Shown in pieces: positions 1 to 64,000 of a stretch of 64,000 bases of DNA (the stretch's first letter is position 1; every line of letters begins with the position of its first letter). Source of the stretch: Nocardioides humi (GTDB taxonomy: Bacteria; Actinomycetota; Actinomycetes; Propionibacteriales; Nocardioidaceae). Both the position numbers and the translations under genes were made by a program. The notes beneath the pieces were generated by a model. The model had not been told where the DNA came from. It saw only the letters and a program-made list of their open reading frames with translations, and ran no database searches. The DNA lies in NCBI RefSeq assembly GCF_006494775.1, contig NZ_CP041146.1, positions 682,001 through 746,000 on the forward strand. The letters are read 5' to 3'.

Positions 1-71
1 AGCCTCACGAACCGACCACCGCAATCTGTCCGGCGGCCCCTGTCCCTGAGCGGCGCTGGAGTGTCGCTTCC

Positions 72-506
72 TCACTCAGCGTCACCGTTCGGCACGGAGC
101 CATGCCGGGTGACACGCTTGACGCTGCCATCGGGACCGAAGGTCTGCCATTCGCCGTTCTTGCGCCCATCGAGGTAGGCGCCGCGGTCGATCGGATCCCC
201 GGCGGCGTTCCAGCGTTCCCAGATACCGTGCTTCTCACCGCGACGGAAGCCGCCACGCTGCATGAGGCGCCCGTTGGCCCGGTACCAGATCCACTCGCCG
301 TCCAGCTCGCCTTGGGCGTAGCCGCCCTCGGAGCGCACCCGCCCGTCGTTCGCGTAGTGACACCACTGGCCGTGGCGGGCGTCGTCGACGTAGGTGCCGA
401 CCATGACGCCGCCGTGGGGGTCGGGTTCGGTCCACAGACCTTGCTTGCGCCCCTGTTCGTCGACCTCGTCCGGGGTCGAGGGGATCGACTCGTCCTCGGA
501 GCTCAT
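72..506 (-). CDS. MORN-like repeat protein (YwqK-type)
   Basis: The protein is about 144 residues and made almost wholly of short repeats of the MORN_2/YwqK kind (G.W..Y...G....G.Y..G...G.W..), roughly from residue 20 to the end. Such repeats fold as beta-hairpins; the function of the bacterial versions is not established. I place the start at the ATG at 506 rather than at a further upstream in-frame ATG, because that ATG overlaps the stop codon of the VOC gene (ATGA), which implies translational coupling. It is the last gene of a small reverse-strand pair. No signal peptide or membrane segment is seen. Confidence 0.7.
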   Translation of the reverse strand: MSSEDESIPSTPDEVDEQGRKQGLWTEPDPHGGVMVGTYVDDARHGQWCHYANDGRVRSEGGYAQGELDGEWIWYRANGRLMQRGGFRRGEKHGIWERWNAAGDPIDRGAYLDGRKNGEWQTFGPDGSVKRVTRHGSVPNGDAE

Positions 507-895
507 GCGGGGCTCACCAGCTGAATCAGGTTGCCGCACGTGTCGTCGAGCACCGCGGTCCGCACCGGCCCGCCGTCGGCCGGCGGCTGGACGAACACCA
601 CGCCCTGCTCGGTGAGCTCGCGATACGCGGCGTCCACGTCATCGACGGCGAAGGACGCCGCGGGAATGCCCTGCTCGGCCAGCGCCCGGACATACTCCTG
701 GGCCGCCGGGTTCTCATCGGGCTCCAGCAGCAGCTCCACACCGTCGCGATCCTCGTCGCCGACCACGGTCAACCATCGGTACTCCCCCAACGGAACATCG
801 GTCTTGGCGACGAACCCCAGCCTGTCGGTGTAGAACGCCAGCGCCTTGTCCTGGTCATCGACGAACACGCTCATCACATGCAGTCGTGCCTTCAT
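503..895 (-). CDS. VOC/glyoxalase-fold protein
   Basis: A 130-residue protein with the two beta-alpha-beta-beta-beta modules of the vicinal oxygen chelate superfamily: an N-terminal 'VFVDDQDKALAFYTDRLGF' strand-helix and a C-terminal 'DDTCGNLIQLV' strand ending. Members include glyoxalase I, antibiotic-binding proteins and many uncharacterised enzymes; the substrate cannot be read from the sequence. It lies directly downstream of a small ArsR-type regulator gene on the same strand (gap of 12 bases) and is coupled to the MORN-repeat gene, so the three genes form a probable operon under the promoter at 1181-1210. Confidence 0.85.
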   Translation of the reverse strand: MKARLHVMSVFVDDQDKALAFYTDRLGFVAKTDVPLGEYRWLTVVGDEDRDGVELLLEPDENPAAQEYVRALAEQGIPAASFAVDDVDAAYRELTEQGVVFVQPPADGGPVRTAVLDDTCGNLIQLVSPA

Positions 896-907
896 CTCGG
901 CTTCCTC

Positions 908-1174
908 TCATTCGGTCGGCCACCGTTGGGCGATCTCGCGCAGCGGCTCCGTGTTCAACCGATGGACCTTCGTGCGACCCACCCGCGTCACGCGGACCAG
1001 ATCGCACTCCTCCAGCACCGCCAGATGTTGGGACACCGCCTGCCTCGAGGACCCCGTCCCCAACACATGGAGACGAGTGCAGATCTCGAACAACGTCATC
1101 TCCTCACGCTCCACCAACAGATCGAGGATCTGCCGTCGCGTCGCATCGGCGATAGCCCGGTACACGTCGGCCAC
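908..1174 (-). CDS. ArsR-family winged-helix regulator, probably leaderless
   Basis: About 88 residues with the ArsR-type winged helix: 'ADATRRQILDLL' opens the domain, 'SRQAVSQHLAVLEECDLVRV' is the recognition helix and 'GRTKVHRLN' the wing. No metal-binding ELCVCDL-like cysteine motif is present, so the inducer is probably not a thiophilic metal. An in-frame ATG exists at 1234, but a near-consensus promoter (TTGACA, 18-bp spacer, TATTTT) ends at 1181, so transcription should begin at or near the GTG at 1174. I therefore choose GTG 1174, giving a leaderless message. A 7-bp inverted repeat inside the promoter spacer is the likely autoregulatory operator. Confidence 0.8.
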   Translation of the reverse strand: MADVYRAIADATRRQILDLLVEREEMTLFEICTRLHVLGTGSSRQAVSQHLAVLEECDLVRVTRVGRTKVHRLNTEPLREIAQRWPTE

Positions 1175-1180
1175 AGCCCC

Positions 1181-1210
1181 AAAATAGGCAAGCGAACACT
1201 TGCCTGTCAA
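1181..1210 (-). promoter_or_regulatory. Promoter with operator palindrome between -35 and -10
   Basis: Reading the reverse strand, TTGACA (1210-1205) is followed by an 18-base spacer and TATTTT (1186-1181). The spacer region contains the inverted repeat AGGCAAG (1186-1192) and CTTGCCT (1199-1205), separated by six bases. A repressor bound there would block RNA polymerase. It serves the ArsR-VOC-MORN operon. Confidence 0.75.
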
Positions 1211-1237
1211 CGCGGAAACCGAGCCACAGCCCACCCT

Positions 1238-1834
1238 TCAGACGAGTCCGACCGAGTCGCGCTGCACGGCCCGCCTCAGGTGGAGGAGGAGAACGAGGAA
1301 CACGCAGATCGTCAACTGGTAGGCCGCGAATGCCCACGCCTGCGGCGCCCACGATGAGATCGTCATCAACGTGATCGACGCACCGATGGCGACCAGCACA
1401 TAGAAGACCGTGTTCTCGGATTCAGGGAAACGCCACGCCTTCGCGACGGTCGGCAACGCGGCGATCGCGTCGGCGGCGACGGCGAACAGCACAGCCAGCG
1501 GAGCGTCTCCCAGGCCGAGCCACACGGCCAGCGCCGCGACGGCAATGATGCCGCAGCCCATATCGAACACCCCGACACGGGCGCGGTGATCTCGGCAGAT
1601 CACGCTCGTCGCGATCACCAGCACAGGCCCCAGCCCCGCAGCCAACGTCATCACCGCAGGCCATCCGACGCCCGAGTCCAGCTGGGCACTGAACCCGATC
1701 ATCGGTGCGGCCGCCCACAACGTCCACGTGACCAGATTCGGCCGCACCTGCCCTTTCACGATTGCCATCGCATACCGAACGCTGCCCACAAGACCCAGGG
1801 AGGCACCCACGAGAACCCACTGCGGGTCAAGCAC
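1238..1834 (-). CDS. Polytopic membrane protein of unknown function
   Basis: A 198-residue, strongly hydrophobic protein with about six or seven predicted transmembrane helices spread over its length (for example near residues 5-25, 60-80, 90-108, 110-128 and 140-195) and very few charged residues between them. I do not recognise the family and see no catalytic or metal-binding motif. It lies upstream of, and on the same strand as, the small ArsR regulator, but the strong promoter at 1181-1210 lies between them, so the two need not be co-transcribed. Confidence 0.65.
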   Translation of the reverse strand: MLDPQWVLVGASLGLVGSVRYAMAIVKGQVRPNLVTWTLWAAAPMIGFSAQLDSGVGWPAVMTLAAGLGPVLVIATSVICRDHRARVGVFDMGCGIIAVAALAVWLGLGDAPLAVLFAVAADAIAALPTVAKAWRFPESENTVFYVLVAIGASITLMTISSWAPQAWAFAAYQLTICVFLVLLLHLRRAVQRDSVGLV

Positions 1835-2150
1835 TCCGACCTCCGGGCTAAGGGGCGCATCGAGCGCCGTGACCTTCCACCAGCAACCCGAGTCTGTTGA
1901 GTCGGGACCTTCCTCAGATATCGCAGGAAGCGAAACCAGCGATATCGAGAGGTGTTCGCCCCGGCATGGCTGCTAGGAGCGGCAGACCCAAGGCTATCGA
2001 CTCATTCCTGTCGCCCAGGAGTAGATAGGCAAACACGGGCCGACGTTCACGCTGGCCGATGGCCGAGACCTCACATCTACCGCGACAGGAAGCGTCTAGC
2101 AAGGCTCTGAGACAGAGTGCCACAAAGGACACGAGGCGCACCTACCGAGC
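1835..2150. other. Intergenic region before the transfer operon
   Basis: About 316 bases lie between two divergent genes. I find no convincing coding frame. The last 20 bases hold GCGCACCT (2136-2143), a partial copy of a motif that recurs in front of other transfer genes. The transfer-operon promoter is presumably here, but no clear -35/-10 pair stands out. Confidence 0.5.
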
Positions 2151-2417
2151 ATGGATGTGTTCCCGGATTTCAACGGTCTCGGCGGCATCGGTGATCTGAA
2201 ACAGGTCATCGGCGCGCTGCTGACGATCACGCTCATCGTGGCTGTGCTGATGCTGATCGTGTCGGCCGTGGTGTGGGCGATCGCGTCATCGAACGGCAAC
2301 TACAACGCCGCCATCAAGGGACGGACGGGCGTGCTCGTGGCGCTGGGCGCTGCCGTGTTGGCTGGCGCGGGCGTCATGTGGGCCAACTGGCTGATCGACC
2401 TCGGCCGACAGCTCTGA
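2151..2417 (+). CDS. DUF6112-type small membrane protein (transfer operon)
   Basis: An 88-residue protein with two hydrophobic helices (about residues 18-44 and 60-80) and a short basic loop between them. Its size, topology and N-terminal 'GLGGIGDLKQVIGALLT' match the DUF6112 family found at the head of actinobacterial conjugation operons. VirB2/TrbC pilin-like proteins share this two-helix layout, so a structural role in the mating channel is a reasonable inference, not demonstrated. It is the first gene of the forward transfer operon. The ribosome-binding site is weak. Confidence 0.75.
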   Translation: MDVFPDFNGLGGIGDLKQVIGALLTITLIVAVLMLIVSAVVWAIASSNGNYNAAIKGRTGVLVALGAAVLAGAGVMWANWLIDLGRQL

Positions 2418-2443
2418 CGACCGCTCACGGAACGGGGCAGGCG

Positions 2444-2457
2444 GCGCACCTGACAGG
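2444..2457 (+). repeat. Recurrent intergenic motif GCGCACCTGACAGG, copy 1
   Basis: An exact 14-base match to 6822-6835. A one-mismatch copy lies at 7344-7357 and partial copies at 2136 and 16786. All lie just upstream of transfer genes on the same strand. Confidence 0.6.
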
Positions 2458-2512
2458 CGACCTGTTCGTCTGTATCCGCCTGCGGGCGGAGCGTTCTGTG
2501 AGGAGCCCTGTC

Positions 2513-2844
2513 GTGTTCGACCTCATCAACTCTGTCGTCTCCCTCCCCCTCTCTCTACCGGTGTTGCTGCCGATGGACATCGACATCAACCCCAACTCGA
2601 ACGGCCTGCCCGGCATCAGCCAACTGCGAACGATCGTCGGCGCGGTGATGACGGTCGGCCTGATCCTCTCGGTCCTGGCGCTGATCGTCAGCGCGGTCGT
2701 GTGGGGCTTCGGAGCCAACAGCAGCAACCCCCACTTGGCCGGGAGGGGAAGGTCGGCGTCCTCGTCTCCTGCGGCGCGGCGGTCATCTGCGGCGCGTCGG
2801 TCACCTTGATCAACTTCTTCTGGAACGTCGGCCAGAGCGTGTGA
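2513..2844 (+). CDS. Second DUF6112-type membrane protein, apparent frameshift
   Basis: This gene is a paralogue of its upstream neighbour. The GTG start at 2513 has an AGGAG site seven bases upstream. The first helix (starting 'LRTIVGAVMTVGLILSVLAL') is in one frame. After the run at 2741-2750 (gggaggggaa) the second half, 'KVGVLVSCGAAVICGASV' and the end at 2844, is read in the next frame. Adding one G restores a single protein of about 110 residues with two transmembrane helices and a short hydrophobic leader. Either the gene has a one-base deletion or, more likely given the other cases in this window, the sequence has a homopolymer error. Confidence 0.65.
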
Positions 2845-2890
2845 AACCCAACCCCGTCTACCCCTGCTTCTGAGTGAGGAAGTGATCGCG

Positions 2891-4210
2891 ATGGGTGTCT
2901 GCGATGTCCCCGTCATCTCCACCGTCTGCGACAAGGCTGGCGAAGCCGCAGCGTCATTGGTATCGGCTCCATTCGACTGGATCGCATCGGCGATGGGCGA
3001 AGCCGCTGCGTGGCTATTCGAGTCCGTGTGGGCCGTCATCGACACCACTACCCTTGTGGACGTCACCAGCGCCGAGTACGTCGGCGTCTACAACATCTTG
3101 TTCGGCGTCGCCGTGTTTCTGATGCTGCTGTTCTTCTTCTTGCAGCTCATCACCGGCCTCATCAGACGCGACCCCACCGCACTCTCACGCGCCGCGTTGG
3201 GCTTGGCGAAGTCGATCCTGGGCTCGTTCGTGGTCATCACCCTCACCGCGCTGGCGCTGGAGATCGTCGACCAGCTCTGCGTCGGCATCATCCAAGCCTC
3301 CGGCGAGTCGATGGAGTCGATGGGCGACAAGATCGCCCTCCTCGCGGCCGGGCTGACGGCCATCAACATCGGCGCCCCGGGTGTGGGCGCGGTCATCACG
3401 ATCTTCCTTGCCGGGTTGGCGATCGCAGCGGCGTTCATCGTCTGGATGTCGCTGCTCATCCGCAAGGCGTTGCTGTTGGTGGCGATCGTCCTCGCGCCGA
3501 TCGCCTTCTCCGGTGCGTCGTGGGATGCCACGAAGGGCTGGATCGGCAAGTGGCTCGCGTTCGTGATCGCGCTGATCGTCTCCAAGCTCGTCCTCACCGT
3601 CGTGTTCCTCGTGGCGATCACTCAGGTCTCCACGCCCATCGACGGGGACCTGGCCTCGATCAGCGATCCCATCGCCGGTGTCGTGCTCATGTTCATCGCG
3701 GCCTTCGCCCCGTACATGACCTACCGGTTCGTGAGCTTCCTCGGCTTCGACCTCTACCAGAACATCGGCTCGGAGCAGGACGCCAAGAGCGCCCTCAACC
3801 GGCCCATCCCCATGCCCACCAAACCCCAAGGCGGTGACCCGAAGAAGGTGCTCGACGGCGGCGACAGCGGCGGCACCGGTGGCGGCGGAGGTGGTGGCGG
3901 GAAGACTCCACCGGCCCCGAAGACGCAGACCGCCAGCGGAGGCAGCGGGGCCACCGGCTCTGGCGGTGCGGCGGCGAGTGCTGGCCCGGCAGCAGCGGTG
4001 GTGGTCGGAACGAAGGTCACCAAGGACGCGGCGACAGCCGGACCGAAGGCCGGTCAAGCGTTGGGCGGTCATGCCGAGTCCACCGCGAGTGGTGCTAACC
4101 AGCAGCCGTCATCGGCCCCGCCTCCGCCGCCCGTCCCCAAACCGCCGCACTCGCCCACCGACGGTCCAGCAGGTGGGGCGACCAGCAGCAAGGGCGGTGA
4201 CCGGGCATGA
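2891..4210 (+). CDS. TrbL/VirB6-like conjugal transfer membrane protein
   Basis: A 439-residue protein. About seven hydrophobic helices lie between residues 65 and 300 (for example the 'FGVAVFLMLLFFFLQLITGL' stretch and the 'VITIFLAGLAIAAAFIVWMS' stretch), followed by a 130-residue low-complexity tail rich in Gly, Ala, Pro and Ser. This matches TrbL/VirB6-type inner-membrane channel components of type IV secretion. ATG 2891 is chosen over GTG 2882 because the GAGGA at 2876-2880 is correctly spaced only for the ATG. The stop overlaps the next start (ATGA), so it is translationally coupled to the SCO6880-family gene. Confidence 0.8.
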   Translation: MGVCDVPVISTVCDKAGEAAASLVSAPFDWIASAMGEAAAWLFESVWAVIDTTTLVDVTSAEYVGVYNILFGVAVFLMLLFFFLQLITGLIRRDPTALSRAALGLAKSILGSFVVITLTALALEIVDQLCVGIIQASGESMESMGDKIALLAAGLTAINIGAPGVGAVITIFLAGLAIAAAFIVWMSLLIRKALLLVAIVLAPIAFSGASWDATKGWIGKWLAFVIALIVSKLVLTVVFLVAITQVSTPIDGDLASISDPIAGVVLMFIAAFAPYMTYRFVSFLGFDLYQNIGSEQDAKSALNRPIPMPTKPQGGDPKKVLDGGDSGGTGGGGGGGGKTPPAPKTQTASGGSGATGSGGAAASAGPAAAVVVGTKVTKDAATAGPKAGQALGGHAESTASGANQQPSSAPPPPPVPKPPHSPTDGPAGGATSSKGGDRA

Positions 4211-5673
4211 GCACCGCGACGGATCGAGCTCCGTCGAGCGAGCTAGTGCCGGTCAAGTTCAGCCGCCTCACCCGACGCGGTGTTCTCCTCGGTCTCTCGG
4301 TCGCGCAGCTCGTCACGCTCGGCATTGCGGGAGCCACCATCGTCGGTGCCCTCTACGCCGGTGGTGGCATCCTGCTGGCGTACTCGGCCCCGTTGTGGCT
4401 GGTCTGCGTCGCACTGACCTGGGTGCCAGTCGCTGGCCGGGTGGCCGTCGAGTGGCTGCCCGTCGCGGTCTGGTGGGTGTGGCGCTCCACCGGCACCCAG
4501 CTCCTCTACCGCCGCCGGATCGTCACCCCGCGCCCGGTCGGCACCCTCGCGCTGCCGGGCGACGCCGCCCGACTGCGCGAATACACCGACCCCACCACCG
4601 GGGCGGCGATGATCCACGACCCCACCGCAGGCACGTTGACGGTCGTCACCGAGATCACCCATCCCGCCTTCGTGTTGCTCGATCCTGGCGAGCAGGAGCG
4701 CCGGGTCACCTCCTGGGGGCGAGTGCTCGCCACGGTCTGCCGTTCCGGTCGGATCGCCACATTGCAGGTGTTGGAGCGGACGCTGCCGGACTCTGGCACG
4801 GGCCTCGCGGAGTGGTGGGCCAGCCACGGCAACCACGACGACACGTGGGCCTCGACCACCTACGCCGAACTCATCGAGAGGGCCGGACCGGCCGGCGAGC
4901 GGCACGCGACCACGCTGTCGTTGAGTCTGGACATGAAGGCAGCGGCCCGGCAGATCAGGACCGCAGGCGGAGGCGTCCGTGGTGGCGCGGCGGTGCTGCG
5001 TCAGGAGATGTCCACCCTGACCGCCGCCCTGCGGTCAGCGGACCTGACGCCCGGTGGCTGGCTGAGCGCGGGCGAGGTCGCTGTCATCCTCCGTAGCGCG
5101 TATGACCCGGCCATCGCGGGCACGCTGGAGCGGCACGGCCAGCTCGGGCAAGACTTGGCGACCGCGGGGCCGGTCGCGGTCAACGAGTCCTGGTCTCGGC
5201 TGCGCACCGACTCGGCCCATCATGCGGTGCTGTGGATCAGTGAATGGCCTCGGTCGCTGGTGTATCCCGGCTTTCTTGGTCCCGTGCTGCTGTCGACGGG
5301 GATTCAGCGGTCGTTCTCGCTGATCTGCACGCCCATGCGTGCCGATACCGCGGCGCGGGACATCAGGAAGAAGAAGGTCGAGTACGTCTCCGACGCCGCC
5401 CAGAGGGCGAAGATTGGGCAGATCGAGGACGCCGCTCAAACCGCTGAGTACCACGACGTGCTCCAGCAGGAGGCCGACCTGACGGCCGGGCACGGCGTAC
5501 TGCGCTACACCGGACTCGTCAGCGTCTCGGCCGCTGACGTCGAGGAGTTGGAGACCGCCGTCGCGGCGATTGAGCAGGCCGCCATCCAAGCCTCCTGCGA
5601 GACCCGCCTGCTGGTCGGCCAGCAGGCCCAGGCCTTCACCGCCGCCGCGCTGCCGCTGTGCCGTCGCGTGTAG
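4207..5673 (+). CDS. SCO6880-family conjugation protein
   Basis: A 488-residue protein of the SCO6880 family, named for a Streptomyces coelicolor protein and typical of actinobacterial conjugative elements. The N-terminus ('VKFSRLTRRGVLLGLS', then two helices near residues 30-75) resembles PrgI/VirB3-like proteins. The soluble remainder has the character of a VirB4 N-terminal domain without a P-loop. The ATPase itself is encoded separately at 8153, so the two products may together play the VirB3-VirB4 role. The start codon overlaps the preceding stop. The downstream gene is a reverse-strand CHAT insertion, which interrupts the expected operon order. Confidence 0.8.
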   Translation: MSTATDRAPSSELVPVKFSRLTRRGVLLGLSVAQLVTLGIAGATIVGALYAGGGILLAYSAPLWLVCVALTWVPVAGRVAVEWLPVAVWWVWRSTGTQLLYRRRIVTPRPVGTLALPGDAARLREYTDPTTGAAMIHDPTAGTLTVVTEITHPAFVLLDPGEQERRVTSWGRVLATVCRSGRIATLQVLERTLPDSGTGLAEWWASHGNHDDTWASTTYAELIERAGPAGERHATTLSLSLDMKAAARQIRTAGGGVRGGAAVLRQEMSTLTAALRSADLTPGGWLSAGEVAVILRSAYDPAIAGTLERHGQLGQDLATAGPVAVNESWSRLRTDSAHHAVLWISEWPRSLVYPGFLGPVLLSTGIQRSFSLICTPMRADTAARDIRKKKVEYVSDAAQRAKIGQIEDAAQTAEYHDVLQQEADLTAGHGVLRYTGLVSVSAADVEELETAVAAIEQAAIQASCETRLLVGQQAQAFTAAALPLCRRV

Positions 5674-5678
5674 CCGGG

Positions 5679-6740
5679 TTACGGGGCCGGCTGGACGAGG
5701 ATTGTCGTTGCTGGGTCTACATCGGGTGCGAACGCCAACGTCGGCAGCTCGGCGCCTTCGAGTCCGGCGAGTTCCAGGGCTGCTTGGCCTGCGAGGTGCG
5801 CGGACTGAATCGATTGTCCGTTGGCGACGGAAGCGTAGAACTGCGCCGCGTAGGTGATCGCGTCGCCGTCGGCGATCTCGTCGGCCATACCGATGGCGAA
5901 GGGGACCACGCTCTCGACCAGATCATCTATCTGTCCGGCAGAGTTGCAGGCGTTGAGCAGTACCAGGAGTGGCGGATCGTCCGTGGCCGCGACCGCGCGG
6001 GAGAAGGCGTGAGCGGTCACGACATGGCCTTCGTGTGGTTCGTCCCGCCCGTGTTCCAGTTCGATCAGGTCGACGTCGCCGTGACCGGAGAAGTGGACGA
6101 CGTGGGGACGAAACTTGGTGATGCCGTCCAACAGGTCGTCAGTGGTTGCGGCCGGCCGCACGTCGAGCTCGATCATGTCGCGGTGCAGCGCTGACTCGAC
6201 GGCTGCGCGGATTCGCTTCTGCTCACGGCCCACACGAAGGTCACCCGCGGAGGATGCTCCGAGCAACAGCACGCGGAGCTTCTCCGGCTTCGGAGCTCGC
6301 AACTCCCGGACTGCGTTGTTCACTGCAATCTCGGTCTGCTGGAGTCGAGCGTCGAATGCCGCCTGTTGAGCAGAGGCGTCACGTTCGGCCCGCTGCTGCT
6401 CGCGTTGGCGCTTGCGTTCCGCAGCGGTCACCTCAGCCCTTTCGGCAGACGCGAGCTTCTCGGCCAGACTCGACTCCTGCTTGGCGTAGCCGCTGGCCTT
6501 GGCCTGCCATCGGCCGGCTTCCTTGCCTGCGGCCTCGGCTTCCTTGTCGCGGCGAACGGCCTCCGCGTTCTTGGACTTAATCGTGCTCGCGTTCTTCGAC
6601 TTTGCGGCGGCTTGCCTGGCCCTGGCAGCATCGGCGCGTTTCTTGGACTCCTTGGCGCGGTAGTCACCAGCCTTCTTCTCGGCATCGACTCGCTGCTTGC
6701 GCTTGCGGTCGAGCTGGCCTCGGTACTGACTCGCGCTCAA
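5679..6740 (-). CDS. CHAT-domain caspase-like protease with N-terminal coiled coil
   Basis: A 353-residue protein. Residues 1-145 are highly charged (Lys, Arg, Glu, Ala) with no Pro: a long coiled coil. Residues 155-345 form a CHAT peptidase domain with the histidine motif 'HFSGHG' (catalytic His about 220) and the cysteine motif 'LLNACNSA' (catalytic Cys about 265), so both catalytic residues are present. CHAT proteases act in bacterial suicide and defence pathways, usually beside a sensor; no TPR or partner gene is adjacent here. The TTG start at 6740 follows a strong GAGGTGAGGAG site. The gene is reversed within the transfer operon and is best read as cargo. Confidence 0.85.
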   Translation of the reverse strand: MSASQYRGQLDRKRKQRVDAEKKAGDYRAKESKKRADAARARQAAAKSKNASTIKSKNAEAVRRDKEAEAAGKEAGRWQAKASGYAKQESSLAEKLASAERAEVTAAERKRQREQQRAERDASAQQAAFDARLQQTEIAVNNAVRELRAPKPEKLRVLLLGASSAGDLRVGREQKRIRAAVESALHRDMIELDVRPAATTDDLLDGITKFRPHVVHFSGHGDVDLIELEHGRDEPHEGHVVTAHAFSRAVAATDDPPLLVLLNACNSAGQIDDLVESVVPFAIGMADEIADGDAITYAAQFYASVANGQSIQSAHLAGQAALELAGLEGAELPTLAFAPDVDPATTILVQPAP

Positions 6741-6821
6741 TCTGTCTCCTCACCTCGCATCGATCTGACTCGCTATCCACGTTAGCTGCCACCGCCGACA
6801 CTGCCCCGCGGGTCAGCGTTA

Positions 6822-6835
6822 GCGCACCTGACAGG
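6822..6835 (+). repeat. Recurrent intergenic motif GCGCACCTGACAGG, copy 2
   Basis: An exact copy of the 14-mer at 2444-2457, lying 20 bases before the start of the gene at 6856. Confidence 0.6.
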
Positions 6836-6855
6836 TCAGACAAAGGAGGCGCACG

Positions 6856-7319
6856 ATGCCCACGTTCGATGACCCGATCGCAGATGCCGGTGAGGCGTCG
6901 CAGGCGTTGCGTGGGCTGGCCCACGCGACGATGCGCATGGAGGAGCCAGCGGAGACCTACCGTGTGCTTGGTGACTTGCTGAGCGGGGCACGTTCGCTCC
7001 GGCAGGTGCTCGATCAGCTCGCCGCCACGCATCTGCGGTTCCGTGAGGTTGCGCACGACGACCACGGCAGCCACGCTGCCGGGACCGTTCGGCGTTGGCT
7101 GCCGCGGACGAGCTGCACCAGGCCGGGAGCCTGCTGGAACAGGTGGAGGCTCGGTTGGACGAGGCGTTGCAGCACTCGGGTCGGATCGCCTGGCACGAGT
7201 CCCCACCCACCCCGTCGCCTTCTCGGGAGCGTCTGCACACGCGGTTGGGCGGCTTTGCCGACCCGTTCGCTCGCCTGGATTCCCCTCCGAGGCAGGGCGG
7301 TCGGAGCCCGTCTCTGTGA
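6856..7319 (+). CDS. Transfer-region unknown, apparent frameshift
   Basis: ATG 6856 has an AGGAGG site six bases upstream. The first 80 residues are read in one frame ('MPTFDDPIADAGEASQALRG' onward). From about 7091 the natural continuation, starting 'LAAADELHQAGSLLEQVEAR' and ending at 7319, is in the next frame. Restoring one G at the gg run 7091-7092 yields a single helical protein of about 154 residues. The composition suggests an alpha-helical soluble protein that could bind DNA or another transfer component. I do not recognise a named domain. Position between the SCO6880 and VirB4 genes suggests a conserved accessory gene of this element family. Confidence 0.55.
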
Positions 7320-7343
7320 CCCGACTGATGGCAGGTCCCGCGG

Positions 7344-7357
7344 GCGCACCTGGCAGG
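7344..7357 (+). repeat. Recurrent intergenic motif, copy 3 (one mismatch)
   Basis: GCGCACCTGGCAGG differs at one base from the copies at 2444 and 6822. It ends one base before the ATG at 7359, so it occupies the ribosome-binding position. Confidence 0.5.
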
Positions 7358-7358
7358 C

Positions 7359-8156
7359 ATGGAGAACACATCGCCTACCCGCATCACCCGACACGCTGGC
7401 TCATTGGCGCTGACGGTCTGGCCTGACACCCCGGTCGAACGACGCCCCCGATTCGGCTACCGCGTCACCGACACCACCACCGGGCAGAGTGTCGAGGGCC
7501 GCGATCTGATGCTCGGGACAGGGCAGGCCGAGGACAGTTCCGAGGCCATCCGGGTGCTTGCCGCGTTCTTGTCCGCTGCGGGTGAGGCGTCCGGGAGCTG
7601 GGACGCATTTCCCGACTGGATTGCCGAGGCAGCCCGCACGAACAGCGATGACCTTGCCCTGTTGTCCGAGTCCGACGACCCGTCCGGCCCGGAGGTTGCG
7701 GCTGCATCGCCGGAGCCGGAGCGCTGGATCAGCGTCGTGTTCCTCCAAGGCCCGGAGGCCAACGATCTGCTGGACCTGATCGACCGGCAGGGCACGGACG
7801 CGGCGATCGAGTACCTGGCTGGTTACGACTACGGCGAGGAGACCGTCCAGGCCGCGTTGGAGAACGGGTACGTCTACGACGATCTGCCGACCGGAACCGT
7901 CGACGAGGTCGCGCAGCGTGATGTCTACACACTGACCTACAACCATCACCTCGGGCACGTTCACCTGTTGCGGGTCCACGACGCGGTTCCTGATCCTGTT
8001 CTGTTGGGCATCGAGGACCCCGCAGCACCGCGGCCCGCACCTGAACGGGCGCCAGTGCCGCGCCCCGGTGGGTCGGCCGCTGGTGTGGAGCGGGACTGGT
8101 TCGCGTCTCCCCCGGCTAGTGGCGCTGGTGGTGCTCCACGGGGGTTGTCGCGGTGA
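7359..8156 (+). CDS. Transfer-region conserved unknown
   Basis: A 265-residue acidic soluble protein. It appears to have two parts: an N-terminal part (residues 5-110, including 'RFGYRVTDTTTGQSVEGRDL') and a second part (about 122-205) starting 'RWISVVFLQGPEANDLLDLI' and containing a YDYGEETVQAALENGYVYD segment. A proline-rich tail follows. I recognise no catalytic motif. Its stop codon overlaps the GTG start of the VirB4-like gene, so it is co-translated with the transfer ATPase and probably works with the mating machinery or regulates it. Confidence 0.65.
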   Translation: MENTSPTRITRHAGSLALTVWPDTPVERRPRFGYRVTDTTTGQSVEGRDLMLGTGQAEDSSEAIRVLAAFLSAAGEASGSWDAFPDWIAEAARTNSDDLALLSESDDPSGPEVAAASPEPERWISVVFLQGPEANDLLDLIDRQGTDAAIEYLAGYDYGEETVQAALENGYVYDDLPTGTVDEVAQRDVYTLTYNHHLGHVHLLRVHDAVPDPVLLGIEDPAAPRPAPERAPVPRPGGSAAGVERDWFASPPASGAGGAPRGLSR

Positions 8157-9652
8157 GCCGCCACGACCAGCGCGAGTCGCTGCACGCCTCGGTCCTACTG
8201 ACGCCGACGGCCGAACGCCGTCGACTGCGGCGCGCTCGCCGCAAGGCCGCAGCCCATCTGCACACCGAACAGAACCGGGCCGAGAAGGCCGAGGCCAAGA
8301 GGCGCGCGGAGGCTGCGAAAGCCGAGCTCAGAGCGACCACCTATCTGCCTGCCGCAGGCGAGCCCGGCCCGGCCGCACTGCGGACGCCACACCGCCTGCG
8401 GCTGCCTCGTCATCAGGACACGTCCGCGTCGCTGGCCGGTGCGTATCCGTTCCTCGCCGAGGCCGGATTGGGCCCCGATGGGGTGTTCATCGGCCAAGAC
8501 CTTTACAGCGGCGGAAGCTTCGTCTACGACCCCTGGGTTCTCTACGCCCGTGGGGTCATCACCGCTCCGAACATCGTGCTGGCGGGGATCGTCGGGTCGG
8601 GCAAGTCCTCGCTCGCCAAGAGCCTCTATACCCGCTCCCTTCCGTTCGGCAGAAGGGTCTACGTACCCGGCGATCCGAAAGGCGAGCACACCGCGGTCGC
8701 CGAAGCCGTCGGCGGCAGGGCGATCGTCCTCGGACATGGCCTCAACACCCGGCTCAACCCGCTCGATGAAGGACATAGGCCGGGTGGGCTCTCGGATGAG
8801 GAGTGGGCATCCACCGTCGCCTCACGCCGTCGTGACCTGATCGGCGCGCTCGCAGAGACCGTGCTCGCCCGTGCGCTCTCCCCTCTGGAGCACACCGCCA
8901 TCGACCTCGCGCTGGCCCAGACGGTGCGCGACAACGACGTCCCGATCCTCCCGATGGTCGTCGACCGAATCCTCACGCCCACCGCCGACCGCCACAACGA
9001 CCCGGACGGGCGACTCGCGGAGGACGGCCGGCTCGTGGGCCACGCGCTCCGCAGGCTGGTGGCCGGCGACCTTCAAGGGCTGTTCGACGGGCCGAGCACC
9101 ATTCGGTTCGACCCGAACCTGCCGATGATCTCCCTCGACCTCTCGCGAGTCACCGAGAACTCCACGCTCATCAGCGTCTTGATGACGTGCTCGTCGGCGT
9201 GGATGGAGTCCGCGCTCCTCGACCCGAACGGCGGACAGCGCTGGGTCGTGTACGACGAAGCCTGGCGGCTCATGTCCCACCCGGCCCTGTTGAAGCGGAT
9301 GGACGCCCACTGGAGGCTGGCGAGGCACTACGGGATCGCCAACTTGTTGATTTTCCACAAGCTGACCGATCTGGAGAACGTCGGGGACCAGGGCTCAGCG
9401 ATGCGGTCGCTGGCGAACAGCCTGTTGGCGAACGCCGAGACCAGGGTGATCTACCGCCAAGAGAGCGATCAGCTCGGAGCCACCGCGCAGGCTCTCGGGC
9501 TGACCGGCACCGAGCAGAAGCTCCTCCCCGGCCTCGGCGTCGGACAGGGCCTCTGGCGGATTAAGGACCGATCCTTCGTCACACAACATCAACTCCACCC
9601 TGCTGAGCTCGCTCTGTTCGACACGAGCTCGCGGCTCACGTCGGCAGGTTAG
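8153..9652 (+). CDS. VirB4/TraC-like conjugation ATPase
   Basis: A 499-residue ATPase. After a charged N-terminal helix (20-65) comes Walker A 'GIVGSGKSS' at about 145-153 and Walker B 'RWVVYDEAW' at about 363-371. The latter, with the following 'LMSHPALLKRMDAHWRLARHYG' region, is typical of VirB4/TraC-type hexameric ATPases that energise type IV secretion. It is shorter than full VirB4 (about 800 residues) because the N-terminal half is represented by the separate SCO6880-family protein. The GTG start at 8153 overlaps the preceding stop (GTGA). Confidence 0.85.
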   Translation: MSRHDQRESLHASVLLTPTAERRRLRRARRKAAAHLHTEQNRAEKAEAKRRAEAAKAELRATTYLPAAGEPGPAALRTPHRLRLPRHQDTSASLAGAYPFLAEAGLGPDGVFIGQDLYSGGSFVYDPWVLYARGVITAPNIVLAGIVGSGKSSLAKSLYTRSLPFGRRVYVPGDPKGEHTAVAEAVGGRAIVLGHGLNTRLNPLDEGHRPGGLSDEEWASTVASRRRDLIGALAETVLARALSPLEHTAIDLALAQTVRDNDVPILPMVVDRILTPTADRHNDPDGRLAEDGRLVGHALRRLVAGDLQGLFDGPSTIRFDPNLPMISLDLSRVTENSTLISVLMTCSSAWMESALLDPNGGQRWVVYDEAWRLMSHPALLKRMDAHWRLARHYGIANLLIFHKLTDLENVGDQGSAMRSLANSLLANAETRVIYRQESDQLGATAQALGLTGTEQKLLPGLGVGQGLWRIKDRSFVTQHQLHPAELALFDTSSRLTSAG

Positions 9653-9723
9653 AAGTTCGCATGAAATTTGACGGTTTTGACGCGAACCTGAGCATTCACG
9701 GGGCTCAGAGCGTACGTGGGAGC

Positions 9724-10027
9724 TCAGGTTCGGGGAACCTGCGCGGCCTTCTGCTCGGCGGTGGCGCTCTGTTCCGATCGGTGTTCGGCGGGGTCGCTGC
9801 AGCAGTCGTCGACGCCGTTCTGGACGGGGGTCGCCTCGAGGGGGTTCTCGCTGGCCGGGGTGGGGCCGCAGGCGCATCCTTCGCCGCGCCAGGCCTCCAG
9901 CCCCTCTCGGACGGCGACAGCGGCGATCACCAGGACGGCGATGGGGTCGGCCCAGGACCAACCGAGTGTGGCGTTGAGAAGCAGGCCGGCCAGAAGCACG
10001 GCGGACAGGTGGGACCGACCGGGGTAA
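9724..10027 (-). pseudogene. Truncated CDF-type cation transporter, C-terminal end
   Basis: The readable part begins with one hydrophobic helix, '(H)LSAVLLAGLLLNATLGWSWADP', then a second helix and a Cys-rich tail containing 'GCACGP' and 'DDCCSDP'. This is the last part of a cation-diffusion-facilitator protein of the kind found beside mer genes; the four or so N-terminal helices are missing. The upstream end stops near the palindrome at 10032-10043, suggesting that a deletion or recombination at this repeated operator removed the 5' part. It is on the same strand as merR and may still be transcribed with it. Confidence 0.6.
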
Positions 10028-10031
10028 ATCC

Positions 10032-10043
10032 GGACCTAGGTAC
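10032..10043. promoter_or_regulatory. MerR-type operator core GGACCTAGGTAC, second copy
   Basis: Twelve bases identical to the merR operator core at 10831-10842. It lies between the stop of the thioredoxin-like gene and the truncated transporter. Confidence 0.55.
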
Positions 10044-10046
10044 AAG

Positions 10047-10394
10047 TTACAAGCGTTCGGACTCGTCGGGGTCGGTGGTTCGGGTCAGGGCCGCCCGAAA
10101 CTGGTCGGCTGAGGGTGCGGGCACGATCTGGTTGTTCTCGTCGCGGTACAGCCGGCAGGCGATGCTGCATTCGCCAGACGTGCCCAGGGCGAACGGGTCG
10201 ACGCCGTTGATCAGCAAGGTTGGCGAGCCCGTCATGCCCCGGGCGGCTGCCTCGGCGTCAGTGGTGACCTCGCGCGTTGTGGCTGGGATGTCGGTGACCT
10301 CGCGGAGTCGATCCAGCATCGGTATCAGGTTCGGGCAGTCGGGAACATGCAGGACCTCGATGGTCACCGCGGGCTGTCTATTCGAGCTAGTCAT
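10047..10394 (-). CDS. Thioredoxin-like protein of mer operons
   Basis: About 115 residues. It opens with a thioredoxin-like strand and cysteine, 'VLHVPDCPNL', and continues with 'GSPTLLINGVDPF', the cis-Pro loop of the fold. A C-terminal 'GECSIACRLYRD' resembles the tail seen in actinobacterial alkylmercury-lyase-associated proteins. The family often accompanies merR/merB. A role in thiol chemistry of mercury is an inference. I choose ATG 10394, which overlaps the end of merR by a few bases, over longer upstream options. The frame ends just before the second operator core. Confidence 0.7.
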   Translation of the reverse strand: MTSSNRQPAVTIEVLHVPDCPNLIPMLDRLREVTDIPATTREVTTDAEAAARGMTGSPTLLINGVDPFALGTSGECSIACRLYRDENNQIVPAPSADQFRAALTRTTDPDESERL

Positions 10395-10812
10395 GATCCG
10401 CTCCGGGTCGTTGGTGTGGTGTCGGTTTCGCGATCGCGTCCAGCAAGGCACAAGCCCGGTCGGCCGCCGGGAGTTCGCAGGTGGCGATCAGGTCGGTCAG
10501 GGAGTCGTGCATCCGTTGCAGGTCCACGATCCGTGTCTCGAGGTCGGCCCGCCGGGATTGAGCGAGTTCTCGGGCTGCGTCACAGCTGTCGGGCCCGCCG
10601 GCGTTGAGGTGCAGCAGTTCTTCGACCTCGTCCAGGGTGAAGCCGAGTTCTTGGGCGCGCTTGATGAACCGCAGCAGTTCGACAGCCGCGGGCGGGTAGT
10701 CGCGGTAGCCACCGGGAGTCCGTGGTGGCGGCTGCAGCAGGCCGCGGCGCTCGTAGTAGCGCAGCGTCTCGGTGTTCACGCTGGCGCGCTGGGCCAGCTC
10801 ACTGGATCGCAT
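10387..10812 (-). CDS. merR: MerR, mercury-responsive regulator
   Basis: About 141 residues with the MerR fold: 'MRSSELAQRASVNTETLRYY' is the DNA-binding helix-turn-helix, 'GGYRDYPPAAVELLRFI' the wing, followed by a long dimerisation helix. The three cysteines that bind Hg(II) in MerR have counterparts: one in 'SCDAA', one in 'ATCEL' and one in 'RACALL'. This supports mercury rather than copper or redox sensing. The ATG at 10812 gives the standard N-terminus. The operator core lies at 10831-10842, on the upstream side. It forms an operon with the thioredoxin-like gene. Confidence 0.85.
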   Translation of the reverse strand: MRSSELAQRASVNTETLRYYERRGLLQPPPRTPGGYRDYPPAAVELLRFIKRAQELGFTLDEVEELLHLNAGGPDSCDAARELAQSRRADLETRIVDLQRMHDSLTDLIATCELPAADRACALLDAIAKPTPHQRPGADHD

Positions 10813-10830
10813 GACCCCATCCTGAACCCT

Positions 10831-10842
10831 GGACCTAGGTAC
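10831..10842 (-). promoter_or_regulatory. MerR operator core upstream of merR
   Basis: On the reverse strand a TTGACT element (around 10851-10846) is followed by CCGTACCTAGGTCC, a near-palindrome lying where MerR binds between -35 and -10. The core is repeated at 10032-10043. Confidence 0.6.
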
Positions 10843-10937
10843 GGAGTCAAGGTCCCTGGCCCAGTTGTCACGGCCCGAGCGGGAAAGGCACGGAGGCAAT
10901 GATCTTGTTTGACGACATCACTCCGTCGCTGCTGCGC

Positions 10938-12767
10938 TCAACCTCGGCTCGGTTCACCGTCGACGGTGAGGTCGGGATGCTCGATGGTCTTGAGGTATCG
11001 GGTGGCGCCTTCGACGCTGAGGCCGAAGAGGTCGCAGATGCGGCGGATGTCGCCGCCGGTGGCGTGGATCTCGTGCAGGATGCGGTCTTCGCGCAGTGCT
11101 TGGGGGCGCAGCGTGATGCCACGCCAGGGGAAGCTGTGGCCGACCGGGACCAGCCGTGGGGCGGTGCGTCTGCTGACCAGCAGGTGGGGGTTGATGCAGC
11201 CGGGCCAGCGCTGGTTGCGGTGGTCGAGCCAGGCCGTCAGCCGGGTCCGGACTGGGGCCGCGAGCGGGATGACGCGATCGCCGATGGTGAGCCGTCCGTC
11301 GATGATGTCGGTCAGCCTCACGGCCCGCAGTTGCTTGCCGCTCAGGGCATGGAAGGCGACCAGGGCCACCGCGAGCGCGACGACGGGGTCGGGGTGGTTG
11401 AGCTCGGCGCGGATCACGGCGGGGTCGAGCGCGAGTGGAGTCGTCCGGGCGAGCGGGGTGTGCTTCATGCCGCGCATCGGGTTGGCGAAGATCAGGCGCT
11501 GGCCCTTGAGGGTCTTGAACAGCGACCTGCACGCGAGTTCGGCTGCGTGGCGTCGACCGGGTGGCAGCGACGCCAGCGCGTTCACGATGTCGGCGCGCGT
11601 GACCTGGGCGAAGGAGTGGTAGCCAGCAGCGACCCAGGTGTTGACCACGGTGACCAGGCCGAGGATCTGGACGCGGACTGTCTGGGAGTCGCGGGGCACC
11701 TGCCGCGGGGTCAGTTCGGAGCCTTCGAGCATGACGTGGAGCCACAGCTCGAGGTGCTCGCGCATCACTGGTGGCAGCCCGGCGGCGCGTTTGGCGAAGT
11801 AGAGCTCGACGCGGCTGGGCCGGTCCTCGATGAGCAGTCCTGCTTCGTCGAGGACGTCGATGGTGGAGATGATGTTGCCGTCGTAGCGCGGCAGCTGCAT
11901 CACGTCGCTGGCACGGATCTTGGCCGTGGGGTTCTCGCGCAGGGTCTGCAGCAGCCGCAGGGACCTCGTCACGTCGTTGCGCTGGCGCACCGACCAGCCG
12001 TAGCGCTCGGCGTGCTGGTCGACGATCGCGGCGCACAAGCGGGTGAGCTCGCTGTCTTCGATCAGGACCCGTCGGCGCACGGCTTCGGGGTCGGGTGTCA
12101 TGTCGAACAGGGCGAGCTGGATCGAGGTCTCGTCGTCGAAGCCGGTCCCCGCGGGGTAGGGCAGCTGGTTCTTGTAGCGGCTTCTCCAGGGCTCCTCGCC
12201 GGTGCGCACGCTCGCCGTGGCCGCCTTGCGTGCCCGTGGCCCGGGTCGCAGGCTGGGCTCGGGCGCGAGGCGCGGCGTGACGCGCTTCTTGAACAGCATG
12301 TTGGCCAAGAACAGTTGTTGGCTGTGCCGGTTGGCGCCGGCGTAGTCGAGGGCCCGTCCGGGCTCCTGGGTCATCTGGGCCTGCTCGACGCACAGCCGGC
12401 AGGCGCCCGACAGTCCGACGGGAATGTGTCGGCTGCAGTAGTCGCAGACGCCTTCGGGGTAGTGGGTGCGCCACCAGCGGCAGGGTCCGCAGGTCCAGTT
12501 GAGGCGCGGGTAGACGCCCCACGCCAGGCAGCCCTTGCAGGCCCCGGGCCGTTGCGGGCTGCGGGGGTGGCACAGGCTGCACAGGCCTTGGCTGAAGTAG
12601 TCCTTGGTCGTCCCGCACCAGCGGCACGGCGGCGTGGGGAACGGGCCGCCGGGCAAGCACTCGTAGCAGACGTCGACCCGCGGAGCCGTCCACGCGACGG
12701 GGTTGGCCTGACACCGGTTGCACCGCGGCGGCAGCCGCAACGGTGCCTCAGGTCCTGGTCCCGGCAT
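10938..12767 (-). CDS. Large zinc-finger recombinase, TnpB of a Tn554-like element
   Basis: A 609-residue protein. The first 150 residues carry about eight CxxC pairs (for example 'CNRCQ', 'CYECL', 'CRWCG', 'CDYCSRH'), so an array of zinc ribbons. Residues 200-590 look like an all-helical tyrosine recombinase: a basic 'LSGKQLRAVRLTDI' segment and a C-terminal 'GATRYLKTI' that could hold the nucleophilic Tyr. Size and neighbours match TnpB of staphylococcal Tn554 (about 630 residues), which works with TnpA (361) and TnpC (about 125). The catalytic assignment is weaker than for the 361-residue partner. Confidence 0.7.
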   Translation of the reverse strand: MPGPGPEAPLRLPPRCNRCQANPVAWTAPRVDVCYECLPGGPFPTPPCRWCGTTKDYFSQGLCSLCHPRSPQRPGACKGCLAWGVYPRLNWTCGPCRWWRTHYPEGVCDYCSRHIPVGLSGACRLCVEQAQMTQEPGRALDYAGANRHSQQLFLANMLFKKRVTPRLAPEPSLRPGPRARKAATASVRTGEEPWRSRYKNQLPYPAGTGFDDETSIQLALFDMTPDPEAVRRRVLIEDSELTRLCAAIVDQHAERYGWSVRQRNDVTRSLRLLQTLRENPTAKIRASDVMQLPRYDGNIISTIDVLDEAGLLIEDRPSRVELYFAKRAAGLPPVMREHLELWLHVMLEGSELTPRQVPRDSQTVRVQILGLVTVVNTWVAAGYHSFAQVTRADIVNALASLPPGRRHAAELACRSLFKTLKGQRLIFANPMRGMKHTPLARTTPLALDPAVIRAELNHPDPVVALAVALVAFHALSGKQLRAVRLTDIIDGRLTIGDRVIPLAAPVRTRLTAWLDHRNQRWPGCINPHLLVSRRTAPRLVPVGHSFPWRGITLRPQALREDRILHEIHATGGDIRRICDLFGLSVEGATRYLKTIEHPDLTVDGEPSRG

Positions 12768-12808
12768 GCAGTTCTTGTCCCGTGCGTACTCGTCGAGCTC
12801 GCCGTGGT

Positions 12809-13165
12809 CTACAGCGGCGGGATCGAACGCGGCTGGCCGAACCGCGGACTGACCACCGGGCCGTTCCCGCCGCCGTTCGGGTTGTCATCGCCGTTCCCGT
12901 TGCCCCCGTTGGCGGCCTCGGCGTCGCGGGCACGGCGGGCGGCGACCTTGTCCGGCTCGGGGGTCATCAGGTCGTTGGGGGTGCACTCGAGCACCGCGCA
13001 CAGCACGTCGAGCTCCTCCAGGCGCATGGTCGGCGGGGTGCCCGCCCACCACGACGACATCTTCCCGGCGCTAATCTCCAGGCCGGCATCGGCCAGCATG
13101 CGCCGTAGTTCCGCTGACTTCCAGATCCCTCGCTCGGCGGCCCGAAGCCGCAGGCTCCACTGCAT
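12809..13165 (-). CDS. Small XRE-type DNA-binding protein, TnpC-like position
   Basis: A 118-residue protein with a helix-turn-helix of the XRE/Cro type around residues 14-75 ('LRRMLADAGLEISAGKMSSW' then 'LEELDVLCAVLECTPNDLM') and a disordered Gly/Asn-rich tail. It sits between the two recombinase genes, 28 bases after the first. By position and size it corresponds to TnpC, the accessory orientation protein of Tn554, though the gene order differs from A-B-C and sequence homology to TnpC is not claimed. It could equally be a repressor. Confidence 0.65.
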   Translation of the reverse strand: MQWSLRLRAAERGIWKSAELRRMLADAGLEISAGKMSSWWAGTPPTMRLEELDVLCAVLECTPNDLMTPEPDKVAARRARDAEAANGGNGNGDDNPNGGGNGPVVSPRFGQPRSIPPL

Positions 13166-13193
13166 CTTGATCCTCTCCTTTCATCGCGGGAAG

Positions 13194-14279
13194 TCAGTCG
13201 GTCCGGAGTCCCAGACGGGCTTCAACACGGTCGTTGGCGGTGTTCCACGCGTGCACGATGTGCTCGCTGCGCACGTGGATGTAGCCCGAGGTGGTGGCCA
13301 GCCACTGGTGGCCCAGCAGCTCCTGGATCGCCTTGATGTCCATGCCGACGGCGTACAGCGACGAGGCGCAGTAGTGCCGCAGCACGTGGGGCGTCATCCG
13401 GTCCGACCAGGCCGGCAGCCACTGATCGACGTGGATCGCCAGGCCGCGGCGCAGTGCGTTGCTGCCCACGCGGCCACAACGCCCCAGGTCACGATCGAAC
13501 CGCTCCGAGGGAAGCATCGGCGCGTCCGGGTTGTCCCAGTCCTGACCGTACTGGTGGCGGACCTCGGCCAGCCACCAGTCGATCAGCTGGTCCGCGCCGT
13601 TGATCGCCGGCACCAGCCGCGGCTTGTGCCCGCGCCCCCGGCTGCCCTTGCCGAACCGGACGTGGAGCTTGCCGAACTCGCCCAGATCGGGACGCCAGTC
13701 GCGGATGTCGAGCATGACGGTCTCGTTGATCCGCAGCCCCAGCCGACGCCACAGCGAGGCGGCGAAGTAGTCGCGGGCCGCGGGCAAGTACTTGCGGGCC
13801 TGCGGGATCGAGCCGCGCCACGCGGTGAACAGCGAGTCGATCTCCTCATCCGAGGGCGGGACGCGGACCTTGGCCAGCGACGCCCCCGACTGGCGGTTGA
13901 ACTCGTCGATCGGCTGCTCGACCAGCACGCCGGTCGCACGGCGGATCGTGCCCTCGTAGCGGGCCAGCACGAACTCGTAGAACAGCGACAAGGTCCCGGC
14001 CTTGCCGGCCCTGGTGGCCACGCTGTGGCCCAGCCGGCGCTGATCAGCCAGGAATGCGTCAGCGTCCGCGCAGGTCGCCTCCCACAGCGGCTTGGTCAGC
14101 GATCGGGCGAACTCGATCACCACCGAGCGGGTCGCTCGAATGTGCCCGTCACTCAGGCCGGCCGCCGACATCGCCAGCGCGTACTGGTCCACGAGCTCCT
14201 GCTCGAAGTCCTCGGCCGCCTGCGCACTCGACAGCACCAGATCCCCGGCACTGCCACCAGGCAGCGCCACCAGACCCAT
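13194..14279 (-). CDS. Tyrosine recombinase, TnpA-like
   Basis: 361 residues, exactly the length of Tn554 TnpA. The full tyrosine-recombinase signature is present: Arg183 in 'GLRINE', His298 and Arg301 in 'PHVLRHY', His324 in 'LLGHQW' and the nucleophile Tyr333 in 'SGYIHV'. Residues 20-110 form the SAM-like N-terminal core-binding domain. It is the first gene of a three-gene recombination operon that travels with the adjacent merR module. No terminal inverted repeats are expected for this class, so the element ends can only be bracketed as about 9653-9723 and 14280-14456. Confidence 0.85.
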   Translation of the reverse strand: MGLVALPGGSAGDLVLSSAQAAEDFEQELVDQYALAMSAAGLSDGHIRATRSVVIEFARSLTKPLWEATCADADAFLADQRRLGHSVATRAGKAGTLSLFYEFVLARYEGTIRRATGVLVEQPIDEFNRQSGASLAKVRVPPSDEEIDSLFTAWRGSIPQARKYLPAARDYFAASLWRRLGLRINETVMLDIRDWRPDLGEFGKLHVRFGKGSRGRGHKPRLVPAINGADQLIDWWLAEVRHQYGQDWDNPDAPMLPSERFDRDLGRCGRVGSNALRRGLAIHVDQWLPAWSDRMTPHVLRHYCASSLYAVGMDIKAIQELLGHQWLATTSGYIHVRSEHIVHAWNTANDRVEARLGLRTD

Positions 14280-14456
14280 CAGATACCGACTTCACAGGAG
14301 CCGAGCATGCGTCGATGCTACACCGAAACCGTCAGTCACAGTGACGACCAATCACTTCAAGTCCAAGGAGGCAGGGAACCCACGTCACCTGCACAAACGC
14401 GGATCCAGACCTCCAATGCCGCCGATCGAACCTAAGCGCCTAGAGACAGGGGTGAA

Positions 14457-14983
14457 ATGATGAGACCTCTGCGACGGGGAGCCAGCCCGGAGGACGAGGC
14501 CACTCCGGTCGTGCTGCCACACGTCGTCATCCGCGCCTGTGCGACCGGCGAGCTGACCGTGACAACCGACGGCCAGCTCGTCGAACCGCCGCCGACCGGA
14601 GCCTGGACACGAAGCAGGTTCGGTGAGCTGCTCGACCTGGTAACCCTCGACCGGACCGTCGCAGTACGGATCGAGGTGCATGAAAGCGACGGCTCGACCT
14701 TCACCGATCTGATCCACACGCACCGCCGCACCCCTGCCCCGGCCGAGGAACCGCCGCACCCGAACGGCAAGCACTCGGCCCGTCGCCGCGCCGAGCCCGT
14801 CGAGGTCACCGGCGACGGCTTCTTGCCCGGCGAGCAGGTGCTGGTCGCGTTTGTCACCACGACCACCACAGCCACCCATTCGGGGCAGGCAACCACCAGC
14901 ATCAAGCCGACGCAGACACGCAGCGGCGACGTGGTGCTCATCGGCCAGAACTCGGGACCGTCTGCATCCGGCGGTTGTCGTGA
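14457..14983 (+). CDS. Transfer-region unknown upstream of coupling protein, apparent frameshift
   Basis: Starts ATG ATG at 14457 behind a GACAGGGG site. The first 165 residues are in one frame, from 'MMRPLRRGASPEDE' to 'DVVLIGQNSG'. After the ggg at 14954-14956 the sense continues as 'TVCIRRLS' and stops at 14981-14983. Adding one G gives about 174 residues and a stop overlapping the GTG start of the VirD4 gene, a strong hint that this is the real arrangement. The N-terminal half is a small alpha/beta domain; I recognise no family. If the frame were not corrected, it would run on in a meaningless antisense-like frame. Confidence 0.55.
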
Positions 14984-16766
14984 GTTCGCCGGGACCTGGC
15001 CGACGGGCCGGCACCTACGGCGAGGAGCTGACCAACGCCGCGCTCATCGGCCTATTGTTGCTGTTCGCGTTCGGACTCGTGCTGCGCGGCTCCGGTTCGG
15101 TCGCAGCGTTCCTGACCGGCACACCTCAGCCCGCGTCGGGACTTGCGGCGGGCCTCGGGGTGCTGTTTCACCCCGGCGACCCTGCCGGCGCTCTGGGCTC
15201 CGAAAGATTGAGCCCGGTCGCCTACTGGATCACCACCGGAGTTCTGCTGGTGACGGTCGTTTCGGCCGCGACCTGGACTTGGGTCAGGCTTCGACGGCAC
15301 ACCCGCAGGGTCGAGACCGACCCCCGCTGTCTAGCCGGCACCGCGACCCGGCACGAGGTCACCACCACCGCCTCCGAGAAAGCCCTCCTACGACGTGCCG
15401 GGGCGTTGCGGCCCTCGCTCAGCTCACCGGAGCCGGCCGATGTCGGGTATCTGCTCGGCACCTCGAAAGGCCGTCAGGTGTGGGCATCGGTGGAGGACTC
15501 GATCCTGCTGATCGGTCCACCCCGCTCCGGCAAGGGCTTGCACGTCGTCATCAACGCCATCCTCGACGCGCCCGGAGCCGTGATCGCCACGTCGACCAGG
15601 CCGGACAACCTCACCGCGACCCTCCGCGCTCGGCAGCGGTCGGGGCCTGTGGCCGTTTTCGATCCGCAACGACTGGCCGAAGGCGTGCCGTCCGGGATGC
15701 GCTGGTCACCCGTACGTGGCTGCGCCGACGCCCTGACGGCGATGATCCGAGCGACCGGCCTTGCCGCTGCCACGGGGTTGTCTGCCGGTGGTGTGGAGTC
15801 TGGTGGGTTCTGGGAGGGCAAGACCAGGACCGCGCTCCAATCGCTGCTTCATGCGGCGGCGCTCGATCACCGGCAGCCAGCCGAGTTGTTCCGCTGGACC
15901 CTCGACCCCACCGCCGCCGCGGAAGCCGTCGCCATCCTCAACAACCACCCCTCGGCAGCGACCGGATGGGCCGACTCCCTCGACGCCATGATCGACTCCG
16001 ACCCCCGCACCCGCGACTCCATCTGGCAGGGCGTCTCCCTCGCCCTCGGGCACTGGCCGACCCCCGAGTCCTCGACGCCGTGACCCCACGAACCGGGGAG
16101 GACTTCGACCCCGAGCAATTCCTCACCGAACGCGGCACCCTCTACCTGCTCGCCACCGGAGCAGGAGCCGGAGCCTCCGCCGCACTCGTCGCGGCCCTCG
16201 TCGAAGACCTCATCGAAACCGCCCGACGACTCGCGGCCCGCGCGCCCGGAGCACGGCTCGACCCGCCGATGCTGTTGGCCCTCGATGAGATCGGCAACCT
16301 CGCCCCACTCCCCTCCCTGCCGACCCTCATGACCGAGGGAGGCGGCACCGGGATCACCACCATGCCCGTGCTCCAGTCACTCGCACAGGCCCGCGACCGC
16401 TGGAACGAGAACCAAGCCAACGCCATCTGGGACGCCTCGATCGTGAAAATCATCCTCGGCGGCGCATCCAGCTCACGCGACCTCCAAGACCTCTCCACAC
16501 TCGTCGGCGAACGCGACGAATACACCGACAGCGTGACCCTCGGGGACCACGGCACCCGCTCCAACCAACGCTCCATCCGTCGCGTCCCGATCCTCCCGCC
16601 CGACCGCGTGAGGACACTCCCCTTCGGGACCGGCGTCACCCTGCTTCGGTCCGCGCCGCCCATCGTCACCGACCTGCGCGCCTGGCCAAACCGGCCCGAC
16701 GCGAAACAACTCCGCGCCGACCGCGCCGAGATCGAAGCCCTCCTGCGACGCCCCGCGTCCTCCTGA
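14980..16766 (+). CDS. VirD4/TraG-type coupling protein, apparent frameshift
   Basis: GTG 14980. Two N-terminal helices (the first starts 'NAALIGLLLLFAFGLVLRGS', then 'WITTGVLLVTVVSAATWTWV') anchor the protein. Walker A 'LIGPPRSGKGLHVV' lies near residue 180, and Walker B 'LLALDEIGNL' comes in the second half with the adjacent 'LPTLMTEGGGTGI' strand typical of T4CPs. The frame breaks at the ggg 16048-16050; one added G fuses the two halves into about 595 residues. The coupling protein brings the relaxase-DNA complex to the secretion channel. No relaxase gene is visible in this window. Confidence 0.8.
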
Positions 16767-16847
16767 TCCGGCCCGCGGGTGGCCGGTGCACCTGCCTGTC
16801 GTAGCAGTCGTCGTCCACCGGCTGCGTGAGCAGACAGGAACACGCTG

Positions 16848-17306
16848 ATGAGCATCGAGACCCAGCAGGCCGTGACCGGGTTCATCGCCACCGATCCCCG
16901 CCTGACCCACACCAGTGAGGGCGTCGCCCGGCTCTACTGCCGGATCGGCATCGAGCACTCCCGTCAGGAGCCGGACGGATCGTTCACCCGACTCGACCCG
17001 ACCTTCCACGACATGACCGCGTTCCGCAAAGCCGCCGAGGAAGGCATCAGCCGACTGCGCAAGGGCGACAAGCTCATAGCGATCGGACAGGTCCACGCCT
17101 ACACCTACGAGAAGGACGGCCACACCGTCGAGACTGAGGAGTTCATCGTCAGCCGCTTCGGGCACGACATGGCCCGGACCCGGTACCACGTCGACCGCGC
17201 ACCCCGACAGTCCGTAGACCAGACCGCAGCGCAGCGGGAGGCCAACGGGTTCGACGCTCCCGATCAGCCGCAGCGATCCAGCGCCGCGCCGGCGATGGGC
17301 ATGTGA
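16848..17306 (+). CDS. Single-stranded DNA-binding protein (element-borne)
   Basis: 152 residues. The OB-fold occupies about residues 1-110 ('AVTGFIATDPRLTHTSEGVA' start, 'RKGDKLIAIGQVHAYTYEKD' barrel strand). A disordered tail follows and ends in 'AAPAMGM' without the acidic DDDIPF-type tip that recruits host proteins in housekeeping SSB. This is usual for mobile-element SSBs, which coat the incoming strand. It follows the coupling protein gene after an 81-base gap holding a partial GTGCACCTG motif (16786-16794). Confidence 0.85.
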   Translation: MSIETQQAVTGFIATDPRLTHTSEGVARLYCRIGIEHSRQEPDGSFTRLDPTFHDMTAFRKAAEEGISRLRKGDKLIAIGQVHAYTYEKDGHTVETEEFIVSRFGHDMARTRYHVDRAPRQSVDQTAAQREANGFDAPDQPQRSSAAPAMGM

Positions 17307-17316
17307 GGCAGCCACG

Positions 17317-17895
17317 ATGAGCGAGTACGTGCCCGAGCCCGACCCGGCCGACCTGGAGAACGACGCCACCTACGACGAGACCGGCTACGGCGACCCGGCG
17401 ATGTCCGAGCCGCCGCACCCGATCAACTGGAACCTCTTGACCGCCGACGAGGCGGAGGTCGAGTGGCTGGAGCTCAACGCATGGGTCAACTGGCTTCGCC
17501 GGACCTACGGGCTTCCCGTCTCGGTGATCCCGCCCGCCTGGTACAACCACCCCGAGCTGGTGTGGGAACTGTCCGCCCTGCACCTGCACTGGCTCTGCGC
17601 CTACGACCCCGACCAGAACGGGTCCGCCCCGCTCGGCTGGCATCGCGATTTCGCCGATACCCGCCAGCGCCTGCGCGATTGGGTAGCCGCCTCCGGCACC
17701 AAGCTCGACCGCGACCGCCCCACCCGCCAGACCGTCTGGCCCGGCGAAGCACCCAGCGAGCCGGTCGAGGACACCCCCATCCTCAACCGCGACGCCGAGT
17801 TCGTGGAGTTCGTCCTCGCCGACGTGCAACGCCGACGTGAGGCCGAGGATGAGTTCTACCGCAACTTCGACCCCGAGACGGGAGAGGCACGGTGA
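17317..17895 (+). CDS. DUF4913-like protein of conjugative elements
   Basis: 192 residues, acidic. The central 60 residues ('WVNWLRRTYGLPVSVIPPAW', then 'YNHPELVWELSALHLHWLCA') have the Trp-rich pattern of DUF4913, a family common next to SSB and relaxase genes in Streptomyces-type plasmids and ICEs. The function is unknown. It is 10 bases downstream of ssb and shares its operon. Its stop overlaps a GTG that opens a long frame, but that frame is antisense to the integrase gene and I do not call it. Confidence 0.6.
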   Translation: MSEYVPEPDPADLENDATYDETGYGDPAMSEPPHPINWNLLTADEAEVEWLELNAWVNWLRRTYGLPVSVIPPAWYNHPELVWELSALHLHWLCAYDPDQNGSAPLGWHRDFADTRQRLRDWVAASGTKLDRDRPTRQTVWPGEAPSEPVEDTPILNRDAEFVEFVLADVQRRREAEDEFYRNFDPETGEAR

Positions 17896-17951
17896 CCGAG
17901 GCTGCTTCGCAGCCTTCCGCCCCAACGTCCCTTCGCCTTGGTCCACAGAGA

Positions 17952-17994
17952 CATCCGGGCCGCACCCGTGCCGAGCACGGCAGCGGCCCGGATG
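17952..17994 (+). terminator. Two-step hairpin at the end of the transfer operon
   Basis: CATCCGGGCCGC (17952-17963) pairs with GCGGCCCGGATG (17983-17994). Inside, CCGTGC (17966-17971) pairs with GCACGG (17975-17980) around a CGA loop. All 18 pairs are perfect. No T-run follows. It lies between convergent genes. Confidence 0.6.
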
Positions 17995-18754
17995 GGTCTC
18001 AGCCCTCAGGCGGACTAAAGGCTCGACCTGGCGCGAGCGATCTAACCGTTCGACTCTCGGGGTGCCAGACCTTCCAGGATCTCGGCAGTCATGGGATTCA
18101 CGTTCTCATCGGGCTCGATGTAGTGCTGCTTGGTGATCTCCGACGAGGTGTGGCCCAGCATTTCGGCGGCGAGGTCGGCTCCAGCGGCGCGGTCAAGGAC
18201 CGTAGCGACTGTGCGGCGGAACGAGTGTGGTGTCACTCCGCCGATGCCGGCTTCATCGAGAACAGCCCGCAGTCTCCGTCGCACGTTGTTCGTCGTCAGC
18301 GGTGTGTGGTTCCGGCTAAAGAAGATCAGGTGCTCGGAGTCTTCATCACTGATGGCGGCCAACCGCTGACGAACGGCCTCTGCGGCGTAGGAAGGCACGG
18401 AGACCGTGCGGCGGGACTTGGAGGACTTGCCGTGATCTTGGCGGTATGTCGGCTTGCCTTTCGGAGAGATGATCGTGCCGCACAGCCGGACCGTGGGAGG
18501 CGAGCAGGTCATGTCCACATCACACTTGCGGATCGCCAGCACCTCCCCAATACGCGCAGAGGTACCCAGCATGACCTCGATGATGGCCTCCAACTGACCA
18601 TCCGGCTTCGGGCCGGACAAGCCCTCGGCTCGTCGCCAGGATCGAACAGCCTCTCGGATAGCCTCGATTTGATCGACGGTCAGAGCCATCGTCTTCGATG
18701 TGAACCGCACTGGGTTTCTTGGAGGCTCGTGACCTTGGAAACGAGGATGAGCAC

Positions 18755-19096
18755 ATGCCCAAGGAGCAGGTGCCCGGGAAGCCGCAGACGCGGCGCTACT
18801 CCCCGGAGGAGAAGGCAGCGGCGGTCCGGATGGTCCGCACGCTGCGAGCAGAGTTGGGAACCGAGCACGGGACGGTCCAGCGGGTCGCGACCCAGTTGGG
18901 TTACGGCGTGGAATCGGTGCGTCAGTGGGTCAAGCAGGCCGACATCGACGACGGCCACGTGCCGGGCGTGACCACAGCGGAGGCCAAGCGAATCCGCGAG
19001 CTGGAGCAGGAGAACCGCGAGCTCAAGCGAGCCAACGAGATTCTCAAGCGAGCGGCCTCTTTCTTCGGGGCGGAGCTCGACCGCCAACACAAGTAG
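18755..19096 (+). CDS. IS3-family OrfA (helix-turn-helix and leucine zipper)
   Basis: About 113 residues. ATG 18755 follows a GAGGA at 18743. Residues 5-60 carry the helix-turn-helix ('RRYSPEEKAAAVRMVRTLRA', 'VESVRQWVKQADIDDG') that binds the IS ends. Residues 70-105 are a Leu-rich coiled coil ('IRELEQENRELKRANEILKR'). The reading frame ends just inside the orfB frame, so the usual -1 frameshift can make the OrfAB transposase. Confidence 0.9.
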   Translation: MPKEQVPGKPQTRRYSPEEKAAAVRMVRTLRAELGTEHGTVQRVATQLGYGVESVRQWVKQADIDDGHVPGVTTAEAKRIRELEQENRELKRANEILKRAASFFGAELDRQHK

Positions 19097-20034
19097 TAGT
19101 CGCTTTCATCGACGCCAACCGCGACGAGGTCGTCGAGGGCAAGAAGCTCGGAGTCGAGTCCATCTGCACCACGCTGTCCAAGGCGGGGCTGCAGGTGGCT
19201 CCGAGCACCTACTACGCCGCCCGGTCCCGCGAGCCATCCGCACGCGCGCAACGTGATGCTGAGCTCAGACCGGCGCTGCGCGAGCTGTGGGAGGCGAACT
19301 ACCGGGTCTACGGCGCGAGGAAACTGTGGAAGGCCGCCAGGCGTGCCGGACACGACGTCGGCCGTGACCAGGTCGCCCGGCTGATGCGCGCCGAAGGCAT
19401 CGAAGGCGTCGTCCGCACGAAACGGGTGCGGACGACCAGGCCGGATGACAAGGCTGCACGGCACCCGGACCTGGTGAAGCGGAACTTCACCGCGACAAGG
19501 CCGAATGAACTGTGGGTCACCGACCTGACGTTCGTGCCGACGTTCGCCGGGATCGCCTACGTGTGCTTCATCGTCGACGCCTTCAGTCGGATGATCGTGG
19601 GGTGGCGAGTCGCCAGCCACATGCGCACCGAGATGGTGCTCGACGCGATCGAGATGGCCCGCTGGTCCCGCGGCACGCAGCTCGAGGGCCTGCGGTGTCA
19701 CAGCGACGCCGGCAGTCAATTCACGAGTCTGCGCTACGGCGAGCGGCTCGCCGAGATCGGCGCCGTCCCATCGATCGGGACCGTCGGGGACAGCTACGAC
19801 AACGCCTTGGCCGAGACCGTGAACGGCTACTACAAGGCCGAGCTCATCCGCGGTCCGGCGCGTCCGGGGCCGTGGCGCGCCATCGACGACGTCGAGCTCG
19901 CCACCCTCGGCTGGGTGCACTGGCACAACCACCAGCGGCTACACGGCTACCTCAGCGACCTCCCGCCGACCGAGTTCGAAGAAAGGTTCTACGCTACCCA
20001 GCAGGGAACCCAGGCCCTGGTTGAAATCAAATGA
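19095..20034 (+). CDS. IS3-family OrfB transposase (DDE)
   Basis: About 310 residues after the overlap with OrfA. The N-terminal HTH_21 region ('NYRVYGARKLWKAARRAGHD') precedes the rve integrase core. The catalytic triad is visible: Asp in 'ELWVTDLTF', Asp in 'CHSDAGSQF' and Glu in 'NALAETVNG', with the family-typical 35-residue spacing between the last two. The K/R seven residues after the Glu is present ('GYYKAEL'). It appears intact and ends about 30 bases before the right terminal repeat. Confidence 0.9.
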
Positions 20035-20603
20035 CCAGAGCCTCCATCAGACCCAGTGCGGTTCAATGGCGGCTTGCGGAGCCGGACAGTCTCGCGCACA
20101 GGGTTGCGGTGGATCGCTTCGTAGCGGACCGCAAGGCCGAAGGCGAGGCTGAGCACCGTCTTCGATTGCTTGGCCATGCTGTAGCTCGTCTTGGCCTGTG
20201 CCTTGAGGAAGCGATCGACTCGGCCAACCGTGATCTCACGGAGGCTGTAGTGCTCGAAGGCAGGCATCACCAACTGACGCATATTCCGCTCATACAGCCC
20301 GCGGGTGCTCTCCGCGATCTTGCCTTCCAAGTCAAGGTCTTCCAGCCACACCTCGACCAACCGAGCGAAGGAGCTGTCGGGGGTCAGCTCACCGAAGGCT
20401 GCCGAGTGGCTTCGTCGCTCGCTCAGCTTCTCCTTCAAACGATGCTCTGCTGCCTTGCGGGTCCGTCCGGTCGCCTGGACACGACGCATCCGACCATCGT
20501 CATCACGGACCCGGACTCTGGCGCGGACAGTGCCGTTGGGCATCGTCGTGACCTCGATGTCTCCGAAGGTGCCGATCGGAGTACGGGGCCTAGCCACGGT
20601 CCG

Positions 20604-20834
20604 TCACCTCTGCTCGCTCGTGCGGCCGGACGCCGACTCGCGTTGCTGAGCGAGCCAGTCGCGTACGTCGCTGACAGCGAACTTCACATGTCGGCCAACG
20701 CGGATACCGCAGGGGCCTTTGCCGTCGACGCGCCAGTCGTAGATCGTGGTGATCGGGACGCCGAGGTAGTCGGCCAAGTCCTCGATGCTCAGCAGCGGCT
20801 CCAAGCCGGCTGCCGGGGTCTTGTCGGTCTCCAT
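20604..20834 (-). CDS. Excisionase / AlpA-type winged helix protein
   Basis: About 76 residues. The core 'LLSIEDLADYLGVPITTIYD' followed by 'CGIRVGRHVKFAVSDVRDWL' is the MerR-like helix-turn-helix of the HTH_17/excisionase family. It lies just upstream of the integrase on the same strand (gap of six bases), the usual xis-int order. An earlier ATG at 20861 is possible; I prefer the one at 20834, which keeps the normal length. Its product would steer the integrase towards excision. Confidence 0.85.
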   Translation of the reverse strand: METDKTPAAGLEPLLSIEDLADYLGVPITTIYDWRVDGKGPCGIRVGRHVKFAVSDVRDWLAQQRESASGRTSEQR

Positions 20835-20979
20835 GTCCGACAGGTGCGAGACAGGTCCCATGCCGACCCAAGGCGGTACAGGTCAGTCCATGCGTTCGCG
20901 CATCAGTCCGGTTTGTGGAGGCATCTGAGACGCCAAAGTGGAGGGTTTGTGGAAGGGTGGTCAAATCCCGAAAACCTTT

Positions 20980-21011
20980 CAGGCCCGGGAAACCTTGATT
21001 TCCCGGGCCTG
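20980..21011 (-). terminator. Perfect 13-bp hairpin next to tRNA-like repeat
   Basis: CAGGCCCGGGAAA (20980-20992) and TTTCCCGGGCCTG (20999-21011) pair perfectly around a six-base loop. On the reverse strand it lies directly after the tRNA 3'-end copy (21013-21050), the place of a tRNA terminator, and is followed by AAAGGTTTTC. Confidence 0.7.
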
Positions 21012-21012
21012 A

Positions 21013-21050
21013 TTCGTAGCGGGGGCAGGATTTGAACCTGCGACCTCTGG
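21013..21050 (-). repeat. tRNA 3'-end direct repeat, left copy (attachment-like)
   Basis: 38 bases identical to 40699-40736. Read on the reverse strand it is the T-arm and acceptor 3' half of a tRNA (GCAGGTTCAAATCCTGC with the acceptor strand CCCGCTAC). No D-arm or anticodon arm precedes it, so this is a remnant, as left by integration into a tRNA gene. The inverted repeat CCAGCG/CGCTGG lies on its outer side (21055-21083). Confidence 0.85.
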
Positions 21051-21293
21051 ACCTCCAGCGCGTGCACGTTCCACCGCTGGATCCTTTGACCTTACTTGCC
21101 GATGTGTGCTCTGACCTGCGCAGACGCGCACAACCCAGCGTGTCGACTCCAGAACTTCTTGACGATGTCTGCTCGGATCAGACGGCTTGCGCTGGCGTTT
21201 TCGGGACATAAGCGCGGCGTGGCTCGAATCGCAGTCGGGCCCGGAGAATGAGCCATGATTCCTGCCTGTTCGTGCCCAACTAAGATCGGCGGC

Positions 21294-21752
21294 ATGCGGG
21301 ACCTCCGAGCACCGGCCGGGACACGCGGTGCGCGCTACGCGCTGGCCGCGGTGGCCGTCGCGCTGTTCGGCCTTCTGTCGATGCACGGTTGGGGATCCCA
21401 CACAGGCGTCCACTCCATGGGAGCAACACCCGCGAGCGTCATGATCCCCGCCGACTCCCGCGTCCATGACCACTCTGGCCCGTCTGAGAGTGAGCCGGGT
21501 GCATCTGCACCGGTCGTGACGGATGTGCCGGCGGGAATGGATTCTGACGAGCCGGTCGGCGAGAGTGGGGCGACGCTGCTTGGCCTCTGTCTGGCCGTGT
21601 TGGCCGGTTTGGTGCTGGGGATCGCGCTCCTGCTGGCGCGTCGGGGCTTCCGCATCCCTCGTACCCTTTTGCCGGCATGGCAGCCCCTGCTGTTCATCGG
21701 GCGTGACCGCGACCCGCCCAGCCTCGACATGCTCTGTGTGATCCGCTGCTGA
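21294..21752 (+). CDS. DUF6153-type membrane protein
   Basis: 152 residues. An N-terminal helix ends in 'GLLSMHGWGSHTG', a second helix ('GLCLAVLAGLVLGIALLLAR') lies near residue 110, and the C-terminus is 'LCVIRC'. The 'LxMHGxGSH' entry and the VIRC ending are hallmarks of DUF6153, a small His/Met-containing family often seen beside copper genes in actinobacteria. Metal binding through the His/Met residues between the helices is inferred. ATG 21294 is chosen over an upstream ATG because it begins the hydrophobic leader properly. It heads a run of forward copper-related genes. Confidence 0.75.
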   Translation: MRDLRAPAGTRGARYALAAVAVALFGLLSMHGWGSHTGVHSMGATPASVMIPADSRVHDHSGPSESEPGASAPVVTDVPAGMDSDEPVGESGATLLGLCLAVLAGLVLGIALLLARRGFRIPRTLLPAWQPLLFIGRDRDPPSLDMLCVIRC

Positions 21753-21837
21753 CAGGTATCCGTCACGAGGCGCCCACCCTGGGGCGTCTCGAGTTTCGCC
21801 TGCCCAGACACCCGATCACACAGATGGAGCAACACTC

Positions 21838-22404
21838 ATGCGCAAGTCGCTAATTACCGCCGTTGTGGCGGCCTCGCTGTTCACCCTCGCCGCCTGCGGC
21901 AACGACGACGACACTGACACCGCGGCCAGCCATAACGAGGCCGACGTCACCTTCGCCCAGGAGATGATCCCCCACCACCAGCAGGCCATCGAGATGGCCG
22001 ACCTCGCCGAATCACGCGCCGAGAGCCAAGAGGTCAAGGACCTCGCCGCCGACATCGAGGCAGCCCAGGGCCCCGAGATCGAGACCCTGACCGGCTGGCT
22101 GGAGTCTTGGGGCGAGGACGTCCCGGATGAGGGCATGTCGGGTATGGATCACGGCGACATGTCGTCCGATGAGATGGGCGGAATGATGACCGAGGACGAG
22201 ATGGCCGAGCTCGAGGCGGCCGCCGGCGCGGAGTTCGACCAGATGTTCCTCACCATGATGATCGAGCACCACGAGGGTGCGATCGAGATGGCCAAGACCG
22301 AGCAGTCCGAGGGCGAGTTCCCCGATGCCGTCAACATGGCCAAGGAGATCGAGACGACACAGGCGGAGGAGATCCAGACGATGCAGGACCTGCTGAAGTC
22401 CTAA
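21838..22404 (+). CDS. DUF305 lipoprotein
   Basis: 188 residues with a lipoprotein signal ending in the lipobox 'LAAC' (Cys at about residue 19). Two DUF305 units follow, with the marker 'FAQEMIPHHQQAIEMADLA' near residue 40 and 'FLTMMIEHHEGAIEMAKTE' near residue 138. DUF305 is a ferritin-like helical fold whose HH and Met-rich segment ('MSGMDHGDMSSDEMGGMM') suggests copper or silver binding outside the membrane. It is probably co-transcribed with the DUF6153 gene 85 bases upstream and the propeller lipoprotein just downstream. Confidence 0.9.
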   Translation: MRKSLITAVVAASLFTLAACGNDDDTDTAASHNEADVTFAQEMIPHHQQAIEMADLAESRAESQEVKDLAADIEAAQGPEIETLTGWLESWGEDVPDEGMSGMDHGDMSSDEMGGMMTEDEMAELEAAAGAEFDQMFLTMMIEHHEGAIEMAKTEQSEGEFPDAVNMAKEIETTQAEEIQTMQDLLKS

Positions 22405-22478
22405 TGTCGTTCCTGGTGCCGGGCAGGACAAAGCTAGTGCGCCTGCCCGGCACCCATCCTCACCTCGGAGCCGCCGTT

Positions 22479-23318
22479 ATGTACCGACCCCATGTCGCCC
22501 TCATGTCCATCCTCGTTGGCGCCGCTCTCCTCACGAGCGCCTGCGCCAAGGACACCCCAGCGACAGCGCCGCCCGCCGATGACGACACGAGCGTCGGCCA
22601 CATCCATGGTCTCGGCGTCGATCCGGCCGACGACAGCCTCTACGTCGCCACCCACTTCGGCCTCTTCCACGTCGACGAGAGGGGCCGCCCGAGCCGCGTC
22701 GCAGACCGGTATCAGGACACGATGGCGTTCACTGTCGTCGGCCCTGGCCACTTCCTCGGCAGCGGGCACCCGGACCTCCGCGAGGACCTGCCCGCTCACC
22801 TGGGCCTGATCGAGTCCACCGACGCCGGGGAGACCTGGAAGCCGCTCGCCCTCCAGGGCGAGGCGGACTTCCACATCCTCGAACCCGCCGGCGACGCCCT
22901 CTACGCGTACGACGCGACCTCGGGCAGCCTGCTGCGAACCGAGGACCGGAAGACCTTCGACGACGTGTTCCAAGGTCCGCTGATCAGCGTCGCGGCGTTC
23001 GATGAAGGCGACCCGCCTATCGCGACCGACGGCAACGGCCAACTCGTCAGCATCGACGCCAAAACCGGGCAGACCCGTGAACTCGGCGGCCCGACCATGA
23101 TGTACCTCGACACCACTCCGGACGGGACCCTGGCCGGAATCGACCCCGACGGCGTGGTTCGAGTCAGCACCGACACCGGTCGAACCTGGCGCCAAGCCGG
23201 CTCAATCGATGGCCAACCGGCCGCGTTCACCATCAGCACCCAAGGCTGGTACGCCGCCACCGAGACGGCCGCCTACCGGTCCACCGACGACGGTGTCACC
23301 TGGTCCCGCGTGCTGTGA
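22479..23318 (+). CDS. F510_1955-type beta-propeller lipoprotein
   Basis: 279 residues with a lipoprotein signal and the lipobox 'TSAC' (Cys about 22). The rest is a repeat-built beta-propeller related to BNR/sialidase repeats ('STDAGETWKPL', 'STDTGRTWRQA', 'STDDGVTWSRV' are Asp-box motifs). The 'HIHGLGVDPADDSLYVATH' opening is characteristic of the family named F510_1955 glycosylhydrolase, which frequently accompanies DUF305 and copper genes. Glycosidase activity is doubtful; a metal-related surface role is inferred from context. ATG 22479 fits the signal peptide. Confidence 0.8.
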   Translation: MYRPHVALMSILVGAALLTSACAKDTPATAPPADDDTSVGHIHGLGVDPADDSLYVATHFGLFHVDERGRPSRVADRYQDTMAFTVVGPGHFLGSGHPDLREDLPAHLGLIESTDAGETWKPLALQGEADFHILEPAGDALYAYDATSGSLLRTEDRKTFDDVFQGPLISVAAFDEGDPPIATDGNGQLVSIDAKTGQTRELGGPTMMYLDTTPDGTLAGIDPDGVVRVSTDTGRTWRQAGSIDGQPAAFTISTQGWYAATETAAYRSTDDGVTWSRVL

Positions 23319-23331
23319 CGGTCCAGGGACG

Positions 23332-24162
23332 ATGAGCAAGCGCAGAGCCACGCATCGGCGCGCGGGTTCCCATCGCGCGCCGCGTAGGCGTGCGACGAAC
23401 GGGCTCACCGTCCTGGCAGTGCTGGCGGCGACCGTCGCCGTGGCCGCACCGATCGCGCTTCTCAACCCCGGCGCACCGGACACCGGGGAGGCGGGCCGCC
23501 GCACACCAGTTGCTGCCTCGCCCTCCGAGCCCGCCCCTGACCCGACTCTCAAGGGCCGGCGACCAGACGGTGAGGTCGCGGTCGGTCGAGATCGTGACCC
23601 GGTTCCGAAGGGGCCGCCTTCCCCCGCCACTCGCATTCCGGAGCGCGGCCCCGGCACCTTCGAAGTCGCCGCCGCTGCGCCACTCGGCTCGCAGGAAGGG
23701 GTGACGTACCGGGTCGAGGTCGAGCGGGGCCTGCCCTTCAGCACCGTGGATGTGGCGCGGCTGGTCGAAGCGACCCTGGCTGATCAGCGCGGCTGGGCGA
23801 CGCGCCATACGCTCGTCCGCGTCGATGGGCATGCCGACCTCCGCATCGTCCTGGCCACCCCGCAGACGGCCGATCGACTCTGTGCACCGCTCGACACGGG
23901 CGGTCGGCTGTCCTGCCGCAACGGCGGGGACGTCGTCCTCAACGCCTGGCGCTGGCAGTTCGGCGCAGACGGATACGCCGGTGACCTGCAGGCATATCGG
24001 CGCTACGTCATCAACCACGAGACGGGTCACGCCCTGGGCTACCCCCACGTCGGGTGCCCCGGTTCCGGAAGGCTCGCGCCGGTGATGTTGCAGCAGACGA
24101 AGGGCTTGGCCGGTTGTCGGCCGAACCCGTGGCCGTCGCGGGTAGATCTCGTCGCCCACTGA
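23332..24162 (+). CDS. DUF3152 secreted metallopeptidase-like protein
   Basis: 276 residues. A basic start and one hydrophobic helix (about residues 24-45) anchor or export the protein. A Pro-rich spacer follows, then a DUF3152 domain from about residue 110. It carries the zinc-binding 'HETGHALGYPH' sequence (HExxHxxGxxH-like), so it resembles a metzincin-type metallopeptidase. Two Cys pairs near the end ('GCPGSG', 'LAGCRP') may form disulfides. The substrate is unknown. It is 13 bases downstream of the propeller gene, so probably in the same operon. Confidence 0.8.
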   Translation: MSKRRATHRRAGSHRAPRRRATNGLTVLAVLAATVAVAAPIALLNPGAPDTGEAGRRTPVAASPSEPAPDPTLKGRRPDGEVAVGRDRDPVPKGPPSPATRIPERGPGTFEVAAAAPLGSQEGVTYRVEVERGLPFSTVDVARLVEATLADQRGWATRHTLVRVDGHADLRIVLATPQTADRLCAPLDTGGRLSCRNGGDVVLNAWRWQFGADGYAGDLQAYRRYVINHETGHALGYPHVGCPGSGRLAPVMLQQTKGLAGCRPNPWPSRVDLVAH

Positions 24163-24227
24163 CGGCACCATCGATCGGTCGGGCACCCGACGTATGGACC
24201 AGAGCACCTCGGGGTACGGGCGGGGTG

Positions 24228-24695
24228 ATGGACCGCCGCCAGCGACCGCCCTCCAGCCGAGTTCGAACGCTCGCTGGTTGTGTCCTGGCCGCTCTCTTCG
24301 TTCTTGCCGGCATCTCCGGCGATGACCTGTTCGCACGACACGTTGGGATGACAGTTGCCACTCCTGCGGCTGTCGCCGAAGCGGTTGCTCACGCCGACCA
24401 GGCGCCGGCTCTTGCGCGAGTCCGTGAGGGCAGCGGCGGCCTTCTACCCGGATCCAGTCACGGTCCTGGTAGCGAGGATGAACCCGCCCATCTGCTGCAC
24501 ATGCTGGGCGCCTGTCTGTCCATCCTTGCCGTCAGCGTCCTGCTGTTGCGCCCGGGCGGGTTCTGGCGTGATGCGAACCGCATGCTGAGGGCACCGCCGT
24601 CGCGGCGGCTCCTCGCCGCTCACTGGAGGGCAAGTGCCCGCGGAAGTCCCCCGCCCCTCTCGCCACCACGTGCGTCTCCGGCGATCCGGACCTGA
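24228..24695 (+). CDS. Small two-helix membrane protein, DUF6153-like
   Basis: 155 residues with an N-terminal hydrophobic helix ('LAGCVLAALFVLAGISGDDL'), a His/Asp-containing external stretch, a second helix ('LLHMLGACLSILAVSVLLLR') and a basic Pro/Ser-rich end. The layout is like that of the DUF6153 protein at 21294, with 'HLLHMLGAC' recalling the His/Met/Cys set, but similarity is too weak to assign the family firmly. It lies 65 bases downstream of the DUF3152 gene on the same strand. Confidence 0.55.
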   Translation: MDRRQRPPSSRVRTLAGCVLAALFVLAGISGDDLFARHVGMTVATPAAVAEAVAHADQAPALARVREGSGGLLPGSSHGPGSEDEPAHLLHMLGACLSILAVSVLLLRPGGFWRDANRMLRAPPSRRLLAAHWRASARGSPPPLSPPRASPAIRT

Positions 24696-24787
24696 GGGCT
24701 CTGTGCAGCCGGCGTCATCACCATGGTGCCGCGCTGCTGCTCGTTCGACAGCCCACAGGACCACGTCACGACGAGAGGGAGAAACTC

Positions 24788-25195
24788 ATGACCAGCACGA
24801 TCAGCGACATGATGGAGACCTACCCGGCGGAGATCAACACCGACCGCGAGCTCATGGCGCAATGCGTCGAAGCATGCGTGGAGTGCGCTCAGGCGTGCGC
24901 GGCGTGCGCCGACGCATGCCTGAGCGAGGAGATGGTCGCCGAACTGACCAAGTGCATCCGCACGAACACAGACTGCGCCGACATCTGCGAGGCCACTGGC
25001 CGGGTGCTGTCACGCCACACCGGTTACGACGCCAACATCACCCGCGCAGTGCTGCAGGCGTGCGCTCAAGCCTGCAAGTCCTGCGCGGAGGAGTGCGAGA
25101 AGCACGCCGAGATGCATGAGCACTGCCGCATCTGCGCCGAGGCGTGCCGGCGGTGCGAGGACGCCTGCAACCGCGTCCTGAGCGCCATCGGTTGA
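24788..25195 (+). CDS. Four-helix-bundle copper-storage protein (Csp-like)
   Basis: 135 residues with about 19 cysteines arranged on helices as CxxxC and CxxC pairs ('CVEACVECAQACAACADACL', 'CAQACKSCAEECEKHAEMHE', 'CRICAEACRRCEDACNRV'). This is the DUF326/Csp family, in which thiolates inside a four-helix bundle store many Cu(I) ions. There is no signal peptide, so it is the cytosolic Csp3 type. It lies in the forward copper operon between two membrane proteins and has a strong GAGAGGGAG ribosome-binding site. Confidence 0.92.
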   Translation: MTSTISDMMETYPAEINTDRELMAQCVEACVECAQACAACADACLSEEMVAELTKCIRTNTDCADICEATGRVLSRHTGYDANITRAVLQACAQACKSCAEECEKHAEMHEHCRICAEACRRCEDACNRVLSAIG

Positions 25196-25282
25196 CGCGG
25201 CCGCTCGGGATGGCCGGATCCGAACGGTTCGGTCATCCCATGCCGCCTGCACGCACCCACTTCGATCTTGAGGGACGATGAG

Positions 25283-26005
25283 ATGAACCAGCGTCAGCAG
25301 AACGAACAACAGCATGCCAACCACCGCGAGCCGGGCGAACATTCCGATCGCGAGAAGAGTGACAACCGAGCCCGCGCCGGCGACTCCGGGGGACACCACG
25401 AGGCGAAGATGTATCTGCGCTTCGGCCTGATGATCGCGACCTCGACTGCCGTGATGTTCGCGCTCACCTACACCAATGCGTTCAGCGCCGATCATGTCCG
25501 CTTCAGCGAGGAGCGCGTGTACATGGCGCTCCTCATGGGCGCGGCGATGGCACTGATCATGCTGGCCTTCATGTGGGGGGTGATGTACCGCAATCGCGTG
25601 GTGAACATCGGCATCATCCTGGGCGCATTCGTCCTCGGCGGCACTGCCCTTTACCTGTCGCGTTCGCAGGCCCTGGTCGATGACGAGAGCTACATGAAGG
25701 CGATGATCCCTCACCACTCGATCGCGATCTTGACCAGTGAGAGATCCGGTATCGAGGACGTGCGGGTCCGTGAACTCGCCGACGCGATCACGGCGACGCA
25801 GCGCAAGGAGATCAAGGAGATGGACTGGCTGGTCCAGGACATCGAGGAGAGCGGTCCGGCCACGACGAAGGAAGAAGCCGATGCACGGCCCGTCCCCGAC
25901 TTCCAGGGCTCGGCCTCGGGCCTTCCGGATGCTCGATGGAGTGCCCGAGAGTTCCTGCGGGCACTCTTGGCGCTGCCACTGCCAAAGGAGCCGGGTCAGC
26001 AGTGA
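25283..26005 (+). CDS. DUF305 integral membrane protein
   Basis: 240 residues. A charged His-rich N-terminus precedes three hydrophobic helices (about 45-63, 75-97 and 104-124), then a soluble DUF305 domain with 'YMKAMIPHHSIAILTSERS' and 'ADAITATQRKEIKEMDWLVQ'. The MIPHHS motif is the presumed metal site facing the outside. ATG 25283 is chosen over a TTG at 25268. It is the last gene of the forward block and converges on the P-type ATPase operon; a hairpin at 26013-26047 separates them. Confidence 0.85.
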   Translation: MNQRQQNEQQHANHREPGEHSDREKSDNRARAGDSGGHHEAKMYLRFGLMIATSTAVMFALTYTNAFSADHVRFSEERVYMALLMGAAMALIMLAFMWGVMYRNRVVNIGIILGAFVLGGTALYLSRSQALVDDESYMKAMIPHHSIAILTSERSGIEDVRVRELADAITATQRKEIKEMDWLVQDIEESGPATTKEEADARPVPDFQGSASGLPDARWSAREFLRALLALPLPKEPGQQ

Positions 26006-26012
26006 CTACATG

Positions 26013-26047
26013 CGAGGACTTGCCGGCGTTCGCTCGGCAAGCCCTCG
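26013..26047. terminator. Bidirectional terminator hairpin
   Basis: CGAGGACTTGCCG (26013-26025) pairs with CGGCAAGCCCTCG (26035-26047) with one mismatch and a nine-base loop, between converging operons. Confidence 0.65.
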
Positions 26048-26060
26048 CAGGGGATGAGCG

Positions 26061-28534
<2,474 letters not shown>

Positions 28535-28538
<4 letters not shown>

Positions 28539-30880
28539 CGTCCTGCCTCCACCTTGGGAAGGTTGTTCTTGGCCGAGTCGTGATCGAGGTGGGGCGTCTC
28601 GGTCGATTGCGTGGAGACGGCCTGGAACCGGCGTAGGCGCAGGCTGTTGGACACCACGAACACCGAGGAGAAGGCCATGGCGGCCCCAGCGATGAGCGGG
28701 TTGAGCAGGCCGAGTGCGGCCAGGGGCAGTGCCGCGACGTTGTAGGCGAAGGCCCAGAACAGGTTGCCCTTGATGGTGCGCAGCGTGCGGCGGGACAGTC
28801 GGATCGCGTCGACGGCGGCGCGCAGGTCGCCGCGGACCAAGGTGAGGTCGGAGGCCTCGATGGCGACGTCGGTGCCGGTGCCCATGGCGATGCCCAGGTC
28901 GGAGGTCGCCAGTGCGGCGGCGTCGTTGACGCCGTCCCCGACCATGGCGACGGTGCGGCCCTGGCGTTGCAGGCGCTCGACGACGGCGACCTTGTCGGCC
29001 GGAAGGACCTCGGCGATGACCTCGTCGATGCCTACCTCGGCGGCGACCGCGCGGGCGGCTCGTTCGTTGTCGCCGGTGAGCAGCACCGGCCTCAGTCCGA
29101 GCTCCTTGAGCTCGGCCACGGCCTGGGCGCTGGTGGGCTTGATGGCGTCGGAGACGACTAGCACGCCGCGGGTTTCGCCGTCCCAGCTGGCGGCGATCAC
29201 GGTCCGTCCTTCCTGCTCGGCTGCATCGACGACCTGTGCCAGGCGCGGGCCGAGGGGCTGGCTCCACTCCTGGGCGAGCCAGCCGGGCCGGCCCGCCACG
29301 ACCGCGTGGCCGTCGACCACTCCGGCGACGCCGAGGCCCTGGGTCGAGGTGAATCCCTCGACGTCGGGCAGCCGCTCCTCGAGGCGTTGGCTGGCGCCGG
29401 TGGCGATGGCTTGACCGATCGGGTGTTCCGAGGCGTTCTCCAGCGCCCCGACCAGCCGGAGCAGTTCGTCGCCGTCGACGTCGTCGGCGGGCACGGCCTG
29501 AACGAGTTCCATCCGTCCGGTGGTCACGGTGCCGGTCTTGTCCAGGACGATGGTGTCGACCACCCGGGTGGATTCGAGCACCTCGGGGCCCTTGATGAGC
29601 ACGCCGAGCTGGGCGCCGCGGCCGGTGCCGACGAGGAGGGCGGTGGGTGTGGCCAGCCCGAGGGCGCAGGGGCAGGCGATGATCAGGACCGCCACTGCGG
29701 CGGTGAACGCTGCGGTGACGCTGTGGCCGGTCAGCAGCCAACCGGCGAGGGTGGCCAGGGAGAGGGCGATCACGATGGGAACGAAGACTGCCGAGACCCG
29801 GTCTGCGAGGCGCTGGACTTCGGCCTTGCCGTTCTGGGCGTCCTCGACCAGCCGTGCCATCTGGGCCAGCTGGGTGTCGGCTCCGACGCGGGTGGCCCGG
29901 ACCAGCAGGCGGCCGCCGGCGTTCACGGTCGCGCCCACGACGACGTCACCAGGGCCCACCTCGACGGGGACTGGTTCCCCGGTGAGCATGGAGGCGTCGA
30001 CCGCCGAGGTGCCGTCCTCGACGACACCGTCGGTGGCGACCTTCTCGCCGGGGCGCACGAGGAACCGGTCCTCGACCGCGAGCTGGCTCACCGGCACACG
30101 CACTTCTGCGCCGTCGCGGAGTACGGCGACGTCCTTGGCGCCCATGTCCAGCAGGGCGCGCAGCGCCGCCCCGGACTGGCGCTTGGCACGGGCCTCGAAG
30201 TAGCGGCCGGCGATGATGAAGGTGGTGACCGCGGCCGCGACCTCGAGGTAGATGTGGACATCCGCCTCGCCGTCGGGGAAGAGGTCGAACGGCATCCGCA
30301 TCCCGGTCATCCCGGCGTGGGTGAACAGCAGTGCCCACAGGGACCAGAGCCAAGCGGCGGTGACTCCGACGGAGATCAGGGTGTCCATGGTCGCAGCGCC
30401 GTGCCGGGCGTTGGTCACCGCGGCGCGGTGGAAGGGCCAGGCGCCCCAGACCACGACGGGCGAGGCCAGGGTCAGGGAGATCCACTGCCAGTTGTCGAAC
30501 TGCAGCGCAGGGATCATCGACAGGGCCAGGACCGGAGCCGTGAGCACGGCAGAGACGACCAGGCGCTGCCGCCAGCTCGCGGCCTCGCGGTCACGGTCGT
30601 CCGGCTCGGGCTCGGCCGTGGTGGGTTCATCGCCGGTCACCGGGGCGGGCACGGCGGCGGTGTAGCCGGTGGCTTCGACCACGGTGACGAGGTCGGCGGG
30701 GGTGAGGGTCGTCGGGTAGCTGACCTTGGCCTTCTCGGTGGCGTAGTTGACCGTGGCGGAAACGCCGTCGAGCTTGTTCAGCTTCTTCTCGATCCGGGCG
30801 GCGCAGGAGGCACAGGTCATCCCACCGATGGCGAGCTCGACGTCATTGAGGGCACCGGGCGTGTTGGCCTGAAGTGTCAT
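28535..30880 (-). CDS. copA: CopA-type Cu(I)-exporting P1B ATPase
   Basis: 781 residues. One N-terminal HMA domain (residues 13-75) with '[12 protein letters not shown]', about eight transmembrane helices, 'MLTGEPVPV', '[14 protein letters not shown]' (CPC Cu(I) site), 'VLDKTGTVT', 'SEHPIGQ' and 'MVGDGVND'. These are the marks of the P1B-1 copper exporter. It lies downstream of the CopZ-like gene and upstream of the CPD ATPase, all reverse strand, with CsoR at the head of the group. The length and domain count are normal for CopA. Confidence 0.92.
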
Positions 30881-30927
30881 GACTGTGCCTCCTGCAGGGA
30901 CGGTGGTTCGGTGGGAAGGTTGGGTCC

Positions 30928-31308
30928 TCAGGCGAGCTGGTAGTCGCCGGCCTCGTCGAGGGCGGCGGACACCTGGGACTGGTCGAGGGGCTGGGTGCTG
31001 GTGACCGTGACCGACGAGGTGCCGCCGGCGACGAGGTCGACGGTGACGTCGGTGACCCCATCGAGGCTCTTGAGCTCGCTGGTGACGGCGCTGGCGCAGT
31101 GACCGCAGGTCATGCCGGTGACGGCGTAGGTGTTGGTGGTCATCTCGGTTCCCTTCGTTGCGTCGGTGGCGGTCGATTCAGTGTTGGTACCGGTAGAACT
31201 CTTGGTCTCGGTGCTGGATCCGCAGCCGCATCCTCCGCAGCCGCACCCACCGCCGTCTGCGGAGGTGTCGAGCAGCTGGAGGTCGAGGCTGGTCTTGGTC
31301 GTGGACAT
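30928..31308 (-). CDS. CopZ-like HMA chaperone with Cys/Gly-rich leader
   Basis: 126 residues from ATG 31308. Residues 57-126 are a complete HMA domain ('[20 protein letters not shown]') typical of the copper chaperone CopZ. The first 56 residues are unusual: a Cys/Gly cluster of five cysteines ('[15 protein letters not shown]') and a Ser/Thr-rich linker. An internal ATG at 31143 would make a 71-residue standard CopZ, so two products are possible. The leader could be an extra Cu(I)-binding tail. The gene lies between csoR and copA. Confidence 0.85.
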
Positions 31309-31334
31309 CGGTACTCCTTGGTTGGACGGGTCGA

Positions 31335-31619
31335 TCATGAGCGGACAAGTCGTCGGATCGCTGCTGAGGCCTCGTTGAGCTTCTGCTGGGCCTCGGCGGG
31401 GTCAGTGGCGTGCGTCAAACAATGCTCGAGGTGCTGGTCGAGGAGAAGTAGCGCGACACCTTCGAGGGCCTTGGTCGCGGCCGAGACCTGGGTGAGGATG
31501 TCGATGCAGTACTGCTCCTCGTCCACCAGTCGCTGCAGGCCGCGGATCTGGCCCTCGATGCGGCGCAGCCTCGTCAGGACTGCCTGCTTCTCGGTGATGT
31601 AACCCGGTTCGACAGCCAT
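31335..31619 (-). CDS. csoR: CsoR-family Cu(I)-sensing repressor
   Basis: 94 residues, all helical. The Cu(I) ligands are present: Cys in 'EEQYCIDIL', His and Cys in 'EHCLTHA'. 'KQAVLTRLRRIEGQIRGLQR' is the DNA-contact helix. ATG 31619 gives the usual N-terminus. Two palindromes of the CsoR operator type (TACCCC...GGGGTA) lie at 31639-31652 and 31672-31686, directly upstream, so it probably represses its own operon (csoR-CopZ-like-copA-CPD ATPase) until copper binds. Confidence 0.92.
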   Translation of the reverse strand: MAVEPGYITEKQAVLTRLRRIEGQIRGLQRLVDEEQYCIDILTQVSAATKALEGVALLLLDQHLEHCLTHATDPAEAQQKLNEASAAIRRLVRS

Positions 31620-31638
31620 CGCGACCTCCTCCTGCATG

Positions 31639-31652
31639 TACCCCATGGGGTA
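31639..31652. promoter_or_regulatory. CsoR operator palindrome 1
   Basis: TACCCCATGGGGTA, a perfect 14-base palindrome 19 bases before the csoR start. Confidence 0.85.
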
Positions 31653-31671
31653 TCGCCGTCGCTCCGAACTA

Positions 31672-31686
31672 TACCCCGGAGGGGTA
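31672..31686. promoter_or_regulatory. CsoR operator palindrome 2
   Basis: TACCCCGGAGGGGTA, a 15-base palindrome with a three-base centre, 20 bases upstream of the first. Confidence 0.85.
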
Positions 31687-31710
31687 CACGCGTAAGGCTG
31701 TCGGCCAGAC

Positions 31711-31726
31711 CTTCATCGAACCTTCA
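31711..31726. promoter_or_regulatory. CTTCA-N6-CTTCA box 1
   Basis: CTTCATCGAACCTTCA between csoR and the redoxin gene. See the copies at 33737, 35744, 38151 and 39171. Confidence 0.6.
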
Positions 31727-31752
31727 TCAGGGCAGGTTCCTGCCCCTCGAGG

Positions 31753-32376
31753 TCAGGCGCCGAGCTTGCTGCGGACCTGGTCGAGCAAGTCCTCAGGAGC
31801 CAGCCACATGGAGGGGTACTCGCCGTACCAGCGTTGCCGGCCCTGCTTGTCGATGAGCACGAAGCTGTGGCCCGGCAGGCCCGCGTGCATGCCCTTGCCG
31901 AGGGTGCCGTAGGCCTCGGCCACCGTGCCGTCGTCGAGCAGGAAGGGCGTGGTGACCCCGTTGGCCGCCATGTCGGCGGTGATCTGCTCACGGGTGTTCA
32001 TAACGATCGGCAGCACGGTGACGTCCTCCTGCGCCAAGGCGTCGGCCTGCTTCTCGATCTCCCCCATCTGGACGATGCAGGACTGGCAGCCGGCGCCCTC
32101 GGAGAAGTACAGGAGCACGTTCTCGCCACGGTGTTGCGCCAGGGTGTGTTCGGCGCCGCCGGTGTCGGTGAGGGTGAAGTCGGGGGCGGTGCGGACCTCG
32201 TCGGAGGACTCGGGGCGCGAGGTGAGCATCATGGCCGTGATCACGGCGACCAGAGCCAATGCACTGGCAGTGCCGATCACGATGCGCAAGCGGCGGCGAC
32301 GACCGGATGCTCGCGCAGCCTGTTCGGCGCGCAGGCGGCGGTCATTGCGCGATTGCTCGGCGGCCTTGTGTGACAT
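31753..32376 (-). CDS. Membrane-anchored redoxin/peroxiredoxin-like protein
   Basis: 207 residues. A basic N-terminus and one helix (about 30-55) anchor it, with an external AhpC/TSA-Redoxin domain from about residue 68 ('RTAPDFTLTDTGGAEHTLAQ'). The active-site region is 'SEGAGCQSCIVQM', a CxxC pair, so a thiol-disulfide oxidoreductase or peroxiredoxin is likely. The neighbouring CcdA-like protein could supply its electrons. ATG 32376 is chosen as the start. The gene follows the CcdA-like gene after 23 bases, on the same strand. Confidence 0.8.
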   Translation of the reverse strand: MSHKAAEQSRNDRRLRAEQAARASGRRRRLRIVIGTASALALVAVITAMMLTSRPESSDEVRTAPDFTLTDTGGAEHTLAQHRGENVLLYFSEGAGCQSCIVQMGEIEKQADALAQEDVTVLPIVMNTREQITADMAANGVTTPFLLDDGTVAEAYGTLGKGMHAGLPGHSFVLIDKQGRQRWYGEYPSMWLAPEDLLDQVRSKLGA

Positions 32377-32399
32377 GAGGTGTTCCTCCAGCATCCGGT

Positions 32400-33661
32400 T
32401 CAGCGGTGGTGTTCGGGGTGAGCGTCTGCCGCCGGGGCGTGGCAGGCGAGATGTTCGTCGGCCGCCGCGCCGGTCGACCCGTCCGGGCGGTGTCGGTCAC
32501 GCAGGGTGGCAATGACGAACACTGCGGCGAGGGCCAGGACAACGAGTCCGAGCACCGGCTCGGGGACCGGGTCGACCCACGTTTCGATGCGGGCGAAGAT
32601 CTCGGACAGTCCCTTGCCGATGGAGACCTGGAACCCCGGACCGCCGGTCATCTGGCCGGTGTTGGCCAGGTAGATGACGAAGCCGCCCATGACCGTGAAC
32701 GCGGCGGCGATCGCGATGTTGATGGAGTTGGTGGCCAGCACCTTGCCCGCCAGTCGAAGGCGGACCGGCTTGGCCCGCAGGAATCCCCGCTCCCCGAGCC
32801 GGAAGCGGTCCCAGAGAAGGGCCATCACGAACAGCGGGAACACCATGCCGAAGGTGTAGGCCAGTCCCAGCGTCACTCCGCCGATGGCGGAGCCCGACAG
32901 GGCGGACAGGGTCATCACGCCGGCGAGGACCGGGGCACAGCAGGAGCTGGCGATCCCGGAGAAGACGCCGAGGGCGAAGAAGCTTGCGGAATCCCCCGGG
33001 CGGTGTCGGGGGCGCGCAGGAAGGACGGCAGGCTGAGCATCCGGCCGGACAGGCTGAGCCCCGCCAACGCGAGCATCAGCGCTCCGCCGGCGTAGTACAG
33101 CGGTGCGTGGTAGTTCGCGATGGTCGAGGCCACCAGGCTGATGCCCAGCGTGATCGGCACGAGCACGAGCGCGAGGCCGGCGGCGAAGACGAAGGTGAGC
33201 GGCAGCAGTCGCCACCGCCGGTTCTTCACCGCCACCGCCAGGTAGGACGGGGCGAGGAAGACGATGCAGCACGGTGCGAACAGGGCGATGCCTCCGGCGA
33301 AGAACGCGGCGAGGACCGAGCCGGTGGTCAGCAGGTCACCCATGGTTGGCCCCCTCGCCGCGGCGGCGGTGCTCGGTGCGTCGCCGTACCTGCACTTGAG
33401 GAGCTTCTCCAGCTTGCGTCGTGGCAGGCGTCCGCTGCTGAAGAAGGTGCCCTCGAGGAGGACCAGCGGGCTCATCGGCGCGCGGTGGCGTGCCATCAAC
33501 GCCTGTCCCGCCTCGCTGCGCACAGCTACCGTGTCGACCGCGAGCGGGTAGTTGGCTGCGAGCGCCGTGAGCGCTCGGTGTGCGTCCTCGCAGAAGTGGC
33601 AGGCCTCGCTGTCCACGACGGTGATCCGGACCGGCTCGAATGCCGGCGTGGGTGATGACAT
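32400..33661 (-). CDS. CcdA/DsbD-like thiol transporter with N-terminal glutaredoxin-like part, apparent frameshift
   Basis: Residues 1-95 form a glutaredoxin-like domain with 'DSEACHFCEDAH' (CxxC). Eight or so helices follow, with the CcdA-type paired cysteines 'LFAPCCIVFLAP' and, in the second half, 'IASSCCAPVLAG'. The frame is broken at the five C's at 32993-32997 (G-run on the coding strand); one added G joins '...RAPDTARG' to 'DSASFFALGVFSG...', making about 420 residues. It would carry reducing equivalents across the membrane to the redoxin next door. A CTTCA-type box lies at 33737-33752, upstream. Confidence 0.8.
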
Positions 33662-33736
33662 GGCTTCCCCTCAGGCGCGCTGGTTCGACACGGTCCAGCG
33701 TCGACGGGGTGCTCGGGGAAAAGCGGCGAGGTTGTG

Positions 33737-33752
33737 TGAAGGTTCGCTGAAG
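33737..33752. promoter_or_regulatory. CTTCA-N6-CTTCA box 2 (reverse orientation)
   Basis: TGAAGGTTCGCTGAAG, the complement of CTTCAGCGAACCTTCA, 76 bases before the CcdA-like start on the coding strand. Confidence 0.65.
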
Positions 33753-33792
33753 ATGCCCGGCGGTTGGTCCCGGATGTCCGGGCCCGAAGGCC

Positions 33793-34917
33793 CTACCGGA
33801 GGCCGGGGAGCCGCACCGTGAACGTGGCCCCGAGTCCGGGCCCGGCGCTGGTCGCCGAGATCCCACCGCCATGTGCCTCGACGAGGGCGCGGGCGATGGC
33901 CAGCCCGATGCCCGAGCCGCCATGGCCACGGTCGCGGGCGGTGTCGGCACGGTAGAACCGGTCGAACAGGTGCGGCAGGTGCTCGGCCGCCACCCCCTGG
34001 CCGGTGTCGGCGACGCGATACTCCAGCCAGTGGTCGATCCGGCGGCAGGCCAGGGTCACGGTCCCGCCCGCGGGAGTGTGGCGCAGGGCGTTGTCGAGCA
34101 GGTTGCCGAGCACCTGTCCGAACCGGTCGGCGTCGACGCGGACCTGGCCGACATCGTCGAGCTCGGTGCGCAGGTCTACCCCCTTGGCGGCGTACCGGTC
34201 GCGGGCGACGTCGGCGGCCGCGGCGGCCACGTCAGTGGCCGCCACCGGTCGCAGCGTGACGTCGAGTCCCTCCTCCGCCCGGGAGACCGCTGTCATGTCC
34301 TCGGCGAGGCGGCGCAGGCGGCCTGTGGAGCCGCGGATGATGCCCAGGGTGTCGTCGTCCAGGACTCGGACGCCGTCCTCGACGGCCTCGAGGTGGGCAT
34401 CGATCGTGGCCAGGGGCGTGCGCATCTCGTGGGCCAGGTCGGCCAGCATGCTGCGCCGAGTCGACTCGGTCGCTTCGAGCTTCTCCGCGAGACGGTTGTA
34501 GGTCAGTGCGAGGGAGGCGAACTCGCCGCCCAGACCCGGGTCGGGCACCCGGGCGTCGTACCGTCCGGCGGCGATCTGCGCTGCGGCGGCGGCCACGTCG
34601 CCGATCGAGCGCTGCACCCGGCGGCTGAAGTACCACGAGACCGCCAGCGCGGCGAGGACCGAGGCGAGCAGCGCAAGAGAGACCGAGAGGACCAGCGCCG
34701 AGGCGAAGGCCTCCTCGACGTGACGGGTCTCCTCGACCGTGTGGGTGTCGCCGGCCTGCTGCAGGTGGTCGCTGAAGATGCTGGGTCCGACGACGGAGGC
34801 GACCAGCCAGGTGGTCAGGGCCCCGGCCACCAGCACCAGGGCCTGGGCGACCAGGAGCCGAGCGGCGAACCGCGGCCGGGCACGGACCGTGTCCGCCACG
34901 AGTGCGAGGCTCCTCAC
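33793..34917 (-). CDS. Sensor histidine kinase (copper-type two-component system)
   Basis: 374 residues. Two transmembrane helices (about 20-45 and 75-98) bracket a short external loop of about 30 residues. A HAMP domain (98-150), HisKA with the phospho-acceptor 'DLAHEMRTPLATID' and the ATP-binding HATPase_c ('NLLDNALRHT', 'VADTGQGV', 'GSGIGLAIARALVEAHGG') follow. The GTG start overlaps the response regulator stop. The small sensor loop is like that of metal sensors. It probably responds to copper stress on the outside, inferred from context. Confidence 0.9.
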   Translation of the reverse strand: MRSLALVADTVRARPRFAARLLVAQALVLVAGALTTWLVASVVGPSIFSDHLQQAGDTHTVEETRHVEEAFASALVLSVSLALLASVLAALAVSWYFSRRVQRSIGDVAAAAAQIAAGRYDARVPDPGLGGEFASLALTYNRLAEKLEATESTRRSMLADLAHEMRTPLATIDAHLEAVEDGVRVLDDDTLGIIRGSTGRLRRLAEDMTAVSRAEEGLDVTLRPVAATDVAAAAADVARDRYAAKGVDLRTELDDVGQVRVDADRFGQVLGNLLDNALRHTPAGGTVTLACRRIDHWLEYRVADTGQGVAAEHLPHLFDRFYRADTARDRGHGGSGIGLAIARALVEAHGGGISATSAGPGLGATFTVRLPGLR

Positions 34918-35689
34918 TGCCCTGTGCCCATCCGGTAGCCGACGCCACGGACGGTCCGGATGAACCGCGCCTGAGTGGCGTCGTCGTCCAGCTTGCGGCG
35001 CAGGTGGCCGACGTGCACGTCGACCAGGTGCTCGTCACCGACCCACGAGGGTCCCCAGACGGCGTCGATGAGCTGGCGGCGGCTGAACGCCATCCTGGGC
35101 CGCTCGGACAGGGCGGCGAGGAGGTCGAACTCGGTGCGCGTGAGCGCCACTGGTTCGCCGTCGAGCCACACGTCGCGTCCCAGCGGGTCGATGACCAGCG
35201 GACCGAAGGTGCGGGCACCTTCCAAAGCATCGGACGAGGTTCCCAATGGACGGGGCCTGCGGAGCATGGCCTGGATCCGGGCCATCAGGATCCGGGGGCT
35301 GAACGGTTTCGTCAGGTAGTCATCGGCCCCACCGAGAGCCCGATCAGCGTGTCGACCTCTTCGCTGCGTGCGGTCAGCATCACCACGTAGGCGTCGGAGA
35401 AGGTGCGCAGCTGCCGACAGACCTCCACGCCGTCCAGGCTGGGCAGGCCTAGGTCCAGCACGACGACGTCCGGGTCGACGGCGCGGGCGGCCTCCACCGC
35501 CTCGAGCCCATCATGAACCACCGCCACCTCGAAGCCGTCGCGCTCGAGGTAGCTGCCGATGACCCCGGCCAGCTGCGTCTCGTCCTCGACCACCATCGCC
35601 CGGAGCCCGGTGCGGGGGCGACCACCCGCGGCACCCGTTGCCGGTGAGCCGGTCCTTTCGTCCATCACGTCCTCGCCCATACCCGCCAT
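34914..35689 (-). CDS. OmpR-family response regulator, apparent frameshift
   Basis: The receiver domain (about 20-135) has the acidic pocket 'VVEDE', phospho-acceptor Asp in 'VVVLDLGLPS' and Thr in 'VVMLTARSE'. The frame breaks at the four C's at 35327-35330 (coding-strand GGGG); one added G restores 'GADDYLTKPFSPRILMARIQ' with the conserved Lys. The C-terminal winged helix ('ALTRTEFDLLAALSERPRMA', 'VDVHVGHLRRKL', 'RTVRGVGYRM') is OmpR/PhoB type. About 258 residues. It precedes the kinase gene. The CTTCA-N6-CTTCA boxes have the 11-base spacing such regulators favour. Confidence 0.85.
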
Positions 35690-35743
35690 GATCGCAAGTC
35701 CGCTGCGCGGCAAGCCGTAGGTCAGCACCGGTGACGGCGGGTC

Positions 35744-35759
35744 CTTCAGCGAACCTTCA
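35744..35759. promoter_or_regulatory. CTTCA-N6-CTTCA box 3
   Basis: CTTCAGCGAACCTTCA in the 145-base region between the divergent response-regulator and SHOCT genes. Confidence 0.7.
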
Positions 35760-35834
35760 CATGAACGCGACCCAGACGCAGTGGTGCCCGGGCGATCGTG
35801 GCAGTCACCAAGCCGAGCAAAGGAGCTGAGGACG

Positions 35835-36080
35835 ATGATGGGCTGGTACCACGACGGCATGGGTTGGGGCGGTTGGATCGTCATGACCCTGGCCATGGTC
35901 GCGTTCTGGGCGCTGGTGGTCTTCGCCGTTCTCACGCTGTTCCGCACGGAGCGCCCCGGTGAGTCCACCCCGGACCGCCGCGACCCGATGCAGATCCTCG
36001 ACGAGCGGTTCGCCCGGGGCGAGATCGACGAGGACGAGTACCGCGCCCGCAGCAGTGTGCTGCGTGCCTCGGTGCACTAG
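35835..36080 (+). CDS. Small membrane protein with SHOCT domain
   Basis: 81 residues. A Trp/Met/His-containing start ('MMGWYHDGMGWGG') leads into one transmembrane helix (about 15-37). A C-terminal SHOCT motif follows ('DPMQILDERFARGEIDEDEY'). SHOCT segments are short oligomerisation or regulatory helices. The gene is divergent from the two-component system with box 3 between them. An AAGGAGCTGAGG stretch provides the ribosome-binding site. Function unknown; copper-induced expression is inferred. Confidence 0.85.
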   Translation: MMGWYHDGMGWGGWIVMTLAMVAFWALVVFAVLTLFRTERPGESTPDRRDPMQILDERFARGEIDEDEYRARSSVLRASVH

Positions 36081-36142
36081 CACGCTCGCACCGCGCGCCT
36101 CGCACATCTCGCCCTCGCCGAACCTGAGTCAAGGAGCCCCAC

Positions 36143-37684
36143 TTGTCCGAGATCACTCGTCGCGCCGTCCTTCGCGGAGCCGCCGGACTCGCAGGTGTGG
36201 CCGCCCTCGGTGGCCTTGCCTCCTGCAGCCGGTCAACGGAGACCGCGGTCGGTCCCGCCGCCGACGCGGTCGCAGCGGCGGAGGCGGCGCGCCGGAAGCC
36301 CGGAGGTCGACTCGTCACCGCCCGACTCACCCCGCAGCCGGTGACCCTCGACCTGGGTGGCCGGGCCGTGAGCACGTGGGCCTACGGCGACACCGCGCCG
36401 GGGCCGCTGCTCCGCGTCGACGCCGGCGACGTGCTCCGCGTCGATGTCGACAACCAGCTCTCCGCCGCCACCAGCGTGCACTGGCACGGCCTGGCGCTAC
36501 GCAACGACATGGACGGCGTGCCCGGCATGACACAGGACCCGATCGCCGCCGGAGGGACGTTCCGGTACGAGTTCACTGCCCCTCACCCGGGCACGTACTT
36601 CTACCACCCGCACTCCGGAGTCCAGCTGGACCGTGGCCTGTACGGCGTCCTGGTCGTCGACGACCCCCACGAGCCGGGACGCTACGACGCCGAGTGGATC
36701 GTCGTCCTGGACGACTGGGTCGACGGGACCGGTCGCACCCCGGACCAGATCCTCGCCGACCTGCAGGAAGGCGGCGACGACTCCATGGGAGACATGCATG
36801 ACATGGGCGGCATGGAGGGGATGGACCACGGCTCGATGGGCGGGTCGATGGGTGGGATGCACGGCATCGAAGGCATGCAGTCGCCTCTGCTGGGTGGTGC
36901 TGGGGACATCGCCTATCCGCACTACCTGCTCAACGGCCGGACTACCGAGGATCCGGTCACGCTCTCGGCGAAGCCGGGTCAACGCGTTCGGATCCGCTTC
37001 GTCAACGCCGGCTCGGACACGGCGTTCCGGGTCGCCGTCGGTGGGCACCGCATGACCGTCACACACAGCGACGGCTTCCCCGTCCTGCCGGTGCCCACCG
37101 ACGCGCTGCTGATCGGGATGGGCGAGCGCTTCGACGCCACCATCACCATCGGGGAGGGCGTGTACCCGCTGGTCGCCACCGCCGAAGGCAAACAGGGCCA
37201 GGCGCTCGCCGTGATCCGAACCGGCGCCGGTCGCCCACCCACTGGCGACGTCAAGGTCCGCGAGCTGGCCCGCCAAGTGCTGCTCGGGACCGTCCTGTCG
37301 GCGGCAGAGTCGGTCCGCCTGGACCCGCGGTCGGCCGACAGAAGCCACGACCTCGTGCTGGGCGGCAGCATGGCGCCCTACCGCTGGACCATCAACGGCA
37401 AGACCTTCCCCGACACCGACCCGTTGCAGCTCACCCAGGGGGAGCGGGTCCGGCTGCGATTCGTCAACCACTCGATGATGTTCCATCCCATGCACGTGCA
37501 CGGCCACACCTTCGCCCTGACGAACAGCGGAGCCCGCAAGGACACCGTCATCGTGCGCCCCATGGCGACCCTCGACGTCGACCTCGACGCCGACAACCCC
37601 GGCCAGTGGGCGACCCACTGCCACAACATCTACCACGCCGAGACCGGCATGATGACCACGCTCTCCTACCAGGGCCAGGAGTAA
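36143..37684 (+). CDS. Multicopper oxidase (CueO/CopA-type), Tat-exported
   Basis: 513 residues. The Tat-like leader 'RRAVLRGAAGLAGVAALGG' with a Cys ('LASC') suggests export and perhaps lipidation. Copper sites: 'HWHG' near residue 113, 'HPHSG' near 155, 'HPMHVHGH' near 452 and 'HCHNIYH' near 493, so the T1 and trinuclear centres are complete. A Met/His-rich insertion (about 212-250, 'MHDMGGMEGMDHGSMGGSMG') resembles the Cu(I)-binding loop of CueO. It oxidises Cu(I) outside the cell. The TTG start at 36143 follows AAGGAG. Confidence 0.92.
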   Translation: MSEITRRAVLRGAAGLAGVAALGGLASCSRSTETAVGPAADAVAAAEAARRKPGGRLVTARLTPQPVTLDLGGRAVSTWAYGDTAPGPLLRVDAGDVLRVDVDNQLSAATSVHWHGLALRNDMDGVPGMTQDPIAAGGTFRYEFTAPHPGTYFYHPHSGVQLDRGLYGVLVVDDPHEPGRYDAEWIVVLDDWVDGTGRTPDQILADLQEGGDDSMGDMHDMGGMEGMDHGSMGGSMGGMHGIEGMQSPLLGGAGDIAYPHYLLNGRTTEDPVTLSAKPGQRVRIRFVNAGSDTAFRVAVGGHRMTVTHSDGFPVLPVPTDALLIGMGERFDATITIGEGVYPLVATAEGKQGQALAVIRTGAGRPPTGDVKVRELARQVLLGTVLSAAESVRLDPRSADRSHDLVLGGSMAPYRWTINGKTFPDTDPLQLTQGERVRLRFVNHSMMFHPMHVHGHTFALTNSGARKDTVIVRPMATLDVDLDADNPGQWATHCHNIYHAETGMMTTLSYQGQE

Positions 37685-37686
37685 CG

Positions 37687-38133
37687 ATGTCCGAACAGCA
37701 CTTCCAGTCTGAGGCCGAGGCCGTGCGGCCCGAGACGCTTGACGCCGCCGCTCCGGGCCACCGCCGAGGTCTCCTCGCCACCGCGTGGAACGCGCTGACC
37801 GCCCTGGTGGGCGGCATCATGGGCCTGCTCCCCCACCTGCTGCACCACGTCGGGATCCTCGGCGGAGCGGTACTGGTGACCGGCGCGACCGGCAATGTGC
37901 TGTTCGCCGTACTGGGACTGGTCTTCTCCCTGCCGCTGCTCCGGCGCCTCTATCGACGCTTCGGCACCTGGAAGGCCCCCGTTCTTGCGTTGGGTGTCTT
38001 CGCGCTGATGTTCTCCCTGTCAGCCTTCGTCATCGGCCCCGCCATCAGCAACGACGATCCGAACCCGGACCGGGACCGGACCCCCGTGCAGACCCCGGAC
38101 CCTGAGGAACACGAGGGCCACCACGGTGGCTGA
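37687..38133 (+). CDS. Small multi-pass membrane protein
   Basis: 148 residues, directly after the multicopper oxidase (start 2 bases after its stop). Three hydrophobic helices (about residues 35-58, 60-85 and 95-120), including 'GIMGLLPHLLHHVGILGGAV' with a triple-His patch, then a polar tail ending 'EEHEGHHGG'. His residues in the membrane and tail could bind copper. I recognise no named family. It is co-transcribed with the oxidase. Confidence 0.75.
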   Translation: MSEQHFQSEAEAVRPETLDAAAPGHRRGLLATAWNALTALVGGIMGLLPHLLHHVGILGGAVLVTGATGNVLFAVLGLVFSLPLLRRLYRRFGTWKAPVLALGVFALMFSLSAFVIGPAISNDDPNPDRDRTPVQTPDPEEHEGHHGG

Positions 38134-38150
38134 CCACGTCGACCGCGCAC

Positions 38151-38166
38151 CTTCAACGAACCTTCA
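38151..38166. promoter_or_regulatory. CTTCA-N6-CTTCA box 4
   Basis: CTTCAACGAACCTTCA, 87 bases before the DUF2892-like start. Confidence 0.7.
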
Positions 38167-38253
38167 CACGAAGGGCGCGGTCACCTTCACCCGTCAGCGG
38201 GACGCTGAGAGTGCACCAAAGGACCACGGTCCGCGACGAAGTTGGAGGACGTC

Positions 38254-38499
38254 ATGAGCAGCCGTTGGAGCATCAACATCACCCCCGCCGAACGCGTCGC
38301 TCGCGTCGTGATCGGCGGCCTCGCTGCGATCGCCGGCGCGTTATTGATGGGCGGCGCCGGATCGACCCTGGCGGTCGTCCTCGAGCTGCTGCTGGTGCTG
38401 GCCGGCCTCGACCTGGTCGTCACCGGGGCACTCGGACACTGCCCGCTCTACGCCAGGCTGGGTCGCGTGCCCGCCTCACTGAAAGAGAGGACGTCATGA
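38254..38499 (+). CDS. DUF2892-type membrane protein
   Basis: 81 residues. 'NITPAERVARVVIGGLAAIA' leads into one helix, then a second ('LAVVLELLLVLAGLDLVVTG'), then 'GHCPLYARLG'. This is the DUF2892 (YgaP-like) pattern, where the GxCPLY end is conserved and the Cys may bind sulfur or metal species. Its stop overlaps the next start (ATGA). Box 4 upstream suggests control by the two-component system. Confidence 0.85.
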   Translation: MSSRWSINITPAERVARVVIGGLAAIAGALLMGGAGSTLAVVLELLLVLAGLDLVVTGALGHCPLYARLGRVPASLKERTS

Positions 38500-38819
38500 G
38501 CACCACGAACGGCATGGACCCTGGCCCGCGCCGCGACTCTCAGGGATGGACCTACCCGGAGTCGCCTGCGACCACCGAGACCACCCACCACGCCGGGCAG
38601 GAGCCCGACCGCGGTGCTCACGGGGCGCACGGTGGTCACGGGTTGATGATGATCGTCTGCTGCATCCCGATGCTCGCCATCGCCGGCCTGCTCTTCCTCA
38701 CGGGCGTAGCAGGTTCCGGCATCATCGTCTCCGCCCTGCTGTGCACCGCGATGATGGCGGCCATGATGTTCGCCATGCCCGGCGGGCACGGCGGTCACGG
38801 CGGTCACGGCCACAAGTAG
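38496..38819 (+). CDS. His-rich small membrane protein
   Basis: 107 residues. A polar start with a His/Gly patch ('GAHGAHGGHGLMM') leads into a Cys-containing helix ('MIVCCIPMLAIAGLLFLTGV') and a second helix, and the C-terminus is 'GGHGGHGGHGHK'. The His repeats at both ends of the membrane segments suggest copper binding, perhaps in the periplasm-like space. I recognise no named family. It is translationally coupled to the DUF2892 gene. Confidence 0.75.
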   Translation: MSTTNGMDPGPRRDSQGWTYPESPATTETTHHAGQEPDRGAHGAHGGHGLMMIVCCIPMLAIAGLLFLTGVAGSGIIVSALLCTAMMAAMMFAMPGGHGGHGGHGHK

Positions 38820-38885
38820 CACGAGCATCGAGCCACGCTCGGCCTAGGGATGTGAGCCGGCATAAAGGGCCGCGGTGGAGCGTCG

Positions 38886-39110
38886 GTGCCGGTCACCCTC
38901 CGGTTCCTCACGACGCGTCCGGTCCGCACCGCCGACGGAGCCGCCGGGATCGGGGTCGCCCTGATGCTGATGCTACTGCTGGCCGGACTATGGGTCGGCC
39001 GCCAGGACCGCATCACCACCTACGACGACCACCTCGGTGCCGACCTCGTCGTGGTGCCCGCCGGAACGCGCAACCTCTTCGCCGACCCCGGCGCTCTCTG
39101 GAGCCGAGCG
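38886..39110 (+). pseudogene. Truncated ABC permease (MacB/FtsX-like), N-terminal end
   Basis: The first 73 codons from the GTG at 38886 have the MacB-type start: a basic N-terminus ('LRFLTTRPVRTADGAAG'), one transmembrane helix, then 'YDDHLGADLVVVPAGTRNLF', as in permeases that begin a periplasmic domain. After about 39105 the frame runs into unrelated sequence, so only the first helix and the start of the external domain remain. The rest is not found elsewhere in this window. Confidence 0.55.
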
Positions 39111-39170
39111 GGCGGCATCCCACCTCGATCTGACTATGCGGCCTGTTCGCTTTCCCGCCATGTGGTCGGC

Positions 39171-39186
39171 CTTCATCGATTCTTCA
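39171..39186. promoter_or_regulatory. CTTCA-N6-CTTCA box 5
   Basis: CTTCATCGATTCTTCA, 90 bases upstream of the YVTN-propeller start. It has the same half-sites and spacing as the others but a different final spacer pair (TT for AC). Confidence 0.5.
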
Positions 39187-39276
39187 CCGAATCACCGGCG
39201 ATCCGCCCGGGTCAGGCCGCAAGGGTGAGGACCCGGTCTCCATCTGGCCGACGTCGTCCTCGCGAAAGGTTCACCC

Positions 39277-40497
39277 ATGAGCTCAACATCCGGCACCGGT
39301 CCCGACGCGGCTTCTGCGCAGGCTGCGGAGGAACGGCACGGGTGGAGTCGGCGCATGCGGTTCGCTGCAATCTCTGCCGGTGCTTTGGCCATGCTCTCCG
39401 CCGCGGGTGGCCTGGCCGCACTCAACGGCAACGAAGATGGCGCCAACGACTCGACCGCGGCCACTCTCGCCGGCCACCGCGGCATGGTGGAGGGCACCGT
39501 CTGGATCGCCAACGAGGGCGGCGGCTCGCTCACGGCGATCGACGCCGCCACCAACCGGGTCGTGACCACCGTCGCCGGCGTCGAAGGGCCACACAACGTC
39601 CAGGTGTCTCCCGACGGTGCTTCGGTGTGGACGGTGAGTGGCCACGACGGATACGCCGCCATGCTGTCCGCCGAAAGCCTGGACCTGCACGGCGTAGTTC
39701 CGACCGGCTCCGCGCCAGCCCATGTCGTGGTCTCACCGGACGGGGCCACCGCGTACACCACCAACGGGGCAGACGACACCGTCTCCGTCATCGATGCATC
39801 CACCATGAAGGTCATCGACACCATCAAGGTGGGCCAGGGCCCGCACGGCCTCCGACCCAGCCCGGACGGCCGCTGGCTTGTCGTGGCGAACGTCGCCGAC
39901 ACCACGCTCAGCGTCATCGACACCCGGACCAACCAGCTGGTCACAGACATCGTCGTGGGGAAGGCCCCCGCGCAAGTCGCCTTCTCCCCCGACGGCAGGT
40001 TCGTCTACGCCTCCCTGAACGGGGATGACGCCGTGGCCAAGGTCGACATGGCGACGCGCCAGCTGGTCGGCACGGTCGCAGTCGGAGACGGCCCCATCCA
40101 GACGTACGTCACCGGCGACAACCTCTACCTCCTCGTCGCCAACCAGGGCACCGAAGGCTCGCCCGGGACCACGGTCTCAGTCATCGACACCAAGACGTTC
40201 ACCGTGACCGAAATCGTCGAGACCGGGCAGGGCGCCCACGGCATCGTCGTCGACCCCTCCAGCCGGCACGCCTACGTCACCAACATCTACGGGGACGACG
40301 TCGCCGTCCTGGACCTCCAGGAGCTCGAGGTCGTGGCGCGGATCCCCGTCGGAGACAAGCCCAACGGCGTGAGCTTCTCCTCGCTCCCGAACGACGCCGA
40401 AGGCGGCAACGTCACGCTCGACCTTCCCATGGATCCCGAGGTGTCCGCCGACGAGATCGAAGACGGTCACGAAGACGGTCACGAGGACGGTCACTGA
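39277..40497 (+). CDS. YVTN/YncE-type beta-propeller protein
   Basis: 406 residues. An N-terminal helix (about 27-48) exports or anchors it. From residue 70 there are seven blades with the YVTN-type repeat ('VVSPDGATAYTTNGADDTVS', 'AFSPDGRFVYASLNGDDAVA', 'HAYVTNIYGDDVAVLDLQEL'). The C-terminus ends in three repeats of Glu-Asp-Gly-His, a likely metal-binding tail. Substrate or partner unknown. It is the last gene before the right tRNA-like repeat, and a hairpin with a T-run follows it. Confidence 0.8.
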   Translation: MSSTSGTGPDAASAQAAEERHGWSRRMRFAAISAGALAMLSAAGGLAALNGNEDGANDSTAATLAGHRGMVEGTVWIANEGGGSLTAIDAATNRVVTTVAGVEGPHNVQVSPDGASVWTVSGHDGYAAMLSAESLDLHGVVPTGSAPAHVVVSPDGATAYTTNGADDTVSVIDASTMKVIDTIKVGQGPHGLRPSPDGRWLVVANVADTTLSVIDTRTNQLVTDIVVGKAPAQVAFSPDGRFVYASLNGDDAVAKVDMATRQLVGTVAVGDGPIQTYVTGDNLYLLVANQGTEGSPGTTVSVIDTKTFTVTEIVETGQGAHGIVVDPSSRHAYVTNIYGDDVAVLDLQELEVVARIPVGDKPNGVSFSSLPNDAEGGNVTLDLPMDPEVSADEIEDGHEDGHEDGH

Positions 40498-40659
40498 TCT
40501 TCTGGAAGGCGATAGCGCCTCAGTGCCGCTGACTCAGACCCAGACATCGGGGTGGACTTTGCCGACCATCACCTTGCAGTTCGCCCCGCTGGACGAGCTT
40601 CCGCCGAATTTTTGGGTCACCAATCCGCGACATAAGCAGAAACGGTTCAAAATGCGAAC

Positions 40660-40700
40660 GGCCTCTGACCTACGTTTCCGCAGGTCAGAGGCCACTTTTT
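40660..40700 (+). terminator. Rho-independent terminator
   Basis: GGCCTCTGACCT (40660-40671) and AGGTCAGAGGCC (40682-40693) form a perfect 12-bp stem, followed by ACTTTTT. It ends the YVTN gene transcript. In the other direction it follows the tRNA-like repeat. Confidence 0.85.
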
Positions 40701-40736
40701 CGTAGCGGGGGCAGGATTTGAACCTGCGACCTCTGG
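40699..40736 (-). repeat. tRNA 3'-end direct repeat, right copy (attachment-like)
   Basis: 38 bases identical to 21013-21050. Again only the T-arm and acceptor strand are present; the 5' part of a tRNA is absent. The bases beyond each end differ from the left copy. Confidence 0.85.
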
Positions 40737-40860
40737 CTTGTTTCAGCCACTACGGAACGGCGTGGAAGATCGTGGATCTCCTCGGGTTTACGCGGGAAGA
40801 CCTCACAGTCCACTTCGGAGTGTATCGGGTGAGCGCGGGTCCGGCTGGACCTGTATGTGG

Positions 40861-40880
40861 CTGGTTTCTGCCAGCGGCTC
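40861..40880. repeat. 20-bp direct repeat, left copy
   Basis: CTGGTTTCTGCCAGCGGCTC, identical to 44839-44858. Including the next five bases the match is 24 of 25. Confidence 0.8.
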
Positions 40881-41011
40881 GAATCTCGGTCAAGCTGCAG
40901 CGATGAGTCTGCGACCGCCCGCAGTAGCGTCCTGGTCGACGATCGATTGAATGCTCCGGCCGTCTCGGCTCGGTCGACGACGTCGCGAGTCCGACCCGAC
41001 GCGGAAAGTCA

Positions 41012-43468
41012 TCACGGTCCATAGGTGATGGGAACGGTCGCCGGGACGAGGGAGGCGGATACCAGTGCATGGACGTCGAGGTCGACGTCGCCGAGGTCCA
41101 CGCTGACGACCGCTGAGTAGGGCAGCTCCTTGTCCCAACCCTCGCGACTGTCCTCCCACCAACCGAGAACCGGATACACCGCAAGCAGTCGCGTACCCGC
41201 GAGATGAGAGGCCGGGACCGTGGCGTGGTCGTGTTGAAGGGTGCCTCGCGAGCGCGCATCGGCCGGAATCACCCATGGGTAGGAGCCGGAGCCGGGAGTG
41301 ACACCCTGCTCAAGGACGACCTTGTTGATCCGCGCCCTGAATCCGTCGGCGGTCTCGGTCGGGCCCTGGAGGTCCCATCGGAGACGGCCGCCCACGTACG
41401 CGCGGCGGGTCAGGTTGTCGGTCGGCTCCGCGAAGTACGAGAGGGTGACGGCCAGATCGACGTCTGACTCTCCGATCGCGTGCAACTCGTCCTCTGGGAA
41501 GGGGATCTCGATGAAGTCCGCCTGACGGTCTGCCCTGGATCCCGTGTGCCGGCTCGGCTTCAGCGAGCCCTCGTAGACCATGACCGGCCGGTTCGAATCA
41601 CTCGCCAGCGCGAGGTCAGGCCGGGGCACGCCGTAGCCGAACGAGCGAAGCAGATCACGCTGGTCCGGGAACTGCGCCACAGCTGCATCGGGCCATCGGG
41701 CCGTGTGGACGAGCAGGGCTCGCCAAGTGGAAGGCAGGAGCACAGGATGGGCTGCAGCGATCTGCGCGAGCGCGTTCGACGCCGCCGCGGCCGCCGGACT
41801 GGTCTTGTACGTGCGTCGCAACAGGCTGCCAGCTCCCCCGGCCGTCGACTGGAGCGTCAGTATGCTGAGGCCCTGCGCATCGGGGTTCTCCAATCCAACG
41901 CCGGGAGCAGTGTTGCCAGCCTCCATAACGATGTCCGGCTTGATCGGGCTATTGGCGACGACTGCGGTTCGGCTGTGTGGACTCAGCTGTCCAGCCGCAG
42001 CCAGCGGAGCGGGATAGCCCATTGCCGTGTCCGCGGCTGTCAGCCCGTCGAGGGCGGTGTATCCACCCACCGTCAGAACGTTCCATGCCTGACCAGGCTG
42101 CTGTAGGTGCGGCGGCCCGAGGTTGATGTATGGGTAGTCCGCCGGATCAGTGATCGTGTCAGCGTTCCCGCCCGCGACGACCAAAAGACGACCGTGGCCC
42201 CCGTTCCACGCCAGGACGTCGGCGGCAACCGACCACGAAGTGCGGTCGGTCTTGCCGATCGCTGGATTGTCGGCCCCGATGCTCAGGTTATGCACGACCG
42301 GTCGACCACCCGCGAGAGATTCAGCAACATCGATGGACTCAACCGTGCGCTCGGCCCACAGCACGCCGCGTTCGGGATCCCCGCCAGCATCAGCGGCAGA
42401 TTCGAGCAGCCGCATCGCGACGAGCCAGGCGTCCGCGTGAAGGAGCCCGCCCGCGACGCCATCGGCGAGCGCGGAGTATGCGGCAACCCCTGCCATCTGA
42501 GTTCCGTGCCCGTCCAGGTCCGCCGAGCCGAGGACCCCCGGCACCACGCTTTCGGCACCGAGAAGGATGGGGCTGACGTAAGGATGCGAGGAGTCCACCC
42601 CGCTGTCATGGACCGCGACGACAACCGCATCCTCGGGTGGCTCGTCGACGTCCGCCAGCTCGCCAGCCTGATCCTGCGCCTCTGCGAGAACGATCGGGAA
42701 GACTGTGGGCGCCCGGTGCACCTCTGCTGCGTCGGGGAGAAGGACCGGGAGCGCCTTGAGCGAAGCCCCGCTCGCGAGCACGACGTGCACATCTCGCTCG
42801 GGCCCACGGAAGACCGGGATTGCCTGCGCGCCGTCGTCGGTCAGCGCGGCGAAGCTGGCAACGGTCGCATCGATAGTCCGGTGTTCGTCGGGGCTCAGTC
42901 GCGCTCCGCCACGGGTCCAGATCTCGACCCATAGCCGTTCCTCGTCTGCTATGTCGTTGGCGATCTCACCGAGACTCAAGTCCGCGATGGTGGCCATTGC
43001 GATGGCGTCGATGCGAGCGACGGGGTCCGCGAAGCGCGGGTTTCCCTTCGCGGTGTTCTCCTCGGCGTACGCGACGGCCTTGTTCCGGAGTCCCACGAGG
43101 TCATCCGTGACTCGGAAGGTGACCCGCCCCTCGCCGGTGACGAGCAACTCGTTCTCGGACCTCGTGGGAACCAACTTGCGAGCCACCAGCGGGTCTCCCA
43201 GACCGGGGCCAACGGCGGTGACCAGCGCTGACGACTCGGTCCGCTCCAGTTCCGCGCGAGCGGCGGCGATCTGCTCGGTCACTTGGTCGAGCTGAGACAA
43301 GACGATAGCGGCTTGCTGTGCACGATCGCGTTCGGGCACTTGCGGCGTCCGACCGGACCGCCGGGTGACGAACTGCTCGCGTGCGGCTGGGCGGAGCGCG
43401 AGGAGAGGAAGGCCGCCGACAATCACCCCCGATTCTGTCGGGCGGTCCCGTCGCCGTTGAGTTGCCAC
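41012..43468 (-). CDS. Subtilisin-like serine protease (S8) with N-terminal helical domain
   Basis: 818 residues from GTG 43468 (AGGGAG nine bases upstream; GTG 43474 is too close to that site). Residues 45-80 look like a coiled coil and 80-250 are a domain I do not recognise. The S8 domain spans about 275-600: Asp288 in 'VAVHDSGVD', His321 in 'DGHGTQMAG', Asn435 in 'VVAGGNAD' and Ser557 in 'KTSPAAAAA'. About 215 C-terminal residues follow. There is no signal peptide, so it should act in the cytoplasm. It is divergent from an AAA ATPase gene, with an XRE gene between. The whole block lies between 20-bp repeats, like a transferred defence cassette. Confidence 0.85.
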   Translation of the reverse strand: MATQRRRDRPTESGVIVGGLPLLALRPAAREQFVTRRSGRTPQVPERDRAQQAAIVLSQLDQVTEQIAAARAELERTESSALVTAVGPGLGDPLVARKLVPTRSENELLVTGEGRVTFRVTDDLVGLRNKAVAYAEENTAKGNPRFADPVARIDAIAMATIADLSLGEIANDIADEERLWVEIWTRGGARLSPDEHRTIDATVASFAALTDDGAQAIPVFRGPERDVHVVLASGASLKALPVLLPDAAEVHRAPTVFPIVLAEAQDQAGELADVDEPPEDAVVVAVHDSGVDSSHPYVSPILLGAESVVPGVLGSADLDGHGTQMAGVAAYSALADGVAGGLLHADAWLVAMRLLESAADAGGDPERGVLWAERTVESIDVAESLAGGRPVVHNLSIGADNPAIGKTDRTSWSVAADVLAWNGGHGRLLVVAGGNADTITDPADYPYINLGPPHLQQPGQAWNVLTVGGYTALDGLTAADTAMGYPAPLAAAGQLSPHSRTAVVANSPIKPDIVMEAGNTAPGVGLENPDAQGLSILTLQSTAGGAGSLLRRTYKTSPAAAAASNALAQIAAAHPVLLPSTWRALLVHTARWPDAAVAQFPDQRDLLRSFGYGVPRPDLALASDSNRPVMVYEGSLKPSRHTGSRADRQADFIEIPFPEDELHAIGESDVDLAVTLSYFAEPTDNLTRRAYVGGRLRWDLQGPTETADGFRARINKVVLEQGVTPGSGSYPWVIPADARSRGTLQHDHATVPASHLAGTRLLAVYPVLGWWEDSREGWDKELPYSAVVSVDLGDVDLDVHALVSASLVPATVPITYGP

Positions 43469-43745
43469 GCCCACTTGCTCCCTGCGCGCGACTAGCGCGA
43501 CGAACTAAGTCGTCCAGCGGCAGCGCAAGGGCTCCGGCAATCGCAGCGACGACCGAGAAGCCCGGATCAGTCACGGCCGCTTGCTCGATCTTCGCGATCG
43601 TGTGGCCTGACACACCGCTCAACTCTGAGAGCTGCTTGCGGGTGAGGCCTGCGTCGTCACGGGCCTGGCGCAAGGTCGCTACGACCGAACGCGCCAGGTC
43701 CTCACGGGAACGCGTCCCGCGACTCGGCCTGCCTCGTTGGTGCAT
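43423..43745 (-). CDS. XRE-family regulator upstream of the subtilase, end uncertain
   Basis: ATG 43745. Residues 18-80 form a Cro/C1-type helix-turn-helix ('SVVATLRQARDDAGLTRKQL', 'SGHTIAKIEQAAVTDPGFSV'). The frame as printed stays open for 370 bases into the subtilase gene in a Pro/Arg/Ser-rich form, which is implausible. Adding one G to the ggg near 43474-43476 would end the protein at 43423 after about 107 residues, consistent with other G-run breaks in the window. It probably represses the divergent promoters at 43746-43814. Confidence 0.6.
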
Positions 43746-43814
43746 TTCACCATTCTAGAGGTAAATTATTACTTGTCGGCCCGAGGCCGTAGGCTACTCG
43801 CGAGGAGGTGAACC

Positions 43815-44789
43815 GTGGCGAACGCCGAGTACCTGACCGAGCTGGTCCGCGCGCACTACAGTGGCGACGACCGGCGGTTTTCCAACCTCCTCAACCAAGT
43901 GATCGCCGCGGAGTCGCGTGCAGGACACTCCCGTCTTGCTGAGCGCCTGCGGGAGTTGCGGATCGAAGGGACGCGCAGCGATTCGGCTGCCAAGGCCACT
44001 CCTCTCGCCCGTGCGCCGAGAAGCCTCGAGCAGATCCTGTCCGTCGGCTATAGCGAGACGAAGCTCGCGGATCTCGTGTTGTCACCAGAGACGCGCGTCT
44101 CGCTTGAGCGGTACGTAGTCGAGCAACGACGAGCGGAGGCGCTAGCGGACCACGGCCTCAAACCACGTCGACGCCTGCTCCTCCACGGGCCGCCTGGCTG
44201 CGGCAAAACCATGACCGCACAAGCGCTCGCAGGTGAGCTCAAGCTCCCACTGATCCGCGTTCGCCTCGAGGTGGTCTTCAGCAAGTATCTCGGCGAAACG
44301 GCCGGCACCCTGTCAGATGTTTTCGCGGAAGCCGCGCGCGTGCGCGGCGTGTACCTCTTCGATGAGTTCGATGCGCTTGGAAGGACCCGCCTCGACGACA
44401 GCGAGGTTGGCGAGATCAAGCGGGTAGTCACCACCTTCTTGCAGCTTCTCGATGCTGACCACAGCGACAGCCTCCTGATCGCCGCCACCAACACCGGACA
44501 CGCCCTCGACACCGCTCTGTTCCGTCGATTCGATGACGTCTTAGAGCTCCCCGCGCCGACGGACGCTCAGCGGCGAGAGTTGCTCGGCCGACTCCTGCGC
44601 CCTTGGCGCCTTAGGCCCACAGAGAATCTGGTTGGTGCGACGGCCGGGCTGTCCTTTGCTGACATCCGCGCGGCGATCGAAGACGCTCACAAAGACGCGA
44701 TCCTTGGTGATCAACCCCAACCGAGCCGGGAATCCATCGCAAGCAGGCTGATCGAACGTCAGTCGCGCGTGCCCTCCCGAACACCGTGA
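43815..44789 (+). CDS. AAA ATPase (FtsH/ClpX-like core) paired with subtilase
   Basis: 324 residues from GTG 43815 with a GGAGGTG site. An N-terminal helical region (1-70) has no recognised fold. The AAA core has Walker A 'GPPGCGKT' (125-132), Walker B with 'YLFDEFDAL' (Asp183-Glu184), sensor 1 'AATNTG' and an Arg finger 'RRFDD'. 'YLGETAGTLSDVFAEA' is the second-helix pore region typical of FtsH/p97-type AAA proteins. It may unfold a substrate or the sensor domain of the subtilase. The gene is divergent from the XRE-subtilase pair. The pairing AAA + S8 recalls predicted two-gene defence systems. Confidence 0.85.
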   Translation: MANAEYLTELVRAHYSGDDRRFSNLLNQVIAAESRAGHSRLAERLRELRIEGTRSDSAAKATPLARAPRSLEQILSVGYSETKLADLVLSPETRVSLERYVVEQRRAEALADHGLKPRRRLLLHGPPGCGKTMTAQALAGELKLPLIRVRLEVVFSKYLGETAGTLSDVFAEAARVRGVYLFDEFDALGRTRLDDSEVGEIKRVVTTFLQLLDADHSDSLLIAATNTGHALDTALFRRFDDVLELPAPTDAQRRELLGRLLRPWRLRPTENLVGATAGLSFADIRAAIEDAHKDAILGDQPQPSRESIASRLIERQSRVPSRTP

Positions 44790-44838
44790 TCACAGCCTGA
44801 GGCCTCGACTCCAGGTGACCTCCATAGCCTTTCAGCGA

Positions 44839-44858
44839 CTGGTTTCTGCCAGCGGCTC
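44839..44858. repeat. 20-bp direct repeat, right copy
   Basis: Identical to 40861-40880. The two copies bracket exactly the subtilase-XRE-AAA block. Confidence 0.8.
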
Positions 44859-46769
44859 AAATCCCTGCCGCCTCAGCGAAGGAGCCTCCGCGCGGCCTTA
44901 GCAGGCGTCGAGGTGGACTTCCCTGCAGCGAGCTGTCGGAACTCGGACGGCAGATCGATAGCACGGCCTGACCGCTCGGCGAGGTCGGCCGCCAGCTCGA
45001 GGAAGCCGCCGGCGTCGCGGCGTCCTGGCAGTGCGGTCACGATCTCCTGGAGGGCGTCCAAGATGGGGAGGACAGCGGCGTCGGCGGCACGAGCGCACTC
45101 ACTCAGGCCGGTGCTGACGCGCTGGCCCACGACGATGTCGTCGGTGAGGAGGAGCGCCGCTTGGCGCCCCAGTTCCTTGCCGTCGAGGACGCCGTACCGG
45201 GCGAGGTCCAGGATTGCGTCCTGCGCGGCCATACGGCCGCGTGCGTCTTTGGCCGCGAGTTCGAGCACGAGCGCCGAGGACGACGGCGGGCCGGTCATCG
45301 TCGTAGCTCGGGCGATCGCGTCGATCACAGCCACGCTGCAGGCGCGGTCTTTCCGAAGATCCCGCGCCAGGTACGGATGTGCGTGAGCGGCTGCTACGTC
45401 GTGGTCGTGAGGCAGGAGGGCGGCACCGAGTCCCAGGGTCTGCTCGAAGCGGGGTTCGTACTGTCCGTATCCCGACTCCTCCTCCACCGTGGTCGCGGGT
45501 GACGTTCTGGCGAGGAAACCTGCAGCAGCGTGCCCTTCGCTACCTCCGGTGTCCCGGAAGATCGCGGCACGCTGCTCCGGCTCCCAGTTGTAGTTCTGGA
45601 AGGTGGCGACCTCGCGTGCCCATCGGGGCGGACGACCTTCCCGAAGGTGCTGGAGTGCTGCTGACTTCCTGAGGGTTCGCGGCAGCTCGACCGTGTTTCG
45701 ATCGCGCGGCGCGACTCGGAGCAGGGCGACGACGAGCTCGAGCTCGGAAATGGGGCGCGATCGGCTCGCGTCGCGGAGCCGGCGGTTGAGCTCGCTGGCG
45801 TTAATGGTGAAGTCGGCGTGGGTTGGGAGTGCGACGGAGACATGGTTGCCATCGCGAACCGCGTGGGCGATTCCGGTGAGCCGTCGTCCGATCGCTCCGA
45901 CGTGAGTGTGGGGATCCGCTGCGACGGTGGGAAACACTGTGTGGCCGAGAGCAATGGGCCAGTCTTCGCTCCGCAGGCGGCGCCGGGGCGTCAGCCAGGC
46001 GAGGGTGAACACGCGCGCAGCAATGCGGGGGTCGTCTTGGTAGTACTCCGCTTCGGCTGCACGTGCGTTCAGAAGGTCTGCCGTTGACGGGCGGTCAGTT
46101 GCGAAGCGCAGGAGTCCGTCGATGGCGCGTTCCGTCTCGAGTGGCTCGACCTGCTCGAACAGGCCCAGGAGGACTTCGCCCAGTTCCTCGGCGGACTCGA
46201 CGGGCCGGACTGGCTCGGCCGGCGACCGCTTCTCTGGCGGCGCGGGTGCGAACGACGCCTGCTCGTGGCTGACAACAGGTTGGGTTCCGAACTGCTCGAG
46301 GATCTTGGCAGCCTGCTCTCGGATGTCCGCGCGCGGATGATCGAGAGCGATGTGGACGGTGTCGATTACGGAGACGTGTGGGTGTGCCTTGCCGAGCTTG
46401 GCGAGAAGGCGCAGGTGCGCTGCCACTGTTGCCTTGTCGGTCCTGCCGACGGTGGCCTTGCTGGCGTCGAGAAACCCCTGAGCGTCGAACCGCTGGTCAG
46501 CCATCAGGCGAAGTAGTTCGCGTTGGGCCATCTTGACTGACGGCCCGTGTTCGACCGTCAAGAGCCGTGCGTAGGTGCCTTGGCGTTCGGCGATCTCGTC
46601 GAGAGTTGGCTCTAGGGCGTCGTGTAGGCCGACGTACCAGCCGAGGTCGGCCGCAGCCCAGTCGCGCAGAGGTGCGGCGAGGACGGCATCCAGCAACCGG
46701 CCACGATCGAGTCGTCCCTCTTGGGACAGAACGAGAAGGGTCACCCGCCAAGTCGCGGCAGGGAACGGC

Positions 46770-48175
46770 GACAGAGCCCCGCGGGGTGGTGGGCTTTGAG
46801 GTGATCCTCGGTGCCTACGAGTCGCTGCCCTCGATGGCGGCGACGGGGTCAGTATCGCTGGTCTCGTAGAGCTTCGCCATCGAGCCTTCAGACAGGTAGC
46901 GGCGATCGGCGGCGATCCACTCGTCGTGCATGTCGATCAGCACGGCTCCGACCAGCCTGATGACCGCAGCGGGGTTGGGGAAGATCCCCACGACGCGGGA
47001 GCGGCGCTTGATCTCCTTGTTGACCCGCTCGAGCGGGTTGGTCGACCAGATCTTGCGCCAGTGCTCGCGCGGGAACGCGGTGAAGGCGAGGACCTCGGTC
47101 TTCGCGTCGTCCATGTAGGGACCGATCTTGGGCCACCTGAGGGCGAACTCCTCACGGGTGCGGTCCCAGGCCGCGTCGATGTCGGCTGGCTTGGCTTGGG
47201 CGAAGATCATCCGGAACGCTGCGGCGACGTAGTCGGCCTGACCCTTGGGGACGTGGGCGAGGAGGTTGCGGGCGAAGTGGACACGACACCGTTGGTGCGC
47301 GACGCCCTGGAACGCTCGGGACAGGGCTGCGACTAGCCCGGAGTGCTGGTCGCTGATCACCAGTTGTACCCCGCCCAGACCTCGCTGCTTGAGGCTGAGC
47401 AGGAACGCTCGCCAGAACGTCTCGTCCTCGCTGTCGCCGACGTCCAGTCCGAGGATCTCCCTGTCCCCACGGGCGGTAACGCCGGTCGCGACGACCACGG
47501 CCATGGACACGACTTGGCCACCCTTGCCGGGCTTGTTGCGGACGTGGAGGTAGGTCGCGTCGAGGTAGATGTAGGGGAACTCGACGTGGTCCAGGGTGCG
47601 GGTGCGGAACGCGCCGACGGTCTCGTCGAGGTTGGCGCAGATCCTGGAGACCTCGGACTTGGAGATCCCGGAGCCGCCCATCGCTTCGACCAGGTCGTCG
47701 ACGCTGCGCGTGGAGATGCCGTGGACGTAGCACTCCATCACCACCGCGTAGAGCGCCTGGTCGATGCGGCGGCGGGGTTCGAGGATGATCGGGAAGAACG
47801 ATCCCTTGCGGAGCTTGGGGATCCGCAGCTCGACGTCGCCGGCCTTGGTGGTCAACGGCCGCGTCCGGTGGCCGTTGCGCTCGTTGGTGCGGTCCTCGGT
47901 GCGCTCGTAGGGCGCGGCGCCGATCCGTTCGGTCGCTTCGAGTTCGATCAGCTCCTGGAGCGCGACACGGACCGATTCACGGATCAGGTCGACACCATCA
48001 CCGGCACGAAACGCGTCGAGGATCTCGGACAGGGCAGACTGGGGCAAGGCCATCGGAGGGACTCCTTCTTCAGTGTGTTCTTGGTCGTTCACACCGAAGA
48101 TCCCGCCGATGGCCGCCTACGTGCTGACGCCTCGCCGCTGGTCCCTCAAACCCCACCACTCCCGGGGACTCTTAC
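46770..48175 (-). mobile_element. IS256-family insertion sequence, 1406 bp
   Basis: Imperfect inverted repeats lie at 46774-46801 and 48144-48171 (23 of 28 match), four bases in from the ends. An 8-bp target duplication, GGAACGGC, flanks it at 46762-46769 and 48176-48183; 8 bp is the norm for IS256. It encodes one intact transposase. Its removal restores the interrupted host gene precisely. Confidence 0.93.
46815..48092 (-). CDS. IS256-family (Mutator) transposase
   Basis: 425 residues. The DDE triad is visible: Asp in 'YIYLDATYLHVR', Asp in 'VISDQHSGLV' and Glu in 'STNPLERVNKEIK'. The 'RCRVHFARNLLAHVPKGQ' segment is the conserved CxxH-type region of Mutator transposases. Full length for the family and apparently intact. 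Confidence 0.95.
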   Translation of the reverse strand: MNDQEHTEEGVPPMALPQSALSEILDAFRAGDGVDLIRESVRVALQELIELEATERIGAAPYERTEDRTNERNGHRTRPLTTKAGDVELRIPKLRKGSFFPIILEPRRRIDQALYAVVMECYVHGISTRSVDDLVEAMGGSGISKSEVSRICANLDETVGAFRTRTLDHVEFPYIYLDATYLHVRNKPGKGGQVVSMAVVVATGVTARGDREILGLDVGDSEDETFWRAFLLSLKQRGLGGVQLVISDQHSGLVAALSRAFQGVAHQRCRVHFARNLLAHVPKGQADYVAAAFRMIFAQAKPADIDAAWDRTREEFALRWPKIGPYMDDAKTEVLAFTAFPREHWRKIWSTNPLERVNKEIKRRSRVVGIFPNPAAVIRLVGAVLIDMHDEWIAADRRYLSEGSMAKLYETSDTDPVAAIEGSDS

Positions 48176-48775
48176 GGAACGGCTCGTGGTTGGGCAGGTA
48201 CTCGTAAGTGCTTTCGCAGAAGTTGTCGTGGTAGGCCAGCAGCCGGCCTGTTCCCTCCGTCGCGAGCATCTGGAGGAGGTGCTCCCCCACGAGGCCAGGG
48301 TCGGCGTCGAGTTGGTCGATCAGCGGCCGGCGATCCTTGGCGTAGTAGTCGGGCACGCCGCGGACGGTGCCCCGGAAGTACTGCGGATGCTCGGGCGCGG
48401 GTACCGCGTTCGCCCGCACGAGCGCGCGTGTCATGCGCCAGTTCAAGGTGCCCTCGCCGTCCAGCAGCGCATCGACGAACTCCGGGAGCCACGGTGGGTT
48501 GCGGGCCACCAGGATCGCGGCGGCGTGGTTGACGAACGAGTCATCGAGCCCGAAGAACTGGTCCACAGCGATCATCGCTTGCCGCTTCCCGCCGGCGGTC
48601 GCAATGACGGCGAGGGCTGCGTGGGTCGACGAGATCCGTGTGGGGTTGCCTTTGGTGAGCCACGCCCGGGCCTTCGGGCCGAGCGCCTTGCGGTCCGACT
48701 CACCAAGCTTGATGAGTGCGGACGTCACGTATGAGGTGTCACCGTGCTCGAGCCATGTGAGGACGCCTTCGAGAC

Positions 48776-50140
48776 TCACGCCTGCTGCTTTCGGACGAGG
48801 TCAGCGGCAAGGACGTGCTTGCAGGGGCCTCTGCTTCCCTTGTGTTTGGCGTACCAGGGGCAGGTGCACCGGTCCCCGGCCTCGGTGCGGCGGACCACGT
48901 GTTCGGTGTCTCCGCTACGGACGTAGGCGGCGGAGCCGTCGAGCCGGACGGCGCCGGCGTTGACGAGTGCGGTGGCGTCGCGGAGTCGCGGGTGCATGGC
49001 GGCAAGGCGCTCGGGGTTGTAGGGCAGTTCCCGGTGGAAGTAGGCAGCTTCGGCTGCGTCGTAGCCGACTCGGCCGGCCGCACCGAGCCGCCCGAGGGCT
49101 CCCGTCACGCGGTCCTCGCTCAGGCCTGACTCTGCGGCGAGTCGCTGGATGTCGATGCGTGGCTCGAATGCCAGAAGAACCGAGATGAGGTCGGCATCGT
49201 CGGCCGATTGCTCGTCGGCGAGGTCCCAGAGCACCCCGCCTTCGCCGGAGAATCCGCGGCTGGATTCGGGGCTAAGGGCGAGCACGAGTCGTGCGTCGTC
49301 GAGCTCGAGTTCCCAGACGCCGGTGGCGCCTTGGGAGTCGTGCGGGGCGGCGTAGGCGCGTAGGGATCGCGCGAACCGCAGGAGTGGTTCGAGCGGCTTG
49401 AGTCGGTCGAGGCCGGACAGGGACACCCCATCGGGCGTCGGGCGTGTAGTGATCCGCAGCCCGCGACCGGCGGGGACGACCCAGACTGGCTTTCGGCTCC
49501 CGCTGCTGGGCAGACTGCGGATGAATCGGCGGGCCTCCGCGGCGGCTACCTCGAACGCCGGGGTCACGGTGGCGGAGGCGAGTTGAACCTCTGCAAAGCC
49601 TTTGAGCCATCGCTCGGGCAGGGAGACCTTCTTCTCGGTCACCTCGGTGTCGAGGGTGCGTACGACGACGTCTTCGCCGACCTGGAGGTGAAGGGGTTCG
49701 AGGCCGCCGATCCGTGCCAGGGCGTCGCGCATCGGTGGGTTGAAGTCGACGTTGGTGGTGCCGGTGTCGAGCACGGTGCCGTCGAGGCTGCCCGGCAGGG
49801 CGTCGTAGCGGGCGTAGACGCCGCAACAGGCAGAGAAGCTCTCGAATCGGAGCCGGTCGACGTTGCTCGTGACGACCGGGTCTGCGGCACGCAGGATCGC
49901 AGCGACCATGCCGGGCGGCATGTAGAAGCGGGTGCGGGCGACCTTGGCGACGGCGAGCAGGGCGGCGGCGGCTTGCTCGGGGTGTCCGAGGAAGCCATCG
50001 AAGAAGACGGGGTGGGGGGCGGGCCCGGTGGCAGTCCGCCCGCCACTCGTGGCGAGCATGAGGTCGGCTCGGCCGTCGGCGAAGGTCAGTTCCGAGGGGC
50101 GGACGTAGGTGTACGTCTGCTCCTCGGTGGTGGCTGCCAT
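48776..50140 (-). CDS. SWIM zinc-finger protein
   Basis: 454 residues from ATG 50140. The C-terminal SWIM motif is 'CTCPWYAKHKGSRGPCKH' (CxC...CxH). The region around 355-390 ('ISVLLAFEPRIDIQRLAAES', 'DRVTGALGRLGAAGRVGYDA') looks like a winged helix. The large N-terminal part has no recognised fold. SWIM domains bind DNA or protein. It is located between the two HEAT-like genes: 10 bases after the first and overlapping the second (ATGA). The three are probably one functional unit. Confidence 0.85.
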   Translation of the reverse strand: MAATTEEQTYTYVRPSELTFADGRADLMLATSGGRTATGPAPHPVFFDGFLGHPEQAAAALLAVAKVARTRFYMPPGMVAAILRAADPVVTSNVDRLRFESFSACCGVYARYDALPGSLDGTVLDTGTTNVDFNPPMRDALARIGGLEPLHLQVGEDVVVRTLDTEVTEKKVSLPERWLKGFAEVQLASATVTPAFEVAAAEARRFIRSLPSSGSRKPVWVVPAGRGLRITTRPTPDGVSLSGLDRLKPLEPLLRFARSLRAYAAPHDSQGATGVWELELDDARLVLALSPESSRGFSGEGGVLWDLADEQSADDADLISVLLAFEPRIDIQRLAAESGLSEDRVTGALGRLGAAGRVGYDAAEAAYFHRELPYNPERLAAMHPRLRDATALVNAGAVRLDGSAAYVRSGDTEHVVRRTEAGDRCTCPWYAKHKGSRGPCKHVLAADLVRKQQA

Positions 50141-50150
50141 GGTCGAGAAC

Positions 50151-52593
50151 CTAGCCGAGCAGGAGGCGCGCGGTCTTGGCTGCAGCAGAACTGCCGGAGA
50201 AGGTGCCGAGCCATCGCAGCAGTGCCGGGTCGGCGGTGGTCCGGCCGAGGCGGATGTGCTCATCGCGGAGGAGGTCGAGGAGCTTGTTGAGCCCGCGATG
50301 GTCGGTGGGGAGTTGCGGGAGCAGGCAGGTCAACAGCTCGACGGTCGCGACGCCGCCGCCCGGCGCTTGGGAGACCGCCGCCAACGATTCGGCCCATCGG
50401 GTCGCGGGCCACGCTTGGGCGTAGCGCGCCATGACCGCTGCGATGTCGCTGATCGGGATGCGGCCGGTCACGGCGAGGTCCAGGAAGGCGTCGACTGCGT
50501 GGAGCCGATGGTCACGCTGTGTTGCCGAGATGCCGGACGCGAGCGTCGCCGCGGACAGGGTCCCCATGCGGCCGGGGTGACGAGCCAGCACGTCGACGGT
50601 GCGCGGTACGTCGTGGGCAGTCTCGGTCCAGCTTGGCGATTCCAGCACGGGTAGGCAGGTGAGGGAGAGGAAGTGCTCGGCGTCGTGGGGCCAGATCGCC
50701 GCCAGTGCTGGGATCCAGTCGCCGAGGAATCGGCTGGTGTAGCCGCCACCCCATTGGTCGGAGGTCTGGGCCTTCAGCTCGGTCGGCTGGTCGTCGGCCG
50801 GCCGATCGGTGTGCGTGGTCGTGACGGCGAATCTGGCGTACCACGATCGACGGTCGCGGCCGTTCTCCTGCCAGGTGTGGGTCTTGATGTCGCCGCTCAG
50901 CCGAGGAGCCTCGGTGGCCGCGTACGGCGCGCGGGATCGTTCGGCAGCGCGCCACCATGCGGCAGGGCCCTCCCGGCGGCTTCGCATGAGCCGCCTGTTC
51001 GGTTCTACGCCGTCGAGCGCGAATCGGGCCGCGGCGGGCAGGCTTCCAGCCCCTCGGCTGGCTGTGTCGCGGTCGTCGGGGTGGAGGCGGAGGAGGGCGG
51101 CGATCAGGTCGTGGTGGCGCGGGTTGGGGTTGTGCGCCAGGCGTTCGACGAACGCGGCGGGGCTGACCCAGCCACCGGGAAGGTCGGGGGTGGCCAGCAG
51201 CGGTGCGGTCGAGGTGCGGACCTCCGCGATCCGCCGTGCGATGAAGCGCTGTGCGGGATGGTCCGGGTCGGCCGGTGGGGCCGGGTCGCCGAGCACGTCC
51301 AGGATGAGTCGCGCGACCTGGCCGGGGAGCCAGGCATCTCCGATGTCGGTGCGGGGGCCGCGGGCGACGACCGCCTTGGCTCGCTTTCGCAGGGGGCGAG
51401 TGCGCCGTCGGCGCTCCGTGTGGCGAGTGCAGCGAGCAGGGCCTCGAACTCGCCCACGTCGGATGCGTCCTCCAGGAGTGCTGCTGTTCGTTCCGCGAGG
51501 TCTTCGCCGGTGATCGCCGGTGAGGCGGCGGCGAGGGTCTGGCTCGCGGGCACTTCGGTCTCGCGCTGGATGTCAGCGCCGAATCCGAGTTCGTGACGCA
51601 CGCTCGGGGTCAGGTCATCAGCGGCGACGCGCACCGCGTCGGCGTCCCCAAGGTCGGCGAGGAGTGTTGCTGCGGCGCGCTGGACGTCCGGGTTCGGGTG
51701 GCCGAGGGCAGCTTGTGCGACGGCACGGACCGAGTCGGGGAAGTCGACTCGTCCGGCGCCCGCGAGCTTGAGGGCAGCCAAGGCTGTCCCCTTGGCCTTG
51801 ACGAGGGTGGCGGGCGGCAATGCGTCGAGTGTCGCCTTGACGTCGAGGGGGCCGGCCTTCTCGACGCGTGAGAGCTGCTTGAGAGCAAATGCGACGGTGG
51901 CAGGGACGGCCGCGCCGAGTAGCCGTCGCAGGTCGGCCTGGGCGCCGGCTGTCTCATCGATGGTGGGCTCGAACGCCAGGTAGGTGGCGGAGTACCAGCC
52001 GGCTCGGTAGGCGGCGAAGTCGCGTCCGAGGGCATGGAGGCAGGCGGTCAGCACACGAGCACGGTCGAGGGTGCCGTCCGCTGCGAGCTCCAGGAAGGTC
52101 TTGCGCCACTCGTCGCCACCGAAGCGGTCAACGTTGGTGAGGCTGACCTCTCCCCGCCTTCGATCTCGAAGACACGCCACAGGGCGCGCTCGATCAACTC
52201 CAGGTCGGCTCGCAGCTTCTCGGGCTTGTCCGGACCGAGCGAGCTGACCATCGCGAGCACATAGGTGTCATCTGGCTCGAGGTCGACCAATCCCAGGCGT
52301 TCGAGGAGTCGGACGCGAAAGAACCGTTCGCGCGACCAGTAGGAAGTGGCTGCTTGACGCAGCTCGCGGACGACGACGCCGTCGAGCCAGCGGGGCTTCG
52401 TGCCACTGGATGACGTTTCGCCTGAGGCCGCCGATTCCAGAGCTCGGTCGATCGCCTCGATCAGGGCAGCATCCTTCTGCCACGCGAACTCATACTGTGC
52501 GGCGATCGCGGGCTCGGCCTGAGTTGCCAGCGATCCGTAGAGCACGTCGCGCGGCGTCCCGACGAGAGCACCGAAAGGCGTTAGATCAGTCAT
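50151..52593 (-). CDS. Large HEAT-like protein (DUF6493-like), two apparent frameshifts
   Basis: ATG 52593 overlaps the upstream gene's end. Three consecutive pieces in different frames join when one G is added at each of two G/C runs: the cccc at 52152-52155 (joining '...EIEGG' to 'GEVSLTNVDRFGG') and the ggggg at 51392-51396 (joining '...GALAP' to 'LRKRAKAVVARGPRTD'). The whole is about 814 residues of helical repeats, the same size as its paralogue at 44873-48779. I recognise no active site. DUF6493-type proteins are of unknown function and recur next to SWIM proteins. Confidence 0.75.
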
Positions 52594-53431
52594 CGGGCGA
52601 ATCGCCTGGGGCGGGGTCATCGACCACTTCGCCGACGACGACATCGTCGTCGAGGTCGACATGGATGGTCGTGGTGCTGTTGTCCACGTAATCGATCGAG
52701 GGCGTAGGCGCCGCTGGCGGCAGGACAGGCACGTCGGTCGGGCCGCCGAGGGCCACCACCAGCGCCATGACGAGCCCCGCGAGCAGCTCACCGGATGCAC
52801 CCTCGAAGATGCGCTGCCACATGCCCGGCTCTCGGCGGAAGGAGCCGATCAAGGAGTCCGTGGCCCGCTCGATCCCGTAGGTGCCGGTGAGCGTGGCGTT
52901 TCGGATCGCTGTCTCGACCTCGCTGAGCCGGCTGATCGCGAACTGCTTGAGGTTGAGATCAAGCCCCTCGTCCGCGCCGACCTTGTCGATGAGGTCGCGA
53001 ACCTTCTCGATGAGGCTCTCCCGATGGGCGTCGTCGATCCAGGCGTGCGGCCGGTGGTGGTGGAGGTAGGTGTCGAGAAACTCTAGGCAGCGATGGCCTG
53101 CCGGTTCGATCGTGGCGAGGAACTGCTCGACCCGGACCTGACGGGCCATGCTGAAGTGGTCAATCGCCGCCTCGACCTGCGGGAAGTCTGAGAGCAACAT
53201 GTCCGGATGGAGGTAGTCCGGCAACAGTGCGGCCTCAGATCGGACAGCCTCACAGAGTTCGGCGAGCTGGCCACCGAATCGCGTGACCGCCATGCGTCCG
53301 CTGACCGTCTCGTGGCTCTCCTCGATCAGGGCGGCGCCGGCTACCGAGAGTGCCTGGCTCTTGTCCGGGAACTCGGCAATCCGCTCGAGCCAGTGCCGGA
53401 GCAGACCTGCCGGGTTGTCCATGTTCGCCAC
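52586..53431 (-). CDS. Unknown membrane-anchored protein, first gene of SWIM operon
   Basis: 281 residues. A helical cytosolic part (1-205, rich in His, Leu and acidic residues), one likely transmembrane helix near 215-235 ('LLAGLVMALVVALGGPTDVP') and an acidic tail ending 'VVGEVVDDPAPGDSPDD'. I do not recognise any domain. The stop lies just past the ATG of the following HEAT-like gene, so the genes are coupled. As the only membrane-linked member, it could place the system at the membrane or form a pore, but there is no direct sign of that. Confidence 0.6.
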   Translation of the reverse strand: MANMDNPAGLLRHWLERIAEFPDKSQALSVAGAALIEESHETVSGRMAVTRFGGQLAELCEAVRSEAALLPDYLHPDMLLSDFPQVEAAIDHFSMARQVRVEQFLATIEPAGHRCLEFLDTYLHHHRPHAWIDDAHRESLIEKVRDLIDKVGADEGLDLNLKQFAISRLSEVETAIRNATLTGTYGIERATDSLIGSFRREPGMWQRIFEGASGELLAGLVMALVVALGGPTDVPVLPPAAPTPSIDYVDNSTTTIHVDLDDDVVVGEVVDDPAPGDSPDD

Positions 53432-53516
53432 AGGGGCACGCTACCGAGCGGATCCGACACGGCGGGGTCGTTCGGTCCCGTTCCCCAGCGACCGCGCGGC
53501 CCCCAGCCGGCCACCC

Positions 53517-54566
53517 TCACAGTCCGAGGTCGCGGCTGGAGGTGACCTGCATGGCTTCCAGTGGACGGATGTAGTGCTCGACGAGTGTGGAGATGCGGGA
53601 GTGGCGGGTCTGGGCTGCGATGCGGTCGAGGCCGACGCCGGCCATGGCGGCGGTGGTGGCGTGGCCGGCGCGCAGGGAGTGGCCGCTGATCCGTTCCGAC
53701 GGGATGCCGGCGGCGGCTGCGCGTTCCTTGAGCATGCGGGCCAGGCCGCTGCCGGTGAAGGGGCGGGGTCCGATGCGGTCGTGGTGGAAGCCCTTGAACA
53801 GTTGGCCGGGTTGGCGGCCGCGGTAGTCGAGCCAGGCGTCGAGCGCGGCGACGGGGTCGGTCTCGACGTGTTGCCCATGGGCCACGCCGACGAGCTGGCC
53901 GTGCGCTTCGGGGTCGGTCTTGGATCGGCGGACCCGGACCAGTAGTCCGTCGGGCTTCGGTTCGATGTCGGCCAGGTCGAGGGCGGCGATCTCGCTCCGA
54001 CGCAGGGCTGAGGCGAAGCCGAGCAGGATGATGGCGGCGTCCCGCTTGCCCCGTGGGTCGTCGCGGTCGATGCCGTCGAGCATCTTGCGGATCTCGGCGG
54101 TGTCGAGGGGTCGGGACTGGCGGCGGGGCGCGGTGCCGAGAGTGCGGCGGATGCCGCGGCGCACGGCGCGGACGGTTGGGTCTGCTGTCGGGTTGTCGTG
54201 GCCCTCGGTCTCGTGGGCGGCACCGATGGCCGCGCTGGCGCCCTCGATGGTGCCGGCGGCGAAGCCGAGGGTGGCCATGTCGCTGAGGTAGGCGCTGACG
54301 GTCGCTGGACTGGCTGGCAGGGTCGGGATGCCGCGCTCGGCGCACCAGCGGTCGAAGCGGCGGAACATCGAGGCGTAGGTCTTGCGGGTCGAGGCCGCCC
54401 GCCCGGCGGCGATCGTCTCGGAGATCCGGGCGAAGTCCTCGGGGGTCAGGCCGTCGGGCAGGTCGGTCGCGGTCCAGCCGAAGGCGCGCAGGCCCCTGTT
54501 GGCTCCAAGGGCAACGACGGCGGCGTCAGCGGAGGTCCGAGGTGTGGTGACGAGGGCTAGATTCAT
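53517..54566 (-). CDS. Tyrosine recombinase/integrase
   Basis: 349 residues from ATG 54566. SAM-like core-binding domain about 40-130 ('ASTRKTYASMFRRFDRWCAE'). The catalytic residues are Arg in 'SALRRSEIAA', His and Arg in 'GHSLRAGHA', His in 'TRHSRIST' and Tyr in 'VEHYIRP'. It has no arm-binding domain, so it is of the XerC/resolvase-like simple type used by transposons and plasmids. It may mobilise the adjacent defence-like operon. A 40-base sequence upstream (54630-54670) is shared with 21203-21242 and may be its site. Confidence 0.88.
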   Translation of the reverse strand: MNLALVTTPRTSADAAVVALGANRGLRAFGWTATDLPDGLTPEDFARISETIAAGRAASTRKTYASMFRRFDRWCAERGIPTLPASPATVSAYLSDMATLGFAAGTIEGASAAIGAAHETEGHDNPTADPTVRAVRRGIRRTLGTAPRRQSRPLDTAEIRKMLDGIDRDDPRGKRDAAIILLGFASALRRSEIAALDLADIEPKPDGLLVRVRRSKTDPEAHGQLVGVAHGQHVETDPVAALDAWLDYRGRQPGQLFKGFHHDRIGPRPFTGSGLARMLKERAAAAGIPSERISGHSLRAGHATTAAMAGVGLDRIAAQTRHSRISTLVEHYIRPLEAMQVTSSRDLGL

Positions 54567-54850
54567 GGGCCTCGTCCTACCGACCCGCGCCGCTGGACGC
54601 GGGGTTCGGGTCGCCCTGGGGGACGTTAAGGGACATAAATGCGGCACGACTCAAATCGATATCGAGTCCCCCAGAAGAGCCGACCTCGCAGCGCAGGAGA
54701 CCGTCCCGGGATCAAGCTATTGAGTTTGCCGCCGCAGGATCCCTGCCCCCTCCGCGCCGACGGGAACGAGGGTTACCCGCTCGGTCATCCGGCGATCCGG
54801 GCGGTCCCTGCCGAAACGCGGACGGTCGGACAGCGCAGCAGAGGACGGTC

Positions 54851-56365
54851 TCAGTGAGTGGCCAGCTGTCCGGTGAGTCGTTCGTGGCGGTCGGCGCTGG
54901 AGGAATTGAGGCCGATGATGGTGACGGTCTTGGCCTTGCGGGCGTACTTGGTGGTGATGGCGTCGAGTGAGGCGACGGTGGAGGCGTCCCAGATGTGAGA
55001 GTCGGTGAGGTCGATGACGACGTGGTCGGGGTCCTCGGCGTACTCGAACTGGGTGTATAGGTCATTGGAGGAGGCGAAGAACAGCTCGCCGGTGACGCGG
55101 TAAACGGCCGTGGCGTTCCCCTCGCGGTCCTCGACGAGCTCGCGGCGGGTCTCGGTGAGGTGGGCAACGCGGCGGGCGAACAGGGTCATGGCAACCAGGA
55201 CGCCCACGACGACGCCGATGGCGAGGTTGTGCGTGGCGACGGTGACCGCGACGGTGGCGACCATGACGGTGGTCTCCGACTTCGGCATCCGGCGCAGGGT
55301 GGCGGGCTGGATCGAGTGCCAGTCGAAGGTGCCGACCGAGACCATGATCATCACCGCGACCAGCGCGGCCATCGGGATGATGGCGACGACGTCGCCGAAG
55401 CCAACGACCAGGATGAGCAGGAAGACGCCGGCCAGGAAGGTCGAGATGCGGGTGCGGGCCCCGGAGGCCTTCACGTTGATCATGGTCTGGCCGATCATGG
55501 CGCAGCCGCCCATGCCGCCGAAGAACCCGGTGATGATGTTCGCGGCGCCCTGGCCCCACGACTCGCGGGTCTTGTCGGAGTGAGTGTCGGTGATGTCGTC
55601 GACGAGCTTGGCGGTCATCAGCGACTCCAGCAGCCCGACCAGCGCCATCGCCACGGCGTAGGGGGCGATGATCTGGAGTGTGTCGAGGTTGAACGGCACA
55701 TCGGGAAAGAACAGGCTCGGCAGCGAGCTGGGGAGCTCGCCCTCGTCGCCGACGTCGGGGACGGTGATGGCTGCCAGGACGGTGAACCCGGTGAGCGCGA
55801 CGATGGCGACCAGCGGAGCCGGGATCACCTTAGTGACCCGCGGGAGGCCGACCATCACCGCGATGCCGATGGCAATCATCGGGTAGACCAGCCAGGGCAC
55901 GTCGACCAGGTAGGGCACCTGGGCCATGAAGATGAGGATGGCCAGGGCGTTGACGAACCCGACCATGACCGAGCGCGGGATGAACCGCATGAGCTTGCCG
56001 AAGCCGCCGAGGCCGAGCGCGACCTGGATGAGGCCTCCGAGCAGGACGGTGGCGATCAGGTAGTCCAGACCGTGCTCGCGCATGACGGGAGCGATGACCA
56101 ATGCGATGGCGCCGGTGGCGGCCGAGATCATCGCCGGGCGCCCACCGAGGAACGAGATGGCGACGGCCATGGTGAAGGACGCGAACAGCCCGACCTGCGG
56201 GTCGACGCCGGCGATGATGGAGAACGAGATCGCCTCGGGGATGAGCGCGAGCGCGACGACGAGGCCGGCGAGGACCTCGGTGCGCAGCAGCTTTGGCGAG
56301 CGCAGCGCGGTCCTGACGCTGTTGTCGGGTACGGACTGCGCAACGGCGGGCGCGGATGTGGTCAA
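54851..56365 (-). CDS. SulP-family anion transporter with STAS domain
   Basis: 504 residues. The TTG start at 56365 has GGAG nine bases upstream. Ten or more helices from 18 to 390 carry SulP signatures ('[20 protein letters not shown]', '[20 protein letters not shown]'), and a STAS domain occupies the last 110 residues ('[20 protein letters not shown]', '[13 protein letters not shown]'). It probably takes up bicarbonate or sulfate; the sequence does not say which. A perfect 10-bp inverted repeat (56485-56514) lies between it and a divergent MerR gene. Confidence 0.88.
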
Positions 56366-56484
56366 GGCAAGGTGCTCCGATCGAGCTGGAAGGGCGGCGG
56401 TCGTCGGCCGTGGTGCGTCGCACCTGCTGTGAGTGCGAGACCATGGGCCGGGTGCTGGCGTCATCGCCAGCGGAAGTCTGGACT

Positions 56485-56514
56485 CAACTCTACCTTTACG
56501 GAAGGGTAGAGTTG
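56485..56514. promoter_or_regulatory. Perfect inverted repeat between SulP and MerR genes
   Basis: CAACTCTACC (56485-56494) and GGTAGAGTTG (56505-56514) with a 10-base spacer. It is placed to bind MerR in the divergent promoter. Confidence 0.8.
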
Positions 56515-56607
56515 AAGTTGACGCGACGTGAGGGTGGCCACGGTGACCAGCAAGGTGGATTTGTCAGACGCGGGGCGCGACGAGGCCGGGCTTCGGTCGT
56601 CGGCCGT

Positions 56608-56989
56608 CATGCACATCGGTGAGGTCGCTGCCCGGACCGAGCTGTCGCTGCGCAGCCTCCGGCACTGGGAGGAGGTGGGCCTGCTCGCACCCTCGGGTCG
56701 CACCGAGGGCGGGTTCCGGCTCTATACCGAGGACGACGTCGAGAAGATCTTGGTCATCCGCCGCATGAAGCCGCTCGGCTTCACCCTGGACGAGATGAAG
56801 GCCGTCCTCGACGACATCGAGGCCCTGCGAGACCCCGCCACCTCGGACACCGCCCAGGTCGAGGCACGAGACCGTCTGGCCTCGGTCCAGGCAGAAGCGG
56901 CTGACCGACGCCACAAGCTGGTCCGACAGCTTGAGATGGCAGACGAGTTCATCGGCCTCCTCACCCGGGAGACCACGACCCGCCGGTAG
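56608..56989 (+). CDS. MerR-family regulator divergent from SulP
   Basis: 126 residues from ATG 56608; other in-frame starts upstream are less likely because 'MHIGEVAARTELSLRSLRHW' is a standard MerR N-terminus. The wing 'GGFRLYTEDDVEKILVIRRM' and a long C-terminal helix follow. It has no cysteines, so it does not sense thiol-binding metals; a small-anion or CO2-related cue is possible. It faces the SulP gene across the 10-bp repeat and probably controls it. Confidence 0.85.
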
Positions 56990-57093
56990 CCCGCCCTCGG
57001 GCGGAGAGCAGTGCCAGGCCAGCCAGGACGCGGCGAGCCGACGAGCAAGCTCACCCTTGATGTCGTCGTCCAGCGCGCTCCCCGTCGTCGCCG

Positions 57094-58253
57094 TCAGTCG
57101 CTGATGGCCTCGGACCGCTGCCCGTCGTCCAGTTGTTGAAGGACGACACGAGCGGTGTCGCGTGCGGTTCGGCCGGCGCCGATGAGGGTGGCGGATGCTG
57201 CGCCGGTCCAGTCGCCGTACCCGACCAGGTGCAGTCGGGGCTCGTCGGTCGCCTGCGTTCCGGCTGGTCCGCCCGTGCGCGGGTGCCCGTCTGCGGTGCT
57301 GAGATGGAGCGGGCTCAGGTGTCGCAGAGCCGGTCGGAAGCCAGTGCACCAGATGATGACGTCTGAGTCGCGCCCAGTGTCGTCGGCCCACACCATGCCG
57401 GTGGCGTCGAGCCTGTTGAACATGGGCAGCGCCTCGAGGGCCCCGCGCTTGCGTGCGTCGCGGACGCTCGGCACCATCACGATGTCACCGAGCCCGCCGA
57501 CGCCGGGGTGGTCGCCACCCTCGTGCTGCGCTTGGACGCGCCGAGTGGCCGTGGTGAACAGGACCCGGCCGTCGACATCGTCGGGCAGGAACCGCGGCGG
57601 CCGGGCCGTCACCCAGATCGCGTCGGTGACCGTCGAGACCTCCGCGAGGATCTGGGCGGCGGAGTTGCCGCCCCGACCACGACGACACGCTGCCCTGCGA
57701 AGTCCTCGGGCCGCCGGTACTGCGAGGCGTGCAGCTGGCGGCCCGCGAAGCTCTGCGCGCCGGGGTAGGCCGGCCAGAAAGGCTGAGTCCAGGTGCCGGT
57801 CGCCGACACGACGACCCTGGCGGTGAGGTCGCCATGGCTGGTGCGCACCAGCAACGGCTCGCACTCATGGGGGTCGAAGGTCGATCTCTCGACGGACAGC
57901 ACTCGCCGCGGGCGCTCGACGGCGAGCTCGTATCGCTGCTCGTAGCGGGTGAGGTAGTCGACGACGTGGTCGCGGGGCGGGAACCCGTGGGATGCGTCGT
58001 CCCACGGCGGCATCATCCAGCCGGGCAACGAGGAGTACGTCGAGGGTGAGAACAGCCGCAGCCCGTCCCACATCTGCGGCCAGGCCCCACCCGGTTGGTC
58101 GGCGGCATCGAGGATGACGAAGTCCTCGCCAGGTACCAGTCCGGCCCGGCGCAGGTAGAAGCCGACCGCCAGCCCGGCCTGCCCGCCGCCGATGATCGCG
58201 ACCGCGACCTCTCGGACGTCCCCGTCGCCGGAGCCAGCTCGGTCGGCGGGCAC
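57094..58253 (-). CDS. ArsO-like flavin monooxygenase, apparent frameshift
   Basis: GTG 58253. FAD-binding '[20 protein letters not shown]' opens the protein and '[13 protein letters not shown]' is the family's second-dinucleotide lead-in. The NADPH-binding '[14 protein letters not shown]' appears only after adding one G at the cccc 57671-57674; the printed frame stops soon after. The end holds '[11 protein letters not shown]'. About 386 residues. The fold and position fit ArsO, the flavoprotein of arsenic operons. It follows the ArsR-GNAT gene after eight bases, same strand. Confidence 0.75.
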
Positions 58254-58261
58254 CCCCGTGC

Positions 58262-59203
58262 TCAGTTGATCTCGCTGCGGCGCTCGAGCAGCACGGTGTC
58301 GCGCCAGACACCGTCGAGCTGGGCGATGCGGGTACGCACGGCGAGGGTGCGGTACCCGGCGGAGTGGTGCAGGGCGATGCTGGCGCGGTTCTCGGGGAAG
58401 ATCGAGGTCTGCAGCGTCCAGAGCCCGGCACCGTCGGCCCCCGTGACCTGGGTGTACAGGAGCGCCTTGCCGACGCCCCGGCCGCGGGCGGCGGCCGCGA
58501 CGTAGACCGAGCTCTCCCCGACGCCGGCGTAGCAGTCACGCGCCGAGACCGGGGTGACGGCGGTCCATCCGACGACCTCGCCGTTCAACTCGGCGACCCA
58601 GGCCAGGTCGGGCAGCCAGCGGTCGCGTAGTTGCTGCGCGGTGGGCAGGGCCGTCTCGAAGGTGGCGTTGCGGGTCGCGAGACCCTCGTCGTAGATGGCA
58701 AGGACGGCCGACATGTCGGCGTCGGTCACCAGGCGGATGGTGACGTCGGCCGGCAGGTCCTCCGGGCAGCACGGCGGCGAGGAGAGCGTGCCCATGATGA
58801 CGTCAGCGGCGTGCGGGAGGCCAGTGCAGCAGGCGGCGTTGACCGAGACCATGCTGGCGGTGCCGACCTTGTCAACGACCACGAAGCCGACCTTCTTCAG
58901 CAGCTCCACGTGGTGTGAGCAGGTGGACTGGCTGACTCCGAGTGCCGCGGCGAGGTCGCCGATGCGCATCGCGCCAGCCGGTGACGTCGAGACCGTGTGG
59001 AGGAGCCGCACCCGCGTCGGGTCCGCCAGAACAGCGAACCACTCGGCGTAGCCCTCAGCCTCGGCCTTGCCCAATCCGGGCGTCTCGCGTCGCTCACCCG
59101 CGTCCAGCAGCGGCAGCGAGGGCCCGCCCGGCAAAGACCCGGTCGGCTGCGCCGCGGCGTCCTCGGGGGCTGCCTGCGTGTCGGTGACCGATGACGACGT
59201 CAT
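58262..59203 (-). CDS. ArsR regulator fused to GNAT acetyltransferase (ArsN-like)
   Basis: 313 residues. A winged helix (about 50-140: 'FAVLADPTRVRLLHTVSTSP', 'SQSTCSHHVELLKKVGFVVV') is followed by a Cys-rich joint ('VNAACCTGLPHAADV', 'SSPPCCPEDLPA') and a complete GNAT domain (about 153-310: 'IRLVTDADMSAVLAIYDEGL', acetyl-CoA loop 'RGRGVGKALL'). The GNAT part resembles phosphinothricin/arsinothricin acetyltransferases (ArsN). The fusion suggests an arsenic-sensing regulator with a resistance enzyme attached. Two palindromes at 59226-59241 and 59264-59279 lie upstream. Confidence 0.85.
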   Translation of the reverse strand: MTSSSVTDTQAAPEDAAAQPTGSLPGGPSLPLLDAGERRETPGLGKAEAEGYAEWFAVLADPTRVRLLHTVSTSPAGAMRIGDLAAALGVSQSTCSHHVELLKKVGFVVVDKVGTASMVSVNAACCTGLPHAADVIMGTLSSPPCCPEDLPADVTIRLVTDADMSAVLAIYDEGLATRNATFETALPTAQQLRDRWLPDLAWVAELNGEVVGWTAVTPVSARDCYAGVGESSVYVAAAARGRGVGKALLYTQVTGADGAGLWTLQTSIFPENRASIALHHSAGYRTLAVRTRIAQLDGVWRDTVLLERRSEIN

Positions 59204-59225
59204 GCACCCAGACTACCTTGCTTCC

Positions 59226-59241
59226 ATCGACCCACGTCGAT
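59226..59241. promoter_or_regulatory. ArsR-type operator 1 (ATCGAC-N4-GTCGAT)
   Basis: ATCGACCCACGTCGAT, a perfect 6-bp inverted repeat with a four-base centre in the divergent promoter region. Confidence 0.75.
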
Positions 59242-59263
59242 ACAGTCACTCACATCGAGTTCC

Positions 59264-59279
59264 ATCGACTGTTGTCGAT
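59264..59279. promoter_or_regulatory. ArsR-type operator 2 (ATCGAC-N4-GTCGAT)
   Basis: ATCGACTGTTGTCGAT, the same repeat 38 bases on. Extended by one pair on each side (C...G). Confidence 0.75.
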
Positions 59280-59307
59280 GAAGCGCCCAAGAGCTGAGGA
59301 GTGAGTC

Positions 59308-60705
59308 ATGCAGCACCCCGTGGTCATCATCGGCGCCGGCCCCATCGGGCTGGCCGCCGCCGCCAACGCCGCCGAGCGCGGGATGGGCTTCGTTGTCCTC
59401 GAGGCCGGGCCCCGCGCGGCCGCCGCGGTCGGCGAGTGGTCGCACGTTCGCCTGTTCTCCTCGTGGTCCGAGCTTGTCGACCCCGCCGCACGCCGCCTGC
59501 TGGACGCGTCCGGGACCTGGACTGCCCCGGACGACGCCGCCTACCCCACCGGGGGCGAATGGCGGGACGGCTACCTGCAGCCGCTCGCCGATCTCCTGGC
59601 CGGCACCACCGGCGGGCAGGTCCGCTATGACTCGCGGGTCGTTGGTGTCGCTCGCGCTGGCCGGGACCTGCTGGTCGACTCCGGACGCGAGAGCGACCCG
59701 TTCGCCATCCACGTCGAGACGTCCCAGGGTCGTGAGCGGCTCCTGGGCAGCGCTGTCGTGGACGCCTCCGGCACCTGGACGCGCCCGAACCCGCTCGGCG
59801 CCGACGGCTATCCCGCCCTCGGCGAGACCGAGAACGCCAACCGCATCACCTACGGCATCCCCGACTTCGCCGACCAGACCATCGCCGCACGGTACGCCGG
59901 CAAGCACGTCGCCGTCGCCGGCAAGGGCGCCTCCGCCCAGGGCGTCCTCGTCGGCCTGGCCAAGCTCGCGAAGACCGATGCCGGCACCGGCACTCAGGTG
60001 TCGTGGCTACTGCGCCGCCCGTCCGTAGGCGACGCGTTCGGAGGCGGCGACAACGACCAGCTCGAGCAGCGCGGCAAGCTCGGCCAAGACGCCAAGGCCG
60101 CCGCGACCAGCGGCATCGTCACCAACCTCACCCAGTTCCGCACCGCGTCGGTGACCGCCCAGGCGGACGGTCGCCTGAGCATCACCTCGCTCGACGGGCA
60201 GAGCGTCTCTGGCGTCGACGAGGTCATCGTCGTCACCGGGTTCCGGCCCGACTTCGGCTTCCTCTCCGAGGTCCGCCTCGACCTCGACCCCGCCCTCGGG
60301 GCCGCACGGGTGCTCGCCGACCAGATCCACCCCGACCACCACAGCTGCGGGGATGTGGCTCCGCACGGGCACCGCGAACTCACCCAGCCCGAGCAGGGTC
60401 TCTTCCTGGTCGGGATGAAGTCCTACGGCCGCGCGCCGTCGTTCCTGGCCATGACCGGCTACGAGCAGGTCCGCTCGGTCGTCGCGGCTCTCGACGGAGA
60501 CCTCGTGGCCGCCGACCGGGTCGACCTCGTCCTGCCTGACACCGGGGTCTGCAACGGCGCCGGCGCGTTCGACGATCCCGACGCGCTCGCCGACCTCGGC
60601 GTAGCGAGCGGCGGCTGCTGCGGGCCAGCCGCTGTAGAGCCGCAACTGGTCACCCTCGGTGCCAGTGCCGGCCCTGCCAGCGCAGCGGGCGGCTCCTGCG
60701 GGTGA
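59308..60705 (+). CDS. NAD(P)-binding flavoprotein of arsenic clusters
   Basis: 465 residues. FAD motif 'VVIIGAGPIGLAAAANAAER' at the start, second dinucleotide motif 'HVAVAGKGASAQGVLVGLAK' near 210 and 'VVTGFRPDFGF' near 310. The last 60 residues are unusual, with 'GGCCGPAAVEP' and a final 'GGSCG', which could bind As(III). It is a flavin oxidoreductase whose reaction is unknown; members sit in actinobacterial ars operons. Its stop overlaps the MFS start (GTGA). Confidence 0.8.
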   Translation: MQHPVVIIGAGPIGLAAAANAAERGMGFVVLEAGPRAAAAVGEWSHVRLFSSWSELVDPAARRLLDASGTWTAPDDAAYPTGGEWRDGYLQPLADLLAGTTGGQVRYDSRVVGVARAGRDLLVDSGRESDPFAIHVETSQGRERLLGSAVVDASGTWTRPNPLGADGYPALGETENANRITYGIPDFADQTIAARYAGKHVAVAGKGASAQGVLVGLAKLAKTDAGTGTQVSWLLRRPSVGDAFGGGDNDQLEQRGKLGQDAKAAATSGIVTNLTQFRTASVTAQADGRLSITSLDGQSVSGVDEVIVVTGFRPDFGFLSEVRLDLDPALGAARVLADQIHPDHHSCGDVAPHGHRELTQPEQGLFLVGMKSYGRAPSFLAMTGYEQVRSVVAALDGDLVAADRVDLVLPDTGVCNGAGAFDDPDALADLGVASGGCCGPAAVEPQLVTLGASAGPASAAGGSCG

Positions 60706-62005
60706 CCCACACGCACACGCAGCCCGGCGGCGACACGCTCGACGCCGTCGGGCTGCGGCACGTGGGGCGGTGCTGAGCACCGTGCAGATCGTGTCCTGGG
60801 GTGTCCTGTACTACGCGTTCGCTGCTCTCCAGTCCTCCATCGCCGCCGACACCGGCTGGTCAAGCGTCGCCGTCACCGGCGCATTCTCCCTGTCCCAGAT
60901 CCTGTCTGGCGGTGTCGGGATCTGGGTCGGTCGACACATCGACGCGTTCGGCCCACGCCGTGTCGTGACTGCGGCGTCGGCGGTCGCCATCCCGGGGGTC
61001 GCCAGCGTGGCGCTCGCCCCGCACCTCGCCCTGTTCTACATCGGATGGGCGCTCGTCGGGGTAGCCATGGCCGGCACGCTCTACCCGCCCGCGTTCGCCG
61101 CCCTGACCCACTGGGGCGGAACGCAGCGGGTACGTGCCCTCACCACCCTGACGCTCGTCGCCGGCCTGGCCAGCACCGTCTTCGCCCCACTCGCCGCACT
61201 CCTCGAGGACCTCGTCGGCTGGCGCGGCGCCTACCTCATCCTCCTGGCCGGCCTGGTCCTCATCACCGTGCCCTTGCACTGGTGGGGACTCGACCACCCG
61301 TGGCGCACGACCGACCCCGCCAGCCTCGAGCAACCCACGACGTCACGAGCCGCTGTCCAGGCGGCAGCACCGCCGACGGCGCAGGCTGCCGCAGCTGTTC
61401 GCAGTCGGCCGTTCGTGCTGCTCGCGGCAGCGAACGCCCTCACCGCACTGGCCGTCTTCGCGGTGATCATCAACCTCGTACCCATGCTGGTCGAGCAAGG
61501 CCTGAGCCGGAACCTCGCCGCCGTCGCCCTCGGCCTCGGCGGCGTGGGCCAAGTCGTCGGACGCCTCGGCTACGCCCGCTTCGCGGCCGTCACCTCGGTC
61601 ACTGTCCGCAGCGTCGTCGTGCTCGCTGCCGTCGCGGTAGCGACCGCCGCGCTGGCCCTGGCGTCGTCGTCCGCTGGGGTCCTCATCGTGCTCGGGATGG
61701 TCCTCGGACTCGCCCGCGGCATCTACACACTCATCCAGGCCACCGCCGTCACAGACCGATGGGGCCCGACCGCCTACGGGACCGTGAACGGCATCCTCAC
61801 CGCACCAGCGCTCGCGGCCGCCGCCATCGCTCCCTTCGTCGGGGCCGCACTGGCTCAGGTCCTGGGCTCCTACGCCGACGCGTTCCTGGTCCTCGCAGCC
61901 GTCGCCGGCGTCGCGGCCGTCCTGATGGTCGGCGCCACCCCTAAGGACCGCCCGGCCCTGCAGGACGTAGACGCGGAGCCGGGCGCCATCTCAGAGCTGC
62001 GCTGA
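60702..62005 (+). CDS. MFS transporter of ars cluster, apparent frameshift
   Basis: GTG 60702 overlaps the flavoprotein stop. The start 'VTHTHTQPGGDTLDAVGLRH' is in one frame and 'LSTVQIVSWGVLYYAFAALQ' in the next; one G added at the gggg 60764-60767 joins them. Twelve helices are then complete, with the MFS loop 'GRHIDAFGPRRVV'. About 434 residues. It probably exports an arsenic compound made by the coupled flavoprotein or neighbours. I cannot assign it to ArsJ or ArsK. It converges on arsC with a 15-base overlap. Confidence 0.8.
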
Positions 62006-62638
62006 GGCAGCCGTGGCACCACGGTCAGGCAGAAGCTCGTCGAGAAGCAACGAGATGTGCGCGTCGATGTCGTCTCGCACCCGCCGAACGACGTCGAGGT
62101 CGGCGCAGGCGGGGTCGGCGACGTCCCAGTCGACGTAGCGCCGCCCAGGCAGCACCGGGCACGAGTCACCGCAGCCCATGGTCACAACCACGTCCGCACC
62201 AGAGACGACCTCATCGGTCAGCGGCTTGGGGAACAGCTCGGACGTGGACACGCCCACCTCAGCGAGGACAGTGGCGACCTCGTCCTGGACGTGGTCACTA
62301 GGTCGGGTCCCGGCCGAAGCGACCTCGACCGCACCAGCTGAGCGCAGCGCGAGCAACGCTGCGGCCATCTGCGAGCGCCCGGAGTTGGCGGTGCACACGA
62401 ACAGCACCAATGGGCGCAGCGCCTCGCGCCCGGGCAAGGCGCGGGAGGCTGCCCGGAGCCGTTCACGTGCGAAACGCTCAGCTAGCAATGGCAGGAACCC
62501 TTCGATGCTCGCCGGGAGCAACCGTGCGTAGCTGTCCTCCAAGATCTGCTCGACCGTCTGCGAGGAGAAGACGCCGGCGAACTCTCCGACGAGCTCAGCC
62601 TGCGCCGCGGCCAACGTGGGACCCGTATTCGTGTGCAT
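61991..62638 (-). CDS. arsC: Arsenate reductase (LMW phosphatase fold) with N-terminal helical domain
   Basis: 215 residues from ATG 62638. Residues 1-80 are a three-helix domain often fused to this enzyme in actinobacteria. The catalytic P-loop is 'VCTANSGRSQ' (CxxxxxR). 'TMGCGDSCPVLPG' holds two more cysteines for the thiol relay, and Asp in 'DWDVADP' is the general acid. It reduces arsenate to arsenite for export by ACR3. It is divergent from the arsR-acr3 operon, with an ArsR-like half-palindrome between. Confidence 0.9.
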   Translation of the reverse strand: MHTNTGPTLAAAQAELVGEFAGVFSSQTVEQILEDSYARLLPASIEGFLPLLAERFARERLRAASRALPGREALRPLVLFVCTANSGRSQMAAALLALRSAGAVEVASAGTRPSDHVQDEVATVLAEVGVSTSELFPKPLTDEVVSGADVVVTMGCGDSCPVLPGRRYVDWDVADPACADLDVVRRVRDDIDAHISLLLDELLPDRGATAASAQL

Positions 62639-62727
62639 GACAGCTCCAGTCGAGTAGAAGCACCCCACTCTGGGTGCAGGGTATGGATGAGTGTCGATGT
62701 TGATGAGTGTCAATGTGGCGCTATGTA

Positions 62728-62743
62728 TCGACGTATGTCAACA
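62728..62743. promoter_or_regulatory. ArsR-type operator, degenerate copy
   Basis: ATCGACGTATGTCAAC matches ATCGAC-N4-GTCGAT at 10 of 12 arm positions, between arsC and arsR. Confidence 0.55.
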
Positions 62744-62750
62744 TTCACGC

Positions 62751-63152
62751 ATGTCGAAGTCGTTGCAGAGTGACTGCGCACCCTTCACTGCCGACGGGCT
62801 GGCGTGCTGCGTCCCGTTGGCTCGCGAGCCCATCAGCGCCGAGCAGGCCGCCGGCGTGGTCGCGATGCTCAAGGCCATGGCCGATCCCGCCCGGTTGAGG
62901 CTGCTCTCGCTGGTGCTGTCCCACGAGGGCGGTGAGGCATGCGTGTGCGACCTGCTGCCGCACTTCGACCTGTCCCAGCCGACCATCAGCCACCACCTCA
63001 AGGTTTTGCACGAGGCCGGGCTGCTGAACCGCGAGAAGCGGGGCACCTGGGTCTACTACATCGCCCGACCCGAGGCCATGGCCGCGCTCGGAGCCCTGTT
63101 CGCCACCGGCAACACCGCGAACTCGAACGAGCTGGTGGGGGCTTCGGCATGA
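62751..63152 (+). CDS. arsR: ArsR, arsenite-responsive repressor
   Basis: 133 residues from ATG 62751. The As(III) site is 'EACVCDLLPHF' (CxC in the DNA-contact helix). 'SQPTISHHLKVLHEAGLLNR' is the recognition helix and 'GTWVYYIARPEAM' the wing. The N-terminus has extra cysteines ('CAPF', 'ACCVPL'). Its stop overlaps the acr3 start (ATGA), so the pump is co-translated with its regulator. Confidence 0.92.
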   Translation: MSKSLQSDCAPFTADGLACCVPLAREPISAEQAAGVVAMLKAMADPARLRLLSLVLSHEGGEACVCDLLPHFDLSQPTISHHLKVLHEAGLLNREKRGTWVYYIARPEAMAALGALFATGNTANSNELVGASA

Positions 63153-64000
63153 GCGACGCCGTCCGCGAGACACCGGCCGCCGGCGCCGACAGCCCAGTAC
63201 TCCAGCGGCTCTCGACCCTGGACCGGTTCCTCCCAGTGTGGATCGGGGTGGCGATGGTTGCCGGGCTGCTGCTCGGCCGGCTCGTCGACGGCCTCGACGA
63301 CGCCCTCGCCGCCGTGGAAATCGGCTCGGTCTCCCTGCCCATCGCCATCGGTCTGCTCGTGATGATGTACCCGGTCCTCGCCAAGGTCCGCTACAACGAG
63401 CTCGGCCACGTCACCAGCGACCGCCGCCTCCTGGCGACCTCGATCGCCCTGAACTGGGTCCTGGGCCCAGCACTGATGTTCGCCCTGGCCTGGCTGCTGC
63501 TGCCGGACCTGCCGGAGTACCGCACTGGCCTCATCATCGTCGGCCTCGCCCGGTGCATCGCGATGGTGCTGATCTGGAACGACCTCGCCTGCGGCGACCG
63601 AGAGGCCGCCGCCATCCTGGTCGCCATCAACGCGGTCTTCCAGATCCTGGCCTTCGCCGTCCTCGGATACTTCTACCTCCAGGTCCTGCCCGGCTGGCTC
63701 GGACTCGACCAGACCGACCTCGACGTCTCCATGTGGAGCATCGCCAAGTCCGTGCTCGTCTTCCTCGGGATCCCGCTCGCCGCGGGGTTCCTGACTCGCA
63801 CCCTGGGCGAACGCGCCAAGGGCCGCGAGTGGTACGAGACGACCTTGCTGCCCCGCATCGGACCCTGGGCGCTCTACGGGCTGCTGTTCACCATCGTCCT
63901 GCTGTTCGCGCTCCAGGGCGACACGATCACCAACCAGCCTCTCGACGTCGTTCGCATCGCCGTACCGCTGCTGGTCTACTTCGCCCTCATGTGGGGCGGC
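63149..64000 (+). CDS. acr3: ACR3-family arsenite exporter, 3' end beyond window
   Basis: The first 284 residues run off the right edge. Eight or so helices are visible. The essential cysteine is in 'GLARCIAMVLIWNDLACGD' (helix 4), which marks the ACR3 rather than the ArsB family. 'SLPIAIGLLVMMYPVLAKVR' is the conserved helix 2. It expels arsenite using the membrane potential. Translationally coupled to arsR. Confidence 0.93.
   Translation, partial: MSDAVRETPAAGADSPVLQRLSTLDRFLPVWIGVAMVAGLLLGRLVDGLDDALAAVEIGSVSLPIAIGLLVMMYPVLAKVRYNELGHVTSDRRLLATSIALNWVLGPALMFALAWLLLPDLPEYRTGLIIVGLARCIAMVLIWNDLACGDREAAAILVAINAVFQILAFAVLGYFYLQVLPGWLGLDQTDLDVSMWSIAKSVLVFLGIPLAAGFLTRTLGERAKGREWYETTLLPRIGPWALYGLLFTIVLLFALQGDTITNQPLDVVRIAVPLLVYFALMWGG

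Follow-up and report, generated by a model that had tools for sequence, protein, structure and literature searches.

Within the window, a 64,000-nucleotide stretch of the Nocardioides humi genome, the S8 protease, XRE and AAA ATPase genes proposed by the initial annotation were borne out, lying between two direct repeats (Table 1). All catalytic residues of the protease are present, as had been stated: Asp274, His307 and Ser543 (numbering of the identical record P0004) are invariant in all 80 aligned sequences out of 108 S8 homologues, and Asn421 is nearly invariant. P0004 (804 aa) begins 16 codons further in than the open reading frame, at the GTG at 43426, and 11 of the 108 homologue rows have exactly 804 aa. 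Judged by eye from its N-terminus, the protease appears to lack a signal peptide.

Table 1. Coordinates of features of the ietS–XRE–ietA block and its flanks in the window
Feature	Position	Strand	Details
Island terminus	40699..40885	+	tRNA-Met 3' end copy (40699-40736), ~125 conserved bases, ietS-side repeat (40861-40885)
ietS, S8 (subtilisin-type) protease	41012..43426	-	804 aa from GTG of record P0004; ORF reaches 43474
ietS catalytic residues	Asp 42605-42607, His 42506-42508, Ser 41798-41800	-	
XRE regulator, normal length 107 aa	43425..43745	-	PF13560/PF01381; window frame runs on to 43101 (214 aa)
Divergent promoter region	43746..43814	.	Promoter scan, alignment; TANNNT geometry
Conserved AT-rich block, candidate XRE operator	43760..43774	.	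Between two -10-like elements; alignment of 6 loci
ietA, AAA ATPase, 324 aa	43815..44789	+	PF00004 1.4e-28; PADLOC IetA
ietA motifs	Walker A GPPGCGKT 44187-44210; Walker B YLFDEFD about 44352-44372	+	
Second copy of 25-base repeat, behind ietA	44839..44863	+	Not seen beside ietA in L013-L016

The XRE frame of the window is abnormally long; it overruns the usual stop and overlaps the S8 frame by 374 bases. Because of this overlap, an XRE-S8 fusion or a programmed frameshift was considered, and both were discarded given the separate XRE genes of 97 or 107 aa in four closer relatives (L013-L016) and an identical 107-aa protein on record (P0112). The XRE gene overlaps the start of ietS in L013 and L016 and ends 26 and 25 bases short of it in L014 and L015, respectively. 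The search for XRE proteins covered lengths of about 58-185 aa and was hence blind to any 214-aa form.

The best family for the protease was PADLOC IetS (4.3e-36, profile positions 245-761 of 795), and the ATPase matched the PADLOC IetA models PDLC04232 (8.9e-72, profile positions 1-320 of 330) and PDLC02196 (3.8e-69). Since both proteins match the IetAS models, the block is not the undescribed system that it had been taken for; judged from these families, it is the published IetAS pair in a rearranged, XRE-bearing variant. Both proteins are, by profile score, far from the tested members: NCBIfam IteS scored 44 bits against a cut-off of 900, and IteA 198.8 bits against 510. IetA also resembles Cdc48/PAN ATPases. 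The first structure model of IetS was poor (15 sequences, mean pLDDT 65), and its matches were superseded by a second model; no chain named IetAS was among the best 60 of 96 and the best 60 of 278 PDB matches listed. One locus split over frames (L051) was excluded from the tree.

Like known IetAS loci, the block has both families adjacent, catalytic and Walker motifs kept, and a sporadic distribution, but ietA and ietS are divergent rather than in line, and ietS lies behind the XRE gene. Gene order was read at 23 of 27 places, leaving out the weaker or fragmentary matches G010, G041, G693 and G493:C31; all 23 of these distant loci have ietA and ietS on one strand with ietA first, and no match to the XRE gene of the window was present. 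The window and L013-L016 share the divergent layout instead of the usual co-directional one, which IetAS is not known to need. The locus L017 of an actinobacterial MAG (IetS 59%) looks like an intermediate: its XRE gene is divergent from ietA, as in the window, whereas ietS lies downstream of ietA on the same strand and the promoter spacing differs.

The spacer between ietA and the XRE gene is 69-71 bases long in the window and the four closer relatives. In the window, it contains the promoter-like elements TAGAAT, 6 bases ahead of the XRE start, and TAGGCT, 19 bases ahead of the ietA start, and GAGGAGG precedes ietA. TANNNT at these fixed distances (6-7 and 19 bases) was found in all five loci of the window type and is absent at those spacings in L017, although the motif is loose and has other matches within the same promoter region. 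With up to two mismatches allowed, the AT-rich block occurs nowhere else in the genome. The best inverted repeat of the promoter region falls in this block only in L016 and L017, and the operator palindrome is clearly above shuffles only in L016. For the XRE protein, the most likely role is that of a transcriptional repressor acquired in this lineage. XRE-ietS and ietA would be transcribed divergently, with the AT-rich block as the most likely binding site from which XRE would limit both transcripts. A rather improbable extension is that one operator shuts off toxin and antitoxin alike and that the pair senses translation disturbance: the toxin mRNA could be leaderless, because TANNNT precedes its first start codon by 6-7 bases, while a strong Shine-Dalgarno-type sequence is present on the antitoxin mRNA, so that ribosome stress or phage action favouring leaderless messages would raise the toxin relative to the antitoxin.

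By analogy with published relatives, IetS would be a cytosolic subtilisin-type protease toxin that the AAA ATPase IetA keeps inactive. In the available text of PMC8562856, IetR/IetS of pTiC58 and mycoplasma TA132/133 likewise combine an AAA ATPase antitoxin with a subtilase toxin, and a protease toxic alone and neutralised by the ATPase was shown for relatives of the IetS/IetR type. The mycoplasma pair is also reported there with flanking direct repeats, as in the window, but it forms a single operon by RNA-seq, and the available text mentions no XRE gene. The sgiAT system of the integrative element SGI1 similarly consists of an S8 subtilase toxin and an AAA antitoxin, although the accessible part of PMC10954446 describes it as an operon and mentions no XRE. 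The initial annotation had the ATPase unfold or sense, the protease kill or cleave, and the XRE protein keep it off. This control model is partly upheld: the ATPase neutralises the protease in the studied relatives, as far as the available portions of these two papers go, so restraint of IetS by IetA is the likely counterpart here, while XRE would act on the two promoters. An infecting phage, or the disappearance of the element, may upset the IetA/IetS balance, and freed IetS could cleave cell or phage proteins, halting growth or infection.

Matches were sporadic, occurring in 5 of 58, 6 of 394 and 18 of 391 genomes (each count including the window's own), and the pair is thus not fixed in the core genome, the case that would have spoken against mobile defence. 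An AAA ATPase working with a protease is a common housekeeping design, which the likeness of IetA to Cdc48/PAN would suit, but since the distribution is sporadic a core housekeeping protease is ruled out, and a cytosolic quality-control protease with its unfoldase is a very improbable reading. The proposed defence or conflict role is supported through membership of the known IetAS. Among the 10 right-hand neighbours run against PADLOC, no defence gene was recognised, one of them giving only weak Csa3 matches; SWIM_XIII matches one gene nearer the block, and among the neighbours tested at L013-L017 one was recognised, in L016. Alternatively, the pair might mainly stabilise the island by addiction, with anti-phage action secondary: upon island loss no fresh IetA would be made and IetS would harm the cell. 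According to the portions available of PMC8562856 and PMC10954446, relatives stabilise pTiC58 and serve as the toxin-antitoxin system of SGI1; from the tRNA-Met edge of an island it is 125 bases inward to the first repeat; and plasmids often carry S8 relatives (449 records, 245 of them covering 80% or more of the query; not all of the records need be IetS, and ietA presence is outside that count). On the other side, PADLOC and NCBIfam class IetAS as defence, and it correlates with resistance in P. aeruginosa, where, in the available text of that study, the association is correlative and the IetAS phage yielded no lysogen. Addiction as the main role is possible but not the favoured reading, and the two roles can coexist.

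The 20-bp repeat CTGGTTTCTGCCAGCGGCTC occurs at 40861-40880 and 44839-44858 and, as had been noted, has no third copy; at up to three mismatches, the window holds two matches versus 0.02 expected in shuffles, and the 6.22-Mb genome holds the same two. Allowing one mismatch, the repeat is 25 bp long. The neighbouring "tRNA-end repeat" was confirmed as a copy of the 3' end of the tRNA-Met gene at G000:869172-869246. Of 208 other genomes of the genus, 15 carry further copies of the terminus, 73-94% identical and at 19 places in all, and in the alignment of 15 the conservation stops with the repeat. A repeat-like copy (up to 7 mismatches of 25) is present once at 10 of these places and missing at nine, and a 2-mismatch match near G478 is part of a sequence related to the entire terminus. 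By this alignment, a conserved island terminus ends, on its inner side, with the ietS-side repeat. It was apparently at this point that the module entered the island, duplicating the last 25 bases, two copies of which would now flank it.

Movement as a unit, as first suggested, is supported in part. None of the 19 termini carried IetAS in the stretch examined, and none had more than one repeat-like copy, while L013 has IetAS with a 2-mismatch ietS-side repeat and without the rest of the terminus; however, no single-copy terminus was seen to continue into the ietA-side flank, and L014-L016 contain neither such a copy nor a pair. As for the empty site that had been predicted, IetAS-free termini with one repeat-like copy exist, but no strict empty site turned up. 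Next to the ietA-side repeat lies the DUF6493 gene; G487 has a 68% relative of it, whose flanking 1.5 kb on that side is unrelated, and neither the DUF6493 gene nor the SWIM gene of the window was near any of the 19 termini. A genome search with the DUF6493 side matched 97 of 209 genomes, nearly all in short stretches, and was left unused. When the block was compared with plasmids by megablast, the sole match was 35 bases long and lay within the tRNA copy.

The repeats could instead be recombination ends of an independent 4-kb cassette moving between islands, alone or with a recombinase from elsewhere. The exact pair unique in the genome, the IetAS-free termini, the repeats reported for the mycoplasma pair in the available text of PMC8562856, and the halt of window-L013 homology at the ietS-side repeat agree with this, although the L013 contig stops 146 bases beyond that repeat. 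There is, however, no recombinase inside the block and no repeat beside ietA in L013, a close search found no relative in viral contigs, where the degenerate repeat has no exact match either, and one insertion event through homologous or illegitimate recombination fits the window equally well. We consider such a cassette a minority possibility.

The account that we regard as probable is an IetAS toxin/antitoxin pair with XRE acting on both promoters, inserted as a module at the island terminus. From this analysis come the families, catalytic residues, predicted fold, gene order, promoter geometry, sporadic distribution and IetAS-free termini; the toxin and antitoxin roles and the phage-resistance link would carry over from papers on relatives. 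No experiment on this IetAS subfamily was found, and the available text of a 2025 paper states the IetAS defence mechanism as unknown (PMC11878078). With toxin and antitoxin on opposite strands beside a dedicated regulator, each partner can be varied separately, and a transcriptional versus a post-translational trigger becomes testable. Tools expecting a two-gene ietA-ietS operon may overlook the regulator, and the tRNA-Met island terminus provides a marker for the inner island edge, where such cargo can sit.

The block is genuine, but it is a member of the known system IetAS, and its initial description as a candidate for an undescribed system therefore does not stand. Three open frames, encoding the S8 protease (ietS), an XRE protein and a divergent AAA ATPase (ietA), sit inside the repeat pair. 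In 2020, Gao and colleagues reportedly gave the first account of IetAS as a defence system.

Features of the block and its surroundings (window positions)
Feature	Position	Strand	Basis or remark
20-bp direct repeat	40861 and 44839		exact copies
S8 protease frame (ietS)	41012-43474	minus	ORF; Pfam Peptidase_S8 4.5e-35
XRE protein frame	43101-43745	minus	ORF; Pfam HTH_31 2.4e-10, HTH_3 3.5e-9
Conserved AT-rich block	43760-43774		between the two -10-like elements; candidate operator
AAA ATPase frame (ietA)	43815-44789	plus	ORF; Pfam AAA 1.4e-28
IS256-family transposase gene	46815-48092		between DUF6493-type pieces 44873-46744 and 48117-48779
Second DUF6493 piece	51104-52180
Tyrosine recombinase	53517-54647		Phage_integrase 5.4e-14; same island as the block

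A mycoplasma AAA ATPase/subtilase pair acts as antitoxin and toxin, clearly in M. capricolum, with confirmation in E. coli and an inconclusive result in B. subtilis, and a synthetic cell did not survive deletion of only the ATPase gene (PMC8562856). Direct repeats flanking the mycoplasma pair were also noted there, and IetS/IetR of pTiC58 was cited as a toxin-antitoxin system for plasmid stability (PMC8562856). Two further papers report a similar pair, sgiAT, in SGI1 (PMC10954446) and, in P. aeruginosa isolates, a correlation of phage resistance with IetAS, mechanism unknown, as well as a failed lysogenization test for a phage carrying IetAS (PMC11878078).

Among the loci compared, neighbours included an LmuB/PtuA-like ATPase (L016) and, by Pfam, a NACHT-FGE protein (L013) and an XRE-STAND-Mrr protein (L017). 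Of nine neighbours tested at L013, L015 and L017, PADLOC recognised none. The neighbours at L015 were ordinary genes, and L014 has a 1090-aa protein without classification; thus, the defence context of the relatives is suggestive only. Relatives were sporadic, present in 5 of 58 (E 1e-3), 6 of 394 (1e-20) and 18 of 391 (1e-8) genomes, in overlapping samples whose counts each include the window's own genome, the only one above 41% identity. S8 relatives occurred in 449 plasmid records (245 covering at least 80% of the query) and in 2 phage records, and not every one of them need be an IetS. Some relatives look decayed: ietA and ietS are split over frames at L051 (genome G023), the match in genome G735 (L061) has an in-frame TAG, and genome G493 holds a fragment with stops. 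The database protein P0084 (1175 aa) joins an IetS-like part to other domains, presumably Pfam domains of a type I restriction R-subunit, and may be chimeric.

The repeat was initially annotated as present at both edges without a third copy, and the whole 6.22-Mb genome indeed contains those two copies only; shuffled windows gave 0.02 expected matches at up to 3 mismatches. If one mismatch is allowed, the repeat extends to 25 bp. The ietS-side copy follows, after about 125 bases, a tRNA-Met 3'-end copy (window 40699-40736, genome position 722699). Together with further copies at genome positions 640233, 703013 (window 21013-21050) and about 748461 and the intact tRNA-Met gene at 869172-869246, this 3'-end copy marks a tandem island array of about 229 kb at one tRNA gene. 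Searched with 40737-40890, 209 genomes of the genus yielded this stretch in 16, the window's own among them; the remaining 15 carry it at 19 places, 73-94% identical. Of these 19, 14 are preceded by a tRNA-Met end (up to 5 mismatches). When 15 copies are aligned, conservation stops with the repeat, whose consensus holds the palindrome GCCAGTTTCTGGC. We take this stretch for a conserved island terminus. The terminus comprises about 190 bases (window 40699-40885; loci L082, L084-L102), with the tRNA-Met 3' end, 125 bases and the palindromic end, and may be the attachment arm of an integrative-element family. In genome G005, a protein 54% identical to the integrase of the window is encoded about 300 bases from a terminus copy.

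No IetS, IetA, XRE, DUF6493 or SWIM protein was encoded in the 3-17 kb around each of the 19 places (E 1e-5), and repeat-like copies at the terminus numbered one at 10, none at 9 (up to 7 mismatches in 25) and two at none. The window is homologous to L013 over 40859-44783, a stretch that starts at the ietS-side repeat and extends through ietA; L013 carries the repeat with 2 mismatches in 20, but the rest of the terminus is absent. The repeat is thus seen in three settings: beside the terminus where IetAS is missing, beside IetAS where the terminus is missing, and, in the window, on both sides of IetAS. These settings point to it as the crossover point and partly support the initial proposal that the block moved as a unit. 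Against the repeat as crossover point, L014-L016 have neither a repeat copy nor a pair, the L013 contig stops 146 bases past the repeat, and nowhere in the genomes searched were terminus and repeat found joined to the right flank of the window.

Beyond the ietA-side repeat, a DUF6493 gene and, after it, a SWIM-finger protein gene (44873-50263; PADLOC SWIM_XIII 1.5e-46) form a candidate conflict operon. The DUF6493 relative in genome G487 (L072) has no transposase at the corresponding point, and its frame is split too. A heavy-metal P-type ATPase frame (Pfam) and a multicopper-oxidase-like gene recognised by eye (26061-29741 and 36143-37684) indicate that the neighbouring island may serve metal resistance.

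In the window, the XRE frame reaches a length of 214 aa. Its 51 homologues, from a search limited to proteins up to about 185 aa, have 71-124 aa (33 of them 97-107 aa), and the 107-aa database protein P0112 (longest contig 905661 bases) is identical to residues 1-107 of the frame; therefore, the long frame arose either through a recent change or through misassembly, and normal-length copies exist. In L013 and L016 the end of XRE overlaps the start of ietS, and in L014 and L015 it lies 26 and 25 bases before that start, respectively; directly before the ietS start the window is one base shorter than L013. Linkage was approximated by equal longest-contig size between clustered database rows, which suggests a shared contig without proving it. 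At least 12 of the 49 usable XRE rows (two more list no contig) matched an IetS row, and at least 25 did so when matches to the first 58 IetA rows (120 of 2409 listed) are counted as well. Among the matches listed, all 12 IetS matches were at 74% identity or more, being 12 of 52 rows at 62% or above and 0 of 56 below.

Leaderless actinobacterial promoters are known to carry TANNNT 6-7 bases before the start. The XRE and ietA starts are 69-71 bases apart in the five loci of the XRE type, all of which have TANNNT upstream of both starts, at a distance of 6 or 7 bases for XRE and of exactly 19 for ietA; GAGGAGG also precedes the ietA start. L017 lacks these distances, given the start codons chosen. 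The spacing backs a promoter reading as support, not proof, because the motif is loose and has other matches in the region, and because the five loci are relatives of one another. A scan of 40400-45000 gave a single promoter-like match, the XRE promoter (0.3 expected). The AT-rich block, which has no second genomic copy when up to 2 mismatches are allowed, is an inverted repeat in L016 (reached by 12 of 500 shuffles) and weakly so in L017 (89 of 500). In the four remaining loci, the best inverted repeat lay elsewhere and was no better than shuffles. We infer that one candidate operator may act on both the XRE and ietA promoters.

Gene order was compared across 28 loci and the window. In all 23 distant loci (22 genomes; IetS identity 28-35%), ietA precedes ietS on the same strand, and a search of the surrounding 7-14 kb with the XRE protein of the window gave no match (E 0.01). 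At L017 (59%), XRE and ietA are divergent, with ietS still behind ietA, whereas in the window and L013-L016 (73-91%) ietS stands behind XRE instead. In the IetA tree the XRE type groups together (support 0.82), and L017 joins it (0.997). No account of IetAS with an XRE or helix-turn-helix gene was found in one open-access library of papers, and as far as that library shows the layout is unreported. Given the tree, the XRE layout looks derived, XRE probably having joined first and ietS having later been placed behind it.
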